Assembly (NCBI GenBank): GCA_017614995.1
Contig: JAGAAX010000032.1
Coordinates: 1-44,788, forward strand
Source: Spirochaetaceae bacterium
GTDB lineage: Bacteria; Spirochaetota; Spirochaetia; Treponematales; Treponemataceae
Length of the DNA: 44,788 bases
Reading direction: 5' to 3'
In this document: in pieces, positions 1 to 44,788 of the stretch
Position numbering within the stretch: position 1 is the first letter of the stretch
Layout of the letters: every line of letters starts with the position of its first letter
Notes under the pieces: model-generated
Databases searched by the model: none
Told to the model about the DNA's origin: nothing
What the model saw: only the letters and a program-made list of their open reading frames with translations
Program-made: the position numbers and the translations under genes

Positions 1-58
1 ATCATAAAGCAAGGTCTACTGCCGGAATGTTCAGACATTTTTTTTACAGTATTGTTGC

Positions 59-121
59 TTTCATGCTAAACAGGAACCTGGATTACTATAAAAATTATTT
101 TAGAATCCGTTTAGCATGAAA
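59..121. repeat. Inverted repeat, 13-bp perfect arms
   Basis: TTTCATGCTAAAC (59-71) is exactly inverted as GTTTAGCATGAAA (109-121) around a 37-nt AT-rich centre. Inside, GGATT and AATCC can extend the pairing. Related motifs occur at 5441-5453 and 5746-5753, so this may be an end sequence of a dispersed element. No gene is visible from 1 to 294. Confidence 0.6.
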
Positions 122-145
122 ACTCGAATTTCAGGCTATTAAGAA

Positions 146-180
146 CAACATACCTCGTCGCTCTGCGGCGAGGTATGTTG
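146..180. repeat. Hairpin repeat, 16-bp arms with TCT loop
   Basis: CAACATACCTCGTCGC, loop TCT, then GCGGCGAGGTATGTTG: 16-bp arms with a single position that would be a G-U wobble in RNA. A decayed relative with the same CGACGCTCTGCGTCG core and a following TTGTTGATT lies at 21435-21468. No T-tract follows, so this reads as a dispersed hairpin and not a simple terminator. Confidence 0.6.
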
Positions 181-220
181 ATTATGCGCAGGTTTACGGC
201 TCTGCGCTAAGGCTTCGCGC

Positions 221-270
221 AAAAAAAATGCCGTTCTGGCGGTATACCATATACAGCGCAGTAACGGCAC
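221..270 (-). terminator. Probable terminator of the sugar ABC operon
   Basis: Read on the minus strand just after the binding-protein stop codon, GTGCCGTT pairs with AACGGCA(T) across a long loop and is followed by a run of eight T. The inner loop holds the small palindrome GGTATACC. The position and T-run fit an intrinsic terminator, although the loop is unusually large. Confidence 0.55.
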
Positions 271-294
271 TTTTTGCTCTGTTCAGTTTGCAGA

Positions 295-2004
295 TTATTT
301 CATAGCTGCTAACTTAGCGTTGACTTCGATTGTGTGTTTTTCAACATCAAACTTGTAGAGCTCGTCAAAGCCGAAGCCCTTAAGTTCTTTAACCATGTCG
401 TCCCACATCTTGTCAAATTCTGCATCGTTCTTTGCAAAAATCATACGCCAAGAAGCATCGCAGACAGCCTGATTTACGCTGTTGCGGATTACAGAAATAT
501 CTGCTGAATCAGACGGCAGACTTACACTTACGCTTGGGCTTACAACCAGAGCGTTGTTCTTAGACATGTAATCTGTAGCATTGGCAGCATTGAATTTCTT
601 TTCCCAGTCGCGGCGCATCTGAGTCATGTTCTTTTCTTTGTAAGAACTCCAGTACTGATAGTTATACAATTCGCCGTTCTTTGGGTTAGTACAGATTGAA
701 GAACCAATCCACTGGTTGATTGCATTGAAACCGTCGCTGTAACCGCCGCCGCCAAACTGCTCTGGAACTGGAAGGTTATCCATCAAGGCATTGTCGTTGA
801 GCTGTGTGTATTTTCCGTTTGCTCCAACTTCATAGTTAAAGCCTTCAAGACCTGCATGCTGAATAACTAAAGATTCTGGGCTTGCGTACCAGTCAAGGAA
901 TTCCATAATTCTCTTGTATTTTGCATCATCAACTTTTGAGCCTACACCGAATACACGTCCGCTTCCGTAGTAAGAGTCTGAATCAGCATAGTATCTCTGG
1001 TCTTTTACAGGAATAAAACAGAAAGCAGAACCGTCATTGTAGCGGTCAAATGTGTTCCAGAATCCGATTTCCCATGTGTACCAGATAAAGTCTGTCTGAC
1101 CGTTAGAAATCTTGGCACAAACTGAGTTCCAGTCCTGTGTACCAGAGTCTGGGTCTACAACCTTAAGTCTGTAGGCATCGTTCAAGAATTTGAGCATCTT
1201 ATAGTATGTTCCGGTTTTTTCTGTAAGCGGATAGAATGTCTTTCCATCCTGTTTAAGAATTGCAGAACCTTTGATTTTTTCGCCATACCATGTTGTAAGC
1301 TGAACAACATTGGCAATACCGATCATACCGTCACCGCCGTCCCAGTCAGGCCACAGTGAAAGCGGATATGCAGGGTCGCCTTTGTCGTTTGTCGGGTGAA
1401 TCTTTCTGATTTCTACAAATGCCTTAAGAAGGTCATCGAGGTTTTTGATTTCAGGAGCGCCAATTTTGTTGTACAAATCCCATTTGAGCTGTGGAAGAGA
1501 ATAGATTCTTTCCTGTGTAACAGTTGTAGGAGATGTATCTGTCATTTCTGTAGGAATACCGTAGTATTTGCCGGCTGAATTTCCAGGAAGTCCTTTATTG
1601 AATGTAGAAATCTGGTCGTCAAATTTCATAAGGTTAGGGCAGTTTTTGATTTCGGCAGAAATATCTTTGATAAGTCCTGCTTCAAGACAGTCGTTGAACT
1701 GTGTTGCTTCAAGAAGAACAATGTCGCCGAGGTTTCCAGAGCTTGCGCGGAGCTGATAGATGCTGTCGCCTGCAACCTGCGGTGCAATAATGTTCAGTTC
1801 AATGTTGAATTTGTCTTTTACAACTTTTGCGAACCAGCCTGACTGCATTCCCTGATAGTTTGCAGCAACATCATAAATTTCAAAAGTCATTGGTGCATTT
1901 GCGTCACCTGCTTTTGAAGCCTTTTTCCCGCCACCGCAGCTGCAAAGCAATGCAGCAGAAACAGCAATTACGGTAAGAACAGAAAGAATCTTTCCTTTTT
2001 TCAT
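295..2004 (-). CDS. Sugar ABC transporter substrate-binding lipoprotein
   Basis: A 569-residue extracytoplasmic solute-binding protein of the large LplA/YtcQ-like carbohydrate type. The N-terminus is a lipoprotein signal: a charged start, a hydrophobic stretch and a lipobox-like L-C-S-C with the likely lipidated Cys at residue 23, followed by a Gly-rich linker. The Trp/Tyr/Asp/Gly-rich body and the length fit this family, which captures oligosaccharides outside the inner membrane for two LplB/LplC permeases. Those permeases lie directly upstream on the same strand, making this the last gene of a three-gene operon. No ATPase subunit is present, so a shared MsmX-type ATPase elsewhere is likely. 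A GGAGG-like site precedes the ATG. The sugar cannot be read from sequence. Confidence 0.9.
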   Translation of the reverse strand: MKKGKILSVLTVIAVSAALLCSCGGGKKASKAGDANAPMTFEIYDVAANYQGMQSGWFAKVVKDKFNIELNIIAPQVAGDSIYQLRASSGNLGDIVLLEATQFNDCLEAGLIKDISAEIKNCPNLMKFDDQISTFNKGLPGNSAGKYYGIPTEMTDTSPTTVTQERIYSLPQLKWDLYNKIGAPEIKNLDDLLKAFVEIRKIHPTNDKGDPAYPLSLWPDWDGGDGMIGIANVVQLTTWYGEKIKGSAILKQDGKTFYPLTEKTGTYYKMLKFLNDAYRLKVVDPDSGTQDWNSVCAKISNGQTDFIWYTWEIGFWNTFDRYNDGSAFCFIPVKDQRYYADSDSYYGSGRVFGVGSKVDDAKYKRIMEFLDWYASPESLVIQHAGLEGFNYEVGANGKYTQLNDNALMDNLPVPEQFGGGGYSDGFNAINQWIGSSICTNPKNGELYNYQYWSSYKEKNMTQMRRDWEKKFNAANATDYMSKNNALVVSPSVSVSLPSDSADISVIRNSVNQAVCDASWRMIFAKNDAEFDKMWDDMVKELKGFGFDELYKFDVEKHTIEVNAKLAAMK

Positions 2005-2076
2005 TGGTCTTAGCCTCCTATTATTTTAAATAATCCGGACAGAGAAAACCGCTGTCCGCATCATTTATTTAAGAAA

Positions 2077-2982
2077 TTAACCTTTAACAGCACCAATCAT
2101 GATGCCTTTTGTAAAGTAACGCTGAAAAACCGGATAGACGCAGATAATCGGTAGAACTACAATTACCGAGACTGTCATGCGTATTGAAGTAGCCGTTGAA
2201 GCATGTGCAAGACTTGCCGCCATAGCCTGAGCAGAAGTGCTGTTGTTTACGAGCGATTTAAGCGAGCTTGCCTGGTTTATGTACTGATAAAGTGTAAACT
2301 GCAAAGTATAAAGCTTAGGGTCTGTTACTAAAAGCAGTGTGTCCTGAAAAGAGTTCCACTGCGCAACAGAAGCAAAGATTGCAACTGTGGCAATAATCGG
2401 CTTTATAACAGGAACAATAATGCTGAAGAAAATCCTCAATGTGCCTGCGCCGTCAATAACGGCGGCTTCTTCAAGCTCTTTTGGAATGCTCTCTACAAAT
2501 GTTTTGCACAGAACAATATAGAAAGGCTGAACTGCTACCGGAAAAATATAGCCCCAAAAGTTGTTTGTAAGATGCAGGTTCTTCATCGTAATGAACCATG
2601 GAATGATTCCCGCATTAAAGTACATTGTGGCAACTGCATAGCGGTACCAGAACTTGCGCTTCCACAGAGTTTCGCGCGTAAACATATAGCCCAAAAAAGC
2701 AGCTACAATTACTGTAAGCGCAGTGCCTATTACAGTTCGCAGAATAGAAACCTTAAAGGCTGAAATCAAGCCGTTGATTTTCATAACCTGCGCATAGTTA
2801 TGAAGATGAAACCCGATAGGGTAGAGCAGAACCTTTCCGCGCTCGCTTAAGTCGTTTGCGCTCATCGAATTGATGAATATGTAATAGAACGGATAAACGC
2901 AGACAAACGCAAAAAAAGTGTACACAATATAAGTTGTAACATTAATGATATGATCTTCTGGTGTAAGTTTTTTTAAACCCAT
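2077..2982 (-). CDS. Carbohydrate ABC transporter permease, LplC/YtcP type
   Basis: An inner-membrane permease of about 301 residues with six predicted hydrophobic segments. The EAA loop (EELEEAAVIDGAGTLRIFF) contacts the ATPase. I start it at 2982 (MGLKKLTPEDH), because GAGG sits 7 nt upstream there. A longer reading frame reaches back to 3117, but its extra 45 codons run through an intergenic palindromic repeat and overlap the upstream gene. The gene ends with the KG tail typical of the family. It pairs with the permease at 3068-3988 to form the membrane channel and is followed by the binding protein. Confidence 0.9.
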   Translation of the reverse strand: MGLKKLTPEDHIINVTTYIVYTFFAFVCVYPFYYIFINSMSANDLSERGKVLLYPIGFHLHNYAQVMKINGLISAFKVSILRTVIGTALTVIVAAFLGYMFTRETLWKRKFWYRYAVATMYFNAGIIPWFITMKNLHLTNNFWGYIFPVAVQPFYIVLCKTFVESIPKELEEAAVIDGAGTLRIFFSIIVPVIKPIIATVAIFASVAQWNSFQDTLLLVTDPKLYTLQFTLYQYINQASSLKSLVNNSTSAQAMAASLAHASTATSIRMTVSVIVVLPIICVYPVFQRYFTKGIMIGAVKG

Positions 2983-2996
2983 TTTATACCTCGTCT

Positions 2997-3066
2997 TTGT
3001 GTCATTATCCGGCTTGACCGGATAATCTTTTTCAACAGATCCTCGGGTCAAGCCCGAGGATGACAC
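2997..3066. repeat. REP-like palindromic pair between permease genes
   Basis: Two perfect hairpins lie side by side: ATTATCCGG-CTTGA-CCGGATAAT and CCTCGGG-TCAAG-CCCGAGG, framed by outer TGTCAT and ATGACA. Units of the same type recur at 8841-8893. When read through on the minus strand they encode the spurious SSSGLTRGS-type peptide. It may serve as an mRNA-stabilising or attenuating structure inside the operon. Confidence 0.75.
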
Positions 3067-3067
3067 T

Positions 3068-3988
3068 CTATAGAAGACTTTCGCCGCGGATTTTCTTAGA
3101 AACCCAGTTAGTAACACAAAGCAGAATAATACTCACAAAAGTCTTAAGAATACTTATGGCTGTCGAAAGTGAGTAGCCGCCGCTTCCCATTGCAAGGTTG
3201 TAAACATAAAGGTCTAGAACCTCAATCTTTGTCTTATTGAAAGAATTTGCAAATACAAAGTATTGCTCCATTCCGTTTGAAAGGAAATTTGCAAGGCTGA
3301 GCATTACAAGAACAAAATAAGTCGGAAGAATGCTCGGAATTGTTATGTGCCAGATGCACTGCATACGCGATGCACCGTCAATTTTTGCCGCTTCCATAAG
3401 CGATTCGTCGATGCCGGTAATTGCGGCAATGTACATAATTGCAGCCCAGCCTGCGTTTTTCCACGTAAGCCAGAGCCACTGCTTAAACCATACATGGCTT
3501 GAAGACTGAAGAAACATAATCGGCTCTTCAGTTATTCCAAGATTCATAAGCACGCTGTTTACTGCGCCTGTGCTGTTGAAAACACTGAAGGCAATAGAAT
3601 AAACCAAAACCCAGCTGATAAAGTTAGGCAGGGTTGTTACAGTCTGAACAAACTTCTTAAAACGGTAAGATCTGATTTCGTTTAAAAAGACCGCGAAAAT
3701 CATCGGAAACCATGAAAACAAAAGGCTCAAGCCGCTCATTGCAAAGGTGTTTGTAAGAACCTGTACAAGCTTTTTGACTTTTACAGGGTTTTCTACCATT
3801 GAAACAAACCATTTGAAGCCTACAAATTTTTCCCAAGAAAGCGGAAACGGCGGCTTATAGTCAAAAAATGCATATACCCAGCCGTACAGCGGATAGTAAG
3901 AAAAAACAGCAATAAGCAGCAAAAAGGGAAGAACCATCAGAAAATCTTTTAAGGAATTCTTTTGTTTTGCAGTTTTTATAAATTCCAT
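3068..3988 (-). CDS. Carbohydrate ABC transporter permease, LplB type
   Basis: A 306-residue inner-membrane permease and first gene of the operon. Hydrophobic segments begin at about residue 17 (FLMVLPFLLLIAVFSYYPLY). The EAA loop (DESLMEAAKIDGASRMQCIW) lies in the C-terminal half. The family imports oligosaccharides together with an LplC-type partner, which is the next gene at 2077-2982. A GAGGG site lies about 7 nt before the ATG. The strong promoter and palindrome at 4019-4084 drive it. Confidence 0.9.
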   Translation of the reverse strand: MEFIKTAKQKNSLKDFLMVLPFLLLIAVFSYYPLYGWVYAFFDYKPPFPLSWEKFVGFKWFVSMVENPVKVKKLVQVLTNTFAMSGLSLLFSWFPMIFAVFLNEIRSYRFKKFVQTVTTLPNFISWVLVYSIAFSVFNSTGAVNSVLMNLGITEEPIMFLQSSSHVWFKQWLWLTWKNAGWAAIMYIAAITGIDESLMEAAKIDGASRMQCIWHITIPSILPTYFVLVMLSLANFLSNGMEQYFVFANSFNKTKIEVLDLYVYNLAMGSGGYSLSTAISILKTFVSIILLCVTNWVSKKIRGESLL

Positions 3989-4018
3989 AGTTCCCTCAGA
4001 ATTTTTAATAGGACTTTT

Positions 4019-4084
4019 TTAGTTAATCGTTTTAGTAAAACGATTAACTAACGCTAATTATACCACGAAATTTGTATATGTCAA
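4019..4084 (-). promoter_or_regulatory. Promoter and 33-bp palindromic operator of the ABC operon
   Basis: On the minus strand, TTGACA (4079-4084), a 16-nt spacer and TATAAT (4057-4062) form a perfect-hexamer sigma70 promoter. Just downstream, AGTTAATCGTTTTA (4021-4034) is exactly inverted around a single central base at 4035, with symmetry extending to 4019-4051. The predicted start (about 4050) falls on the edge of the palindrome, so a bound repressor would block initiation. The central CG-containing half sites resemble LacI-family operators. The regulator is not in this window. Confidence 0.8.
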
Positions 4085-4178
4085 TTTTTTAAGGGAAAAT
4101 TATAAGAATTTGTTGAAGAGCGCTGAATTTTAATTCAAGCTGTGTGTGAGTAAAATCTGAAACTGTCAGAAAATTCCG

Positions 4179-5378
4179 CTATTTCTTCTGCTTCTGGCTT
4201 TTGTTTGCGGCGCTGGCGCTAGAAAGCATAGAAGAAACAATGAATTTGCAGAGCTGCTGTGTCTCTTTGTCTGAAGAAGAGTAGCAGTTTGCAAGCGAAG
4301 ACGCAAATTTCAAAGGCTGGCTTGAAAGGTCGTTGACTGTGCGGAGCCCAGCCTTGTCTGCCGCGTCAAAGATGACGTTTATGAACTGTGTCGTCTGGTC
4401 AACCGTAAAATTTTGAAGCAGACTCTGTGTTGTCGCATGAACTACATTACTTGTTGAAGAAACCTGTCCGACAGGAACGAATTTACATGCCTCAATCTTC
4501 CATGAAAAAAGATTGTGCTGGTCAAAGAAGTTGCTCTTTTTGTCAAGGTTTGCTATCGGTATATAGTTTTCTGTACGGTTGAGCATCATGCCGACAACAG
4601 AAGTTTCCGGCACAAAAGTGTGGACGCGGCTTCCGAAAACCGTATGCATCGATTTTGTAATATCGCTGTCCAAAAAGCCAGGCCCGTCAAAGTTCCAGAT
4701 ACTTTCAATTCTGTCTCGTGTTGCTTTGTCAGATTTTATTGCAGAATAGAGCGCGAGATTTCCGCCTTTTGAGTGGCCGCCTATTATAAGCTTGCCGCTG
4801 CATTTTGCTGCGATTGATGCCACGTAAGCGGCTGCCTTTTTCTGAGCCGGAACTTCCTGCTTGACTGCAAGGTTTAAGTCTTCTTTCCAGCCTACAATTG
4901 TGTTGTCTGTTCCTCTGAAAGCAATATAATGCCTGTTTTTGCCAAGCGAATAAGTGACCGCACCAAACTGGGTCTGTGTCTTTGTGTCTATGTAACTTGT
5001 GTAGTCGTGCATTTCAATTGAACCGAAACGCTCGGTTTTTGCCGCAAGTTCAAGCATATAAAGAGTATGCTGCCATATAACTATCAAGTTGTCTGGCAGA
5101 TCGTAGCGTGCCTCTGCGCCGAAAAATCTGTTTGCGGCTTCATGCAGTGTAAGAGATTTGCCCGGCTGGCTTATGTCCAGGTCGTCAAAGTTAAGGTACG
5201 AGAACATGGCAAGAATTGCGCTGTCAAGCTCGTTAAAGGGAATCTGATCAAAAGTCAGGTCGCCGCGCCAGATAACATAGTCGAATAAAGAAGGCTCTGT
5301 TTCGTTAATGATTTGGTCTGCGGCAAAAACAGATACAGCCATAAGCACCAAAAGAATAATTGACAGAAATTTTTTCAT
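4179..5378 (-). CDS. Secreted lipase-like alpha/beta hydrolase, DUF2974 (Mbeg1-like)
   Basis: About 399 residues from the ATG at 5378, chosen because a clear signal peptide begins there (MKKFLSIILLVLMAVSVFAA) and AGAGGA lies about 10 nt upstream. The frame extends further upstream without support. The body contains the nucleophile elbow GGHSKGGNLALYSA and the preceding FRGTDNTIVGWKEDLNL block, which I recognise from the DUF2974/Mbeg1-like lipase group. The mature protein should act in the periplasm or outside. The substrate is unknown. It is transcribed toward the ABC operon but separated from it by about 190 nt including that operon's promoter. Confidence 0.8.
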   Translation of the reverse strand: MKKFLSIILLVLMAVSVFAADQIINETEPSLFDYVIWRGDLTFDQIPFNELDSAILAMFSYLNFDDLDISQPGKSLTLHEAANRFFGAEARYDLPDNLIVIWQHTLYMLELAAKTERFGSIEMHDYTSYIDTKTQTQFGAVTYSLGKNRHYIAFRGTDNTIVGWKEDLNLAVKQEVPAQKKAAAYVASIAAKCSGKLIIGGHSKGGNLALYSAIKSDKATRDRIESIWNFDGPGFLDSDITKSMHTVFGSRVHTFVPETSVVGMMLNRTENYIPIANLDKKSNFFDQHNLFSWKIEACKFVPVGQVSSTSNVVHATTQSLLQNFTVDQTTQFINVIFDAADKAGLRTVNDLSSQPLKFASSLANCYSSSDKETQQLCKFIVSSMLSSASAANKSQKQKK

Positions 5379-5481
5379 AATTCCAATCCTCTTCTGCTGA
5401 ATCAGTTTACAGATAAACCGCCTCTTTGTACATAGCACGAGTTCAGCATGAAAACTAATCTAGAAACTGTGCCATGTAAGA

Positions 5482-5573
5482 ACCTGCTCTCGTCGGATTC
5501 CGTTCCGTAAATTAGATTCACACCTTCGGTGTTCATGTAATTTGCGTCACAAAATCCGCCTACGCAGGTTCTT
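5482..5573 (-). repeat. Covarying hairpin repeat, copy 1
   Basis: Read on the minus strand: outer stem AAGAACCTG/CAGGTTCTT, a conserved internal loop, inner CGGATT/AATCCG, and an apical stem ACACC-GAA-GGTGT. The same skeleton occurs at 21319-21418 and 22180-22279, with different bases that keep the pairing (outer stem AAGAGCCTG/CAGGCTCTT, apex GGCAC-GAA-GTGCC). Confidence 0.75.
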
Positions 5574-5605
5574 GTATGTGTGCATCTTTGTAGATTGTAT
5601 TTTTC

Positions 5606-5723
5606 TGGCGGAAAGTAGTGAATTGCGGACGCGAACTGCCTCGTGGGTGCGAGCGAAAGCGAGTCTAACCACCAATTATCCCACGCGAGCAGTGAGACGG
5701 ACGCAAGTAACGGATTTCCGCCA
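5606..5723. repeat. Second large hairpin structure
   Basis: The outer arms TGGCGGAAA (5606-5614) and TTTCCGCCA (5715-5723) are perfect. Inside, CTG, CTCG and TGGG segments on the left pair with CCCA, CGAG and CAG on the right. The structure is adjacent to the covarying hairpin copy at 5482-5573. It occurs once in this window. Confidence 0.55.
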
Positions 5724-5798
5724 AGCAAAATCTCATTCTAATTCCTTTCATGCAGAAACCCTGTTGTACATAGACTTTTCAAAGAGTTCTATTAACGC

Positions 5799-5804
5799 TA
5801 TAGT
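5799..5804 (+). promoter_or_regulatory. -10 element directly before the GH10-like gene
   Basis: TATAGT is followed by exactly 6 nt and then the ATG at 5811, so the predicted transcript would begin at the start codon. No Shine-Dalgarno is visible. The -35 (TTTTCA at 5776-5781) is weak. Confidence 0.45.
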
Positions 5805-5810
5805 GTAGCT

Positions 5811-6953
5811 ATGAAAAGCTTAGTTAGACAGTTTTTGGCTGTATTTTTGTTCGTTTGTATTCCATTTAGTTTAAGTGCGGCAAAAAACAAGAACGAATCT
5901 GCAATCAAAACTTCGCTGAATGACTCGTACAAAGATTTGGGAGTTTCAATTGGTGTAAGTTTAGACAGCGCAGATGTAAAGCAGACTGAAAATGCGTATG
6001 TAGTTCAAGTGAATTTTGCGGAAGTCACTTCACGTACAGAGCTTCGTGCTGATAAAATTCTTAACGTGCGCCCGAAAAGAACAGTTCCATTTACTGCCAG
6101 TGACGGGCTTACTTACAATATGCCGTTTCAAATAGACGATGCACCGATTATAAGCGCATTGAACAAAGCTAAAGAAATGCACGTTCTGCTGCGTCTGCAT
6201 CCGATTATCTGGCATGAGCATCTGCCTGCATGGTTTTTCTATGAGGATTTTGATCTTGCAAAAAATTTTGCGGATAAAGCGACAATGGACGCACGGGTAG
6301 AGTGGTACGTCAACTCTTTTATAGACAGCGTGCGCAAATGGGAAAAAACAAACGCCCGCGCAATTCAGGTTGTGGGCGCATGGCATGTTGCTTCTGAGCT
6401 TTACAACGACAGCGGAAAGTTGAGAGAAAAGTCTTATTGGGGCGAGATTTACAAAGACGAAAGCTATGTGCTTCGTGCATATAAGGTTGTGTGCGAAAGA
6501 GCTAAGCCTGAGGAAAAGATTGTTTACAGTGACTCGAATCTTCATCTTGCCAAAAAAAGAGATGCAGCAATAAAACTTGCCGGTCAGATTAAGAAAAACG
6601 GCGGACGCATAGACGAAATTTCTATGATTTCGCACCTGACTGCGGACTGGCCGAGCCGCAAGGATTATTTTGCAGCGGTAAAAGCTTTCGGCAAGGCAGA
6701 CCTTTCGGTGCAGATTGCTCAGCTTGACATTGCGCCTGTAGACGGAAAGAACGTTGCGGACTCTTATTACGACTTTATGACGCAGGTTCTGGATAACCGC
6801 AGTATAATCTCAGAAGTTAGTTTCAGAACCGTTACTCAAAGTTCTGAAAGATTCTATAGTGATGTGATGCGGAGCCCGCTTTTAGATACGGCTTTTTCGC
6901 CGAACGATTCTTATTTCAGTATTATTAAGGCAGCAGAAAAGTACAAAAAATGA
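5811..6953 (+). CDS. Secreted GH10 xylanase-like protein, nucleophile Glu replaced by Gln
   Basis: 380 residues with a signal peptide (cleavage after about SLSAA). The body follows the GH10 endo-beta-1,4-xylanase order: RLHPIIWHEHLPAWFF (family: RGHTLVWHxQxPxWFF), then VVGAWHVASELYND (family: WDVVNE; acid/base Glu196 kept), then IDEISMISHL, then VQIAQLDI. In the family the last block is ITELDI and its Glu is the nucleophile; here residue 304 is Gln (codon CAG at 6720-6722). It is therefore probably not a normal retaining xylanase and may bind sugar or use a changed mechanism. It overlaps cysK by 4 nt (ATGA). No Shine-Dalgarno precedes the ATG. Confidence 0.75.
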   Translation: MKSLVRQFLAVFLFVCIPFSLSAAKNKNESAIKTSLNDSYKDLGVSIGVSLDSADVKQTENAYVVQVNFAEVTSRTELRADKILNVRPKRTVPFTASDGLTYNMPFQIDDAPIISALNKAKEMHVLLRLHPIIWHEHLPAWFFYEDFDLAKNFADKATMDARVEWYVNSFIDSVRKWEKTNARAIQVVGAWHVASELYNDSGKLREKSYWGEIYKDESYVLRAYKVVCERAKPEEKIVYSDSNLHLAKKRDAAIKLAGQIKKNGGRIDEISMISHLTADWPSRKDYFAAVKAFGKADLSVQIAQLDIAPVDGKNVADSYYDFMTQVLDNRSIISEVSFRTVTQSSERFYSDVMRSPLLDTAFSPNDSYFSIIKAAEKYKK

Positions 6954-7891
6954 TTTACAAAACAGTTTTAGATGCAATAGGACATACGCCGTTAATTGAA
7001 CTTCAGCGTATGAAAGAAGAAAACGCGGCGCGCGTCCTTGTTAAATTTGAAGGCTTGAATGTCGGAGGCTCGATAAAGACGCGCACAGCCTACAACATGA
7101 TTTTAGACGCTGAAAACAAAGGGCTGATCAACAAGGACACAATTATTGTAGAGCCGACAAGCGGCAATCAGGGAATCGGGCTTGCGCTGATTGGAGCGGT
7201 GCGCGGTTACCGCACTATAATTATTATGCCTGACTCTGTGAGCGAAGAGCGGAGAAAGCTTGTAAAGCATTACGGCGCAGAAGTTATACTTATCCATGAC
7301 GCCGGTGACATCGGTGCATGTATCGCGGAATGTATCAACACTGCTTTTTGTATGCAGCACGAAGATCCGCATGTGTTTATTCCTCAGCAGTTTGAAAATC
7401 CGGCAAACCCGGCGGTTCACCGCTCGACAACTGCAATGGAAATTCTTGAAGATGTAAACGGCCCGATTGACGGCTTCTGTTCAGGCATAGGCACAGGCGG
7501 CACTATTACCGGCATCGGCGAGGCATTAAAGGCAAAGAACCCGGAAATTACAATTTGGGCTGTAGAGCCGGAAAATGCCGCCATTCTTGCAGGCGGAACT
7601 GTCGGTACGCACCTTCAAATGGGAATCGGAGACGGATTGATTCCAGAAAATTTGAATCAGGACATTTATGACGACATTTACATCGTTACTGATGCCGAGG
7701 CAATACGCACTTCAAGAGATTTGGCTAGAAAAGAGGGCATTATGTGCGGCATTTCAAGCGGAACAAATGTTGCCGCCGCACTGGAATTGGCGAGAAAGCT
7801 CGGCAGGGGCAAAACTGTTGTGACTGTTCTGCCTGATACGGCCGAACGCTATTTCAGCACGCCGCTTTTCAACGAAGATATTCATTTTTAA
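6950..7891 (+). CDS. cysK: Cysteine synthase (O-acetylserine sulfhydrylase family)
   Basis: A 313-residue PLP enzyme that makes cysteine from O-acetylserine and sulfide in the cytoplasm. The PLP lysine lies in NVGGSIKTRTA (about residue 42). The substrate loop is EPTSGNQGIG, the phosphate-binding glycine loop is GIGTGGTITG, and the C-terminal SSGTN and PDTAERYFSTPLF blocks are typical. Its length matches the family. The start overlaps the stop of the GH10-like gene (ATGA), suggesting translational coupling despite unrelated roles. Other beta-family members (cystathionine beta-synthase-like) share these motifs, so the exact substrate is less sure. Confidence 0.88.
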   Translation: MIYKTVLDAIGHTPLIELQRMKEENAARVLVKFEGLNVGGSIKTRTAYNMILDAENKGLINKDTIIVEPTSGNQGIGLALIGAVRGYRTIIIMPDSVSEERRKLVKHYGAEVILIHDAGDIGACIAECINTAFCMQHEDPHVFIPQQFENPANPAVHRSTTAMEILEDVNGPIDGFCSGIGTGGTITGIGEALKAKNPEITIWAVEPENAAILAGGTVGTHLQMGIGDGLIPENLNQDIYDDIYIVTDAEAIRTSRDLARKEGIMCGISSGTNVAAALELARKLGRGKTVVTVLPDTAERYFSTPLFNEDIHF

Positions 7892-7924
7892 GTTTACCAA
7901 ACCGCATTTATACGGGGTTTCAAT

Positions 7925-8800
7925 ATGATAAATTTGCATACACATTCAAAATTCTGCGACGGAAAATGTACGCCCGAAGAAATGGTACTTGCCGCAATAG
8001 AGAAGGGCTTTTCGGTTCTGGGCTTTTCGAGCCACAGCGTGCACCCGCTTGACCCCATGTTTTACAGCCCGTTTGACCACATCTGGTCTATGCATAAGGC
8101 TGATTTTGGCTCTTATGTAGCTGAAATCAACCGCCTTAAAGACAAATATGCTTCTAAAATCAAGATAATGCTCGGTTTTGAAGCCGATTACTTTAAGTCT
8201 GAAACAGTGGGGCTTGCCCTGCCTTCTAAAGAAGTTTATGCAGAGTTTAAGCCGGATTTTCTTATCGGTTCGGTACATTTTATCAATAAAGGCGGTGCTT
8301 TTTTTACTGTTGATAACTCGGTTGAAAGCGTAAAGGCAAATCTTGAAAAGCTTTACACAAATCCTAAGACCGGCGCTGTTGACGGCAGGGCACTCGTCTG
8401 CGATTATTTTCAGGCTGAAAGAGATATGCTTGCCGAGGGCGATTTTGACATTTTGGGACATCCAGATTTGGTTAGAATCAGAAACGTTGTGCTTAAGTTT
8501 TTTGATGAGGGCGAAAGCTGGTACAAAGAGCAGCTTGTAGAAACCGCAAAAGCCGCCGCAAAAGCCGGTGTTATAGCTGAAATCAATACAGGTGCAATAT
8601 TCAGAAAAAACATGGACGATGTTTATCCGTCTGCGGCTTTTCTTGAAATTTTGCATGAGCATAAAGTGCCGGTCTGCATAAACGCCGATGCACATACAAC
8701 CGCCGCGCTTGACTGTGCCTACGACCGCGCAAAAGCCGCCGCAAAAAAAGCCGGCTACACAGAGCTTGTCTACCCCGGAAACTACATAGAAAAGCTATAA
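7925..8800 (+). CDS. hisK: PHP-family histidinol-phosphatase
   Basis: 291 residues with a PHP domain: metal-binding NLHTHSKFCDG at the N-terminus, GFSSHSV, then GSVHFI, DILGHPDLVRI and a C-terminal INADAH block, all metal-ligand motifs of the HisJ/HisK group. The family hydrolyses L-histidinol phosphate in histidine biosynthesis. No other histidine genes are nearby, so a different phosphoester substrate is possible. It sits 33 nt after cysK and is probably co-transcribed with it; a terminator follows. Confidence 0.85.
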   Translation: MINLHTHSKFCDGKCTPEEMVLAAIEKGFSVLGFSSHSVHPLDPMFYSPFDHIWSMHKADFGSYVAEINRLKDKYASKIKIMLGFEADYFKSETVGLALPSKEVYAEFKPDFLIGSVHFINKGGAFFTVDNSVESVKANLEKLYTNPKTGAVDGRALVCDYFQAERDMLAEGDFDILGHPDLVRIRNVVLKFFDEGESWYKEQLVETAKAAAKAGVIAEINTGAIFRKNMDDVYPSAAFLEILHEHKVPVCINADAHTTAALDCAYDRAKAAAKKAGYTELVYPGNYIEKL

Positions 8801-8805
8801 AAAGA

Positions 8806-8836
8806 AAAGCCGCCCTTTAATGGACGGCTTTTTTTG
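8806..8836 (+). terminator. Intrinsic terminator after the PHP phosphatase gene
   Basis: AAAGCCGCCC, loop TTTAAT, then GGACGGC followed by a run of seven T. The stem has one mismatch. It lies 5 nt after the stop codon. Confidence 0.85.
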
Positions 8837-8840
8837 TGCA

Positions 8841-8893
8841 CTGTCATTATCGGACTTAGCGTCCGGTGTCATTATCGGGCGTGACCCGATAAT
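8841..8893. repeat. REP-like palindromic pair
   Basis: Two units beginning TGTCATTATCGG: the first folds as CGGAC-TTAGC-GTCCG, the second as ATTATCGGG-CGTGA-CCCGATAAT (perfect). Same family as 2997-3066. It lies between converging genes. Confidence 0.7.
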
Positions 8894-8896
8894 CTC

Positions 8897-9859
8897 TTAC
8901 GGTGTTACGGTCTGAATTGAACCGTCATCGTTGAAGTGCAGAGAACAGAACTTTACGTCTCTGTGATGGTTTACGCCCTTTGAGCGCTCGCAGTCGTGGT
9001 AGAACAAATACCACTTGCCTTTGAACTCAACGCAGTAGTGGTGGTTTGTCCAGCCAATAACAGGCTTTAACAAGATTCCGCCGTAAGTATAAGGACCGTA
9101 AACGTTGTCGCTTGTTGCCCAGCAGATGTTGTGTGTGTCGCCTGTTGAGTATGTAAAGTAATATTTGCCGTTGCGCTTAAACTGGCATGGTGCTTCAAAG
9201 TAGCGGCGGTCGTGGTCTTTGCCTTCAAGCGGTTTGCCGCTCTTGTCAAGAATTACAACCTCTCTCGGAGTTTCTGCAAATTCTTTCATGTTAGGCTTTA
9301 ATTTGGCAATGCGTCCGCCAAGAGCCGGAATTGAGCCTGCCGGTTCTTTGTGTGCTTCGTTATAGACATTGTCGCGGTATTTATCAAGCTGACCGCCCCA
9401 GATTCCGCCGAAAGTAAGGTAGTAGCTTCCGTCGTCGTCTGCAAAACAGCATGGGTCAATGCTGTAGCTGCCTTTGATTGGCTCCGGCTCTACTTTGAAC
9501 GGGCCGGAAGGGTTGTCGCTTACCGCAACACCAATGCGGAAAAAGCCCTGCTTGTCGCGTGCCGGAAAGTAAAAGTAGTATTTTCCGTCTTTTTCGGCAC
9601 AGTCTGGTGCCCAAAGCTGCTCTTTTGCCCAAGGTACATCTTTAAGATGAAAAATCATGCCGCAATCTTTCGGCATTGTCTCAACGTCTTTCATCTCGTA
9701 AACATGATAGTCTTCCATCATGTACTGGTCGCCGTTGTCATTTGATTCAAGTTCTACATCGCGGTCGTGCGACGGATAAATGTATAATTTTCCATTAAAA
9801 ACATGAACAGACGGATCCGCAGAAAAAGTTTCTGGAATGAGCAGTTTTTTCTCTAACAT
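8897..9859 (-). CDS. Glycoside hydrolase family 43 protein
   Basis: 320 residues without a signal peptide, so cytoplasmic. This is a five-bladed beta-propeller GH43: the catalytic-base Asp lies in TFSADPSVHVF (about D15), the pKa-modulating Asp in SYSIDPCCFADDDGSYYLTF, and the acid Glu in RRYFEAPCQF. The family removes xylose or arabinose from plant oligosaccharides. I start it at the ATG at 9859; the codon before it is TTG, and AGGAG lies 6-7 nt upstream of the ATG. Adjacent upstream, TTGCACCTGCAA (9880-9891) is a short palindrome that could be an operator. The substrate is likely an imported arabino- or xylo-oligosaccharide, not proven. Confidence 0.88.
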   Translation of the reverse strand: MLEKKLLIPETFSADPSVHVFNGKLYIYPSHDRDVELESNDNGDQYMMEDYHVYEMKDVETMPKDCGMIFHLKDVPWAKEQLWAPDCAEKDGKYYFYFPARDKQGFFRIGVAVSDNPSGPFKVEPEPIKGSYSIDPCCFADDDGSYYLTFGGIWGGQLDKYRDNVYNEAHKEPAGSIPALGGRIAKLKPNMKEFAETPREVVILDKSGKPLEGKDHDRRYFEAPCQFKRNGKYYFTYSTGDTHNICWATSDNVYGPYTYGGILLKPVIGWTNHHYCVEFKGKWYLFYHDCERSKGVNHHRDVKFCSLHFNDDGSIQTVTP

Positions 9860-9959
9860 CAAAATCTCCTGTAAGGTGGTTGCACCTGCAAGTATGATGT
9901 TAGCACAAGCCTCTTTTTATTTGTATCGGTGATATATCTTAACCCGACTTGTTTCGGGC

Positions 9960-10394
9960 TTAGGAATAATCAACAATATCAAAAGCTTCTAATATTTCAA
10001 AATCTGAAGGATTTGCTGTCCAAAGTTCAGACACACCGGCTTCTGCAAAGGCTGCTGCCATGTGAGTATCTTGAATCCTTTTTCTGCCAAGACTGAACAT
10101 ATTGCACCATAGAAGTGCTCGTTTAAGTGAATTTTCAGTAGGATAGATTATTTTTATGCGTTCATGGTCAATCCAAAACCATGTGCGCTCAACAGCCTTT
10201 TCCATTGAAAGAGGGCTGTTAAAACGTCTTGCATCTGTAATTACATGCTGAAATTCTAGAAATGTATGGCTGTAAATTGCAAGCACAGAATGTTTTTCGA
10301 CCTGCCATTTATTGAAAAGTTTTAAAGCACCTTCATGCCGGGGTGAATCAGTTATTTCCAAATCAATCAGAAACGTTGTGTCTATTCCTATCAA
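9960..10394 (-). CDS. vapC: VapC-type PIN-domain toxin
   Basis: A 144-residue PIN-domain RNase of the VapC group. The acidic metal-binding residues are visible: D5 in GIDTTFLID, E47 in HTFLEFQHV and D109 in RIQDTHMAA, followed by the TANPSDF motif. Such toxins cleave tRNA or other RNA and are held inactive by the cognate antitoxin. The start is a TTG whose bases overlap the vapB stop (TTGA), with GGAAG about 6 nt before it, so translation is probably coupled. A complete and apparently intact toxin. Confidence 0.85.
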   Translation of the reverse strand: MIGIDTTFLIDLEITDSPRHEGALKLFNKWQVEKHSVLAIYSHTFLEFQHVITDARRFNSPLSMEKAVERTWFWIDHERIKIIYPTENSLKRALLWCNMFSLGRKRIQDTHMAAAFAEAGVSELWTANPSDFEILEAFDIVDYS

Positions 10395-10654
10395 AATGCA
10401 CTTCCAAGCATCTCATCCTGATAATCTTTAGAAACCCAATCACCAGCACCTTGTTTCAATCCACCAAGAGAAATTGGCTCCCATGAATCAAAGGAAGTTT
10501 TTTTCTTTGCATGATTCTGAATATATTCATCCATAGCATCACGCACAAGTTCCGCAGCCTTTCGATTCTGCTCCTTAGCCATCTGCTGAAACATGAGATA
10601 ATTCAATTCTTGAAAATAAATTGTTACCGGTTTCTTCTTCAGTGAAATAGCCAT
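10391..10654 (-). CDS. vapB: VapB-like antitoxin with ribbon-helix-helix N-terminus
   Basis: 87 residues from the ATG at 10654. The N-terminal strand KKPVTIYFQEL followed by helices fits a ribbon-helix-helix DNA-binding fold, and the C-terminal part (SWEPISLGG...) should wrap the toxin. An upstream in-frame ATG at 10669 would lie inside the promoter spacer, so it is rejected. There is no Shine-Dalgarno: the -10 hexamer ends 6 nt before the ATG, predicting a leaderless message. A palindrome in the promoter spacer is the likely autoregulatory site. Confidence 0.8.
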   Translation of the reverse strand: MAISLKKKPVTIYFQELNYLMFQQMAKEQNRKAAELVRDAMDEYIQNHAKKKTSFDSWEPISLGGLKQGAGDWVSKDYQDEMLGSAF

Positions 10655-10660
10655 ACATAT

Positions 10661-10689
10661 AATATACATATACTATATATGTATGTCAA
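10661..10689 (-). promoter_or_regulatory. vapBC promoter with spacer palindrome
   Basis: Minus strand: TTGACA (10684-10689), 17-nt spacer, TATATT (10661-10666), 6 nt, ATG. The palindrome TACATATA-TAG-TATATGTA (10665-10683) fills the spacer and touches the -10, ideal for antitoxin repression. Confidence 0.8.
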
Positions 10690-10741
10690 TTTTTTTTATA
10701 GAACCTGAAAGCAAATTATTATGATAATTTTTGTAAAGTTG

Positions 10742-10862
10742 CTTAGTAAATGTAAGAAGCGTACCTTAATATTGGTAAGATATGTTTCTTAAACAAGTTA
10801 AGATTCGTATCTTACACAGTGTAAGAAAATACTTTTTTTGAGGAATTCTTACACGAGGTAAG
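10742..10862. repeat. Array of CTTA-N7-TAAG palindromes, 23-nt period
   Basis: Five boxes of CTTA, 7 nt, TAAG start at 10742, 10765, 10788, 10811 and 10848. The first four are exactly 23 nt apart; the fifth is 37 nt on. The 7-nt and 8-nt fillers vary. A two-box version with matching flanks lies at 22311-22348. The array ends 9 nt before the end of the higA coding region. Confidence 0.85.
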
Positions 10863-10871
10863 AAAAATTTA

Positions 10872-11153
10872 TTATTGTAATTGCAGAACCAATTTTTTAC
10901 CAAGGACATTAGCTGCTTTTGTTAAAGTTGAGAGGGTTACGGAGTCATTATTTGGATTCAAAAGTCTGTCAAGTGCAGCTCTGGATGTACACATTTTTTT
11001 TGCCATTTCTGTTTTATTGATATTCTGTTTTTTCATTTCATCAAGGAGATTATATGAAATCAAACGTTTGATGGCTTCATTCTTTACTTCTACCGCGATA
11101 TTTTCTTCTTCAAGAAAACTGTCAAAAGAACTTCCTACATATTCGTTATTCAT
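10872..11153 (-). CDS. higA: HigA-like XRE-family antitoxin
   Basis: A 93-residue protein with a helix-turn-helix of the XRE/HigA kind (NKTEMAKKMCTSRAALDRLLNPNNDSVTLSTLTKAANVLG, helices at about residues 46-85). It should neutralise the upstream toxin and repress the operon. Its ATG overlaps the toxin stop by 4 nt, with AGGAG inside the end of the toxin gene. The order is toxin first, as in higBA loci. Confidence 0.82.
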   Translation of the reverse strand: MNNEYVGSSFDSFLEEENIAVEVKNEAIKRLISYNLLDEMKKQNINKTEMAKKMCTSRAALDRLLNPNNDSVTLSTLTKAANVLGKKLVLQLQ

Positions 11154-11506
11154 TTTCTTCCTCCTAAAACTAACTTCTTTCTGTTTTTTGCCAATTCCAA
11201 ATCTTCTAGTGGAGTTTTCTGACTCTTTTTTATTATTGCATGAAGCAGAATCATTTTTTTATTACCCACTGTAAAAAAGATTCTGCAAATTCTCTTGTCA
11301 GAAATAGAAGTCCTTACTTCCCATAAATCGCTGTCCATTTTTCTGACTTTTGGATAACCTACAGGCCAGGACATTTCTACAGCCATTATATCTGCTCCTA
11401 CTGATTTTTTATCTTCAGTTGATAAGGCTGTTAGAAAATCCCTTACAGGTTCATTTCCATTTTCTGTTTTAAAGAAATCAGCCTGTAATTTCTTTTTTAT
11501 TTCCAT
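11150..11506 (-). CDS. higB: HigB/RelE-like mRNA interferase toxin (Gp49-like)
   Basis: 118 residues of the RelE-superfamily Gp49/HigB type: NEPVRDFLTALSTEDKKSVGADI, then VRKMDSDLWEVRTSISDKRICRIFFTVGNKKMILLHAIIKKSQKTP. The LWEVR...RIFF...LLHAIIKKSQKTP series is characteristic. The family cleaves mRNA on the ribosome. It is the first gene of the operon. The ATG has no Shine-Dalgarno and follows the -10 by exactly 6 nt. Confidence 0.85.
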   Translation of the reverse strand: MEIKKKLQADFFKTENGNEPVRDFLTALSTEDKKSVGADIMAVEMSWPVGYPKVRKMDSDLWEVRTSISDKRICRIFFTVGNKKMILLHAIIKKSQKTPLEDLELAKNRKKLVLGGRK

Positions 11507-11512
11507 ATATAA

Positions 11513-11541
11513 AATGTATCATAATTGATACAGTAAGTCAA
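11513..11541 (-). promoter_or_regulatory. higBA promoter with spacer palindrome
   Basis: Minus strand: TTGACT (11536-11541), 17-nt spacer, TACATT (11513-11518), 6 nt, ATG. A perfect palindrome TGTATCA-ATTA-TGATACA covers 11515-11532, overlapping the -10. Likely HigA operator. Confidence 0.8.
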
Positions 11542-11640
11542 ATAAAAACTCTGCCAAAATCTGAAAACCGAAGCGAAGCAATCCAAACATGAAAATTGTG
11601 CCTGATTTTTTCAATTGCTTACATTTTGTGGAATTTTGAA

Positions 11641-11688
11641 AAAAGTCGCCTGTCAGTTGACCATGGAAAGCTGCTTCTGCCTTATATT
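11641..11688 (+). promoter_or_regulatory. Shared regulatory box, copy A
   Basis: AAAAGTCGCCTGTCAGTTGA plus CCAT, then 20 nt from TTGACC (11657-11662) to TATATT (11683-11688). The same arrangement recurs at 16345-16393. GTCARTTGAC is a near or perfect palindrome. The 20-nt spacing is too long for an ordinary -35/-10 pair, so an activator or other factor may be involved. Confidence 0.6.
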
Positions 11689-11737
11689 CAAAACAGTTGA
11701 ACAGAACTAATAAGAATACAAGGAGCTAAGAGAAAAT

Positions 11738-12319
11738 ATGGAAAATGTAAAACTACCAGATACATCATGGCATATTGGATATGTTAAGAAAGATGAAAAT
11801 GATCCTAGGCGGCATAAATCTCGTTGTATTTATAATAATGGAAAACATTGTTCAAATTCACATATGTTATATTGTCAATCATCTGCCCATTGCAGATATT
11901 ATGCTGAAACATGGACAGCAGCTAATAAATACAAAAGAGAAATGCAGCTATCCAACATGAGAGCTGGTATAATTTTATCTCGATCTGTAGATATAAAAAA
12001 AGACGAGATTATTGTGATAAAAAACATACATGATAATAATGTTAAGACTAAATCAGAACTTGATAAGTTTATGAATTTATTAAAGCGTTTGACGAGAAAT
12101 CAGAAACGTAGAATGATTTATTACCGCTACAGTTCATCAAATGTATCAATTCATTTTTCAGATTATTTTCGAAAATATAATTTCGATAGAATTATGAATA
12201 ATACTTTCACAGAAGATGATATAGAAATTAAAATTCTCTATAATTTTTATAATAGAAATAAAAAATTGCTTTTTAGAAAACTCAAAATGCAGAATAAACT
12301 AAATAATAGTTATGTATAG
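11738..12319 (+). CDS. Unknown protein with Cys/His cluster and basic C-terminus
   Basis: 193 residues, not recognised. Residues about 20-60 carry six or more Cys and His (CIYNNGKHCSNSHMLYCQ, SAHCRYY), suggesting a metal-binding knuckle. The rest is rich in Lys, Arg, Asn and Tyr, which would suit a nucleic-acid-binding or toxin-like protein, but this is only inference. Base composition is much more AT-rich than the core genes. AGGAG lies about 12 nt before the ATG, a loose spacing. It shares its upstream box with the cluster starting at 16540. Confidence 0.65.
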   Translation: MENVKLPDTSWHIGYVKKDENDPRRHKSRCIYNNGKHCSNSHMLYCQSSAHCRYYAETWTAANKYKREMQLSNMRAGIILSRSVDIKKDEIIVIKNIHDNNVKTKSELDKFMNLLKRLTRNQKRRMIYYRYSSSNVSIHFSDYFRKYNFDRIMNNTFTEDDIEIKILYNFYNRNKKLLFRKLKMQNKLNNSYV

Positions 12320-12347
12320 AGCTTAGTATTATTCAGTAAATTGAAAC

Positions 12348-12402
12348 TTTTAAGGCTTGTATTTTCATGTTATAATAACAGAAGAAATACGAGCCTTTAA
12401 AT
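12348..12402 (+). promoter_or_regulatory. Promoter of first ankyrin gene with flanking inverted repeat
   Basis: An extended -10, TGT-TATAAT (12368-12376), lies 26 nt before the ATG. The segment AAGGCTTGTATTT upstream is nearly inverted by AAATACGAGCCTT just before the ATG, so the two arms bracket the promoter. The downstream paralogue has the same TG-N-TATAAT and 26-nt spacing at 14358-14366. No good Shine-Dalgarno is visible in either. Confidence 0.55.
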
Positions 12403-14322
12403 ATGAAACCAGAAACCATTATTACAAAGACTGTCAATGTTGAAGTCGATGGAAAATCTATACCTCTTTTTATTACAAATGATTATGCTGCCGTTTTAAA
12501 AGAAATAAAGAGACTGAATTACAAAATTCCACTGTTAGAAGACTATCAGGGGACATATGAATATTTTCCTGATGAAATAAGAGAAGAGATAGAAAAAACA
12601 CTGATAGAACATCACACTTCATGGGGAATATATATAGCAGAAGATTATATAGCTATAATACATTTCTTAGATACAGACACAATGGGTCGTCTAAAAATAA
12701 ATATATCATTATCAGCACTTATTCGAGAAAAAAACGATAAAACACAAACCGATAAAACACAACTGCTTTTGGAATATGCTTCTTTAAATAAAACTGTTGA
12801 AATTGGACAGCTAATCAAAGATGGAGTTGATGTAAATTTTTGTGATGAACAAAAATCTACTGCATTGATGTATGCTGCTTATTTTGATTCTCCTGATTCT
12901 GCTAGTATTCTTTTAAAACTAGGTGCAGATGTTAATGCAAAAAACAAAAATGGATATACAGCACTTATGATAACTACTTGGTTTAATGCTTACAACACAG
13001 CAGAAGAATTATTGAAATCTTCTCATTTAAATGTTGAAGAAAAAGATAATTCAGGAACGAGTGCATTGACTTATGCTGCAGGACAACCCGGAGAAAAGAT
13101 CCTTACAATGCTGATTGAATCTGGTGCGGATGTAAATACAATGAATTTGTGTGGTATAACGCCTTTGCATAAAAGTGCCCGTTTTAATTATATTTCTTGT
13201 ACTGAAATCCTTATAAAAAATGGTGCTAATATAAATCAGACAAACAATCACAATGAAACACCGCTAATGGTGGCAACATATGATGATAATGTTGAAATTG
13301 CAGAAAAATTGCTTTCTTTAGGTGCAGATTTTACAGTGAAAGACTGTTATGGTCGCTCTGCTCTTTGCCATGCAGCTCATAATGATTCTTTTGACTGTAC
13401 ATCACTCTTTTTAAAAAAATGTAATATTTCTGATGAAGATTTGGATTTGGCGATTATCGAAGCGGCAAGATCAAATCATACACAGACTCTTAAACTTCTT
13501 TTAGATAACTCTAAAGACCAAAAATTATCTGCTTTAAATGCTGTAATGGGCGCCTGTATTGAGAACCACCCAAATGTGATTAAATGTTGCAAAGAGTATA
13601 ACTGTGATTTGAATGAAATAAATCAATTAGTATCAATGACTCCTTTAATGGCAGCTTGTTACTGCGGTTCTAAAGAGTCAGTTGGAGAGCTAATATACTC
13701 GGGGGTTGATGTAAATTGTGCAGATGAATATGGTATGACACCACTTATGTATGCTTCAATGGTAAATTCTACAGTCATAGTTTTAATGTTGCTCAACAAT
13801 GGTGCAGATAAAACAGCAAAAGATGAGAACGGAAAGACTTTTGAAGATTATTCTAAAATTAATGAAAAGCGCTCCTTTTCAGATTTTATCACATACAGAA
13901 ATTCAACTCATATAAAACAGGACTTTGAAAGTGAAGAAGAGATTCCAGAAGATCAGCAGCCGTTTATTGAACGTTTTCAGTGGTATAAGCAGAGGTATTT
14001 TGAACGCTTTCCGAATAATAAAGAATCAGATATTTATAATGCTGCAAAAATCTCAAAGCAGACTTTTTCAAAAATCCAAAGCAAAAGGAATACAGCTTAT
14101 CACCCACAAAAGCCCACTATTATTCAGCTTGCATTGGGTTTGCGTTTGAATCTAGATGAAACCAGAGATTTACTAAAAAGTGCAGGGTATGTACTTTCAG
14201 ATGATGATAAAATAGATAGTATAATCAAAAAATTTATTATTGAACTAAAAACCGATCCTCATGAATTAAACGAATATATTGAAAAAATATCCGGTTCTGT
14301 ATTTTTCAAAAAAGTGAAATAG
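12403..14322 (+). CDS. Ankyrin-repeat protein with HTH-like C-terminal module, copy 1
   Basis: 639 residues, no signal peptide. Residues 1-115 form an unrecognised domain shared with the next gene (PETIITK...FITNDYAAV). About residues 125-490 hold eight or more ankyrin repeats (motifs such as TALMYAA, LLKLGADVNAKNKNG, TPLMAACY). Residues about 515-635 form a separate module, beginning PFIERFQWYKQRYFERFPNN, with an HTH-like stretch SDIYNAAKISKQTFSKIQ and LNLDETRDLLKSAGY. I recognise this module from the ends of other bacterial proteins. Ankyrin repeats bind partner proteins, so this could be a sensor or regulator. It is AT-rich and transcribed independently. Confidence 0.8.
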   Translation: MKPETIITKTVNVEVDGKSIPLFITNDYAAVLKEIKRLNYKIPLLEDYQGTYEYFPDEIREEIEKTLIEHHTSWGIYIAEDYIAIIHFLDTDTMGRLKINISLSALIREKNDKTQTDKTQLLLEYASLNKTVEIGQLIKDGVDVNFCDEQKSTALMYAAYFDSPDSASILLKLGADVNAKNKNGYTALMITTWFNAYNTAEELLKSSHLNVEEKDNSGTSALTYAAGQPGEKILTMLIESGADVNTMNLCGITPLHKSARFNYISCTEILIKNGANINQTNNHNETPLMVATYDDNVEIAEKLLSLGADFTVKDCYGRSALCHAAHNDSFDCTSLFLKKCNISDEDLDLAIIEAARSNHTQTLKLLLDNSKDQKLSALNAVMGACIENHPNVIKCCKEYNCDLNEINQLVSMTPLMAACYCGSKESVGELIYSGVDVNCADEYGMTPLMYASMVNSTVIVLMLLNNGADKTAKDENGKTFEDYSKINEKRSFSDFITYRNSTHIKQDFESEEEIPEDQQPFIERFQWYKQRYFERFPNNKESDIYNAAKISKQTFSKIQSKRNTAYHPQKPTIIQLALGLRLNLDETRDLLKSAGYVLSDDDKIDSIIKKFIIELKTDPHELNEYIEKISGSVFFKKVK

Positions 14323-14357
14323 TAAATTTATAAAACTTTTAAGACTTTGGATTTTCA

Positions 14358-14366
14358 TGGTATAAT
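14358..14366 (+). promoter_or_regulatory. Extended -10 of second ankyrin gene
   Basis: TGG-TATAAT, 26 nt before the ATG at 14393, within TTTTCATGGTATAATA, matching the upstream paralogue's promoter. Confidence 0.6.
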
Positions 14367-14392
14367 ATAAGCAGGAAGACGAACCTTTTTGT

Positions 14393-16282
14393 ATGAAACC
14401 GGAAACTATCATTACTAAGAATATCTATGTAGAAATCGGAGCAGAATCTTTTCCATTTTTTATTACAAACGATTATGCTGCTGTTGTAGAAGAAATAAAA
14501 AGATTGAAATATAAAATTCCGCTGTTAGCAGACTATCTGGTCAATGAGCGATTCCCTAATGAAGTAAAAGAAAAGATGATAGAACAGCATACTCGGTGGT
14601 CAATATTTATAACAGAAGATTGTATTGCAGTAACATTTCTTGATGAAAAAATAAATTCGGCAAGTACCGCTCTTATTCGGGAAAAAGCTGAAGAAGAAAC
14701 TCTTGATAAAAAACAACTGCTTTTTGAGTATGCTTCTTTAAATAAAACTTCTGAAATTGAACAGCTTATTAATGAAGGTATTGATGTAGATTCTTGTGAT
14801 GTAGGAGAAATTACTGCATTGATGTATGCTGCCAATTTTGATTCACCGGATGCTGTCCGAACTCTTATAAAACTAGGTGCTGATGTCAACGCAAGAGATA
14901 AAATTGGATTGACAGCACTTATGTGGGCAGCCTGCGAGAATGCCTGCATGAGTGCTGAAGAATTATTGAAATCTTCTGAATTAAATATTGAAGAAAAAAA
15001 TAATGTTGGAGTAACAGCATTAAGCTTTGCTGTATCATGCTGTTGTGAAGATGTTTTTATGCTGCTGATTGAAGCAGGTGCAGATGTGAATACAAAGACC
15101 GTATTTGATTTTACGCCTTTGCATTGTTGTGCTAATTATAATCAAGTTTCTTTCGCTGAAATTCTTATAAAAAATGGTTCAGATATTAATCCTGTTGATA
15201 ATGAAGGTATGACACCCCTAATGCTAGCAGTCTGCTTTAATAATGTTGAAATTGCAGAAATATTGCTTTCAGCAGGTGCTGATATTACAATAAAAGACAG
15301 CCATGGTTTCTCAGTATTTAAATATGCAGCCGAAAATGATTCTTTTGATTGCTTATCACTCTTATTAAAAAAATGTAATATTCCTGATTATGATTTGTTT
15401 GATGCGATTGAAGTAGCCGCAAGAAAAGGTCATACACGCTCTCTTAAACTTCTTGTAGATAAGAGTGAATATAAAGAAGCTTCTGTTAGAATAGCTCTAA
15501 AGTATGCTTGTATAGGAAACCAGCCTGATATAATTGTATTTTGCAAAGAGTATAAATATAATTTCGATAGCATAACATCCTTCTTTATGACACCTTTAAT
15601 GATAACCTGTTACTGCCATTCAACTGAAGCAGCCGCTGAACTAATACGTGCTGGTGTAGATGTAAATTGTGCTGATGAATACGGTATAACAGCTCTTATG
15701 TATGCATCAATGGTAAATGCTCCTAATATAGTTATGATGCTTCTTGACAACGGTGCAGACAGAACTGCAAAAGATAAGGACGGAAAAACTTTTGAAGATT
15801 ATTCAAAAATAAATGAAACTCGACCAATAGAAACATTTGAAGCTTGTAAAGTTTGGAACAAAATCCAAGCACAAGTTGAAGCTAAATTGGAAGCTGAGAT
15901 TTCTGAAAAATCGAAGCCGTTCATAGAACGTTTTCAATGGTATAAGCAGAAATATTTTGAACGGTTTCCGAATAACAAAGATTCGGATATTTATAATGCA
16001 GCTGAAATTTCCAAACAGACTTTTTCAAATATCAAAAAACAAAAGAATAAACTTTTTCACCCCAATAAGCCTACTGTTATTCAACTTGCACTGGGTTTAC
16101 GTTTGAATATAGAAGAAGCTAAAGATTTATTACAAAGTGCAGGTTATGCGCTTTCCGAAGATGATAAAACAGACATTTTAGTTAAAAAATTTATTACAGA
16201 GCAGAAAACTAATCCGTATGAATTAAATGAATATGCTGAAAGAATATCTGGTAATTCACTTTTTCCAAATCTAAGGTTCTAG
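14393..16282 (+). CDS. Ankyrin-repeat protein with HTH-like C-terminal module, copy 2
   Basis: 629 residues, paralogue of the gene 70 nt upstream. It has the same three-part plan: N-terminal domain (residues 1-110), eight or more ankyrin repeats (about 120-480), and the C-terminal module from PFIERFQWYKQKYFERFPNN with SDIYNAAEISKQTFSNIK. The ends are nearly identical between copies while the ankyrin surfaces differ, which suggests a shared output and diverging partners. Its own promoter is a duplicate of the first gene's, so the duplication unit included the regulatory region. No Shine-Dalgarno is seen. The function is unknown. Confidence 0.8.
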   Translation: MKPETIITKNIYVEIGAESFPFFITNDYAAVVEEIKRLKYKIPLLADYLVNERFPNEVKEKMIEQHTRWSIFITEDCIAVTFLDEKINSASTALIREKAEEETLDKKQLLFEYASLNKTSEIEQLINEGIDVDSCDVGEITALMYAANFDSPDAVRTLIKLGADVNARDKIGLTALMWAACENACMSAEELLKSSELNIEEKNNVGVTALSFAVSCCCEDVFMLLIEAGADVNTKTVFDFTPLHCCANYNQVSFAEILIKNGSDINPVDNEGMTPLMLAVCFNNVEIAEILLSAGADITIKDSHGFSVFKYAAENDSFDCLSLLLKKCNIPDYDLFDAIEVAARKGHTRSLKLLVDKSEYKEASVRIALKYACIGNQPDIIVFCKEYKYNFDSITSFFMTPLMITCYCHSTEAAAELIRAGVDVNCADEYGITALMYASMVNAPNIVMMLLDNGADRTAKDKDGKTFEDYSKINETRPIETFEACKVWNKIQAQVEAKLEAEISEKSKPFIERFQWYKQKYFERFPNNKDSDIYNAAEISKQTFSNIKKQKNKLFHPNKPTVIQLALGLRLNIEEAKDLLQSAGYALSEDDKTDILVKKFITEQKTNPYELNEYAERISGNSLFPNLRF

Positions 16283-16344
16283 ATTTCTGATAACTACTCA
16301 AAAAAACAAAAAGCTCTATTTTTTTGAAATTCCTTTTTTCCTCT

Positions 16345-16393
16345 AAAAAGTCGCCTGTCAATTGACCATTCTCTGCGCAGCTTTCCTTATACT
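16345..16393 (+). promoter_or_regulatory. Shared regulatory box, copy B
   Basis: AAAAAGTCGCCTGTCAATTG plus ACCAT (16345-16369), then TATACT at 16388-16393, again 20 nt after TTGACC. GTCAATTGAC is a perfect palindrome here. It heads the small-gene cluster after a leader of about 145 nt that otherwise shows no gene. Confidence 0.6.
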
Positions 16394-16539
16394 CAACTTA
16401 TGATTTGCAGTTAGATAAATGACTGCAAGCTATAGAGAGCTAACAACAGACAATACTTCTGCTAATTAACAGAAGCTTCATGATTAGAAATATGAGGAGG
16501 TGAAAAACCTAAAACTTATAATTACAAGGAGAATGCAGC

Positions 16540-16725
16540 ATGTTCAATTTGAGCTGTTATTCACAGAAATACTTTGAAGAAATTATGAAAGAGAATTCTA
16601 AAAAGCAAAACAGGCAAGAGGGATTCTCGGAGGATGAATTGAAACAGGCATTTGAAGCAGGCTTTAAATTCTGCAAAGAAATGATTCACTGTTTCATTTC
16701 AGATATAGATAAAAAGAAGTCATAG
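16540..16725 (+). CDS. Small hypothetical protein
   Basis: 61 residues, not recognised; mostly helical by composition (EDELKQAFEAGFKFCKEMIHCF). AAGGAG lies about 9 nt before the ATG. First gene of a same-strand cluster running to 18793. It could be a small adaptor, but nothing shows its role. Confidence 0.6.
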   Translation: MFNLSCYSQKYFEEIMKENSKKQNRQEGFSEDELKQAFEAGFKFCKEMIHCFISDIDKKKS

Positions 16726-16788
16726 AGACAAGCGTTCTTGGGAACGTAAAACTAACATATATTCAAGAGAATGACATAGGAGTTTGAA

Positions 16789-17106
16789 ATGAACGAAGTA
16801 AGAATTTCAGGACACGTAAACCTTGCTTTTATTGATGACAATGGACATTTGTGCTGCACAATAGTATGCACTCACGACCACTATGTAGACGGCTACAATG
16901 TAGTAACCCAGACATACATCAGAGGTTTCATGCTGGACAGGTTAGCTTCAAAGGCTGCCGACATTCACGAAGGCGACGATGTATTTATCACTGGACACTT
17001 GAAGCAGGATATTAAACACAATGCTTCCGGCAATTTCCACCGGAAAGTAAATCTTTATATAGACCACATTGAAAAACAGGCTGTAAATGAGAATAAATTT
17101 TTTTAA
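16789..17106 (+). CDS. SSB-like OB-fold protein
   Basis: 105 residues resembling a short single-stranded DNA-binding protein: an N-terminal strand NEVRISGHVNLAFI, a central TYIRGFMLDRLASKAADIHEGDDVFITGHLKQD (family: GDxVxVxGxL) and a final strand KVNLYIDHIE. It lacks the acidic tail of housekeeping SSB. AGGAG sits 7 nt before the ATG. Mobile-element and plasmid modules often carry such small SSBs, which supports an acquired origin for this cluster. Confidence 0.65.
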   Translation: MNEVRISGHVNLAFIDDNGHLCCTIVCTHDHYVDGYNVVTQTYIRGFMLDRLASKAADIHEGDDVFITGHLKQDIKHNASGNFHRKVNLYIDHIEKQAVNENKFF

Positions 17107-17110
17107 CCAT

Positions 17111-17144
17111 GTAGCAATTCCTGCTACACCCCCTGTTTTATAAT
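17111..17144 (+). promoter_or_regulatory. Hairpin followed by -10-like element
   Basis: GTAGCA-ATTCC-TGCTAC (17111-17127) is a perfect 6-bp hairpin directly after the SSB-like gene. TATAAT follows at 17139-17144, giving a possible internal promoter for the downstream genes. No T-tract follows the hairpin closely. Confidence 0.4.
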
Positions 17145-17193
17145 TAGAAATATAGATAAAGCTGCCGTACTAATGGCAGAAAGGAGTAAAACC

Positions 17194-17460
17194 ATGAACA
17201 TTACAATAAATCAGACACAGAAAATTATTGCAGCTCTTGAGCTTCTTTCAAAAAAGAAACTTACAGAATCACAACAGACTATAGTTGATGAAGCTTATGA
17301 ATCTATTAAAGAGTGTGCAAAGAAACAGATTGAAAACAATCAGAAAAGCTATGAGCGTATTAAGCGCAAGAGAGCGGAGAATCCTCTTTACGCTCGTGAA
17401 AACAAACGCAAGCTCGGCAAACAGCGTGTTTGTGTAGCAGATTTTATTAAGGAGAAGTAA
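17194..17460 (+). CDS. Small basic helical protein
   Basis: 88 residues from the ATG at 17194, chosen because AAGGAG lies about 7 nt upstream; the longer frame from 17173 reads through that site. The protein is highly charged and helical (ECAKKQIENNQKSYERIKRKR) with a basic C-terminus. No family recognised. The stop is 4 nt before the next gene. Confidence 0.6.
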   Translation: MNITINQTQKIIAALELLSKKKLTESQQTIVDEAYESIKECAKKQIENNQKSYERIKRKRAENPLYARENKRKLGKQRVCVADFIKEK

Positions 17461-17464
17461 ATCT

Positions 17465-17683
17465 ATGAAAACAATTATGGGAGTTTATTCAGATGTTGCA
17501 TTGGTTTGCAAACCGCAGGCTTTTAAAGAGTTACATGGGGTTTTCTGGCAGATTTATGATGACGAAGTAAGAATCGTCGGTCTTTTAAGGCAGAAACATT
17601 TCAGCAATAACTATCCGCTTGTTTTTGTACAGGCAGAGCATATCGATTTGAAACCAAAAAAAGCTAAAGGAGGCAGAAAATGA
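17465..17683 (+). CDS. Small hypothetical protein
   Basis: 72 residues. A compact, probably beta-rich body (LHGVFWQIYDDEVRIVGLL) ends in a basic tail KPKKAKGGRK. GGAG from the end of the previous gene serves as ribosome binding site. The stop overlaps the next start (ATGA), so the two are translationally coupled. No family recognised. Confidence 0.6.
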   Translation: MKTIMGVYSDVALVCKPQAFKELHGVFWQIYDDEVRIVGLLRQKHFSNNYPLVFVQAEHIDLKPKKAKGGRK

Positions 17684-17982
17684 TACACGATTTCTTGGTA
17701 TCTCTTTTTGGTTATGAACTTGGAGAAGGTTTAGAAATATTGTTGATATGTGTTGTGGTAACATCAATAGTTCTTTTCCCTTTGTGTCTTCCTCTTTTGA
17801 GGAATACTTACTTCATTGACAAAATGAACGAGAAGAATAAAAGAAGACAGAAAGACAATTTCAACTACCAGCTTTCAAAGCTTGTCGGCGATGCTAAAAA
17901 AGATATGGAAATTTCTGAATGTAAAAAGGAAATTGAAGAACTGAAAGCAGAGATTGCAAGGCTTAAAAAAGACAAGAAATGA
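17680..17982 (+). CDS. Small membrane protein with coiled-coil tail
   Basis: 100 residues: one strong membrane segment at about 20-42 (ILLICVVVTSIVLFPLCLPL), then a highly charged stretch, ending in a coiled coil at about 70-98 (CKKEIEELKAEIARLKKDKK). AGGAGG lies shortly upstream of the ATG. It precedes the membrane-anchored hydrolase and may form a membrane complex with it. A spanin-like role is possible by shape only. Confidence 0.65.
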   Translation: MIHDFLVSLFGYELGEGLEILLICVVVTSIVLFPLCLPLLRNTYFIDKMNEKNKRRQKDNFNYQLSKLVGDAKKDMEISECKKEIEELKAEIARLKKDKK

Positions 17983-17998
17983 ATTTGGAGGTTAAGCC

Positions 17999-18793
17999 AT
18001 GAAAGATAACAATGAAATCAGATTCATTCACCGCGAAGAAACATTTACCGACCTTGCCGTAAGGGAACTTGCAGAGAGCTGTGCTGCCTGTCTGTGCCGT
18101 TTGCAGTTCAAACGCTGTACAGAAGACGAGTGTGAAAACTGTCAGGAAGGTATCGGATTCCGCAGATGTTACAACCAGATGAGTGATTATGACAGACAGC
18201 GTTTCAGCACCTATCTCAGACAGGCTTATGCAAGAAACGCCGAACACCCGGAAATGTGGCGTACATTCAAAGGTCTTGTCGGTCATGCAATTCTCTGGAT
18301 ATTGGGATTCTTTGCAGCATTTTTCTTTATCGGTTTCTTCCTGAGCGAGTGCGACAAGCCTAACAGACCGATAAAAGACAGCTATGCTTCTATCACTAAG
18401 GAAATGCACAGCAAGGTTTCAAACAATATCCGCTACACAAGCTTGAACATTTTCGATGTAACGGCGGACGGCAAGAAAAACTGTCAGGACTATTCGATAC
18501 TGTTCTACCTTTACTGGCAGGACAGATTCCCGGAAGACAAAGACAGAGTTTTCTTTGTGCGGAACAAGAATCCGTATAACGGAATGAATCACCTGTTTAT
18601 TTACATGATAGATTATGACGGCAGGGGATTTTATCTTGAACCGTGGGCAGATGTTCCGACCAGATACCTGATGTTTGATAGCTGGACTTCAAGATACAAT
18701 CCGAAGTACAACGAGATTATGCCTGCCGAGCGTTATCTTGAACGGGCAGTCAATGCAGTTTACAGAAGGAGGTATTCAAAAGAACCGAAATGA
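17999..18793 (+). CDS. Membrane-anchored transglutaminase/papain-like Cys-His-Asp protein
   Basis: 264 residues in three parts. Residues 1-60 carry seven Cys (CAACLC, CTEDECENC, C57), suggesting a zinc-binding domain. Residues about 94-115 are one membrane segment. Residues 125-264 look like a transglutaminase-like cysteine hydrolase: Cys162 in KKNCQDYSILFYLYW, His198 in GMNHLFIYMID, and Asp218 (or Glu214) in YLEPWAD are spaced as a Cys-His-Asp triad. If the N-terminus is inside, the catalytic part is outside the membrane. GGAGG lies 8 nt before the ATG. Last gene of the cluster. No named family is certain. Confidence 0.65.
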   Translation: MKDNNEIRFIHREETFTDLAVRELAESCAACLCRLQFKRCTEDECENCQEGIGFRRCYNQMSDYDRQRFSTYLRQAYARNAEHPEMWRTFKGLVGHAILWILGFFAAFFFIGFFLSECDKPNRPIKDSYASITKEMHSKVSNNIRYTSLNIFDVTADGKKNCQDYSILFYLYWQDRFPEDKDRVFFVRNKNPYNGMNHLFIYMIDYDGRGFYLEPWADVPTRYLMFDSWTSRYNPKYNEIMPAERYLERAVNAVYRRRYSKEPK

Positions 18794-18805
18794 CAGGCTC
18801 TAGTA

Positions 18806-18847
18806 TAAACCGCAGTTCCGTTTGCTGTTTTACGGAACGCGGTTTAT
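18806..18847 (+). terminator. Hairpin after the small-gene cluster
   Basis: AAACCGC(A)GTTCCGT pairs with ACGGAACGCGGTTT around a short T-rich loop, one bulged A. Only a weak T-rich tail follows (ATGTTATGCTTATTTTTT). Probable terminator, possibly bidirectional. Confidence 0.65.
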
Positions 18848-18957
18848 GTTATGCTTATTTTTTCTCAATAATCTCCCAGTGACTAGCTCGTCTGTTTTGT
18901 GTTCAAGGGCGGATGTGTCGGCGGTGCTGTCGGCTTTTTTTGCCGTGAGGATTTGGT

Positions 18958-19335
18958 CTACCAGGTCGTTTCTACTTCATATTTAGGAATGATTGTGTCC
19001 TTCGTGATTATAGTAATATTTTCCAATTGGGCAGTTGCAATCAAAAGCCTGTCAAATGGATCTCGGTGGATAAAATCAAGTGTTTTAGTTTTTTCAATAT
19101 GAGAAGCATTTATTGGAAGCTGTTGGAATCATGCATTTTTGCAAAATTCATCGAGTTCTGTAACTGCAAGAGCCATATCAAGTTTCCCAAGTTTTTGCTT
19201 AATTGCAATTTCCCATAAAGATGCAATGCTGTAAAAGCAAGTTTCAGATTCCATAAGGGAACGGGCATTTTGGGAAAGTTCGCCATTTCCCTGTGCATAC
19301 CAAAGAATTGCATGAGTATCGAGCAAGTATTTCAT
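18958..19335 (-). pseudogene. vapC: VapC PIN-domain toxin interrupted by in-frame TGA
   Basis: The frame from ATG 19335 to TAG at 18958-18960 encodes a full VapC of about 125 residues, broken only by a TGA at 19129-19131. The first part has MKYLLDTHAILWY (catalytic D6) and SIASLWEIAIKQKLGKL. After the TGA the same frame continues FQQLPINASHIEKTKTLDFI, then HRDPFDRLLIATAQLE and ITIITKDTI, exactly the C-terminal PIN motifs. The family usually has Gly at the stop position (N-G-F..LPI), so GGA to TGA is one base change. Without readthrough the product lacks two catalytic acids. It overlaps the vapB stop by one base. Confidence 0.85.
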
Positions 19336-19559
19336 CACATATACTCCGCAAAATCTTCTATTGGTTCATCAAAATCTGGAGCAATATATGTAATTTTTTT
19401 CTTTAAGGCGCCAAAATATGACTTTTTTTGGGTGTTTTCATGATGTTCTGAAAACTTGCTTTTATTCACATGATTTGCAATATATGCAAGCAAATAAAGC
19501 TGCTCTTCCATAGAGAAATCTAGTATCTTATTCTGTACCTGTAAAAGTTCATCGCTCAT
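19335..19559 (-). CDS. vapB: Antitoxin of the interrupted VapBC module
   Basis: 74 residues, resembling DUF2281-type VapB antitoxins: N-terminal helices (SMEEQLYLLAYIANHVNKSK) and a C-terminal acidic tail (YIAPDFDEPIEDFAEYM) that would bind the toxin. GGAGG lies 7 nt before the ATG, and an extended -10 TGG-TATAAT is about 20 nt upstream. The antitoxin frame is intact while its toxin is not. Confidence 0.75.
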   Translation of the reverse strand: MSDELLQVQNKILDFSMEEQLYLLAYIANHVNKSKFSEHHENTQKKSYFGALKKKITYIAPDFDEPIEDFAEYM

Positions 19560-19757
19560 ATTGCCACCTCCATCCGCTTACATTATACCATCTTTTGCGA
19601 AAAAATATATCTACTTTAAAGTGCTTTTATTGAATAAGCTTTACTATCAAGTATTATTAATAATGCCGGATTTTTATAATATTCATCTTCGGTATATCCT
19701 GTATAAATAGAAAGAATTGAAAACGCCTATGATGATATAGACAATCTTGTAAAGACT

Positions 19758-19823
19758 GGAAAGCATTTGTGGTAGAGCGCACTTTGTAAGCAGAATGTTT
19801 ACTTTTAGGTGATAGTCTGCTAT
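19758..19823 (+). repeat. 66-bp dispersed repeat, copy 1
   Basis: It starts GGAAAGCATTTGTGGTAGAG and ends GTCTGCTAT. It aligns without gaps to 22096-22161 with seven differences by eye. Read on the minus strand it encodes the spurious VRSTTNAF-type peptide. The gene-free stretch 19560-19884 otherwise holds the antitoxin promoter and the hairpin at 19827-19866. Confidence 0.75.
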
Positions 19824-19826
19824 TCT

Positions 19827-19866
19827 TATAGAAAAATTTTGCATATATACGCAAAATTTTTCTATA
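19827..19866. repeat. 16-bp perfect hairpin before the ATPase gene
   Basis: TATAGAAAAATTTTGC (19827-19842), 8-nt loop, and its exact complement GCAAAATTTTTCTATA (19851-19866). A related sequence lies just after the ATPase gene at 21231-21277. Confidence 0.8.
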
Positions 19867-19884
19867 GAAACAGAGGCGTAGTAT

Positions 19885-21183
19885 ATGATTCATAGAGATA
19901 TACTTTTACAAAAACTTATCGATAGAAAACAGAACGGCAGGATTAAAGTTATTACTGGTTTGCGCCGTTCTGGAAAGTCGTTTTTACTCACCGATATATA
20001 CATACCATATTTAAAAGAACATGGAATAGAAGACAAATGTATTATAAATCTTTCTTTAGAAGAATTTGCCAACACAAAATATAGAAACCCTGTCGAGCTT
20101 GATGCCTTTGTCCGTTCAAAGATAACCGATAGTTCTAAGCAGTATTTTGTTTTTTTGGACGAAATCCAAAAAGTCGAAGAAATTCAAAATCCATTTATAA
20201 GCGGCGTAGAAAGCAAAATTACCTTTGTAGATGTTGTGCTTGGTCTTATGAAAATAAAAAATGTAGATCTCTATATTACCGGCTCAAATTCAAAAATGCT
20301 TTCTTCAGATATTCTTACAGAATTTAGAGGACGCGGTGATGAAGTTCAAGTTCATCCATTGTCTTATGCGGAATTTTATTCAGGATATACAGGCGACAAA
20401 AAAAATGCATGGCGGGATTATTTTACTTATGGGGGACTTCCGGGACTTATTGACTGTAAGACGCATGAACAAAAAAGTGCATATCTAAAAGATTTATTTG
20501 AAAACACTTATATATCTGATATTTTGGAGCGGAATGGAATAAAAAACGAAAGGAATGTTCTTGATTCTTTATTGAATGTTCTTTCGTCAGCAGTAGGTTC
20601 GCTTACAAATTGTAATACAATAGCAAATACTTTTAAAAGTGTTCAAAAAATCGCTATAAGTCAAAATACGATAGACTTGTATATTTCATATTTTGAGGAT
20701 GCTTTTCTTATAAAAAAGGCAGAGCGCTTTGATGTAAAAGGGCGGCGTTATATCGGTAGTCAGCAGAAATATTATTTTGAAGATATTGGCTTGCGGAATG
20801 CACGCTTAGGTTTCAGACAGACTGAAGAAAATCACATAATGGAAAATATCATTTATAATGAGCTTATTTTCAGAGGGTTTGAAGTTGATGTCGGTGTTGT
20901 CGAATATAACTACAAAGATTTTGAGGGCAAAAGCAGGCGGACTCAGCTTGAAGTTGATTTTGTAGCCAACTGCGGAAACAAACGCTATTACATTCAATCT
21001 GCCTTGTCTGTCGCAGATGAAGAAAAGCGTCTTCAGGAGATTAATTCTCTAAAGCGTATTTCAGATTCGTACAAAAAAATTGTAGTTGTAAAAGACAATA
21101 TAATTCCCTGGCACGATGAAAAGGGCATTTTGTATCTTGGCATTGAGGAATTCTTATTGAATCCGCTTGCAATAGACGGATAG
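19885..21183 (+). CDS. AAA-type ATPase with DUF4143 C-terminal domain
   Basis: 432 residues of the widespread ATP-binding AAA_14/DUF4143 family. Walker A is GLRRSGKS (about residues 25-32), Walker B YFVFLDEIQ (about 88-96), sensor-like YITGSNSKML, and RGRGDEVQVHPLSYAEF follows. The second half (DYFTYGGLPGL, LEVDFVAN) matches DUF4143. The cellular role of the family is poorly known. GAGG sits 8 nt before the ATG. The gene is alone between two related hairpins and looks like an accessory single-gene unit. Confidence 0.88.
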   Translation: MIHRDILLQKLIDRKQNGRIKVITGLRRSGKSFLLTDIYIPYLKEHGIEDKCIINLSLEEFANTKYRNPVELDAFVRSKITDSSKQYFVFLDEIQKVEEIQNPFISGVESKITFVDVVLGLMKIKNVDLYITGSNSKMLSSDILTEFRGRGDEVQVHPLSYAEFYSGYTGDKKNAWRDYFTYGGLPGLIDCKTHEQKSAYLKDLFENTYISDILERNGIKNERNVLDSLLNVLSSAVGSLTNCNTIANTFKSVQKIAISQNTIDLYISYFEDAFLIKKAERFDVKGRRYIGSQQKYYFEDIGLRNARLGFRQTEENHIMENIIYNELIFRGFEVDVGVVEYNYKDFEGKSRRTQLEVDFVANCGNKRYYIQSALSVADEEKRLQEINSLKRISDSYKKIVVVKDNIIPWHDEKGILYLGIEEFLLNPLAIDG

Positions 21184-21230
21184 ATTTTATTTAGACCAAA
21201 GACCTGAGATAAGGGATTAACCTAAGCTAT

Positions 21231-21277
21231 CAGAAAAAAAATGCGTATTTACGCAAAATTTTTCTGTAGAAACAGAA
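21231..21277. repeat. Hairpin related to 19827-19866, after the ATPase gene
   Basis: CAGAAAAAAAATGCG, TATTTA, then CGCAAAATTTTTCTG followed by TAGAAACAG. The right arm and tail TACGCAAAATTTTTCT plus RTAGAAACAGA are shared with the upstream copy; the left arm is less perfect. Confidence 0.65.
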
Positions 21278-21318
21278 AAACTGTTTTAAGCGATAAAACA
21301 AAAGGTACCGTACATTGC

Positions 21319-21418
21319 AAGAGCCTGTGTAGGCGGATTTTGGCGCGCAAAAAATTCTGCAGGCACGAAGTGCCGAAGCCTTTTTGCGTGACGGAATCCG
21401 ACGAGAGCAGGCTCTTGA
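21319..21418 (+). repeat. Covarying hairpin repeat, copy 2
   Basis: Outer stem AAGAGCCTG/CAGGCTCTT, inner CGGATT/AATCCG, then GCGCAAAAA/TTTTTGCG, apex GGCAC-GAA-GTGCC. The sequence is almost identical to 22180-22279 and structurally matches 5482-5573. In copies 2 and 3 the flank CGTACAYTG precedes the element, so the repeat may start slightly earlier. Confidence 0.8.
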
Positions 21419-21434
21419 TTCGTGCCGAGGGTTT

Positions 21435-21465
21435 GATACCCCGACGCTCTGCGTCGAGTTTGTTG
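21435..21465. repeat. Decayed copy of the TCT-loop hairpin
   Basis: CGACGC-TCT-GCGTCG with partly paired flanks and TTGTTGATT after it, related to 146-180. It overlaps the -35 of the relB promoter. Confidence 0.5.
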
Positions 21466-21501
21466 ATTTCTGTGTGACATTGTGCTATATTGTATATACA
21501 A
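21463..21501 (+). promoter_or_regulatory. relB-yoeB promoter and operator
   Basis: TTGATT (21463-21468), 17-nt spacer, TATATT (21486-21491). The perfect palindrome TTGTATATACAA (21490-21501) overlaps the -10 end and the start region, a likely antitoxin operator. Confidence 0.7.
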
Positions 21502-21525
21502 AATGATTATTCTGGAGGCAAAACT

Positions 21526-21774
21526 ATGGCAACGCTCAGCATTAGAACTGATGACAGCAAAAAACACAATTTTGAAGGATTCTGCGAATCTATTGGAATT
21601 ACTGTAAGTTCCGCAGTCAATATGTTTATGACAGCCTGTCTTCGTGAAAATAAAATTCCATTTGAACTTAAGGCAGACCCGTTCTGGAGCGAAGAAAATC
21701 AGGAACGGCTTAAAGAATCTATTAAGCAGATTGAAGAAGGAAAATTTTCTGAGCATGATTTGATTGAGGTTTGA
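21526..21774 (+). CDS. relB: RelB/DinJ-family antitoxin
   Basis: 82 residues from ATG 21526 (GGAGG 8 nt upstream). The N-terminal ribbon-helix-helix part, ATLSIRTDDSKKHNFEGFCE then IGITVSSAVNMFMTACLRE, is typical of RelB/DinJ. The C-terminal part (ERLKESIKQIEEGKFSEHDL) binds the toxin. A longer frame from 21490 begins inside the promoter and is rejected. The stop codon overlaps the toxin start region (TGATGATG). Confidence 0.85.
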   Translation: MATLSIRTDDSKKHNFEGFCESIGITVSSAVNMFMTACLRENKIPFELKADPFWSEENQERLKESIKQIEEGKFSEHDLIEV

Positions 21775-21776
21775 TG

Positions 21777-22034
21777 ATGAAAAAACAGTGGTCAGAACTT
21801 GCGTGGGAAGATTATCTTTTACTTCAATCAGACAAAAAACTTTTAAAAAAAGCAAATACACTCTTAAAAGATATTGAGAGAAACGGTTATTCTGGTCTTG
21901 GAAAACCTGAGCCGTTAAAAGATGATTTATCTGGTTATTGGAGTAGGCGAATTGACGATTATCACCGAATTGTTTACAAAATTGAGGGTGATGTTGTATA
22001 TATAGCACAATGCGGAACACATTACCACAAATAA
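21777..22034 (+). CDS. yoeB: YoeB-type mRNA interferase toxin
   Basis: 85 residues matching Txe/YoeB throughout: KKQWSELAWEDYLL, GKPEPLKDDLSGYWSRRI, DDYHRIVYKI and the C-terminal HYHK (catalytic His region). The family cuts mRNA in the ribosomal A site. The start could also be the ATG at 21774, which shares a base with the relB stop. Complete length, key residues present. The partner is RelB/DinJ-like, not the classical YefM. Confidence 0.9.
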   Translation: MKKQWSELAWEDYLLLQSDKKLLKKANTLLKDIERNGYSGLGKPEPLKDDLSGYWSRRIDDYHRIVYKIEGDVVYIAQCGTHYHK

Positions 22035-22095
22035 GCATATTCCATTTTCATACGTCTAAAATAACTAATTATTGTTATCAAATTTAAACAGAACA

Positions 22096-22161
22096 GGAAA
22101 GCATTTGTGGTAGAGCGTACACTGTAAGCAAAATATTTCCTTTTAGGTGATGGTCTGCTAT
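22096..22161 (+). repeat. 66-bp dispersed repeat, copy 2
   Basis: Matches 19758-19823 with about 59 of 66 bases the same. It is followed here by the covarying hairpin copy 3, whereas copy 1 is followed by the 16-bp hairpin. The stretch 22035-22391 has no gene and consists of this repeat, the hairpin and the two-box CTTA/TAAG element. Confidence 0.75.
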
Positions 22162-22179
22162 AGACATCGTACACTGCCC

Positions 22180-22279
22180 AAGAGACTGCGTAGACGGATT
22201 TTGGCGCGCAAAAAATTCTGCAGGCACGAAGTGCCGAAGCCTTTTTGCGTGACGGAATCCGACGAGAGCAGGCTCTTGA
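22180..22279 (+). repeat. Covarying hairpin repeat, copy 3
   Basis: Nearly identical to 21319-21418; a few changes in the left outer arm (AAGAGACTG) slightly weaken the outer stem. Same GGCAC-GAA-GTGCC apex. Confidence 0.8.
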
Positions 22280-22310
22280 TTGATGGGTCTGAAATAATTT
22301 GCAAAGTATG

Positions 22311-22348
22311 CTTACTAAATGTAAGATGCATAGCTTACACCGCCTAAG
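22311..22348. repeat. Two-box CTTA-N7-TAAG element
   Basis: Boxes at 22311-22325 and 22334-22348, exactly 23 nt apart. The first unit and left flank match the first unit at 10742 (CTTASTAAATGTAAG), and the second matches the fourth unit there (CTTACAC...TAAGAAAATAC), so this is a shorter version of the same element. Confidence 0.8.
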
Positions 22349-22391
22349 AAAATACATTTGTTACAACCTGCATAATATGCTGAAAAGCTGT

Positions 22392-22419
22392 TTAACAAGA
22401 TTCCGGTTTATGCTATATT
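22392..22419 (+). promoter_or_regulatory. purU promoter, leaderless spacing
   Basis: TTAACA (22392-22397), 16-nt spacer, extended -10 TGC-TATATT (22411-22419), then 6 nt and the ATG at 22426. No Shine-Dalgarno. Confidence 0.65.
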
Positions 22420-22425
22420 CTAGGC

Positions 22426-23277
22426 ATGAACACAAATACCTATATTTTAACAATTCAATGTGCAGACCAGAATTCAATTATTGCGGCGGTGAGCGGCTGC
22501 ATTTCCGAAAATGGCGGAAATATTCTTAATCTGGCACAGCATACAGCTGTAGACATCAACATGTTTTTCTGCCGTATTAAATTTGAGGCGACAGATAAAT
22601 TCGATTTGGAATCATTCAAAAAAGGTTTTTCAAAGCTTGAGGAAAAATATAATCTTACATGGCATGTCTTTGATATGGCTGTAAAAAAGCGCGTTGCCAT
22701 TCTTGTTTCTAAGACAAGCCACTGTCTTTACGAGCTTATGCTAAAATATGCCGACGGCGAGCTGGACTGTGAAATTCCTGTGATTATCTCGAACCACCCG
22801 GATTTGGCGCACGTTGCCACTTCGTTCCATATTCCGTTTTATCAGGTTGACCCCGCAAAGGGCAAGGCTGAATACGAAGCCGACCTTGAGGCAATTCTTC
22901 AACAGTATAAAATTGACTTTGTAGTGCTTGCCCGCTACATGCAGGTTATGAGCGGCGACTTCTGCAAACGCTGGCACAACCGCTGCATCAACATTCACCA
23001 TGGATTTTTGCCGGCATTCCGCGGCGCAAAACCATATCATCAGGCATGGAACAAGGGCGTAAAGATTATCGGCGCGACCGGCCACTTTGCGACAGAAGAC
23101 CTTGACCAGGGCCCAATTATCTATCAGGACGTAATACGCGTAAACGATACGCGCTCAATCGACGAGTTTATCCGCATGGGCAAAGACGTTGAGCGCCATG
23201 TATTGTACGAGGCGGTAAGACGCTATCTTGCACATTCAATTTTCTTTTACGAAGGCAGAACTTTCGTAATAGAGTGA
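22426..23277 (+). CDS. purU: Formyltetrahydrofolate deformylase
   Basis: 283 residues. It hydrolyses 10-formyl-THF to THF and formate, supplying formate or balancing one-carbon pools. An N-terminal ACT domain (residues about 4-80, YILTIQCADQNSIIAAVSGC) is followed by the formyltransferase-like catalytic domain: KKRVAILVSKTSHCLYELM, VARYMQVMS-type block (VLARYMQVMSGDF), NIHHGFLPAFRGAKPYHQA with the catalytic His, and GATGHFATEDLDQGPII. Length and motifs are complete. The gene lies 30 nt before the GH36 gene. Confidence 0.95.
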   Translation: MNTNTYILTIQCADQNSIIAAVSGCISENGGNILNLAQHTAVDINMFFCRIKFEATDKFDLESFKKGFSKLEEKYNLTWHVFDMAVKKRVAILVSKTSHCLYELMLKYADGELDCEIPVIISNHPDLAHVATSFHIPFYQVDPAKGKAEYEADLEAILQQYKIDFVVLARYMQVMSGDFCKRWHNRCINIHHGFLPAFRGAKPYHQAWNKGVKIIGATGHFATEDLDQGPIIYQDVIRVNDTRSIDEFIRMGKDVERHVLYEAVRRYLAHSIFFYEGRTFVIE

Positions 23278-23306
23278 ACGCTTCGCAGCACACTTAAGGG
23301 TGAAAA

Positions 23307-25520
23307 ATGCCAGTTACTTTTGAAAAATCCAAAGACGACGCTGAATCAGTTTTTCTGCTCAATACGCCGAATTCAAGCTACATTATTTCAGTTTTAGAAA
23401 ACGGAATAGTGTCACATTCAGGCTGGAGCCGCCGCATTGAAAAATGGAGCGGCAATTCTTCGGTGTGGAGAACCGACCGCGGTGTAAACCTGCCGCCAGA
23501 CTTAGACCCCAGAAACCTTTCGCTTGACACCGTTCCGCAGGAATACAGCACAGCAGGCAAAAGCGACTTTAGATCGGGCGCAATAGAGATTGCGCTGAAC
23601 GACGGTACGCACACTCTTGATTTACGCTATTTTTCGCACAATATAATAGAAGAAAAGCCCAAGTTAAAGGGCTTGCCTGCAACTTATTCTGTAAACAGCG
23701 GCGAAGTTGAGACGCTTGCGCTTAAGCTTAAAGACACAAAGTATGACATTTTTGTTACGCTTTTTTATGCTGTCTGGGCTGAGCGCGACGTAATCTGCCG
23801 TTGGGTAGAAATTGAAAACAAAACTGACGGCAAAATAAAAATCGAAAAAGTGATGAGCGCCTGCATTGACTTTGCAGGTTCAGACTATAAAATGCTTCAA
23901 ATGTCAGGTTCGTGGGGCAGGGAGCGCAAAGTTTATTTGCGAAGCTTAGTGCCCGGCACACAGAGCATTGAAAGCAGGCGCGGCTCTTCAAGCCACCACC
24001 AGAATCCGTTTGTGGCTCTGCTTTCAGAAGAAGCTTCAGAAGATTCAGGCGAAGTTTTCGGCTTTAATTTTGTCTACAGCGGAAACTTTGAGGCGAGAAT
24101 CGATGTTGATTACATGGAATCGGCGCGCTTTTCTATGGGAATAAACCCGTACAATTTTAGCTGGAACCTTGAAGCAGGTGCTTCGTTTACAGCGCCTGAA
24201 GTTGTAATGGTCTATTCTAAAGACGGTCTCGGCGCAATGAGCCGCACTTTTCACGATTTGTATAGAGAGCGCCTCTGCCGCGGTGAGTGGAAAGACAAGC
24301 CGCGCCCGATTGTCATCAACAACTGGGAAGCCACATACTTTGATTTTGACGAGAAAAAGCTTTGCAAGCTTGCCGACGCCGCAAAAGACGCCGGCGTTGA
24401 GATGTTCGTTCTTGATGACGGCTGGTTCGGCAACAGGTTTGATGACAGGCGCGCTTTGGGCGACTGGGTTGTAAACACGCAGAAACTTAAAGGCGGCTTG
24501 TCTTACATCGTTTCAGAAATGAAAAAGCGCGGCTTGGGCTTTGGTCTTTGGGTTGAGCCTGAGATGGTTTCGCCTGAAAGCGAGCTTTACAAGGCGCACC
24601 CTGATTGGTGTCTTCACATTCCGGATAGAGAAATGTACCTTGCGCGCACGCAGCTTATGCTAGACTTGAGCCGCAAAGAAGTAACAGATTATCTTTTTGA
24701 GACTTTGTCTGGCGTTTTTGCTTCGGCTGAAATTTCCTATATAAAGTGGGATTTTAACCGCTACATGACTGATGCTTATTCAGAGGGGCTTGAAACTGAC
24801 CAGCAGCAGGAAGTTGCACACCGCTATGTACTCGGGCTTTACAGCCTGCTTGAGCGGCTGACGGCAAAATTTCCGCATATACTGTTTGAGTCGTGCGCTT
24901 CGGGCGGCGGCAGATTTGACCCGGGCATTTTGTATTATATGCCGCAGATTTGGACGAGCGACAACACAGACGCACTTTCGCGCATTTCGATTCAAGCCGG
25001 AACAACGCTTGTTTATCCGCCGTCTGCAATGTCGTGCCATGTTTCCGCAGTGCCGAACCATCAGACTGCGCGTATTACGCCGCTTGCACAGCGCGCTTTT
25101 ACCGCAATGGCAGGCACTTACGGCTACGAGCTTGACATGACCAGGCTTTCAAAAGAAGAGATTTCGCAGATTGCAGAATATTCAGGTCTTTATAAGAAAA
25201 TCCGCTCTGTTGTTCAGTTCGGCGACCTTTACCGGCTTGTCTCTCCTTGGGAAAAATCTGACAAAGTTGAAAAATACGCCGCCTGGATGAATGTCTCTAA
25301 AGACAAGTCTTGTGCCGTTGTTACGGTTTCTTGGGTTTATGCAGAAGCTCTTGCGCCAAAGATTGTGCTTAAGCTTAAGGGGCTTGACGAGAACGCAGAC
25401 TACAAAGACACCAAAACCGGCAAAGTCTACAGCGCAAAAGAGCTTATGTACTACGGCTTTCTGATTGCAAACCTGTGGCCGGGTAACGCCTCTGAGCAGA
25501 TAATTCTTGAGCAGGTGTAA
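23307..25520 (+). CDS. GH36 alpha-galactosidase
   Basis: 737 residues, no signal peptide, so cytoplasmic. It removes terminal alpha-galactose from raffinose-type or galactomannan oligosaccharides. The N-terminal beta domain is followed by the catalytic barrel: FVLDDGWFGNRFDDRRALGDW, GLWVEPEMVSPES, then the nucleophile in YIKWDFNRYM (about D482), ESCASGGGRFD, and the acid/base in WTSDNTDALSR (about D552). Full family length. AAGGGTG precedes the ATG. It probably works on sugars brought in by an ABC importer. Confidence 0.95.
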   Translation: MPVTFEKSKDDAESVFLLNTPNSSYIISVLENGIVSHSGWSRRIEKWSGNSSVWRTDRGVNLPPDLDPRNLSLDTVPQEYSTAGKSDFRSGAIEIALNDGTHTLDLRYFSHNIIEEKPKLKGLPATYSVNSGEVETLALKLKDTKYDIFVTLFYAVWAERDVICRWVEIENKTDGKIKIEKVMSACIDFAGSDYKMLQMSGSWGRERKVYLRSLVPGTQSIESRRGSSSHHQNPFVALLSEEASEDSGEVFGFNFVYSGNFEARIDVDYMESARFSMGINPYNFSWNLEAGASFTAPEVVMVYSKDGLGAMSRTFHDLYRERLCRGEWKDKPRPIVINNWEATYFDFDEKKLCKLADAAKDAGVEMFVLDDGWFGNRFDDRRALGDWVVNTQKLKGGLSYIVSEMKKRGLGFGLWVEPEMVSPESELYKAHPDWCLHIPDREMYLARTQLMLDLSRKEVTDYLFETLSGVFASAEISYIKWDFNRYMTDAYSEGLETDQQQEVAHRYVLGLYSLLERLTAKFPHILFESCASGGGRFDPGILYYMPQIWTSDNTDALSRISIQAGTTLVYPPSAMSCHVSAVPNHQTARITPLAQRAFTAMAGTYGYELDMTRLSKEEISQIAEYSGLYKKIRSVVQFGDLYRLVSPWEKSDKVEKYAAWMNVSKDKSCAVVTVSWVYAEALAPKIVLKLKGLDENADYKDTKTGKVYSAKELMYYGFLIANLWPGNASEQIILEQV

Positions 25521-25539
25521 TTTGCAAAGTTGGTGGCGG

Positions 25540-25989
25540 CTAATTGATAAGCTGAAAACATTCAAATACGACCGGCATTGAGGGGGTAAATTCGTAGCCC
25601 ATTATGCTGCTGTCGTAGTCAAAAAAGTCGGTGTATCTTTCGCGCCAGCTTTCAAGAGAGTCGTCTTCACCTTCTTTTTGCGCCATCTCCCAAGTAACGT
25701 CCTCAAAGGGCAGCACAGTAACATCAGTAATTTGAATTACGCCCTTCGGCTCGCCGTTCCAGTCAGAAAGCACATAGAACGAGCCTGATTTCGGGATTTT
25801 CTCGTTATCAAGCTCAAAAGCTTCTAACGCAGAAGCTCTTGCCTGCTTTTTGCCGCACAAAATAAGCGCAAGTTCTCCTACGGAAGCATTGTCGGTGTTC
25901 TCAAAAGAAAGCTCGCCTGCGTAAAATGTGTCTTCTTTTAAGTTGTGGCTCTTCAAAAAGTCAGTCCAATATTGTTCAATCTTATTCAT
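25540..25989 (-). CDS. ASCH-domain protein
   Basis: 149 residues. The ASCH fold is visible: LILCGKKQARASALEAFE near residue 45, SGSFYVLSDWNGEPKGVIQITDV, then PFEDVTWEMAQKEGEDDSLESWRERYTDFF. The fold resembles PUA RNA-binding domains and some members are nucleases or amidohydrolases; this one's role is unknown. It converges with the GH36 gene. AAAGGT lies just upstream of the ATG. Confidence 0.88.
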   Translation of the reverse strand: MNKIEQYWTDFLKSHNLKEDTFYAGELSFENTDNASVGELALILCGKKQARASALEAFELDNEKIPKSGSFYVLSDWNGEPKGVIQITDVTVLPFEDVTWEMAQKEGEDDSLESWRERYTDFFDYDSSIMGYEFTPSMPVVFECFQLIN

Positions 25990-26009
25990 TTTTTACCTTT
26001 ATAATGTGT

Positions 26010-26492
26010 TTATTTGAATGACATAACAAAAACGGCGATGAATGCGGCGACAGTAATCATTTTCAAGCCGGTTCCCCAGAGAAAACCGAGAAATGCTCCC
26101 CATGCGGCTTTTAGCGCGCGGCCGGTGTTGCGGCAGTCGTGAATCAGCTCGCCTATAAATGCGCCTGCAAAAGGCCCTGCGATAATGCCGATTGGCCCGA
26201 TAAAAAGCCCTGCGATAAGACCGAGCGTTGCGCCGATTGTGCCGGCCTTGCTTCCGCCCGATTTTTTGGTTGCAAGCACCGGAAAAATGTTGTCCAGCAC
26301 CGAAACAAGCACTGCGGCAACGGCGCAGACTATAAGCACCGGCAGAGAGATATTGCACAAATTAGAGAAAAACGCCAGAAGCAGCCCCGCCCATGCAAGC
26401 GGCGCGCCCGGAATAACCGGAACGAATGTGCCCAAAAATCCGATAAGCAGCAGAAGCCCGGCTCCTACTGCAAGCAAAATATCTGTAATCAT
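26010..26492 (-). CDS. DUF456 family membrane protein
   Basis: 160 residues, four hydrophobic segments, Gly-rich. FLGTFVPVIPGAPLAWAGLL near the N-terminus and GPIGIIAGPFAGAFIGEL in the second half are hallmarks of DUF456. Inner-membrane protein of unknown role. The start has no Shine-Dalgarno; an extended -10 TGG-TAGAAT (26499-26507) lies exactly 6 nt upstream of the ATG, predicting a leaderless message. Confidence 0.88.
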   Translation of the reverse strand: MITDILLAVGAGLLLLIGFLGTFVPVIPGAPLAWAGLLLAFFSNLCNISLPVLIVCAVAAVLVSVLDNIFPVLATKKSGGSKAGTIGATLGLIAGLFIGPIGIIAGPFAGAFIGELIHDCRNTGRALKAAWGAFLGFLWGTGLKMITVAAFIAVFVMSFK

Positions 26493-26637
26493 GCAGCCAT
26501 TCTACCATGAAACGCATAATGCTTAAAGGGTAAATACTGATGTTTTCAGATTAGATAAAATTTGTCTTTTTTTGAAAGAATTTTCCGCAAAACACACAAA
26601 AAAAATGAAAACACAATGATATTAAGATGGAGGTTGT

Positions 26638-27417
26638 ATGACTTATATCAAACCATTTGAAGAACTGTGTTTCTATGATGATTTTATGTTCGGTGTTGTG
26701 ATGCAGGATAAAGAAATCTGCTGTGAAGCTCTTGAATGTATGCTTGGTTTTAAGATTGATCACGTTGAATATTCTGAGCCGCAGAAAACTGTTGCACCGC
26801 TTTATACAGCGCATGCAATACGTCTCGACGTTTATGTTAAAGACAGCAACAGAATCTACGATGTGGAAATTCAAAATAAGGATGAGCAGAACATCGGCAG
26901 ACGAACGCGCTATTATCAGGGTATGATGGATGTAGATTCGCTTTTAAAAGGTGAAGATTACAGCGAACTCAAAGAAAGCATCGTCATATTTTTGTGCCGT
27001 TTCGACCCTTTCAAAAAAGGCATTCCGTGCTATACTATAAAACGGTCGTGCATAGAAGATTCATCAGTATTTCTTGACGATGCTGCCACAGTCCAGATTT
27101 TCAACTGTACGGCTTATGATAAAATCGAGAACAAAAACCTTAAAGCTTTTATAAAATTTGTACAGACAAATACGGCAGAATCTGATTTTACACGGAGGAT
27201 TGATGATATGGTTGAAACTCAGAAACAGATTGAAGAACTTAAGAAAGTCTATCTTTCGTGGAGTCTGCATGACAGTGATATGCGTAGAGAGGGAAAGAAA
27301 GAGCAGGCTGTTGAATCTGCAAAAAAACTTCTTGCAATGAATGTGCTTACGCGTGAGCAGATTGCACAGGCTGTAGAACTTCCGCTTGAAACGATAGAAG
27401 AACTGGCTTTGCAATAG
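26638..27417 (+). CDS. Rpn/PD-(D/E)XK nuclease family protein
   Basis: 259 residues of the PDDEXK-type family often annotated as putative transposase or recombination-promoting nuclease (Rpn). The opening PFEELCFYDDFMFGVVM and the active-site series IRLDVYV (D64) with YDVEIQNK (E77-x-Q79) are clear, followed by RTRYYQGMMDVDSLLKGEDY. The C-terminus carries a helical segment (SAKKLLAMNVLTREQIAQAV). Multi-copy in many spirochaetes and involved in RecA-independent DNA exchange in E. coli homologues. GGAGG directly precedes the ATG. Intact length. Confidence 0.88.
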   Translation: MTYIKPFEELCFYDDFMFGVVMQDKEICCEALECMLGFKIDHVEYSEPQKTVAPLYTAHAIRLDVYVKDSNRIYDVEIQNKDEQNIGRRTRYYQGMMDVDSLLKGEDYSELKESIVIFLCRFDPFKKGIPCYTIKRSCIEDSSVFLDDAATVQIFNCTAYDKIENKNLKAFIKFVQTNTAESDFTRRIDDMVETQKQIEELKKVYLSWSLHDSDMRREGKKEQAVESAKKLLAMNVLTREQIAQAVELPLETIEELALQ

Positions 27418-27583
27418 CTGTATGTATGAAGCAAAGTGTTGCCGAATTTTGTGCGCAGCCCTTTGCTCTAACAGCTTTTTAGTAAGACTATAACCAAATC
27501 TAGAAATCTAATAATATCTAATAAATTGTATAGTATAATTTCACAAATTTTAGCATATTTTATAAAAATACTATATATTTAGC

Positions 27584-27612
27584 TTGTATTCTGTGGTGCT
27601 ATCTACTATATT
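27584..27612 (+). promoter_or_regulatory. Promoter of the symporter gene
   Basis: TTGTAT (27584-27589), 17-nt spacer, TATATT (27607-27612), about 37 nt before the ATG. It lies in a 231-nt AT-rich gap with no other clear feature. Confidence 0.5.
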
Positions 27613-27648
27613 TATATAGAGATAATCAAAAAAGGAGCTTTGAATCAA

Positions 27649-29118
27649 ATGGCAAGTCTTGTTTTGCTGCTTGTATTTCTTGCAGTTATGATTTGTGTCG
27701 GTATTTGGGGTATGAGAAAAACCACAACCCTGAATGATTTTTTCTTGGGCGGACGTTCTGTAGGACCATGGATGAGTGCTTTTGCTTATGGCACAACATA
27801 TTTTTCAGCATCTGTCTTTATTGGTTTTGCCGGAAAACAGGGCTGGGGATTCGGACCTAGCGCATTGTTAATTGGTATCGGCAATGCAATTGTGGGTGCG
27901 TTTGCAGCATGGTTTATTCTTGGCCGCCGCACAAGGCACATGACCCAGAATTTGAACACAATGACAATGCCGGAATTTCTTGAAGCACGTTTTGACAGCG
28001 ACCACATCAAAATGATTGCGGCTGTTATCATTTTTATCTTCCTTCTGCCTTATTCAGCCGGTATCTTCAAGGGCTTAGGGCATCTTTTTGAGTCAACTTT
28101 CCACATCAGCTTTGATTTTGCGCTGATTATTCTTGTAGTTATCACTGGTATTTACCTTGTTCTCGGCGGTTATTTTGCCGTAACAGTTACTTCTTTTATT
28201 CAGGGAATCATCATGCTTGTTGGCGCGGCGCTGATGCTTACAGTGCTTATCGTAAAAGCAGGCGGACTTACACAGGCAATTCAGACTGTAAACACAAATT
28301 ACCCGGCTCATGTGCCTGTTGCACAGCAGCCAAGCTGGCTTACAGTTGCATCACTCATTTTTATGACAAGCGTCGGTTCTTGGGGCTTGCCTCAGATGGT
28401 TCAGAAATTCTATGCAATCAAAAACGAGCAGGTTATTCCGAAAGCAGCAATTATTACAACGATTTTTTCTCTTGTAATCGGAATTACAGCTTATGGTTCA
28501 GGAATTCTTGCCCATGTATTTATGAACAACGACACAGTGCCTAGAATGGCAAATGGCGGCATCAACTTTGACCAGATTATGCCGAACCTTTTGTCTACAG
28601 AACTGCCTGAAGCACTGCTTGCAATTATCATGCTTTTGATTTTGTCAGCTTCAATGTCGTCTCTTGCAAGCCTTGTACTTGTAAGCGCAAGTTCAATTAC
28701 TGTAGACCTTTACAAAGGTTATCTGCACAAAGACATTACAGAAAAAGGCTCTGTAATTATGATGCGCTCTTTGAGTGTTGTATTCATTTTTGCGACATAT
28801 CTCATTTCAAAGCTTCAGCTCGGCTTTATCGTAACCTTGCAGTCGCTTTCTTGGGGCGTTCTGTCTGGTGCATTTCTTGCACCGTATCTTCTCGGAATTT
28901 ACTCAAAGAAGATTACAAAAGCCGCAGCTTATGCAGGCATTTATACAGGTGCAGGCACAGCAATTATTCTGACAATGACAATGGGTGCGGCAAACTCTGC
29001 TTTGGCTGCATCAATTGCAATTATCGTGCCATTCTTTGTAGTGCCTGTTGTAAGCGCATTTACACCAAAAGTAGACAAAGCAATCCTCGACAAAGCCTTC
29101 GCCGCCAAGTCTGAATAA
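27649..29118 (+). CDS. Sodium:solute symporter (SSS family)
   Basis: 489 residues from the ATG at 27649 (a TTG 9 nt earlier lies too close to AGGAG). About 13 membrane segments. Typical SSS-family signatures: FFLGGRSVGPWMSAFAYGTT near residue 25, GFAGKQGWGFGPSAL, GSWGLPQMVQKFYA around residue 245, and ASMSSLASLVLVSASS. The family imports proline, pantothenate, short organic acids or sugars with sodium. Being just upstream of the iorAB-paaK genes suggests an aromatic or other organic acid as substrate; this is inference. Confidence 0.88.
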   Translation: MASLVLLLVFLAVMICVGIWGMRKTTTLNDFFLGGRSVGPWMSAFAYGTTYFSASVFIGFAGKQGWGFGPSALLIGIGNAIVGAFAAWFILGRRTRHMTQNLNTMTMPEFLEARFDSDHIKMIAAVIIFIFLLPYSAGIFKGLGHLFESTFHISFDFALIILVVITGIYLVLGGYFAVTVTSFIQGIIMLVGAALMLTVLIVKAGGLTQAIQTVNTNYPAHVPVAQQPSWLTVASLIFMTSVGSWGLPQMVQKFYAIKNEQVIPKAAIITTIFSLVIGITAYGSGILAHVFMNNDTVPRMANGGINFDQIMPNLLSTELPEALLAIIMLLILSASMSSLASLVLVSASSITVDLYKGYLHKDITEKGSVIMMRSLSVVFIFATYLISKLQLGFIVTLQSLSWGVLSGAFLAPYLLGIYSKKITKAAAYAGIYTGAGTAIILTMTMGAANSALAASIAIIVPFFVVPVVSAFTPKVDKAILDKAFAAKSE

Positions 29119-29307
29119 CATCTGACTGGCGATAATCCGCTACATCATGGCCGCCGTTCTGTCAGTGTGAAAAACCGCCGGCAGAACGCGCGCATGAGCC
29201 GCTGCTTTTCCTTTAACTGATAGACAGATTAAGCACTATCTTGTAAAATTAGATTCTGCTTAAGTTTGCGTTGCAGACTGCTGATTGATTTTTAAATTGG
29301 AAGAATT

Positions 29308-30999
29308 ATGAAAGATATGGTTTTACTGGGCGATGAAGCTTTCGCGCTTGGCACGCTTCACGCCGGTCTCTCTGCCGGTTTCGGTTATCCGGGTACTCCG
29401 TCTACAGAAATTATGGAGTATTTAATTGACAATTATGAACGTAATCGTGCTAAAGATGCACAGACACCTGTTGCACAGTGGTGTTCAAACGAAAAAACAG
29501 CCTTAGAAGCTGCCCTCGGTGTTTCTTTTGCAGGACGCCGTGCTGTTGTTACAATGAAGCACGTCGGCTTGAATGTTGCAGCCGACCCGTTTATGAACGC
29601 GGCTCTCTGCGGCATTAAAGGCGGTCTTATCATAGCCGTAGCCGACGACCCGAGTATGCACTCAAGCCAGGGCGAGCAGGACAGCCGCTTTTACGCTGAC
29701 TTTGCAATGGTTCCATGTTTTGAGCCGACTACACAGCAGGAAGCCTATGAAATGGCTTTTGAAGCTTTTGATGTTTCAGAAAAATACCATGTGCCTGTAA
29801 TTATGCGCTTTGTTACGCGCCTTTCACATAGCCGCGCCGTTATTCATGCTGATGAATCAAAAATCCGCGCGCAGAACAAGCTTGAAAAAGCTGACCGCAA
29901 AGAATGGATGCTGCTGCCGGCACTTGCACGCAAAAACTACGAGAGAATGATTGCTAAACAGGACGAGCTTGTAGCTTATACAACAGCTTCAAAGCGCAAT
30001 CCGCTCGTTATTAACGCAAAGCGCAAAGACCTTGCCATTGTTACAGGCGGTCTTGGCAGAAACTATTTCCTTGAAAATCTTGAAGACTATAAGGCTTATT
30101 GCGAGAAAAAATTCCCGGGACAGGGCATTCCGTCTACACTGCACATCGGAACTCTTCCGCTTCCGCTTGATTCGCTCAAAAAGCTTGCTGAAACAGCGGA
30201 AACAATTCTTGTAATCGAAGAAGGCCAGCCTTTCCTTGAAAAGCAGCTCCGCGGTGTTTTGCCGCAGAAAACAAAGGTTGTGGGCAAATTTACTGGGCTT
30301 CTGCCGCGCGCCGGCGAACTTAACCCTGATTTGGTGCGCAAGGCACTCGGGCTTGAACCGAATAAGACTGTGCTTACAGAAACAGCCGGTATCGCTGACG
30401 CATGTGCAAATCTTCCAGGACGTCCGCCACAGTTGTGCAACGGCTGCCCTCACATGGATTCGTATACATCACTTAACAATGCGGTTGCCGCTCTTGCCGA
30501 AAAAGCAGGCAAAGACAATGTTACTGTAAATGCCGACATCGGCTGCTACGCTTTGGGCGGTGCTGCACCTCTTAATGCCGCAGAATCAATCGTCTGCATG
30601 GGCGCTTCAATCGGCATGGCACGCGGTGCAAGTCAGGCTGGCGTAAAATACACATTCGGCGTTATCGGCGACTCGACTTTCCTCCATTCAGGCATTACAA
30701 ACCTTGTAGACTGTGTAGCTACAAAAACGCCTGTAACTGTTGTGCTTTTGGACAACACAATTGTCGCAATGACAGGCTGTCAGCCGACAATGCTTCCTTC
30801 AAGCCAGTTTGAGCCGCTCATTAAGGGGCTCGGCGTAGAACCTGAGCATATCCGCGTGCTTGCTACAAACCCTGCAAACAGAGAAGCAAACACAAAAGTG
30901 CTTATCGAAGAAGCTGAATACCGCGGTGTTTCAGTTGTAATTATGGTGCGCGAATGTCTTGAAGCATTCAGAATTAGAAACAAGAAGGCAAAAAAATGA
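29308..30999 (+). CDS. iorA: Indolepyruvate ferredoxin oxidoreductase alpha subunit without ferredoxin domain
   Basis: 563 residues. With IorB it interconverts arylpyruvates and arylacetyl-CoA, CoA, CO2 and reduced ferredoxin. The N-terminal pyrimidine-binding domain starts MVLLGDEAFALGTLHAGLSAGFGYPGTPSTE. The C-terminal TPP domain is visible in QLCNGCPHMDSY (near 377), GDSTFLHSGI and DNTIVAMTGCQP. The family usually ends with a two-cluster [4Fe-4S] ferredoxin domain of about 60 residues; here the protein stops after VVIMVRECLEAFRIRNKKAKK with no CxxCxxC series. It overlaps iorB by 4 nt. Confidence 0.92.
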   Translation: MKDMVLLGDEAFALGTLHAGLSAGFGYPGTPSTEIMEYLIDNYERNRAKDAQTPVAQWCSNEKTALEAALGVSFAGRRAVVTMKHVGLNVAADPFMNAALCGIKGGLIIAVADDPSMHSSQGEQDSRFYADFAMVPCFEPTTQQEAYEMAFEAFDVSEKYHVPVIMRFVTRLSHSRAVIHADESKIRAQNKLEKADRKEWMLLPALARKNYERMIAKQDELVAYTTASKRNPLVINAKRKDLAIVTGGLGRNYFLENLEDYKAYCEKKFPGQGIPSTLHIGTLPLPLDSLKKLAETAETILVIEEGQPFLEKQLRGVLPQKTKVVGKFTGLLPRAGELNPDLVRKALGLEPNKTVLTETAGIADACANLPGRPPQLCNGCPHMDSYTSLNNAVAALAEKAGKDNVTVNADIGCYALGGAAPLNAAESIVCMGASIGMARGASQAGVKYTFGVIGDSTFLHSGITNLVDCVATKTPVTVVLLDNTIVAMTGCQPTMLPSSQFEPLIKGLGVEPEHIRVLATNPANREANTKVLIEEAEYRGVSVVIMVRECLEAFRIRNKKAKK

Positions 31000-31562
31000 C
31001 ATACGATATTTTACTCGCCGGTGTAGGCGGTCAGGGCGTTTTATCTTTGGCTGCAATTATTGCAGAATCAGCTATGGCAGAAGGCTTAAAAGTCCGCCAG
31101 TCTGAAGTTCATGGAATGAGCCAGCGCGGCGGCGGTGTTCAGGCACATCTGCGCCTTTCAGATTCAACAATTGCAAGCGATTTGATTCCGTCTGGCAAGG
31201 CTGACATGATTCTTGCAATGGAACCGCTCGAAAGTCTGCGCTATCTTACATGGCTTAAGCCGGACGGCGTTGTTGTAACAGCCGCCGAGCCTTTTGTAAA
31301 CATCGGAAATTACCCTGAAACAGAAGCTCTTTACGCAACAATCAAGAAGCTTCCGAAGTCTAACATCGTAAAGACTGCCGAGCTTGCAAAAGAAGCCGGA
31401 AACATAAAGACAGAGAACATGGTTCTTATCGGTGCTGCGCTGAAGTATCTGCCTTTGAAAAAAGAGACAATCGAAAAGTCTGTTCATGCACGTTTTGCGG
31501 TTAAAGACCCTAAACTTGTTGATATTAATATGAAAGCACTTGAATTAGGTGCAAACGCATAG
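30996..31562 (+). CDS. iorB: Indolepyruvate ferredoxin oxidoreductase beta subunit
   Basis: 188 residues, pyruvate-ferredoxin-oxidoreductase gamma-type domain: LLAGVGGQGVLSLAAIIAES at the start and SEVHGMSQRGGGVQAHLR, both diagnostic. It forms the IorAB complex with the preceding subunit and is translationally coupled to it (ATGA). Complete length. Confidence 0.95.
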   Translation: MTYDILLAGVGGQGVLSLAAIIAESAMAEGLKVRQSEVHGMSQRGGGVQAHLRLSDSTIASDLIPSGKADMILAMEPLESLRYLTWLKPDGVVVTAAEPFVNIGNYPETEALYATIKKLPKSNIVKTAELAKEAGNIKTENMVLIGAALKYLPLKKETIEKSVHARFAVKDPKLVDINMKALELGANA

Positions 31563-31574
31563 TGGAGAATAACA

Positions 31575-32894
31575 ATGGCAGAAAGAGAATTTTCATTTTG
31601 GGATAAAAAAGCGGAGACAATGCCGCGCAATGAAATTGAAACAATTCAGCTTGAACTGCTTAAAAAACAGGTTGAAAATGCACTTTTGACGCCTTTTTAT
31701 AAAGAACGCCTTACAAAAGTGGGCATTACAAGCCCGAATGACATAAAATCGCTTGATGATTTGAAAAGAATTCCGTTTACAACAAAGCACGATTTGCGCG
31801 AGGTTTATCCTTACGGACTTCTTGCTGTGCCGCATTCTGAAATTGTGCGCGTTCATGCTTCAAGCGGAACAACAGGCACACCGACTGTCATCTACCTTAC
31901 GGCAAAAGATGTTGACATGGCTGCCGACACAATGGCGCGCGGTCTTGCCGCAGCTGGCTGCAACCGCTACGACACCTGCCAGAACATGATGACTTATGGT
32001 CTTTTTACAGGCGGCATGAGCTTTCACTATGGTGCAGAAAAGCTCGGCATGACAGTTGTTCCTACATCAAGCGGAAACACTTTGCGCCAGATTAAGTTTA
32101 TGCACGATTTCGGCACAAGCGTAACACACGCTACGCCAAGTTACATGCTTCATCTTCATCAGGCTATGAAAGAAAGCGAATACAAGCGCGAGGAATTCAA
32201 GTGGCGCATCGGCATTTCTGGTGCAGAGCCATATTCAGAGCAGCTCCGCAACAAAATGGAGCAGGAGCTCGGCATTGAAGTTTATAACTGCTACGGCATG
32301 AGCGAACTTAATGGTCCTGGTGTTGCTTTTGAGTGCCAGCTTAGACAGGGCATGCACGTCTGGGAAGACCGCTATATTATGGAAATAATCAATCCTGACA
32401 CGCTTGAGCCTGTTAAAGACGGTGAAGAAGGCGAGCTTGTTATGACAATTCTCTGCCGCGATGCAATGCCGCTTTTGCGCTACCGCACAAGAGACCTTAC
32501 GCACGTTATTACAGAGCCTTGCGCCTGCGGACGTACACACCGCCGCATTGCACGCTTTACGGGCAGAACCGACGACATGCTGATTATCAACGGTGTAAAC
32601 GTATTCCCAAGCCAGATTGAAGAAGTGCTTCTTAAAGCAAAGGGCGTTGGTGCAAACTACCTTATTGTTGTTGACAAAAAAGGCGACCTCGACAAGCTTA
32701 CTGTTCAGGTTGAAGTTACTCCAGAAGTTTTTGCCGACGATGCACGCGTGCTCAATAATTTGCGCGACACACTCAAGAGCGAAATGCAGGCTTTGATTAC
32801 GATTAACCCTGCCATCGAGCTTAAAGAGCCGGGTTCAATTCCGCAGGCTGAAACCAAAGCCAAGCGCGTCAACGACCTGCGTCCAAAGGATTAA
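31575..32894 (+). CDS. paaK: Phenylacetate-CoA ligase
   Basis: 439 residues, AMP-forming acyl-CoA ligase. The phosphate-binding motif is HASSGTTGTPTVIYLT (about residues 94-109), with the aromatic-acid motif YNCYGMSELNGPG and the hinge region RFTGRTDDMLIINGVNVFPSQIEE. It makes arylacetyl-CoA from arylacetate, ATP and CoA; GGAG lies 8 nt before the ATG, 12 nt after iorB. The partner reaction of IorAB uses the same CoA esters, so the three genes are likely one pathway. Confidence 0.93.
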   Translation: MAEREFSFWDKKAETMPRNEIETIQLELLKKQVENALLTPFYKERLTKVGITSPNDIKSLDDLKRIPFTTKHDLREVYPYGLLAVPHSEIVRVHASSGTTGTPTVIYLTAKDVDMAADTMARGLAAAGCNRYDTCQNMMTYGLFTGGMSFHYGAEKLGMTVVPTSSGNTLRQIKFMHDFGTSVTHATPSYMLHLHQAMKESEYKREEFKWRIGISGAEPYSEQLRNKMEQELGIEVYNCYGMSELNGPGVAFECQLRQGMHVWEDRYIMEIINPDTLEPVKDGEEGELVMTILCRDAMPLLRYRTRDLTHVITEPCACGRTHRRIARFTGRTDDMLIINGVNVFPSQIEEVLLKAKGVGANYLIVVDKKGDLDKLTVQVEVTPEVFADDARVLNNLRDTLKSEMQALITINPAIELKEPGSIPQAETKAKRVNDLRPKD

Positions 32895-32904
32895 AGAGGA
32901 TTCC

Positions 32905-35883
32905 ATGTTAAAAAAAGGTGAAGAATACAAAGGCTTTTATGTAATCGATATTACAGATGTCAAAGACTATAACTGCAAGGGCATTTATTTAAGGCACAAT
33001 ACAACCGGCCTTGAAGTTTTTCACCTTTTAAATGACGACGAGGAAAACCTGTTTTCGTTCTGCTTTAGAACGCCGGTAAGCGACAGCAAAGGCTTGCCCC
33101 ACGTAATTGAGCACTCTGTTCTTTGCGGCTCTGAAAAGTTCAGGCTTAAAGAGCCGTTTATTACAGTAAAAAGCAAGAGCGTTCAGACTTTTTTGAACGC
33201 AATGACTTATTCCGAAAAGACTATGTACCCCGGCGCGACGTTTATCGAAAAGCAGTATTTCGACATAATGGACGTTTACGCCGACTCTGTGTTTTTCCCG
33301 GTTTTGTCGGAGACAACCTTTAATCAGGAAGCGCACCGTCTGGAGCTTGACGATAACGGCAATCTCTCTATTCAGGGCGTTGTCTACAACGAGATGAAGG
33401 GGCAGTTTTCGAACCTCTATTCGTGCGCGTACAGAAACTTGACAAGCTCCCTGTTTCCGGGTACGACTTACGAATATTCTTCTGGCGGCGACCCGCTTGA
33501 AATCTGCACGATGACCTACAAAGATTTTACAGATTTCCACAAAAAGTATTATTCGCCAGAAAACTGCCTCCTCTATCTTTATGGAAATATTCCGACAGAA
33601 AAACAGCTTGATTTCATGGCTGAAAAATACATTCCGCGCCTTGAAGAGAAATTCAATTTAAAGACTGAAAAAGCTGACTATAAGGCGTCGCTTCCAAAAG
33701 TTTATGACGAGATAAAAGCGCTCGAAACTTTTACGCCTGAAGCAAAAACGCGCGAGGCAAAATTTATTGCTCCAAACGGAATTGAAGGCAACATTGTGTC
33801 GCTCGGCTTTTACGCAGGCGAGCCCGACATGGAGCAGTATCTGCTTTATATGCTGCTTTGCGGAAGCGACTCTGCGCCTTTGAAAAAGCGTCTTATAGAA
33901 ACTAAGCTTGCCGATGACTGTGTGTCAGTGTTCACGTCTGCCGCAAATCAGATGGCTTTTGATTTCGGGCTTGTCGGCGTAAAAAAAGAGGACGGGCTTA
34001 AAGCCAAAAAATTTGTTCTTGATTCACTGAAAGAAATTCATGATTCGGGCTTTACACAAGATGAAATTGATGCCGCCATAATGAGCATTGACTTTGATTT
34101 GCGCGAAATTAAGCGCAACGGCGGACCGTTCTCAATCGATATTCTTGAAAAAGTTATGGACGGCTGGAATTTCGGGCTTCATCCGGCTGAAAGACTTACG
34201 CCTATATCGTCTTTTGAAAAAGTAAAAGAGAAGATTAAGACTGATAAGAATTTTCTCACTTCTTTAATGGAAAAATACTTTACCGGCAAAAACTACGTCT
34301 GCACAATTATTGAGCCGTCCGAAAAATTTTTGCAGGAACGCAACGCCAAAGAAACGCAGTTTATTGCAGAAAAAGCAAAGACAACAGACAAAGCAGCACT
34401 TAAAAAACAGCTCGACGCGCTTCACGAATATCAGAATTCGCAGGATTCGCCTGAAGCTCTGGCTTCAATTCCGTATCTTAAGCTAAGCGAGCTGCCGGAA
34501 AAACTGCCGCGAAAACAAGCTGAAGTTGAGAAACTTGAAAACGGCATCTCTCTTTTTACAGATAAAATCAACACAAACGGCATAATCTATTTTAAGATTT
34601 TCTTCCCGTTTGACTTGCTTAAACCCGAAGATTACATTGATATGCCTCTGTTCTCCGATTCTCTGCTTGAATTGGGCTGGAACGGAAAGCATTGGGCGGA
34701 CTGTTTGAGAGAGGCTGACAAAATTGTGGGCGACAAGACAAGCTCGCTTATGCCATGCTCTTTTGTTGAAACAGAAAAATCTTTGAAGTTCATGCAGAAC
34801 TACAAAGCCGAAAATTTCTTTGACCGCGACTGGCTCGGCTTTGAGATGAAATTCCTCGAAGAAAAGCTGCCCGAAGCTTTTGATTTGATGGCAGAAATCC
34901 TTAACGGACTTGACTTTAAAGATGATGAACGGCTTACGAACATTATCACAGAAAATCAGGTCGGCGCAAAACCGTCGCTTGTGCCAAACGGACTTGATTA
35001 TTGCTCTTCGCGGGCAGCCTGTGCCATAAAAAAAGAAGCCGCTGTAACTGAAATTTTGTACGGCATTACACAGCTCAAGCATCTGCTTGCGTATAAGCCG
35101 AAAAACACAAAGAAGCTGCTTGAAAAATTCAAGTCTATGTACAAGACAATAAGAGATTCGGGCTGCATAATCAACATTACAGCCGACGAGAATTCACTTA
35201 AAAAAGCAAAAGCCCTTCTGCCGGACTTAATCTCGAAGGCAGATTTAAAGCCGCTTAAACCAAAGGCAGATTATTCAAAAGAAGATTATCTAAAGCTCGT
35301 CTACAAGCGCTCTGACAGTGGCTTTGACGTAATAAAGACTGACACACAGGTTGGCTACGCAGTTTCAGTTTTTGAGTGCGGCAAGCCTCTTGCTAAAAAG
35401 ACAGGCGCAATGGATCTGCTGCTTTCTTGGATTACAGAACACACTTTCTGGGAAAAACTAAGGACGGTGCATGGCTGTTACGGCGCACACGCTACAATTG
35501 TAAATCTTTCAAATATTGCCGCGCTTACAACGTACCGCGACCCGAATCCAAAAGAGTCTTTTGAGCTTTTTATTGACTGTCTTAAAGAAGCGGCTGCCGG
35601 CAGCCTGAGCCGCGAGGACATTGAATGTGCCGCGCTTTCGTTTTACAGCCAGTACGCAACCCCGAATGCGCCAAGCGTGCATGGTGCGGTTGCGCTTAAG
35701 CGTGTGCTCCGCGGCGTTACGCAGGAACAGATTGACGATTATATAAAGTATGTGCTTGAGCTTAATGCTGCCGACTTAAAAGAAGCCGCCGAAACTCTTG
35801 TTGCGGCAAGCCGGAATGACACAAAGGCAATGCTTTGCAGTAAAGAAACTAAAACAAAGGGCAATATCCTCAAAATTGACTGA
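32905..35883 (+). CDS. M16C metallopeptidase, presequence-protease-like
   Basis: 992 residues, four-domain PreP/Cym1-like insulinase. The inverted zinc motif HxxEH is H66-V-I-E69-H70 in LPHVIEHSVLCGSEKF, followed by LNAMTYSEKTMYP. A downstream Glu in QGVVYNEMKGQFSN is the third zinc ligand. Homologues degrade short unfolded peptides in an enclosed chamber. No signal peptide, so cytoplasmic. AGAGGA precedes the ATG, 10 nt after paaK, so probably co-transcribed. Confidence 0.93.
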   Translation: MLKKGEEYKGFYVIDITDVKDYNCKGIYLRHNTTGLEVFHLLNDDEENLFSFCFRTPVSDSKGLPHVIEHSVLCGSEKFRLKEPFITVKSKSVQTFLNAMTYSEKTMYPGATFIEKQYFDIMDVYADSVFFPVLSETTFNQEAHRLELDDNGNLSIQGVVYNEMKGQFSNLYSCAYRNLTSSLFPGTTYEYSSGGDPLEICTMTYKDFTDFHKKYYSPENCLLYLYGNIPTEKQLDFMAEKYIPRLEEKFNLKTEKADYKASLPKVYDEIKALETFTPEAKTREAKFIAPNGIEGNIVSLGFYAGEPDMEQYLLYMLLCGSDSAPLKKRLIETKLADDCVSVFTSAANQMAFDFGLVGVKKEDGLKAKKFVLDSLKEIHDSGFTQDEIDAAIMSIDFDLREIKRNGGPFSIDILEKVMDGWNFGLHPAERLTPISSFEKVKEKIKTDKNFLTSLMEKYFTGKNYVCTIIEPSEKFLQERNAKETQFIAEKAKTTDKAALKKQLDALHEYQNSQDSPEALASIPYLKLSELPEKLPRKQAEVEKLENGISLFTDKINTNGIIYFKIFFPFDLLKPEDYIDMPLFSDSLLELGWNGKHWADCLREADKIVGDKTSSLMPCSFVETEKSLKFMQNYKAENFFDRDWLGFEMKFLEEKLPEAFDLMAEILNGLDFKDDERLTNIITENQVGAKPSLVPNGLDYCSSRAACAIKKEAAVTEILYGITQLKHLLAYKPKNTKKLLEKFKSMYKTIRDSGCIINITADENSLKKAKALLPDLISKADLKPLKPKADYSKEDYLKLVYKRSDSGFDVIKTDTQVGYAVSVFECGKPLAKKTGAMDLLLSWITEHTFWEKLRTVHGCYGAHATIVNLSNIAALTTYRDPNPKESFELFIDCLKEAAAGSLSREDIECAALSFYSQYATPNAPSVHGAVALKRVLRGVTQEQIDDYIKYVLELNAADLKEAAETLVAASRNDTKAMLCSKETKTKGNILKID

Positions 35884-35906
35884 AAAAAGAGCTTAAAACA
35901 GACCGG

Positions 35907-37952
35907 CTAGTTTCCTAGCTTTATGTTTTTCTTGAGTTCTTCGGCAAAAGCCTTCATTTCGGCTGTTTTGTCATTTCCTGCCATTTCGCACGAAAGCAGA
36001 AATACCCGCGAGGCGTTTCTCCTGTCTTTTGTGCCCGGCTCGAATATGATTTCGTCATAGAACGTAAAATTGTTCTGGTTATATGGAATAGCCGTATAAG
36101 GCGTGCCCTTGTTTATTTTCTGTTTCCACAAAGAAATAGCTTCTGGTCTTGCGTCAGATGCAGGCTTTATGTTCTCCGAAAAATGCACATACTTGTAGTC
36201 ACTGCTTTTGCGGTTTGTGTAAAGTTCCATAGACCGCACCTTCTGCTTCAAGGTATTGTCCTTAAGCTCAAACGCAACGCCGAGCCCGAGCGTGGTTTTG
36301 TCAGTAACTTCAAAAGTTTTTTTAGCAATTTCAGCCGAAATTACAGGCGACTTCAGCGAGAAGTTTCCGTCTGAAAAATTCAGCGTAAAATTGTCAAACG
36401 GCGGATATGTAGTTTCAGTTTTTTTCAAAAATGCGAGAAAATCTTTCCAGTTTTTCAGGCTTGAAACATAGCGCGGATAAACGCAGTCTGCCTCAAACTC
36501 AAGCGCCTTGCACGAAAGCGCCGTAACTGTGTCTGTGTCCGCAACCGAAAGCATTACAAAAATGCCCTCGGGCAGCGGCAGCGCATAAGAAACCGCCATC
36601 GAATCCGCGAACGGCAGGTTCCAGTAATCTATGTACCAAGTGCGCCCCTGCGCGTCCTTGTAGTTGTCAACTTTGAGTGCTTTTCCAAACGACATAATCG
36701 GAACGGCTTCGCCGGCAACAGTGCGCGAGATTTCATTAACCATAAGTATGTAATCTATATAATTTGAGCTTTCAAGACAGAATTTGTCAAACGGCACGTC
36801 ATCGGGCTTTTTTACAATTGCAAACATTGTGCCCATCATTCCGCCAAAAAGAATGCCACCGCCGCTGTCAAGATTTTCCTCGTAAATGTCCTGCGGTTGC
36901 TGAAAAACCCATTTGTTCGCGTTAGAAAGCCCTACAACAAGCGGAAATGCCGGAACTGTGCCGCTCGAGAGAATGTCTGACGAGCCTGAAGAATACAAAA
37001 AGCCCATATTGCCCTTTGCGCCGAAATGCGGCACAAGATGCTCGGCAATTTCAAAGCGGTATCTTAAAAAGCCTGTTCTAAGCGTTTTCTGTATTGTCTC
37101 AAGACTTTTTGGCAGCGCAAGTTCGTGGTAGAATTTGTGCGCAAATTTTTTCTTGTTCATCGAAGGCATGGCATAATCAAAATGATGAATGACCTCGCCT
37201 GTGTGCGGCGCAATCTCTTGCACCTCGCTGAAGGGCAGCGCATAAGTCAGCGCGTCAGCATTCGGCTGCGGCACAATTATGCCAAGAACTTCGCCGTTCT
37301 GGTTGACTAACGGCCCGCCAGAAGTTTTTGGTGCGGCTGCCGGTGAATATCTGAACCATTTCCACTCGGCATTGACGCTTTCGTCAGTTTTAGACGTAAC
37401 AGAGCCTGTGCGCACCACAAGACCGTCGCCAAGCTCATACGCGGCAGTAAAGACTTTGGTGTTTGTTCCTGGCGCTGCTCCCATTTTCAGCGTAATTTTT
37501 GCTTTTTTGGCGTCAAAGCCTTCAGCCTTAAAAGCAATAAAACCGCGGTTTGTGGCAAAAGACTCAACCATGTCTATCTTGTAAACATTGCCGGAACGGT
37601 CGCGTATGTAGTAGGGACCGTATTGCGTCTGCTCTAAAAGCTTAAAAGGCGCACAGGCAGAGTAGAATAAGCCGTCGTCGGCAAGAAACGCAGTCGCAAC
37701 CGGCAGATATTTGTCGTTTCTAATTGAGTCGTCAATAAATTCAAACGGAAGATCGTACATGTAGACGAGATTTTCTTCTTTGGGTTTCGGCACGACAACT
37801 TCAAAGACCGCTTTTTCAATTTTAGCCTTAACTTCTTTTATTAGCTGCGCCTGCGTTTTCTGCGTGCTGTTTTTGTTTTGGGCAAAACTGAAAAAGTTTG
37901 CAGTGCAGAGGAAAAGTGCAAAAAAAGCCGCAATTTTGAGTTTCCGCTTCAT
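35907..37952 (-). CDS. Secreted trypsin-fold protein with degraded catalytic triad
   Basis: 681 residues with a signal peptide (to about FSFAQ). Residues about 85-235 resemble an S1C (DegP/trypsin-like) domain: ATAFLADDGLFYSACAPFKLL, NRGFIAFKAEGF and KTSGGPLVNQNGEVLGIIV. The serine of TSGGP is kept (S211), but the position of the catalytic His (family: TAAHV) reads SACAP and the Asp position (family: DIAVLK) reads FIAFK, so it should not cleave. The rest (about 240-681) is unrecognised and beta-rich. It overlaps the preceding gene by 4 nt (ATGA). Confidence 0.7.
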   Translation of the reverse strand: MKRKLKIAAFFALFLCTANFFSFAQNKNSTQKTQAQLIKEVKAKIEKAVFEVVVPKPKEENLVYMYDLPFEFIDDSIRNDKYLPVATAFLADDGLFYSACAPFKLLEQTQYGPYYIRDRSGNVYKIDMVESFATNRGFIAFKAEGFDAKKAKITLKMGAAPGTNTKVFTAAYELGDGLVVRTGSVTSKTDESVNAEWKWFRYSPAAAPKTSGGPLVNQNGEVLGIIVPQPNADALTYALPFSEVQEIAPHTGEVIHHFDYAMPSMNKKKFAHKFYHELALPKSLETIQKTLRTGFLRYRFEIAEHLVPHFGAKGNMGFLYSSGSSDILSSGTVPAFPLVVGLSNANKWVFQQPQDIYEENLDSGGGILFGGMMGTMFAIVKKPDDVPFDKFCLESSNYIDYILMVNEISRTVAGEAVPIMSFGKALKVDNYKDAQGRTWYIDYWNLPFADSMAVSYALPLPEGIFVMLSVADTDTVTALSCKALEFEADCVYPRYVSSLKNWKDFLAFLKKTETTYPPFDNFTLNFSDGNFSLKSPVISAEIAKKTFEVTDKTTLGLGVAFELKDNTLKQKVRSMELYTNRKSSDYKYVHFSENIKPASDARPEAISLWKQKINKGTPYTAIPYNQNNFTFYDEIIFEPGTKDRRNASRVFLLSCEMAGNDKTAEMKAFAEELKKNIKLGN

Positions 37953-39220
37953 GACCGCACTCCGTTTAGTTTCATCCAGTCTTTTATGTCCTGCGGAAGT
38001 CTGTGGCCTGTCTTTTCTGCCGCCTTAAAGCTTTCGTTTGCGAGCTTTTTGTATTCTTCGTTTTTGTCGTAGTCGCTTGAAGTGCCGCAAAGTTCTGCAA
38101 AAAGCCTGCCTTCTGTTTCAAGAAATTCGCCTGTTTTTGCGGCGCTTTCGGGCAGCTTGGCAAGAGCCTTTTCTGCAATTGCAGGCTTTGACACTTTAAG
38201 CGCGGCTTTTGCATAAGTTAGCTGAATCTGCTGAAACAGGGCAGAGTCTTTCGGCGCGGCGTCAATTAATTCTGCAAGATGAGAGCACAAATTCAAGGTT
38301 TTGCGGTACGCTTTCTGTCTGAACTGAATCTCAACTTCAAGAAATTCTATGCAGGGCACGTCGGGAAACTTCTTTTTTATGTTCTGTACAGCGGTAAGGT
38401 CTCTGCTGTCTAAGATTTTTTTCGATTTAACGAGCTTCTGCACAGATTCCCACTGGTTGCCGGACGGGCTTGGCTCGTAGGCAAGTTCTAGAAGAATACC
38501 CGCTTTTTCGGGAATGTTCTTTGGATTTTGCAGCGGCACTTCGCCGTAATTGATTTTGCCCTTTGTTGCCGCATAAGCCTGTTTTGCTCCCTCAAGAACT
38601 GAAGAATATCTGCCGTCGTAAAGCGCGGTAAGCTGCTTTCCTGCAAAATAATGCGCAAAATAATCGTCCCAGCTTATGTAAGTTGCGGCAAGAAAATCGA
38701 CGGCAGGCTTAACCGCAGTCAAAGCTTCTTCCTGCTTTATGTAGCCTGCACCGACGGCACAGCGGTAAAGCTCTATGATTCTGCCGTTGTCCCATGCGGA
38801 CAAGTCTTTGACGCGCAGTTTGTCTTTCATTGTTTCCGCAAAAAACAAAGTGGAAGCGTCCTCAACAGAAAGACACTGCTTTTTTATTATGTCTAAAGCC
38901 GATTTGCCTTTATTCGCTTCAAAAAGCTTTAGCGCATTTTGAAAAATTGCGTTGTCGCCGGAATTTTTTAGATTTTCTACGGCTTTGGTTATGTCTTTTG
39001 GAGAAGAAACTTGAAAATTGCTTTTTAATAATTGAATGCAGATGCGCTGAAACTGTTTTGTATTTTCAGTCGGGTCAAAGCTTTTATTTGAGAGTTTGTT
39101 TAATTCAAAAAAATTGCTTGAAAATGCGCAGGCGTAGCTTTCATATTCTAAGGCGTTTGCCTTAAGGCAGATGCACAATAAAAACGCAGGCAGAAGCCTC
39201 CGCAAAACTTTTTGTCTCAT
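37949..39220 (-). CDS. Secreted helical (TPR-like) repeat protein
   Basis: 423 residues with a signal peptide (RRLLPAFLLCICLKANA). The body is a chain of Ala/Leu/Lys-rich helices with TPR-like pairs (e.g. IQLTYAKAALKVSKPAIAEKALAKL). No specific family recognised. It is coupled to the pseudo-protease downstream, suggesting a joint periplasmic role. No Shine-Dalgarno: TATACT (39227-39232) ends exactly 6 nt before the ATG. Confidence 0.7.
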   Translation of the reverse strand: MRQKVLRRLLPAFLLCICLKANALEYESYACAFSSNFFELNKLSNKSFDPTENTKQFQRICIQLLKSNFQVSSPKDITKAVENLKNSGDNAIFQNALKLFEANKGKSALDIIKKQCLSVEDASTLFFAETMKDKLRVKDLSAWDNGRIIELYRCAVGAGYIKQEEALTAVKPAVDFLAATYISWDDYFAHYFAGKQLTALYDGRYSSVLEGAKQAYAATKGKINYGEVPLQNPKNIPEKAGILLELAYEPSPSGNQWESVQKLVKSKKILDSRDLTAVQNIKKKFPDVPCIEFLEVEIQFRQKAYRKTLNLCSHLAELIDAAPKDSALFQQIQLTYAKAALKVSKPAIAEKALAKLPESAAKTGEFLETEGRLFAELCGTSSDYDKNEEYKKLANESFKAAEKTGHRLPQDIKDWMKLNGVRS

Positions 39221-39270
39221 GCATCCAGTATAGCGTGTTACAGCAGTTTAATCTATAAATACGGTTTACT

Positions 39271-40434
39271 TTATTTCAGCTTCAAGATTTTCCAGATGTC
39301 GCTGTCTTCTTGTCCGAGACGCCAGAAAGAAACGCCCTTTACGTCAGCCGCCTCGTAAGTCTGAAGCCTCCGCGAAAGTGACCACGCGTTGTCAAAATAG
39401 AATGTGTATGTAACTTCTTTTGAGAGCGTAAAAGTCGGAATCCCTTCATCTATGCGCACTCTTGAAATTTCTGTGTCGTCAGAAAGCTTGCCTTTGGCGT
39501 TCTCGCCTCTGAAAAGCCTGTCGATTGAGCTGAATTTGTACGCGCCTGCTGTGTCGTCGTTTGACCACGCGCGTCCGTAGAAAGACTGCCCCATGATGAA
39601 CTTTTCGCGCGGAATTGTCTTCTGCGCGTAGGCAAGCACATTCTGGCACCATGCTTCAGACGCAATCGGCCCTGGCTTGCTTGTGCTCCAGTGCTCGTCA
39701 TAAGCCATAACGATTATGCGGTCAACGATTGCGGCAATTCTTTCATAGTCATAAGCGTCATTGGTCAGTTTTCTTGTCCGCGCCGGAATTGCTACGCTCA
39801 AAATCTGGTTAGGCTTAAGCTTTGCCTTTAGTTCCTTTAAAAATGAAAGATAGTGCTCTTTGTCGTCTGCGCTTACAAGCTCAAAATCAATCTGAAGTCC
39901 GTCAAAGTCGCGCGATGCTTTTATAAGTGAATCAATCAGCGTGTTTCTGATTTTGAATTCCGGATCAAGGCAGAAGTGGGTGAGCGCACGTCCGTTGTCA
40001 ATTACAACCATGTGAACGCGCGCGTTAGTTTCCGGCACACGCGAACGTGATGGCGCATCTACAAGCTTGCCGAAAGTTGAAAGCCCCGCCCCGAAATAGC
40101 CGATGTCTGTAATCGGCAGTTCGCTTGAATAAAAGCGGTCTTCGCCTGCAATGAGGTATCCCCAAATTTCGTTAAAAGCCGAAGGCTTTATCGTTTCAAG
40201 ATATTCATCGCTTACAGAAACCATCGTCTTTTTTTCAGGCGAAGTAACCGGTGCAACCGGGCGCTCATGGTGTTTACTTGGTTCTTTTGCGACTTCTTCA
40301 TAAGGAACATTTTTCAAGTCGCTCTCTTCTTCTTGGCTTGTTTTACCGGTGCCTGTACTTACACAGCTGAAAATACCAAGCGATAAAGCGATTGATGTAA
40401 AAAGCATAATATTGCGGAAAGATTTTGTGTTCAT
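39271..40434 (-). CDS. GH18-family glycosidase lipoprotein
   Basis: 387 residues. The lipoprotein signal ends in LGIFSC (Cys about residue 24), followed by a Glu/Ser-rich linker. The GH18 catalytic motif DGLQIDFE carries the acid Glu. Other family blocks are LSVAIPARTRK, IVMAYDEHWSTSKPGPIAS and the final GVSFWRLGQED. Members include chitinases and YaaH/SleL-type peptidoglycan glucosaminidases; the latter fits better for a cell-envelope lipoprotein. AAGGA lies 7 nt before the ATG; a -10 TATAAT is at 40469-40474. Confidence 0.88.
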   Translation of the reverse strand: MNTKSFRNIMLFTSIALSLGIFSCVSTGTGKTSQEEESDLKNVPYEEVAKEPSKHHERPVAPVTSPEKKTMVSVSDEYLETIKPSAFNEIWGYLIAGEDRFYSSELPITDIGYFGAGLSTFGKLVDAPSRSRVPETNARVHMVVIDNGRALTHFCLDPEFKIRNTLIDSLIKASRDFDGLQIDFELVSADDKEHYLSFLKELKAKLKPNQILSVAIPARTRKLTNDAYDYERIAAIVDRIIVMAYDEHWSTSKPGPIASEAWCQNVLAYAQKTIPREKFIMGQSFYGRAWSNDDTAGAYKFSSIDRLFRGENAKGKLSDDTEISRVRIDEGIPTFTLSKEVTYTFYFDNAWSLSRRLQTYEAADVKGVSFWRLGQEDSDIWKILKLK

Positions 40435-40557
40435 TATTGTTCCTTAATTTAAATAGAAGTACGTGTATATTATAGAATCGGAATTTTATTTTGAAGGTTT
40501 ATAGCGCGTGCGGCAGGCAGGGCAATGCTTGAGCTTTGCATAAATCAAAAGGTTTTG

Positions 40558-40587
40558 TTGACACTTTTTGTTTATACACAATAAAAT
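40558..40587 (+). promoter_or_regulatory. Promoter of the esterase gene
   Basis: TTGACA (40558-40563), 18-nt spacer, TAAAAT (40582-40587), then a leader with AGGAG before the ATG at 40622. It diverges from the GH18 gene's promoter. Confidence 0.65.
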
Positions 40588-40621
40588 ATTATTAATTGAA
40601 TAAGAAAAATCAGGAGAAAAA

Positions 40622-41404
40622 ATGGCAGACCTTTCAATAAGATTTTATTCAGACGTTCTCAAGCGGGACGTTTCATTTTTAATGGTAATTCCAAATGATG
40701 TGCGCAAAGACTATCCGCGCAACGACCTAAAGCGCACTGACCGCCCGATGAAGACATTGTTTCTTCTTCATGGCTACACCGGCGCGGCTTTTAACTGGGT
40801 GCCGGGGAACCTTGCCGAGCAGTACAATTTTGCAATAGTAATTCCGAATGGTGAAAACTCATTCTGGATTGACGGACCTGCTACCGGCCGCCAGTTTGCA
40901 ACATTTCTTGGGGTTGAGCTTCTTGAATATGTACGCAGCACCTTTCACCTTGCAATGAGCAGAGATGACACCTATCTTTTGGGCTTTTCAATGGGCGGCT
41001 TCGGTGCGCTTCATACAGCATTTGCATTTCCTGAAAAATTCGGAAAAACAGCGGCTCTTTCTTCGGCGCTCATTCATAATGAAGTTGCAAAATTGAAAGA
41101 AGGCGAGGGTAATGAAGTCGCAAATTACGACTATTATAAGATGTGCTTTGGCGAGCCTGCAAAGCTTCCTGAAAGCGACAACAATCCAGAATACCTTTTG
41201 AAAAAGCAGATTGCCGCCGGCAAAAAAATCCCGGAAATTTTCATGGCATGCGGAACAGAGGACTTTTTGCTTGAACCGAACCGCGCCTTTCATAAATTCC
41301 TTGAAGAGCAGGGCGTTAAACACACCTACTTAGAATCAAAGGGAATTCACGACATGAAATTCTGGCAGGAATACGCCGAAAAGTTCATTCCGCTTATGTT
41401 TTAA
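40622..41404 (+). CDS. CE1-type esterase (esterase D / tributyrin esterase family)
   Basis: 260 residues, alpha/beta hydrolase. FLLHGYTGAAFNWV, the nucleophile elbow GFSMGGFGALHTAF (Ser near residue 124), a late Asp in ACGTEDFLLEPN and the His in SKGIHDMKFW complete the triad. No signal peptide. Family members remove acetyl or feruloyl groups from xylan fragments or hydrolyse S-formylglutathione and short acyl esters; an intracellular deacetylase of imported oligosaccharides fits this genome. AGGAG lies about 7 nt before the ATG. Confidence 0.87.
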   Translation: MADLSIRFYSDVLKRDVSFLMVIPNDVRKDYPRNDLKRTDRPMKTLFLLHGYTGAAFNWVPGNLAEQYNFAIVIPNGENSFWIDGPATGRQFATFLGVELLEYVRSTFHLAMSRDDTYLLGFSMGGFGALHTAFAFPEKFGKTAALSSALIHNEVAKLKEGEGNEVANYDYYKMCFGEPAKLPESDNNPEYLLKKQIAAGKKIPEIFMACGTEDFLLEPNRAFHKFLEEQGVKHTYLESKGIHDMKFWQEYAEKFIPLMF

Positions 41405-41418
41405 AAACTAAATTAAGC

Positions 41419-41447
41419 TGCCCTGCCGCAATTCCTGTGACAGGGCA
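41419..41447. terminator. Hairpin between converging genes
   Basis: TGCCCTG and CAGGGCA with a 15-nt loop lie between the esterase and nitroreductase stops. No clear T-tract, so weak support as a bidirectional terminator. Confidence 0.4.
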
Positions 41448-41460
41448 CTGATTTGTGCGT

Positions 41461-41988
41461 TTACTCAGCCCAGAAAACGCGCCCTTCTTTTCGTGGTGCG
41501 GCTTCTGGAATTGCTCCGTCGGCAAAGCCCACTGCGCAGTGACCTATTCCTTCCCATTCATCAGCCAGACCAAGTTCTTTCAGAATAGCCTTGCCTTCAG
41601 CGCTTTCAAATTCTTCTTTTGCGCGGTGAATCCAAATGCTGCCAAGACCAAGCGAATGTGCCGCAAGCATCATGTTTCCCATAACAAGAGAACCGTCATA
41701 CACTTTGTTCCGCCAGTCTTTCTTTGCAAGAACAATCAGAATTACCGGTGCGCCGTAAAACGGGTCAAAGCCTTCCTGCCAGCCGCCGATTTTCCGGTTC
41801 ATTTCACGGATTTTGCTGCATAAATCTTTGTTTGTAACAGCAACTATTGCAGTTTCCTGCTTTCCCATTGCGCTTGCCGCGTATAAGCCGGCTTCAATAA
41901 TCTGCTCAATATCGCTTTTAGCAGGAATTTCAGCCTTATACTTCCGTACGCTCCGGCGCTCTTTAATTGCTTTAATAACCTCATTCAT
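41461..41988 (-). CDS. Nitroreductase family protein
   Basis: 175 residues. FMN-binding nitroreductase fold: IKERRSVRKYKAEIPAKSDI at the start (FMN phosphate contact RRSVR), AGLYAASAMGKQ, and NMMLAAHSLGLGSIWIH. Uses NAD(P)H to reduce nitro compounds, quinones or other electron acceptors; the natural substrate is unknown. AAGGAG lies 8 nt before the ATG. Complete. Confidence 0.92.
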   Translation of the reverse strand: MNEVIKAIKERRSVRKYKAEIPAKSDIEQIIEAGLYAASAMGKQETAIVAVTNKDLCSKIREMNRKIGGWQEGFDPFYGAPVILIVLAKKDWRNKVYDGSLVMGNMMLAAHSLGLGSIWIHRAKEEFESAEGKAILKELGLADEWEGIGHCAVGFADGAIPEAAPRKEGRVFWAE

Positions 41989-42022
41989 ATTTTTTCTCCT
42001 TAATTGGAACTTAAAACTGATT

Positions 42023-42988
42023 TTAGCGGGGCTTTTTGGGTGCTTTCGGCTGCGCGTTCATTGTGTTTCTTTCCCAAAAGACACCGTCTGCATAACCTTG
42101 AATTGTCTTGTCTGTGTCTGCCATTTGCAGGCGTTTTTCAGCCCAGAGACAGTATTCTTCGTTCAATTCGATTCCGCAGTATTGTCTGCCGAGCTTTTTT
42201 GCCACAACGCTTGAAGTACCGCTGCCCAAAAACGGGTCAAAAACCATGCCGCCTTCTTTAGACGAAGCAAGTATCAATTTTGCGTATAGCTTTTCTGGCT
42301 TTTGCGTCGGGTGGTCGGTGTTTTCAGGCATAGACCAAAAAGGCACTGAAATGTCGTCCCAAAAATTTGAAGGGTAGGTCAGGCGGAAGTTTCCGTCCGC
42401 GCCTTCGTTCCAGTCTTTCGGTTTGCCGTCAACTTTGTAGGGCGCAAGCACTTTGCGCTTTTGCATTACGGCTTCAACATTGAAATAATAGTCATCCGGG
42501 TTTTTTACGGCAAACCAGATGTCCTCCATGCCGTTTTTCCAGTTTGATTTTGCCCCGCGCCCTTTTTCGCGCTGCCATGTAATCCGGTTTAAGACCGTAA
42601 GTTCTTTTTCGATTGCGCGCTGCAAAGACGACGTGCACTTCCAGTCGCCGCACATATAAAGCGAGCCGTCAGGCTTCAGTTTTTTGCAGACTTTAGGAAA
42701 CCATGTCTCAAGATAGGCGTCATAGTTTTCGTCTGTGCGCGAGCTGAACTTCATTCCGTTGAAGTTTTTCGACAAATTGTAAGGCGGGTCAATAATTATA
42801 AGGTCAGCAAAACTGTCGGGCACATACTCAAGCATTTTAAGAATGTCGCCGTTGAGCGTCTTGTTCACGAGGCATGTATCTTTTTCAATGTTCTGCTCTG
42901 TAATCAGCCTTGCCCTTAGCGGCTCAATCTCATCTTGCAAAAGTGTCAGCGTCCGGTTATTTGCAGCACGTTCTTTTTTCATGGTCAT
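42023..42988 (-). CDS. Orphan beta-class DNA methyltransferase
   Basis: About 321 residues. The catalytic motif IV IIIDPPYNLSKNF (near residue 67) comes before the SAM-binding motif I FDPFLGSGTSSVVAKKLG, the order of beta-class N6-adenine or N4-cytosine methyltransferases such as M.HinfI-like enzymes. HPTQKPEKL is the motif before it. No restriction enzyme or specificity gene is adjacent. The start is unclear: ATG at 42988 is chosen, with ATG 42982 and TTG 42994 possible. An extended -10 TGG-TATAAT (43000-43008) lies just upstream, leaving a very short leader. Confidence 0.87.
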   Translation of the reverse strand: MTMKKERAANNRTLTLLQDEIEPLRARLITEQNIEKDTCLVNKTLNGDILKMLEYVPDSFADLIIIDPPYNLSKNFNGMKFSSRTDENYDAYLETWFPKVCKKLKPDGSLYMCGDWKCTSSLQRAIEKELTVLNRITWQREKGRGAKSNWKNGMEDIWFAVKNPDDYYFNVEAVMQKRKVLAPYKVDGKPKDWNEGADGNFRLTYPSNFWDDISVPFWSMPENTDHPTQKPEKLYAKLILASSKEGGMVFDPFLGSGTSSVVAKKLGRQYCGIELNEEYCLWAEKRLQMADTDKTIQGYADGVFWERNTMNAQPKAPKKPR

Positions 42989-43108
42989 ATCCAAAACGAA
43001 TTATACCATAACACTAGCATTAATTCAGTATAGGCCGCTGGTTTTTGGTTGATGTTTGCCGGTAAATATGTTAGTTTTATACAAAATAAAAAGGAAATGG
43101 AGACTGAA

Positions 43109-44365
43109 ATGAAAAAAAGTGTATCAATCTGTTTATTGCTTGCTATTTGTTGGGGTATGGTGCTTGCTTCGCCGGCCGCAATTAATTTTGAAAACCTTCC
43201 GCAAGATGAAGATTTCAAAGGTTTATATCTTGCTTTTGAGCTGTCATACGATTCCATAAGAAATCTTGAATTTCAGCATAGGGATTCAAAAACGGCTTAT
43301 TTGGACGCTGCAGAAAATCTTTACGAATATCTGAATAAAAAGAAAAAGACATATTATGACGAAGACCTGCTCAAGCTTCTTACCATGAGATGTCTTTATA
43401 ATTTTGATAAAATTCCTTCAGCACAAGTGGAAAAGTTTTATTCAAAAATTGATAAGAAGTATTCTAAAAATGCCGGGCAGCATTGGATTTACGGAAACTT
43501 TCTGGTTTCGCAGGGCAAGACAAGTGCCGGCAGAGAAGAATTAGAAAAATATCTGAAAATGAAGGACTATCAGGTCAGTCATTTCTTTATAGAAGATTAT
43601 GCTTATAGTTACTTGCTTTCTTCAATGCCGTTGAATGCCTATTATGCAATTACAAACGGCGGAAATATTCCCGAAGAAGCTGTGGAAAATCAGTCACTTC
43701 TGAAATTAATCAAGAATGCTGTAAAAGAAAGCTCTGCTGATGAGACTTATACTTATGACCAGGTATGGAAAATTTCACAGGTAAAAGATGACAGAGCCTT
43801 TGTTTACAGTACAATGCTCGGCATTTCAGTTCCTGTTAAAGGTAATTGGGGACTGCGTCTTGATTCGTTTACAAAGGAACATCCCGCTTTTTGTATTGTG
43901 ACACCAAACGATTTGACTTTGGGTGGAAAACCTATCAGTATAAGTATAATTCTGATGGTTTATCCAGAATCATTGTATTCAGAAAGTGTAAAACAGAAAC
44001 AGCTTAATTCTCTTCCAATAACAAAGAAAGAAATAACTAAAATAAACGGCAAAGAATTTGAAAAATACACGTTTGAAGATTCTTCTAAATATCAGGATGC
44101 AAGAAACGGTGCGCTCGGTTATTTTTATGCGGCAAAAATTATGCCGGAAAAACTTTCGGGCGTAAAATGCGAGCATGAGGTTGATTTATCAAAGGTTAAG
44201 TCTGAAGGCGGAGACGGGCAGCCGAAATACTTTGCAATAGCTCCTGCACAGAAGCGCCTTGATGAGCCTGTTGAGGTTCTTATCATTGTAGATTCATGCA
44301 ATGCTTTAAAAGATGAAACTATAAAGCTTCTTGACGACTTTTTCAGCAAAGCTGTATTTGAATAA
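43109..44365 (+). CDS. Secreted protein of unknown function
   Basis: 418 residues from the ATG at 43109, chosen because a signal peptide starts there (KKSVSICLLLAICWGMVLAS) and GGAG lies 7 nt upstream; the frame continues to 43049. The first half is helical and TPR-like (HWIYGNFLVSQGKTSAGREE). The second half looks like a beta-rich domain (GNWGLRLDSFTKEHPAFCIV onwards). No family recognised; probably periplasmic. Confidence 0.75.
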   Translation: MKKSVSICLLLAICWGMVLASPAAINFENLPQDEDFKGLYLAFELSYDSIRNLEFQHRDSKTAYLDAAENLYEYLNKKKKTYYDEDLLKLLTMRCLYNFDKIPSAQVEKFYSKIDKKYSKNAGQHWIYGNFLVSQGKTSAGREELEKYLKMKDYQVSHFFIEDYAYSYLLSSMPLNAYYAITNGGNIPEEAVENQSLLKLIKNAVKESSADETYTYDQVWKISQVKDDRAFVYSTMLGISVPVKGNWGLRLDSFTKEHPAFCIVTPNDLTLGGKPISISIILMVYPESLYSESVKQKQLNSLPITKKEITKINGKEFEKYTFEDSSKYQDARNGALGYFYAAKIMPEKLSGVKCEHEVDLSKVKSEGGDGQPKYFAIAPAQKRLDEPVEVLIIVDSCNALKDETIKLLDDFFSKAVFE

Positions 44366-44398
44366 TTGGCTTAACCGCTCCAAGTGCATGAAAACATA

Positions 44399-44452
44399 TT
44401 GACAATCATCTATGTATCAATTATAGTCTACATATAGATAAATATCTATATG
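44399..44452 (+). promoter_or_regulatory. Promoter and palindromic operator of the arsR-type gene
   Basis: TTGACA (44399-44404), 17-nt spacer, TATAGT (44422-44427). Directly after it, CATATAGATA-AA-TATCTATATG (44431-44452) is a perfect palindrome over the start site, as expected for ArsR/SmtB autoregulation. Confidence 0.85.
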
Positions 44453-44461
44453 AGGTTGTGT

Positions 44462-44788
44462 ATGAATGAATCAGAAATTGCTGTAATCTGCAAAGCGCTT
44501 GGTGATGAAAACCGTGTTCAGATTATTAAAATGCTTTCAGGCGGTGAGTTGTGTGCGTGTAAAATTCTTGATGCGTTTAATATAACCCAGCCCACGCTTT
44601 CACATCACATGAAGACTCTCACAGACTGTAATCTTGTTAATTCGCGAAAAGAAGGGAAGTGGACTTACTATTCAATTAATTGCGAAAAATTTTCGGAGTT
44701 CAAAAAAGCAGTCTCTGAGTTTACCTGCAAATCTGATGGTGTAAAAAAATCAGACGGCAAAAAAACATCCGGCTCATGCTGCTGCAAA
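44462..44788 (+). CDS. ArsR/SmtB-family metal-sensing repressor (cut by window end)
   Basis: The first 109 codons are present and still open at the window edge. A winged helix-turn-helix: ICKALGDENRVQIIKMLSGG, then the metal-binding helix ELCACKILDAF (CxC, as in ArsR ELCVCDL), the recognition helix ITQPTLSHHMKTLTDCNLV and the wing REGKWTYYSI. The C-terminus has a further cysteine run (SCCCK). It likely senses As(III)/Sb(III) or a similar thiophilic ion and releases DNA on binding. GAGG lies about 7 nt before the ATG. The regulated genes must lie beyond the window. Confidence 0.9.
   Translation, partial: MNESEIAVICKALGDENRVQIIKMLSGGELCACKILDAFNITQPTLSHHMKTLTDCNLVNSRKEGKWTYYSINCEKFSEFKKAVSEFTCKSDGVKKSDGKKTSGSCCCK

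Follow-up and report, generated by a model that had tools for sequence, protein, structure and literature searches.

What are the regularly spaced palindromes that lie between two toxin-antitoxin pairs in a relative of Treponema, and which protein, if any, reads them? Within the window, the whole stretch of 44,788 nucleotides that we analyzed, a pattern check located boxes of the form CTTA-N7-TAAG starting at positions 10742, 10765, 10788, 10811, and 10848, as well as a two-box version with boxes at 22311 and 22334, exactly where the original prediction had placed them. The first four boxes (10742–10825) follow an exact 23-bp period, the fifth (10848–10862) starts 37 bp beyond the fourth, and the short array (22311–22348) consists of two boxes at 23 bp. 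Altogether the window holds 10 box matches compared with 0.93 expected, a number reached in none of 100 simple shuffles; the remaining three matches (20446, 31245, and 33892) are isolated.

A BLAST search with the window array (C7) and its flanks found copies on other contigs (C42, C49, and C54) and the copy at 22311, so that, among the matches listed, the 3.05-Mb window genome (G000) contains four long arrays in addition to the short one. A sister genome, G006, carries the orthologue of the window array. The long arrays agree unit for unit, with steps of 23, 23, 23, 24, and 37 bp and sometimes an extra 37, a series also seen in relatives, and the tally over arrays is 92 steps of 23 bp, 11 of 24 bp, and seven of 37 bp. 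The fifth window box belongs to this modular array and is not a stray, for the 37-bp step recurs in C42, C49, C54, and G006. The long arrays represent one modular element in several homologous copies rather than independent repeats. While only the eight palindromic bases of each unit had been predicted to be fixed, and these are indeed fixed, box positions 5 and 11 are mostly C and G, giving a 15-bp box CTTAC-N5-GTAAG, and common descent makes the spacers alike from one array to the next as well. Comparing several arrays by eye gives AATCTTACACTGTGTAAGATT followed by two bases as the unit consensus. The proposal that the short version equals the long one without its two middle units has to be revised: the 22311 array lacks at least three internal units of the fuller form, because the window array itself, compared with its G006 orthologue, has already lost one unit of 24 bp.

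Genome-wide, among the matches listed, we counted 13 double units at 23 bp but none for the reversed pattern, which places the arrays above background. Single boxes, by contrast, were not enriched (95 versus 127 for the reversed control, again among the matches listed). The signal thus lies in the arrangement, and we rejected a regulon of single sites. Double units occur in nine of 274 genomes of the family, mostly drafts or metagenome-assembled genomes (MAGs), and the reversed control gave zero everywhere; G258 has 36 double-unit matches, many of them close to contig ends. Across 84,980 species genomes, 21 stretches showed the three-unit pattern, 18 of them in Spirochaetes and mostly in gut MAGs. 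The array is therefore not confined to the two loci of the window, as relatives carry it. Among the three matches outside the spirochaetes, those in Rufibacter and one Bacteroides resemble exact minisatellites; a rumen Bacteroidaceae contig (L062, 7483–7589) has a box-like 23-bp array of CTTACTCTGTGTAAG boxes, with no XRE or HU gene beside it within the stretch examined. A phage origin was rejected since the three-unit pattern was absent from all viral contigs scanned. Arrays with a 22-bp period were also seen in G258 (L120, 7019–7105; palindromic, of the GTTTCAC...GTGAAAC type) and in G257 (L130, 9405–9683).

We next consider what surrounds the arrays in the window; here and in the other genomes, genes outside Pfam matches were called by a simple longest-ORF script. 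The long array is flanked by two toxin-antitoxin pairs, all on the minus strand. One comprises a PIN-domain toxin (9960–10394; PF01850) and a putative antitoxin (10391–10669), assigned by its position and without a Pfam match, whose start faces array unit 1. The other comprises an HTH antitoxin of the HigA type (10872–11153; HTH_3), whose stop codon is 10 bp from the last box, and a Gp49/HigB-like toxin (11150–11506; PF05973). Between the array and the putative antitoxin gene, we read a promoter-like sequence, TTGACA-N17-TATATT (10661–10689, minus strand), and its −35 element is conserved in G006 as well. The left flank of the array (10718–10741) carries ACAAAAATTATCAT on the minus strand and is homologous with C54 from window position 10721. 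Because ACAAAAATTATCAT also sits between the array and the start of an XRE-type repressor gene in C54, G123, and G130, the window left flank shares a segment of an XRE promoter, suggesting that an XRE locus was the source from which it was copied. The C49 array adjoins PIN-domain genes as well. The short array comes after a RelB/YoeB toxin-antitoxin pair (21490–22034, plus strand; PF04221 and PF06769) and lies 78 bp from a PurU-like formyltransferase gene (22426–23277, plus strand), which is a conserved flank. Beside the short array is a dispersed hairpin repeat of about 100 bp (22179–22280; GACGGATTTTGG...CGGAATCCG), part of which also occurs beside C42; among the matches listed, we counted about eleven strong copies genome-wide, most of them lacking an array (loci L138–L147). 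The stretch of about 12.4 kb from 9960 to 22350, between a GH43 gene and purU, varies in gene content, and in G001 these two flanking genes are adjacent to each other.

Dispersed intergenic copies with variable unit number are a feature of BOX- and MITE-like elements, and the arrays could accordingly be neutral or selfish repeats that expand by slippage and spread by recombination, their proximity to defense genes merely reflecting variable intergenic regions. Their modular build with constant ends would fit, as would their patchy distribution, the similar copies at G258 contig ends, and a segment of about 290 bp beside purU, containing the hairpin and the short array, that is present in G000 and absent from G006. 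Unit number is indeed free to change, as had been predicted: the G006 orthologue has six boxes and the window array five, the difference being one 24-bp unit, arrays elsewhere have from two to 12 or more units, and L047 contains near-identical 24-bp copies, as in recent slippage. However, neither terminal inverted repeats nor a target duplication is evident at the one present/absent site (purU), and in other genomes the same gene family has different palindromes upstream at a similar period. Moreover, the outer dyad bases are more conserved than the spacers. In an alignment of five homologous long arrays (the four of G000 and the G006 sister array), outer box bases were variable in one of 40 columns, compared with 15 of 58 inner and spacer columns (Fisher P = 0.002), and the pairwise difference was 0.011 for outer bases versus about 0.12 for inner and spacer positions, a contrast possibly inflated by the definition of the boxes on one sequence and by the first sighting of most arrays through the box pattern. 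This conservation argues against a neutral repeat, an explanation that we regard as unlikely, and points to purifying selection on the dyad for putative binding, in keeping with the original prediction of selection for protein binding or structure.

Of these two targets of selection, structure in the form of a hairpin is not favored. Inner box positions pair less often than predicted from column make-up (18 versus 22.6, and 11 versus 16.5), which fits a protein dimer reading the outer bases rather than a hairpin. Single-strand folds of the arrays do score strongly (z from −3.6 to −9.8), but the palindromes themselves force such scores. With no Rfam match in the window either, we rejected an RNA element.

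A candidate for the binding protein emerged from the genes downstream of the arrays. The array repeatedly precedes an operon whose products are an XRE-type repressor, sometimes an ImmA/IrrE (M78) protease, and an HU-DUF4469 protein; at C54, it lies approximately 100 bp upstream of the XRE gene, which is followed by the HU-DUF4469 gene. The XRE protein matches HTH_3 and the ICEBs1 ImmR structure in the PDB (7t8i, E 8e-6) and, weakly, CapH in PADLOC. The HU gene matches Pfam PF18291, PF14848, and PF14734 and PDB entry 4fmr, an uncharacterized protein. The protease is present in G150, G229, G268, G253, G189, and G021 and absent beside the XRE gene of the window genome and its close relatives. At the cut-off used, the XRE gene was found in six of 274 genomes, five of which have a CTTAC array approximately 100 bp upstream, an association that, with many loci picked for their arrays, is unbiased solely at loci chosen by XRE, HU, or integrase, the XRE gene itself having first been picked beside an array. 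In the remaining genome, G007, the array has a 23-bp period and boxes that are CTCAC-N5-GTGAG or end in GGAAG. Box class broadly follows the class of the XRE recognition helix; in G007, the helix is unchanged and the boxes are altered. A further motif, TTATCAT, is conserved among the XRE promoters; if this is the actual XRE operator, as it could be, XRE may bind elsewhere than the array. In G257 (99% complete), which has arrays, our cut-offs revealed no close orthologue of XRE or HU. None of about 16 arrays with two readable neighbors lies between convergent genes, compared with 20 of 119 intergenic gaps at those loci, a weak contrast scored by eye.

Loci picked for their HU or integrase gene, without regard to arrays, also have regular dyad arrays, here with a period of 23–28 bp and with different palindromes. 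In G001, Cas9, as read from the protein, is followed by a 23-bp array of CTACA/TGTAG and CTTCA/TGAAG boxes and then by HU. G150 has GTTAC-N5-GTAAC boxes between a Cas9-like gene and a divergent XRE-ImmA-HU operon; this box type recurs in G268, where the steps are 24 and 23 and the outer boxes are imperfect; G189 has GTTAAG-N3-CTTAAC boxes with steps of 24, 28, 28, and 28; and G253 has GGAGAGA-type boxes. In a strict test for dyad chains, shuffled sequences equaled the real ones in 0 of 200 cases for G150, G189, and the G000 integron, 1 of 200 for the G007 integron, and 7 of 200 for G253. G229, G268, G021, G070, G001, G165a, and G165b were not significant in this test because many units are asymmetric, and we saw no clear array at the HU loci of G165b, G152, G070, and G229.

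These loci bear on the possibility that HU-DUF4469, not XRE, reads the arrays, coating them largely by shape and folding them into a nucleoprotein that aids recombination or silencing at defense and integron loci. HU is the most constant neighbor: it has an array upstream but no XRE beside it in G001, L047, and G165 (locus G165a), and arrays also adjoin the integron integrase gene intI in G000 and G007. A constant period with varying box sequence is also what recognition by shape predicts. On the other hand, specific outer bases are conserved within one genome, suggesting recognition by sequence, and the boxes do not track HU similarity, given that G258, with an HU 63% identical, has CTTAC boxes and G001, at 68%, does not. 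We consider the HU reading rather improbable as it stands, while keeping HU as the main, and a serious, alternative on the specific matter of the reader. We think that the ImmR/CapH-like XRE repressor is the likelier array reader, because the dyad spacing of 23–24 bp resembles that of lambda operators and because of the broad agreement between box class and helix class.

Across the array from these operons, we found genes for restriction systems of different types: type I (G123 and, from an HsdM start read in the sequence, G007), type III (G130), type IV (G258), and a type II or DISARM-like methyltransferase (G261). Cas9 is also among these neighbors (G001; Cas9-like in G150). At L125, L129, and L131 (G258 and G257), arrays lie 119–252 bp upstream of PDDEXK_2 (Rpn-like) nuclease genes. 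Two comparisons between relatives show homology ending at the array edge: in G123 and G130, a stretch of 1610 bp comprising HU, XRE, and the array shows 96% identity that ends 5 bp past the last box, and G000 and G006 are 92% identical across GH43, the PIN pair, and the array and unrelated beyond. G006 and C54, which differ on the near side of the array, have beyond it a common module that we named DUF975/lipoprotein from its sequence. A GC-rich hairpin repeat of about 77 bp flanks the XRE/HU-restriction island in G123 (L135, 8292–8368 and 16818–16922) and is also present in G130 (L136, 17797–17873).

The location of arrays at module joints raises the question of whether they are sites for a site-specific recombinase, such as an integron attC or attI. 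G000 has a true integron integrase (420 bits), G007 also has one above cut-off, and in both genomes an HU-DUF4469 gene is located immediately upstream of intI, with AATCTAGCTAGATT boxes at a 23-bp period ahead of it. In G000, this palindromic array, HU-DUF4469, and intI occupy L206 13043–15560 (contig C28, about 35042–37559), and cassettes follow, with repeats of approximately 50–120 nt from L206 15689 onward. Nevertheless, nine of the 11 genomes tested, all array-bearing, lack an integrase above cut-off, the cassette repeats differ in sequence from the window array, and the integrase locus contains neither a window-type array nor the hairpin. We rejected an integron cassette site because the integrase is missing from most array genomes, and a site-specific recombination site of any such kind appears highly improbable.

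Our preferred explanation, to which we assign about an even chance, is that the arrays belong to a mobile XRE/HU control module, offer many binding sites each, and have been put to further use in trans and as joints for recombination. Each 15-bp CTTAC-N5-GTAAG box is a predicted site for a protein with two-fold symmetry, and repetition at about 23–24 bp would place several protein copies side by side. The module's own DNA-binding protein would bind the array and control or insulate neighboring genes, both in cis and in trans; if this protein is XRE, its repression would be relieved by the protease where one is present. Defense modules would be exchanged at the array edge, as the two homology breaks partly show, most simply through homologous recombination: arrays recur as blocks between modules, and homologous blocks of this repeated kind suffice without a special enzyme. 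Our comparisons thus suggest that, in some gut relatives of Treponema, the arrays are probably protein-bound and adjoin toxin-antitoxin, restriction, and CRISPR genes that can be exchanged, and that they may control neighboring genes and serve as swap joints.

How newly acquired defense and toxin genes are controlled, and how they are exchanged at fixed spots, is a largely open field. An array that carries control sites at the point of exchange would let one regulator govern unrelated restriction, CRISPR, and toxin-antitoxin modules. More tentatively, and with some doubt on our part, binding arrays that keep nearly the same geometry while their palindrome changes, accompanied by HU-DUF4469 and often XRE/ImmA, might form a class that marks and organizes the defense, CRISPR, and integron loci of Treponemataceae, providing both common control and a docking joint for new defense modules. 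Dyad arrays with a 23-bp period upstream of XRE/HU-DUF4469 genes offer a search rule for such loci.

The original prediction knew of no named element with this pattern, and we likewise found no described family with it in the literature searched. Our search returned no DNA target array for HU-HIG/DUF4469 proteins, no record of the box sequences, and nothing direct on palindromic repeats in Treponema or on XRE/ImmA operators. The BOX elements of Streptococcus pneumoniae are modular intergenic repeats with constant ends and a variable number of tandem middle units; the likeness is one of architecture, and unlike BOX elements, the arrays described here have a partner regulatory operon and conserved dyads. 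The right operator of phage lambda has three dyad sites for an XRE-type repressor, 23–24 bp from center to center. The spacing is alike, whereas the arrays in our genomes have more units and are dispersed to many loci.

ImmR/ImmA, CapH/CapP, and DdrO/IrrE are pairs of an XRE repressor and an M78 protease beside mobile or immune genes (PMC10233336). The XRE protein resembles the repressors of the first two pairs in its match to ICEBs1 ImmR and its weaker one to CapH. In modules of the ImmRA/CapHP type, DNA damage leads to cleavage of a repressor that occupies the operators of neighboring immune genes. Unlike these pairs, the module has HU-DUF4469 as a third gene and an extended operator-like array, and in the window genome it has no protease. 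RptR, from an Escherichia coli defense island, is a repressor that binds repeated palindromic sites in its own promoter, namely three repeats of 9 bp, with TAGCTA lying over the −10 box (PMC12255303). Our arrays differ from its operator in having 15-bp boxes every 23 bp or so, in two to 12 or more units dispersed over the genome, and in being linked to a regulator of the XRE family, which is unmentioned in that paper. What the two share is repeated palindromic sites with neighboring type I restriction genes, the rptR gene itself being located in a restriction-containing island (PMC12255303).

Follow-up and report, generated by a model that had tools for sequence, protein, structure and literature searches.

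The metal-dependent papain-like enzymes named in earlier work are MOA, LapG, and calpain (PMC8244254). MOA is a fungal lectin chimera that is Ca2+/Mn2+ dependent and has an active site composed of Cys215, His257, and Glu274 (PMC8244254). LapG and other BTLCP enzymes (Peptidase C93) have a papain/transglutaminase-like periplasmic fold with presumed metal-site residues beside the catalytic Cys, and control from the inner membrane is expected; one of them, DvhG, has an N-terminal membrane helix and the residues D316-C317-E318 (PMC13090378). HvyA, a chromosomally encoded, periplasm-soluble BTLCP with a Cys-His-Asp triad, governs both encapsulation and susceptibility to phage in Caulobacter, and its catalytic residues affect the latter (PMC4241560). 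Loss of HvyA yields phage-insensitive cells, a sign opposite to that of simple exclusion by enzyme action. The pseudomurein endoisopeptidases PeiW and PeiP (Peptidase C71) of archaeal phages, which lyse archaeal walls, are phage-encoded cysteine enzymes of the same fold class with Cys-His-Asp residues and a need for a divalent metal (PMC4592898). Very little is known about the phages of spirochaetes, and a single Treponema prophage had been characterized before a study of 38 Treponema prophages (PMC11144348). In the available excerpts of the literature on Treponema phages and prophages, the rumen, superinfection, transglutaminases, and cysteine proteases, no description was found of the enzyme family reported here, nor was any work found that joins transglutaminase-like proteins, superinfection exclusion, and phages.

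The window, meaning the whole stretch of 44,788 nucleotides that was analyzed, comes from a Treponema-type bacterium and contains six small forward open reading frames (ORFs; g1 to g6), the last of which is predicted to encode a relative of these enzymes (Table 1). The ORFs given in a preliminary description (61, 105, 95, 72, 100, and 264 amino acids [aa]) were all read from the sequence, as were AGGAG-like Shine-Dalgarno sites before all six starts and the ATGA overlap at position 17680, where g4 ends and g5 starts. The start of g3 is most likely 17194, which shortens its product from 95 to 88 aa, because a Shine-Dalgarno site precedes this position and both phage homologues of g3 begin at its equivalent. 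Ratios of dN/dS against phage homologues, about 0.13 to 0.27 where computable, identified g2, g3, g5, and g6 as more than chance ORFs, and the six genes are real. The resemblance of g2 to SSB proteins proved weak (Pfam SSB, 18.5 bits versus a cutoff of 26), with a best match in the PDB no better than an E value of 0.94. The cluster lies in an AT-rich island and adjoins two ankyrin genes. A 15-base motif upstream of g1 and g3 was set aside, as the other loci held no exact copy beyond the window's own.

Table 1. Positions of the predicted genes, domains, and residues within the window
Feature	Position	Strand	Description
Two tandem ankyrin-repeat genes	12403..16282	+	639 and 629 aa; neighbors of the cluster
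g1	16540..16725	+	61 aa; orphan with Shine-Dalgarno site; no homologue by tblastn of the searched loci
g2	16789..17106	+	105 aa; phage gene, weakly SSB-like
g3	17194..17460	+	88 aa; phage gene; start moved from 17173
g4	17465..17683	+	72 aa; orphan; ATGA overlap with start of g5
g5	17680..17982	+	100 aa; one membrane helix (residues 20-38); partner of g6
g6	17999..18793	+	264 aa; membrane-anchored papain/transglutaminase-like cysteine enzyme
g6 N-module	18011..18274	+	Helical domain (residues 5-92); C31, C40, C45, and C48 conserved or lost as a group
g6 membrane helix	18287..18343	+	Residues 97-115; positive charge on N-side
g6 C-module	18398..18778	+	Residues 134-260; catalytic domain
Dockerin/EF-like loop	18455..18490	+	D153-x-T-x-D157-G-x-x-N161-C162-x-D164
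Catalytic C162 codon	18482..18484	+	C in 58/58
Catalytic H198 codon	18590..18592	+	H in 58/58
Acid E214 codon	18638..18640	+	E in 58/58; takes the place of D218

The C-terminal module of g6 (C-module) was modeled with a pLDDT of 91.8 and a pTM of 0.85. In Foldseek searches with this model, the first eight rows were MOA and its relative PSL1a, followed by LapG, with no E value below 0.001; the top rows in VIA were LapG (Z, 7.5 to 7.7 over 115 to 119 residues) and MOA (Z, 7.2 to 7.5 over 96 to 98 residues), and none reached 8. Because no match had a Z score of at least 8 or a Foldseek E value below 0.001, the fold match rests on many agreeing rows, most of the VIA list belonging to the papain/transglutaminase-like superfamily, and on the active-site residues. 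In the model, C162 opens a helix (residues 162 to 176), H198 is on a strand (196 to 204), and E214 lies just past another (210 to 213). The catalytic triad initially proposed was right as to C162 and H198, but its acid, D218, falls at a variable position and gives way to the invariant E214 (counts are from 59 aligned rows, one gap leaving 58, and exclude L121, the window's shortened second copy). The view of g6 as a membrane-anchored Cys-His-acid hydrolase of papain/transglutaminase-like type was borne out by the structure model, fold searches, and conserved residues, and its assignment to the papain/transglutaminase-like cysteine enzymes is well supported.

Profile searches of 43 C-module members (10 families at E ≤ 0.1) returned no Pfam or NCBIfam peptidase family except a single weak row for Peptidase_C71 (E = 0.0046), and the LapG family profile, PF06035, had no match at E ≤ 0.1 in any member. 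A BFVD fold search indicated no clear family (phage “Transglutaminase,” E = 0.39; papain-fold toxin, E = 0.88). The best Foldseek match, MOA, shares the Cys-His-Glu triad of g6 with similar spacing (C-42-H-17-E versus C-36-H-16-E), whereas g6 has a membrane helix and an all-helical Cys-rich domain and lacks a lectin. LapG, the best VIA match, resembles g6 in having its fold on the periplasmic side, presumed metal-site residues beside the Cys, and expected inner-membrane control, but it has Asp where g6 has Glu; g6 further differs in its predicted cytoplasmic Cys-rich domain, and no LapD-type receptor was noticed adjacent to it. Like DvhG, g6 has a membrane helix on the N-terminal side of its catalytic domain, but the D-C-E residues of DvhG contrast with N161-C162-x-D164 and a dockerin-like loop in g6. 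HvyA, an exported enzyme of BTLCP type, offers a parallel for the proposed function of g6.

The catalytic C162 lies inside the dockerin/EF-like loop. Conservation within the loop was high at D153 (56/58), D157 (53/58), N161 (57/58), and D164 (58/58), and Dockerin_1 matched 27 of the 43 C-modules weakly (best E value, 0.00086). Among five longer proteins with a Dockerin_1 match, four scored below the 22.9-bit cutoff and one (L099) scored 30.6 bits; in contrast to type I dockerins, which score above the cutoff and have two loops, each C-module contains one. The g6 enzyme is probably calcium dependent; its nearest solved folds, LapG and MOA, are both cysteine proteases that depend on calcium.

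The seven N-terminal Cys residues attributed to g6 were counted within its first 57 residues (28, 31, 33, 40, 45, 48, and 57). Four of them, C31, C40, C45, and C48, were all Cys in 35 of 45 aligned rows and were replaced together by L, a gap, A, and L in the other ten, which suggests a metal site, probably for zinc. A similarity of the N-module to the WYL activator DriD (PDB search, 64 residues, Z = 5.7) was taken to reflect a common helical bundle. Single hydrophobic segments were present in g5 (residues 20 to 38) and g6 (residues 97 to 115), as described. The positive N-side of the g6 helix would place the C-module outside, and stand-alone C-modules begin with signal-peptide-like or lipobox-like stretches; in the predicted layout of g6, a cytoplasmic part rich in Cys is joined by a single membrane helix to an exported domain of papain/transglutaminase type. 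In g5, the helix is followed by LRN.YFIDKM and then by a charged tail of heptad appearance.

Homologues of g2, g3, g5, and g6 were found in viral contigs, at 46 to 79% identity. Two IMG/VR contigs (L006 and L007) encode g6 at 74 to 75% identity, and both also carry g3 (77 to 79%) and g5 (46 to 50%), with g2 in L006 (positions 7091 to 7384, 78%) (tblastn). The L006 contig contains terminase, portal, and exonuclease genes, related contigs contain DNA polymerase and primase genes, and the window g6 formed one clade with the two phage copies (support, 100/100). No homologue of g1 or g4 was detected by tblastn in the loci compared, and tblastn of g6 against INPHARED phages gave no match. The mobile source suspected for this DNA is therefore a phage, but the six genes are not a unit, since g1 and g4 are without homologues in the loci compared and the others lie apart in the phage contigs, in the order g3 ... 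g2-g5 ... g6, interspersed among other small early-region genes.

Both g2 and g3 were missing from all 273 other genomes searched in the bacterial family, so that the window combines genes shared with phages and absent from related chromosomes with a g6 that clades with phages, marking the DNA as phage derived. Signs of an integrated prophage were not found: the host genome contains no terminase of the related phage group, and integrase PF00589 was found in none of five contigs of the group, all possibly incomplete; around positions 15900 to 19700, a search for attachment-site repeats returned only short, poor repeats. Because g2 and g3 are absent from the family genomes searched and the host has no terminase of the group, the cluster is read as a piece of early region captured from a phage whose hosts are Treponema-like bacteria.

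Taken as a whole, the locus is tentatively explained, with somewhat less than even confidence, as a captured phage early region with a g5-g6 envelope-protease pair as its central part. The g6 protein would sit in the inner membrane, its four-Cys (probably zinc) N-terminal domain in the cytoplasm and its C-terminal domain in the periplasm, with an active site formed by C162, H198, and E214 and a dockerin-like loop that most likely binds calcium, switching the enzyme on. The g5 protein would cross the membrane in the opposite orientation, and its tail, being cytoplasmic, could interact with or regulate the part of g6 that lies in the cytoplasm. Made early in infection, the pair would cut a host envelope protein (or peptide cross-link), which would alter the surface and exclude other phages; chromosomal copies, some of which adjoin a WYL regulator, would act in the same way but be regulated independently. 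The most likely purpose of g6 is early phage remodeling of the host envelope by a membrane-tethered periplasmic protease, and a membrane-acting effector role, as initially suggested for the cluster, may apply. A bolder version, which we consider doubtful, is that the two genes g5 and g6 form an inside-out switch of the envelope, a membrane protease of a new type that is gated by calcium, core to an undescribed Treponema phage group and traded with Treponema chromosomes, such that phage and host each control cell entry with the same device. If the overall explanation is right, an apparently integrase-less group of Treponema phages would gain a conserved early membrane enzyme, unnamed in the family libraries used, together with a host-side copy for comparison; the few papain-like enzymes named as metal dependent would be joined by a family that is modular and spans bacteria and phages; and the question of whether envelope cutting from inside decides phage entry in spirochaetes would become testable.

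The enzyme could instead be an endo-isopeptidase that is tethered to the membrane and serves the phage by cleaving cross-links in peptidoglycan, like the metal-requiring phage enzymes PeiW and PeiP (PMC4592898), rather than a protease of surface proteins. In favor of this role, PeiP appeared in the VIA fold list (Z = 5.6 over 98 residues), and 1 of 43 C-modules gave the Peptidase_C71 match. This role is rather unlikely, considering that the Z score for PeiP is about 2 units below those of LapG and MOA, that the acid of g6 is Glu and not Asp, that g6 lies among early DNA-metabolism genes and outside the structural block, and that its common chromosomal copies would leave hosts carrying a wall cutter. 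It is improbable that g6 is inert or a transferring enzyme (e.g., a transglutaminase or deamidase), with g5-g6 anchoring the phage takeover at the inner membrane. The Cys, His, and Glu residues are strictly conserved (58 of 58 domains), which speaks against an inert protein, and the proteases LapG and MOA top the fold lists, although protein-glutaminase, NTAQ1, and transglutaminases also occur in the VIA list (Z, 5.3 to 6.3).

Genes of g6 type might also belong to a chromosomal conflict system, as toxins or defense effectors maintained alongside WYL regulators and ankyrin proteins, the latter acting in immunity or as sensors, and phages would merely have acquired copies. Of 51 chromosomal loci, 18 had an ankyrin gene no more than 8 kb away, compared with none of 20 control stretches (P = 0.0016), and the corresponding counts for WYL genes were 12 of 51 and 1 of 20 (P = 0.09), although the 51 loci are mutually nonindependent (51 of 56 loci were counted; L008, L098, L101, L110, and L112 were dropped because the gene caller found no module). 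C-modules are found in several fusions, a pattern reminiscent of polymorphic toxins, and several loci have tandem N-module copies. However, the N-termini of the ankyrin proteins showed no export signal by eye, whereas the C-module is predicted to face the exported side; the ankyrins could therefore not shield it directly, and the g5-g6 pair is kept in phage contigs in which no ankyrin gene was seen. PADLOC searches returned no families at E ≤ 0.01 for the window g5, the window g6, or one chromosomal g6, and the ankyrins matched mainly the candidate family PDC-M72A and weaker ankyrin models. Overall, a chromosomal conflict system appears unlikely.

The part that travels together is the g5-g6 pair. 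A g5-like protein was present in all eight phage contigs that cover the stretch, and a g5-like gene adjoined 14 of the 21 chromosomal genes with an N-module of Cys type (gene calls were from our own simple caller; the g5 of L060 was recognized by translating the stretch). The g5 gene lies ahead of g6 in the phages as well as in numerous chromosomes of Treponema. A single clade of phage g6 copies was rejected (AU test, P = 0.007), indicating that g6 has moved between phages and chromosomes. Recent swapping of g6 alleles among phages was considered and discarded; across 15 contig pairs, g6 often fell below the median identity of the genes in common, yet it was rarely the least similar of them. 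A terminase-first survey recovered 12 contigs, of which 5 carried g6. Among the seven others, of which the reading covered three, G600 ends before the expected place of g6 yet has g5, and G593 (26.2 kb) and G597 (28.4 kb) contained structural genes only over the 20 kb that were read in each; the other four measured 6.3 to 16.4 kb. All contigs of the phage group that were seen to span the locus carry g6, a pattern that fits a core function of the phage no worse than an optional gene for exclusion.

All six forward ORFs of the cluster (g1 to g6), as listed in the preliminary description, were real and had good ribosome-binding sites before their starts. Compared with viral contigs, g6, which encodes a putative cysteine enzyme of 264 residues, matched two IMG/VR contigs (L006 and L007) at 74 to 75% identity across its length. 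In both contigs, g3 (77 to 79% identical) and g5 (46 to 50%), which encodes a one-helix protein, were also matched, and g2 was matched in L006 (78%). Scans of viral contigs run separately with g3 and with g2 recovered the same contigs only. Gene order in L006 and L007 was g3, other small genes, g2 next to g5, three further genes, and g6. An exonuclease gene was found near these homologues in phage contigs, as were SSB and HNH-like genes assigned by reading of the sequence; terminase and portal matches were present in L006, and a DNA polymerase and a primase in related contigs. The mobile source suggested earlier was borne out by the homologues of g2, g3, g5, and g6, and a phage origin of the cluster is accepted with little doubt, with g1 and g4 falling outside this explanation. 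The proposal that the six genes form one unit was abandoned, because the homologues are non-contiguous in the phage contigs. Among 274 genomes of the bacterial family, g2 and g3 were found in the window's own genome only. Since the homologues are scattered in the phages, the terminase of this phage group was not found in the window's genome, and no integrase was found in five phage contigs, the most fitting interpretation of the cluster is a piece taken up from the early region of a phage, rather than a prophage or a fixed operon. Low dN/dS between window and phage copies (g6, 0.13; g2, 0.14; g3, 0.19 to 0.27) indicated that these proteins are maintained under selection.

The window is one entire contig of 44,788 bases. 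The genome, assembled into 64 contigs, amounts to 3.05 Mb, and its relatives, where records are named, are mostly Treponema. The stretch holding the 103-base repeat had 19 matches in this genome. The ankyrin part of the tandem ankyrin proteins corresponded to PDC-M72A in PADLOC, and their common C-terminal part resembled a helix-turn-helix ("SDIYNAA.ISKQTFSKI").

Positions of features in the window, in g6, and in other contigs and loci
Feature	Sequence	Position	Remarks
AT-rich stretch around cluster	Window	11.5 to 22.5 kb	G+C about 27 to 44%
Two ankyrin-repeat proteins, tandem	Window	12403-16282	In AT-rich stretch; 59% identical to one another
PIN gene	Window		In AT-rich stretch, immediately upstream of cluster
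Cluster g1 to g6	Window	16540-18793	Forward strand
Start of g3	Window	17194	Probable, rather than 17173
HTH/Gp49 and RelB/YoeB toxin-antitoxin genes	Window		In AT-rich stretch
AAA/DUF4143 gene	Window		In AT-rich stretch
Direct repeat, 103 bases	Window	21318-21420 and 22179-22281	97% identical; on either side of RelB/YoeB genes
Match of repeat-holding stretch	C42, same genome	9530-9611	About 1.1 kb from C42 g6 copy
N-module (Cys-rich, helical)	g6	Residues 5-92	
Membrane helix	g6	Residues 97-115	
C-module (catalytic domain)	g6	Residues 134-260	
C-module plus tail	L048	13456-14406	Signal-peptide-like start; tail reads like outer-membrane beta-barrel
C-module plus tail	L049	14551-15570	As for L048
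C-module plus tail	L050	11726-12739	As for L048
Distant WYL regulator and downstream protein	L128, control	11501-13681	Regulator directly upstream of protein with C-terminal domain of ankyrin proteins

Terminase identities between phage contigs were 93, 72, and 67%. A search of viral contigs by terminase, to avoid selection through g6, found 12, and 5 carried g6, including the newly found G594 (58.5 kb); of the 7 without g6, 4 of them short, the 3 others were read and did not reach its place. A g5-like gene was present in all eight contigs spanning its place (L006, L007, L058, L059, L060, L062, G594, and G600), and g6 was present in seven of these, so that the g5-g6 pair seems to be a constant feature of these phages. 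G600 ends short of the g6 place. A conserved gene of about 104 to 114 codons ("GD..EV.P.IFGK..N.Y.NGYET..GFV") was found downstream of g6 in phages. It adjoined g6 in L006 and L007, and a single small gene lay between the two in L060 and the phage locus L172.

The whole-protein model of g6 had a mean pLDDT of 81 (about 82 to 95 across most of the C-module), and the C-module modelled alone with 43 sequences had a pLDDT of 91.8 and a pTM of 0.85. Foldseek placed structures of the known papain-like enzyme MOA at the top (E = 0.018, probability 0.99), followed by PSL1a and LapG. VIA was led by LapG (Z, 7.5 to 7.7) and MOA (Z, 7.2 to 7.5), with NTAQ1, a transglutaminase, SpvD, protein-glutaminase, and vasohibins ranked below. 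No VIA row exceeded a Z of 8, and rows for menin, a non-enzyme, were mixed in; the fold claim therefore leans on how well the listed structures agree with one another and on the residues. In the model, C162 was located at a helix start, H198 on a strand, and E214 after the following strand, and all three were conserved in 58 of 58 domains. The hydrolase flagged earlier was upheld, and the acid originally named, D218, was unconserved and gave way to E214. That g6 is a cysteine enzyme of this papain-like fold is very likely. The triad is like that of MOA, for which one study reports Cys215, His257, and Glu274 and Ca2+/Mn2+ dependence, listing LapG and calpain as the remaining calcium binders of the class (PMC8244254). 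The catalytic Cys of g6 lies in a loop, D-x-N-x-D-G-x-x-N-C-x-D, that profile searches take for dockerin and that may act as a metal switch.

In g6, R and K residues preceded the single membrane helix; in g5, the positive side followed the helix. By the positive-inside rule, the g6 N-module and the g5 tail are predicted to be cytoplasmic and the C-module outside, in agreement with the signal-like starts of stand-alone C-modules. Of 45 rows, 35 had Cys 31, 40, 45, and 48 of the N-module, and 10 lacked all four, as would be expected of one putative metal site.

The g6 protein is probably a peptidase working outside the cytoplasm. The best guess is that the phage would make g6 early as an envelope-cutting protease, tethered to the membrane, with g5 perhaps controlling it from the cytoplasmic side. 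LapG-type enzymes cut surface proteins from the periplasmic side, DvhG is a membrane-anchored example (PMC13090378), and HvyA ties such an enzyme to phage sensitivity, although in that case cells become insensitive upon its loss (PMC4241560). Surface change or exclusion as the purpose of g6 is possible but somewhat less likely than not, and g6 may instead cut the cell wall or belong to a conflict system of the chromosome. The chemistry of g6 is known and familiar; the libraries searched did not cover its architecture, its association with g5, or the exchange between phages and chromosomes.

Matches to g6 were found in 48 of 274 genomes of the bacterial family (23 of 128 of good quality), and two additional copies occurred in the window's genome, on C42 and C34. 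A C-module profile applied across the phylum gave hits in 22 of 392 genomes, and 20 of these belonged to the same family. Modular forms included the N-module by itself, the C-module by itself (signal-peptide-like start in L055 and L012, lipobox-like in L057), and the C-module fused to a longer tail; the fusions in L048, L049, and L050 may be enzymes exposed at the outer membrane. Among 21 Cys-type N-module genes, 14 had a g5-like neighbour, recognized by motif for 12 and by BLAST for 2 more. N-modules in L051, L052, and L053 were in tandem and had lost the four Cys; in L052 and L053, the final N-module retained a C-module. In a tree of 19 full-length proteins, with several long end branches and five inner branches open, the window g6 grouped with two phage copies (support, 100/100), and three other phage copies clustered with four chromosomal ones (98/94). 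A single clade of all phage-type copies was rejected (AU test, P = 0.007). The gene has thus been exchanged repeatedly between phages and chromosomes.

Of 51 loci, 18 had an ankyrin-repeat gene no more than 8 kb away, compared with none of 20 control stretches from related genomes (P = 0.0016). WYL regulators were as near in 12 of 51 loci versus 1 of 20 controls (P = 0.09), the lone control match being just 27% identical. Because the loci are mutually non-independent, some are cut by contig ends, and five were dropped, the link with g6-type loci is suggestive. In the window's genome, an ankyrin gene was near each of the three g6 copies. The C-terminal part of the window ankyrin proteins also matched proteins in two control stretches, L142 and L128, the latter having no g6 match. 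Similar WYL/WCX regulators of about 340 to 360 residues were encoded a few genes from g5-g6-type genes in L042, L045, L046, L047, L048, L049, L050, L089, and L097.
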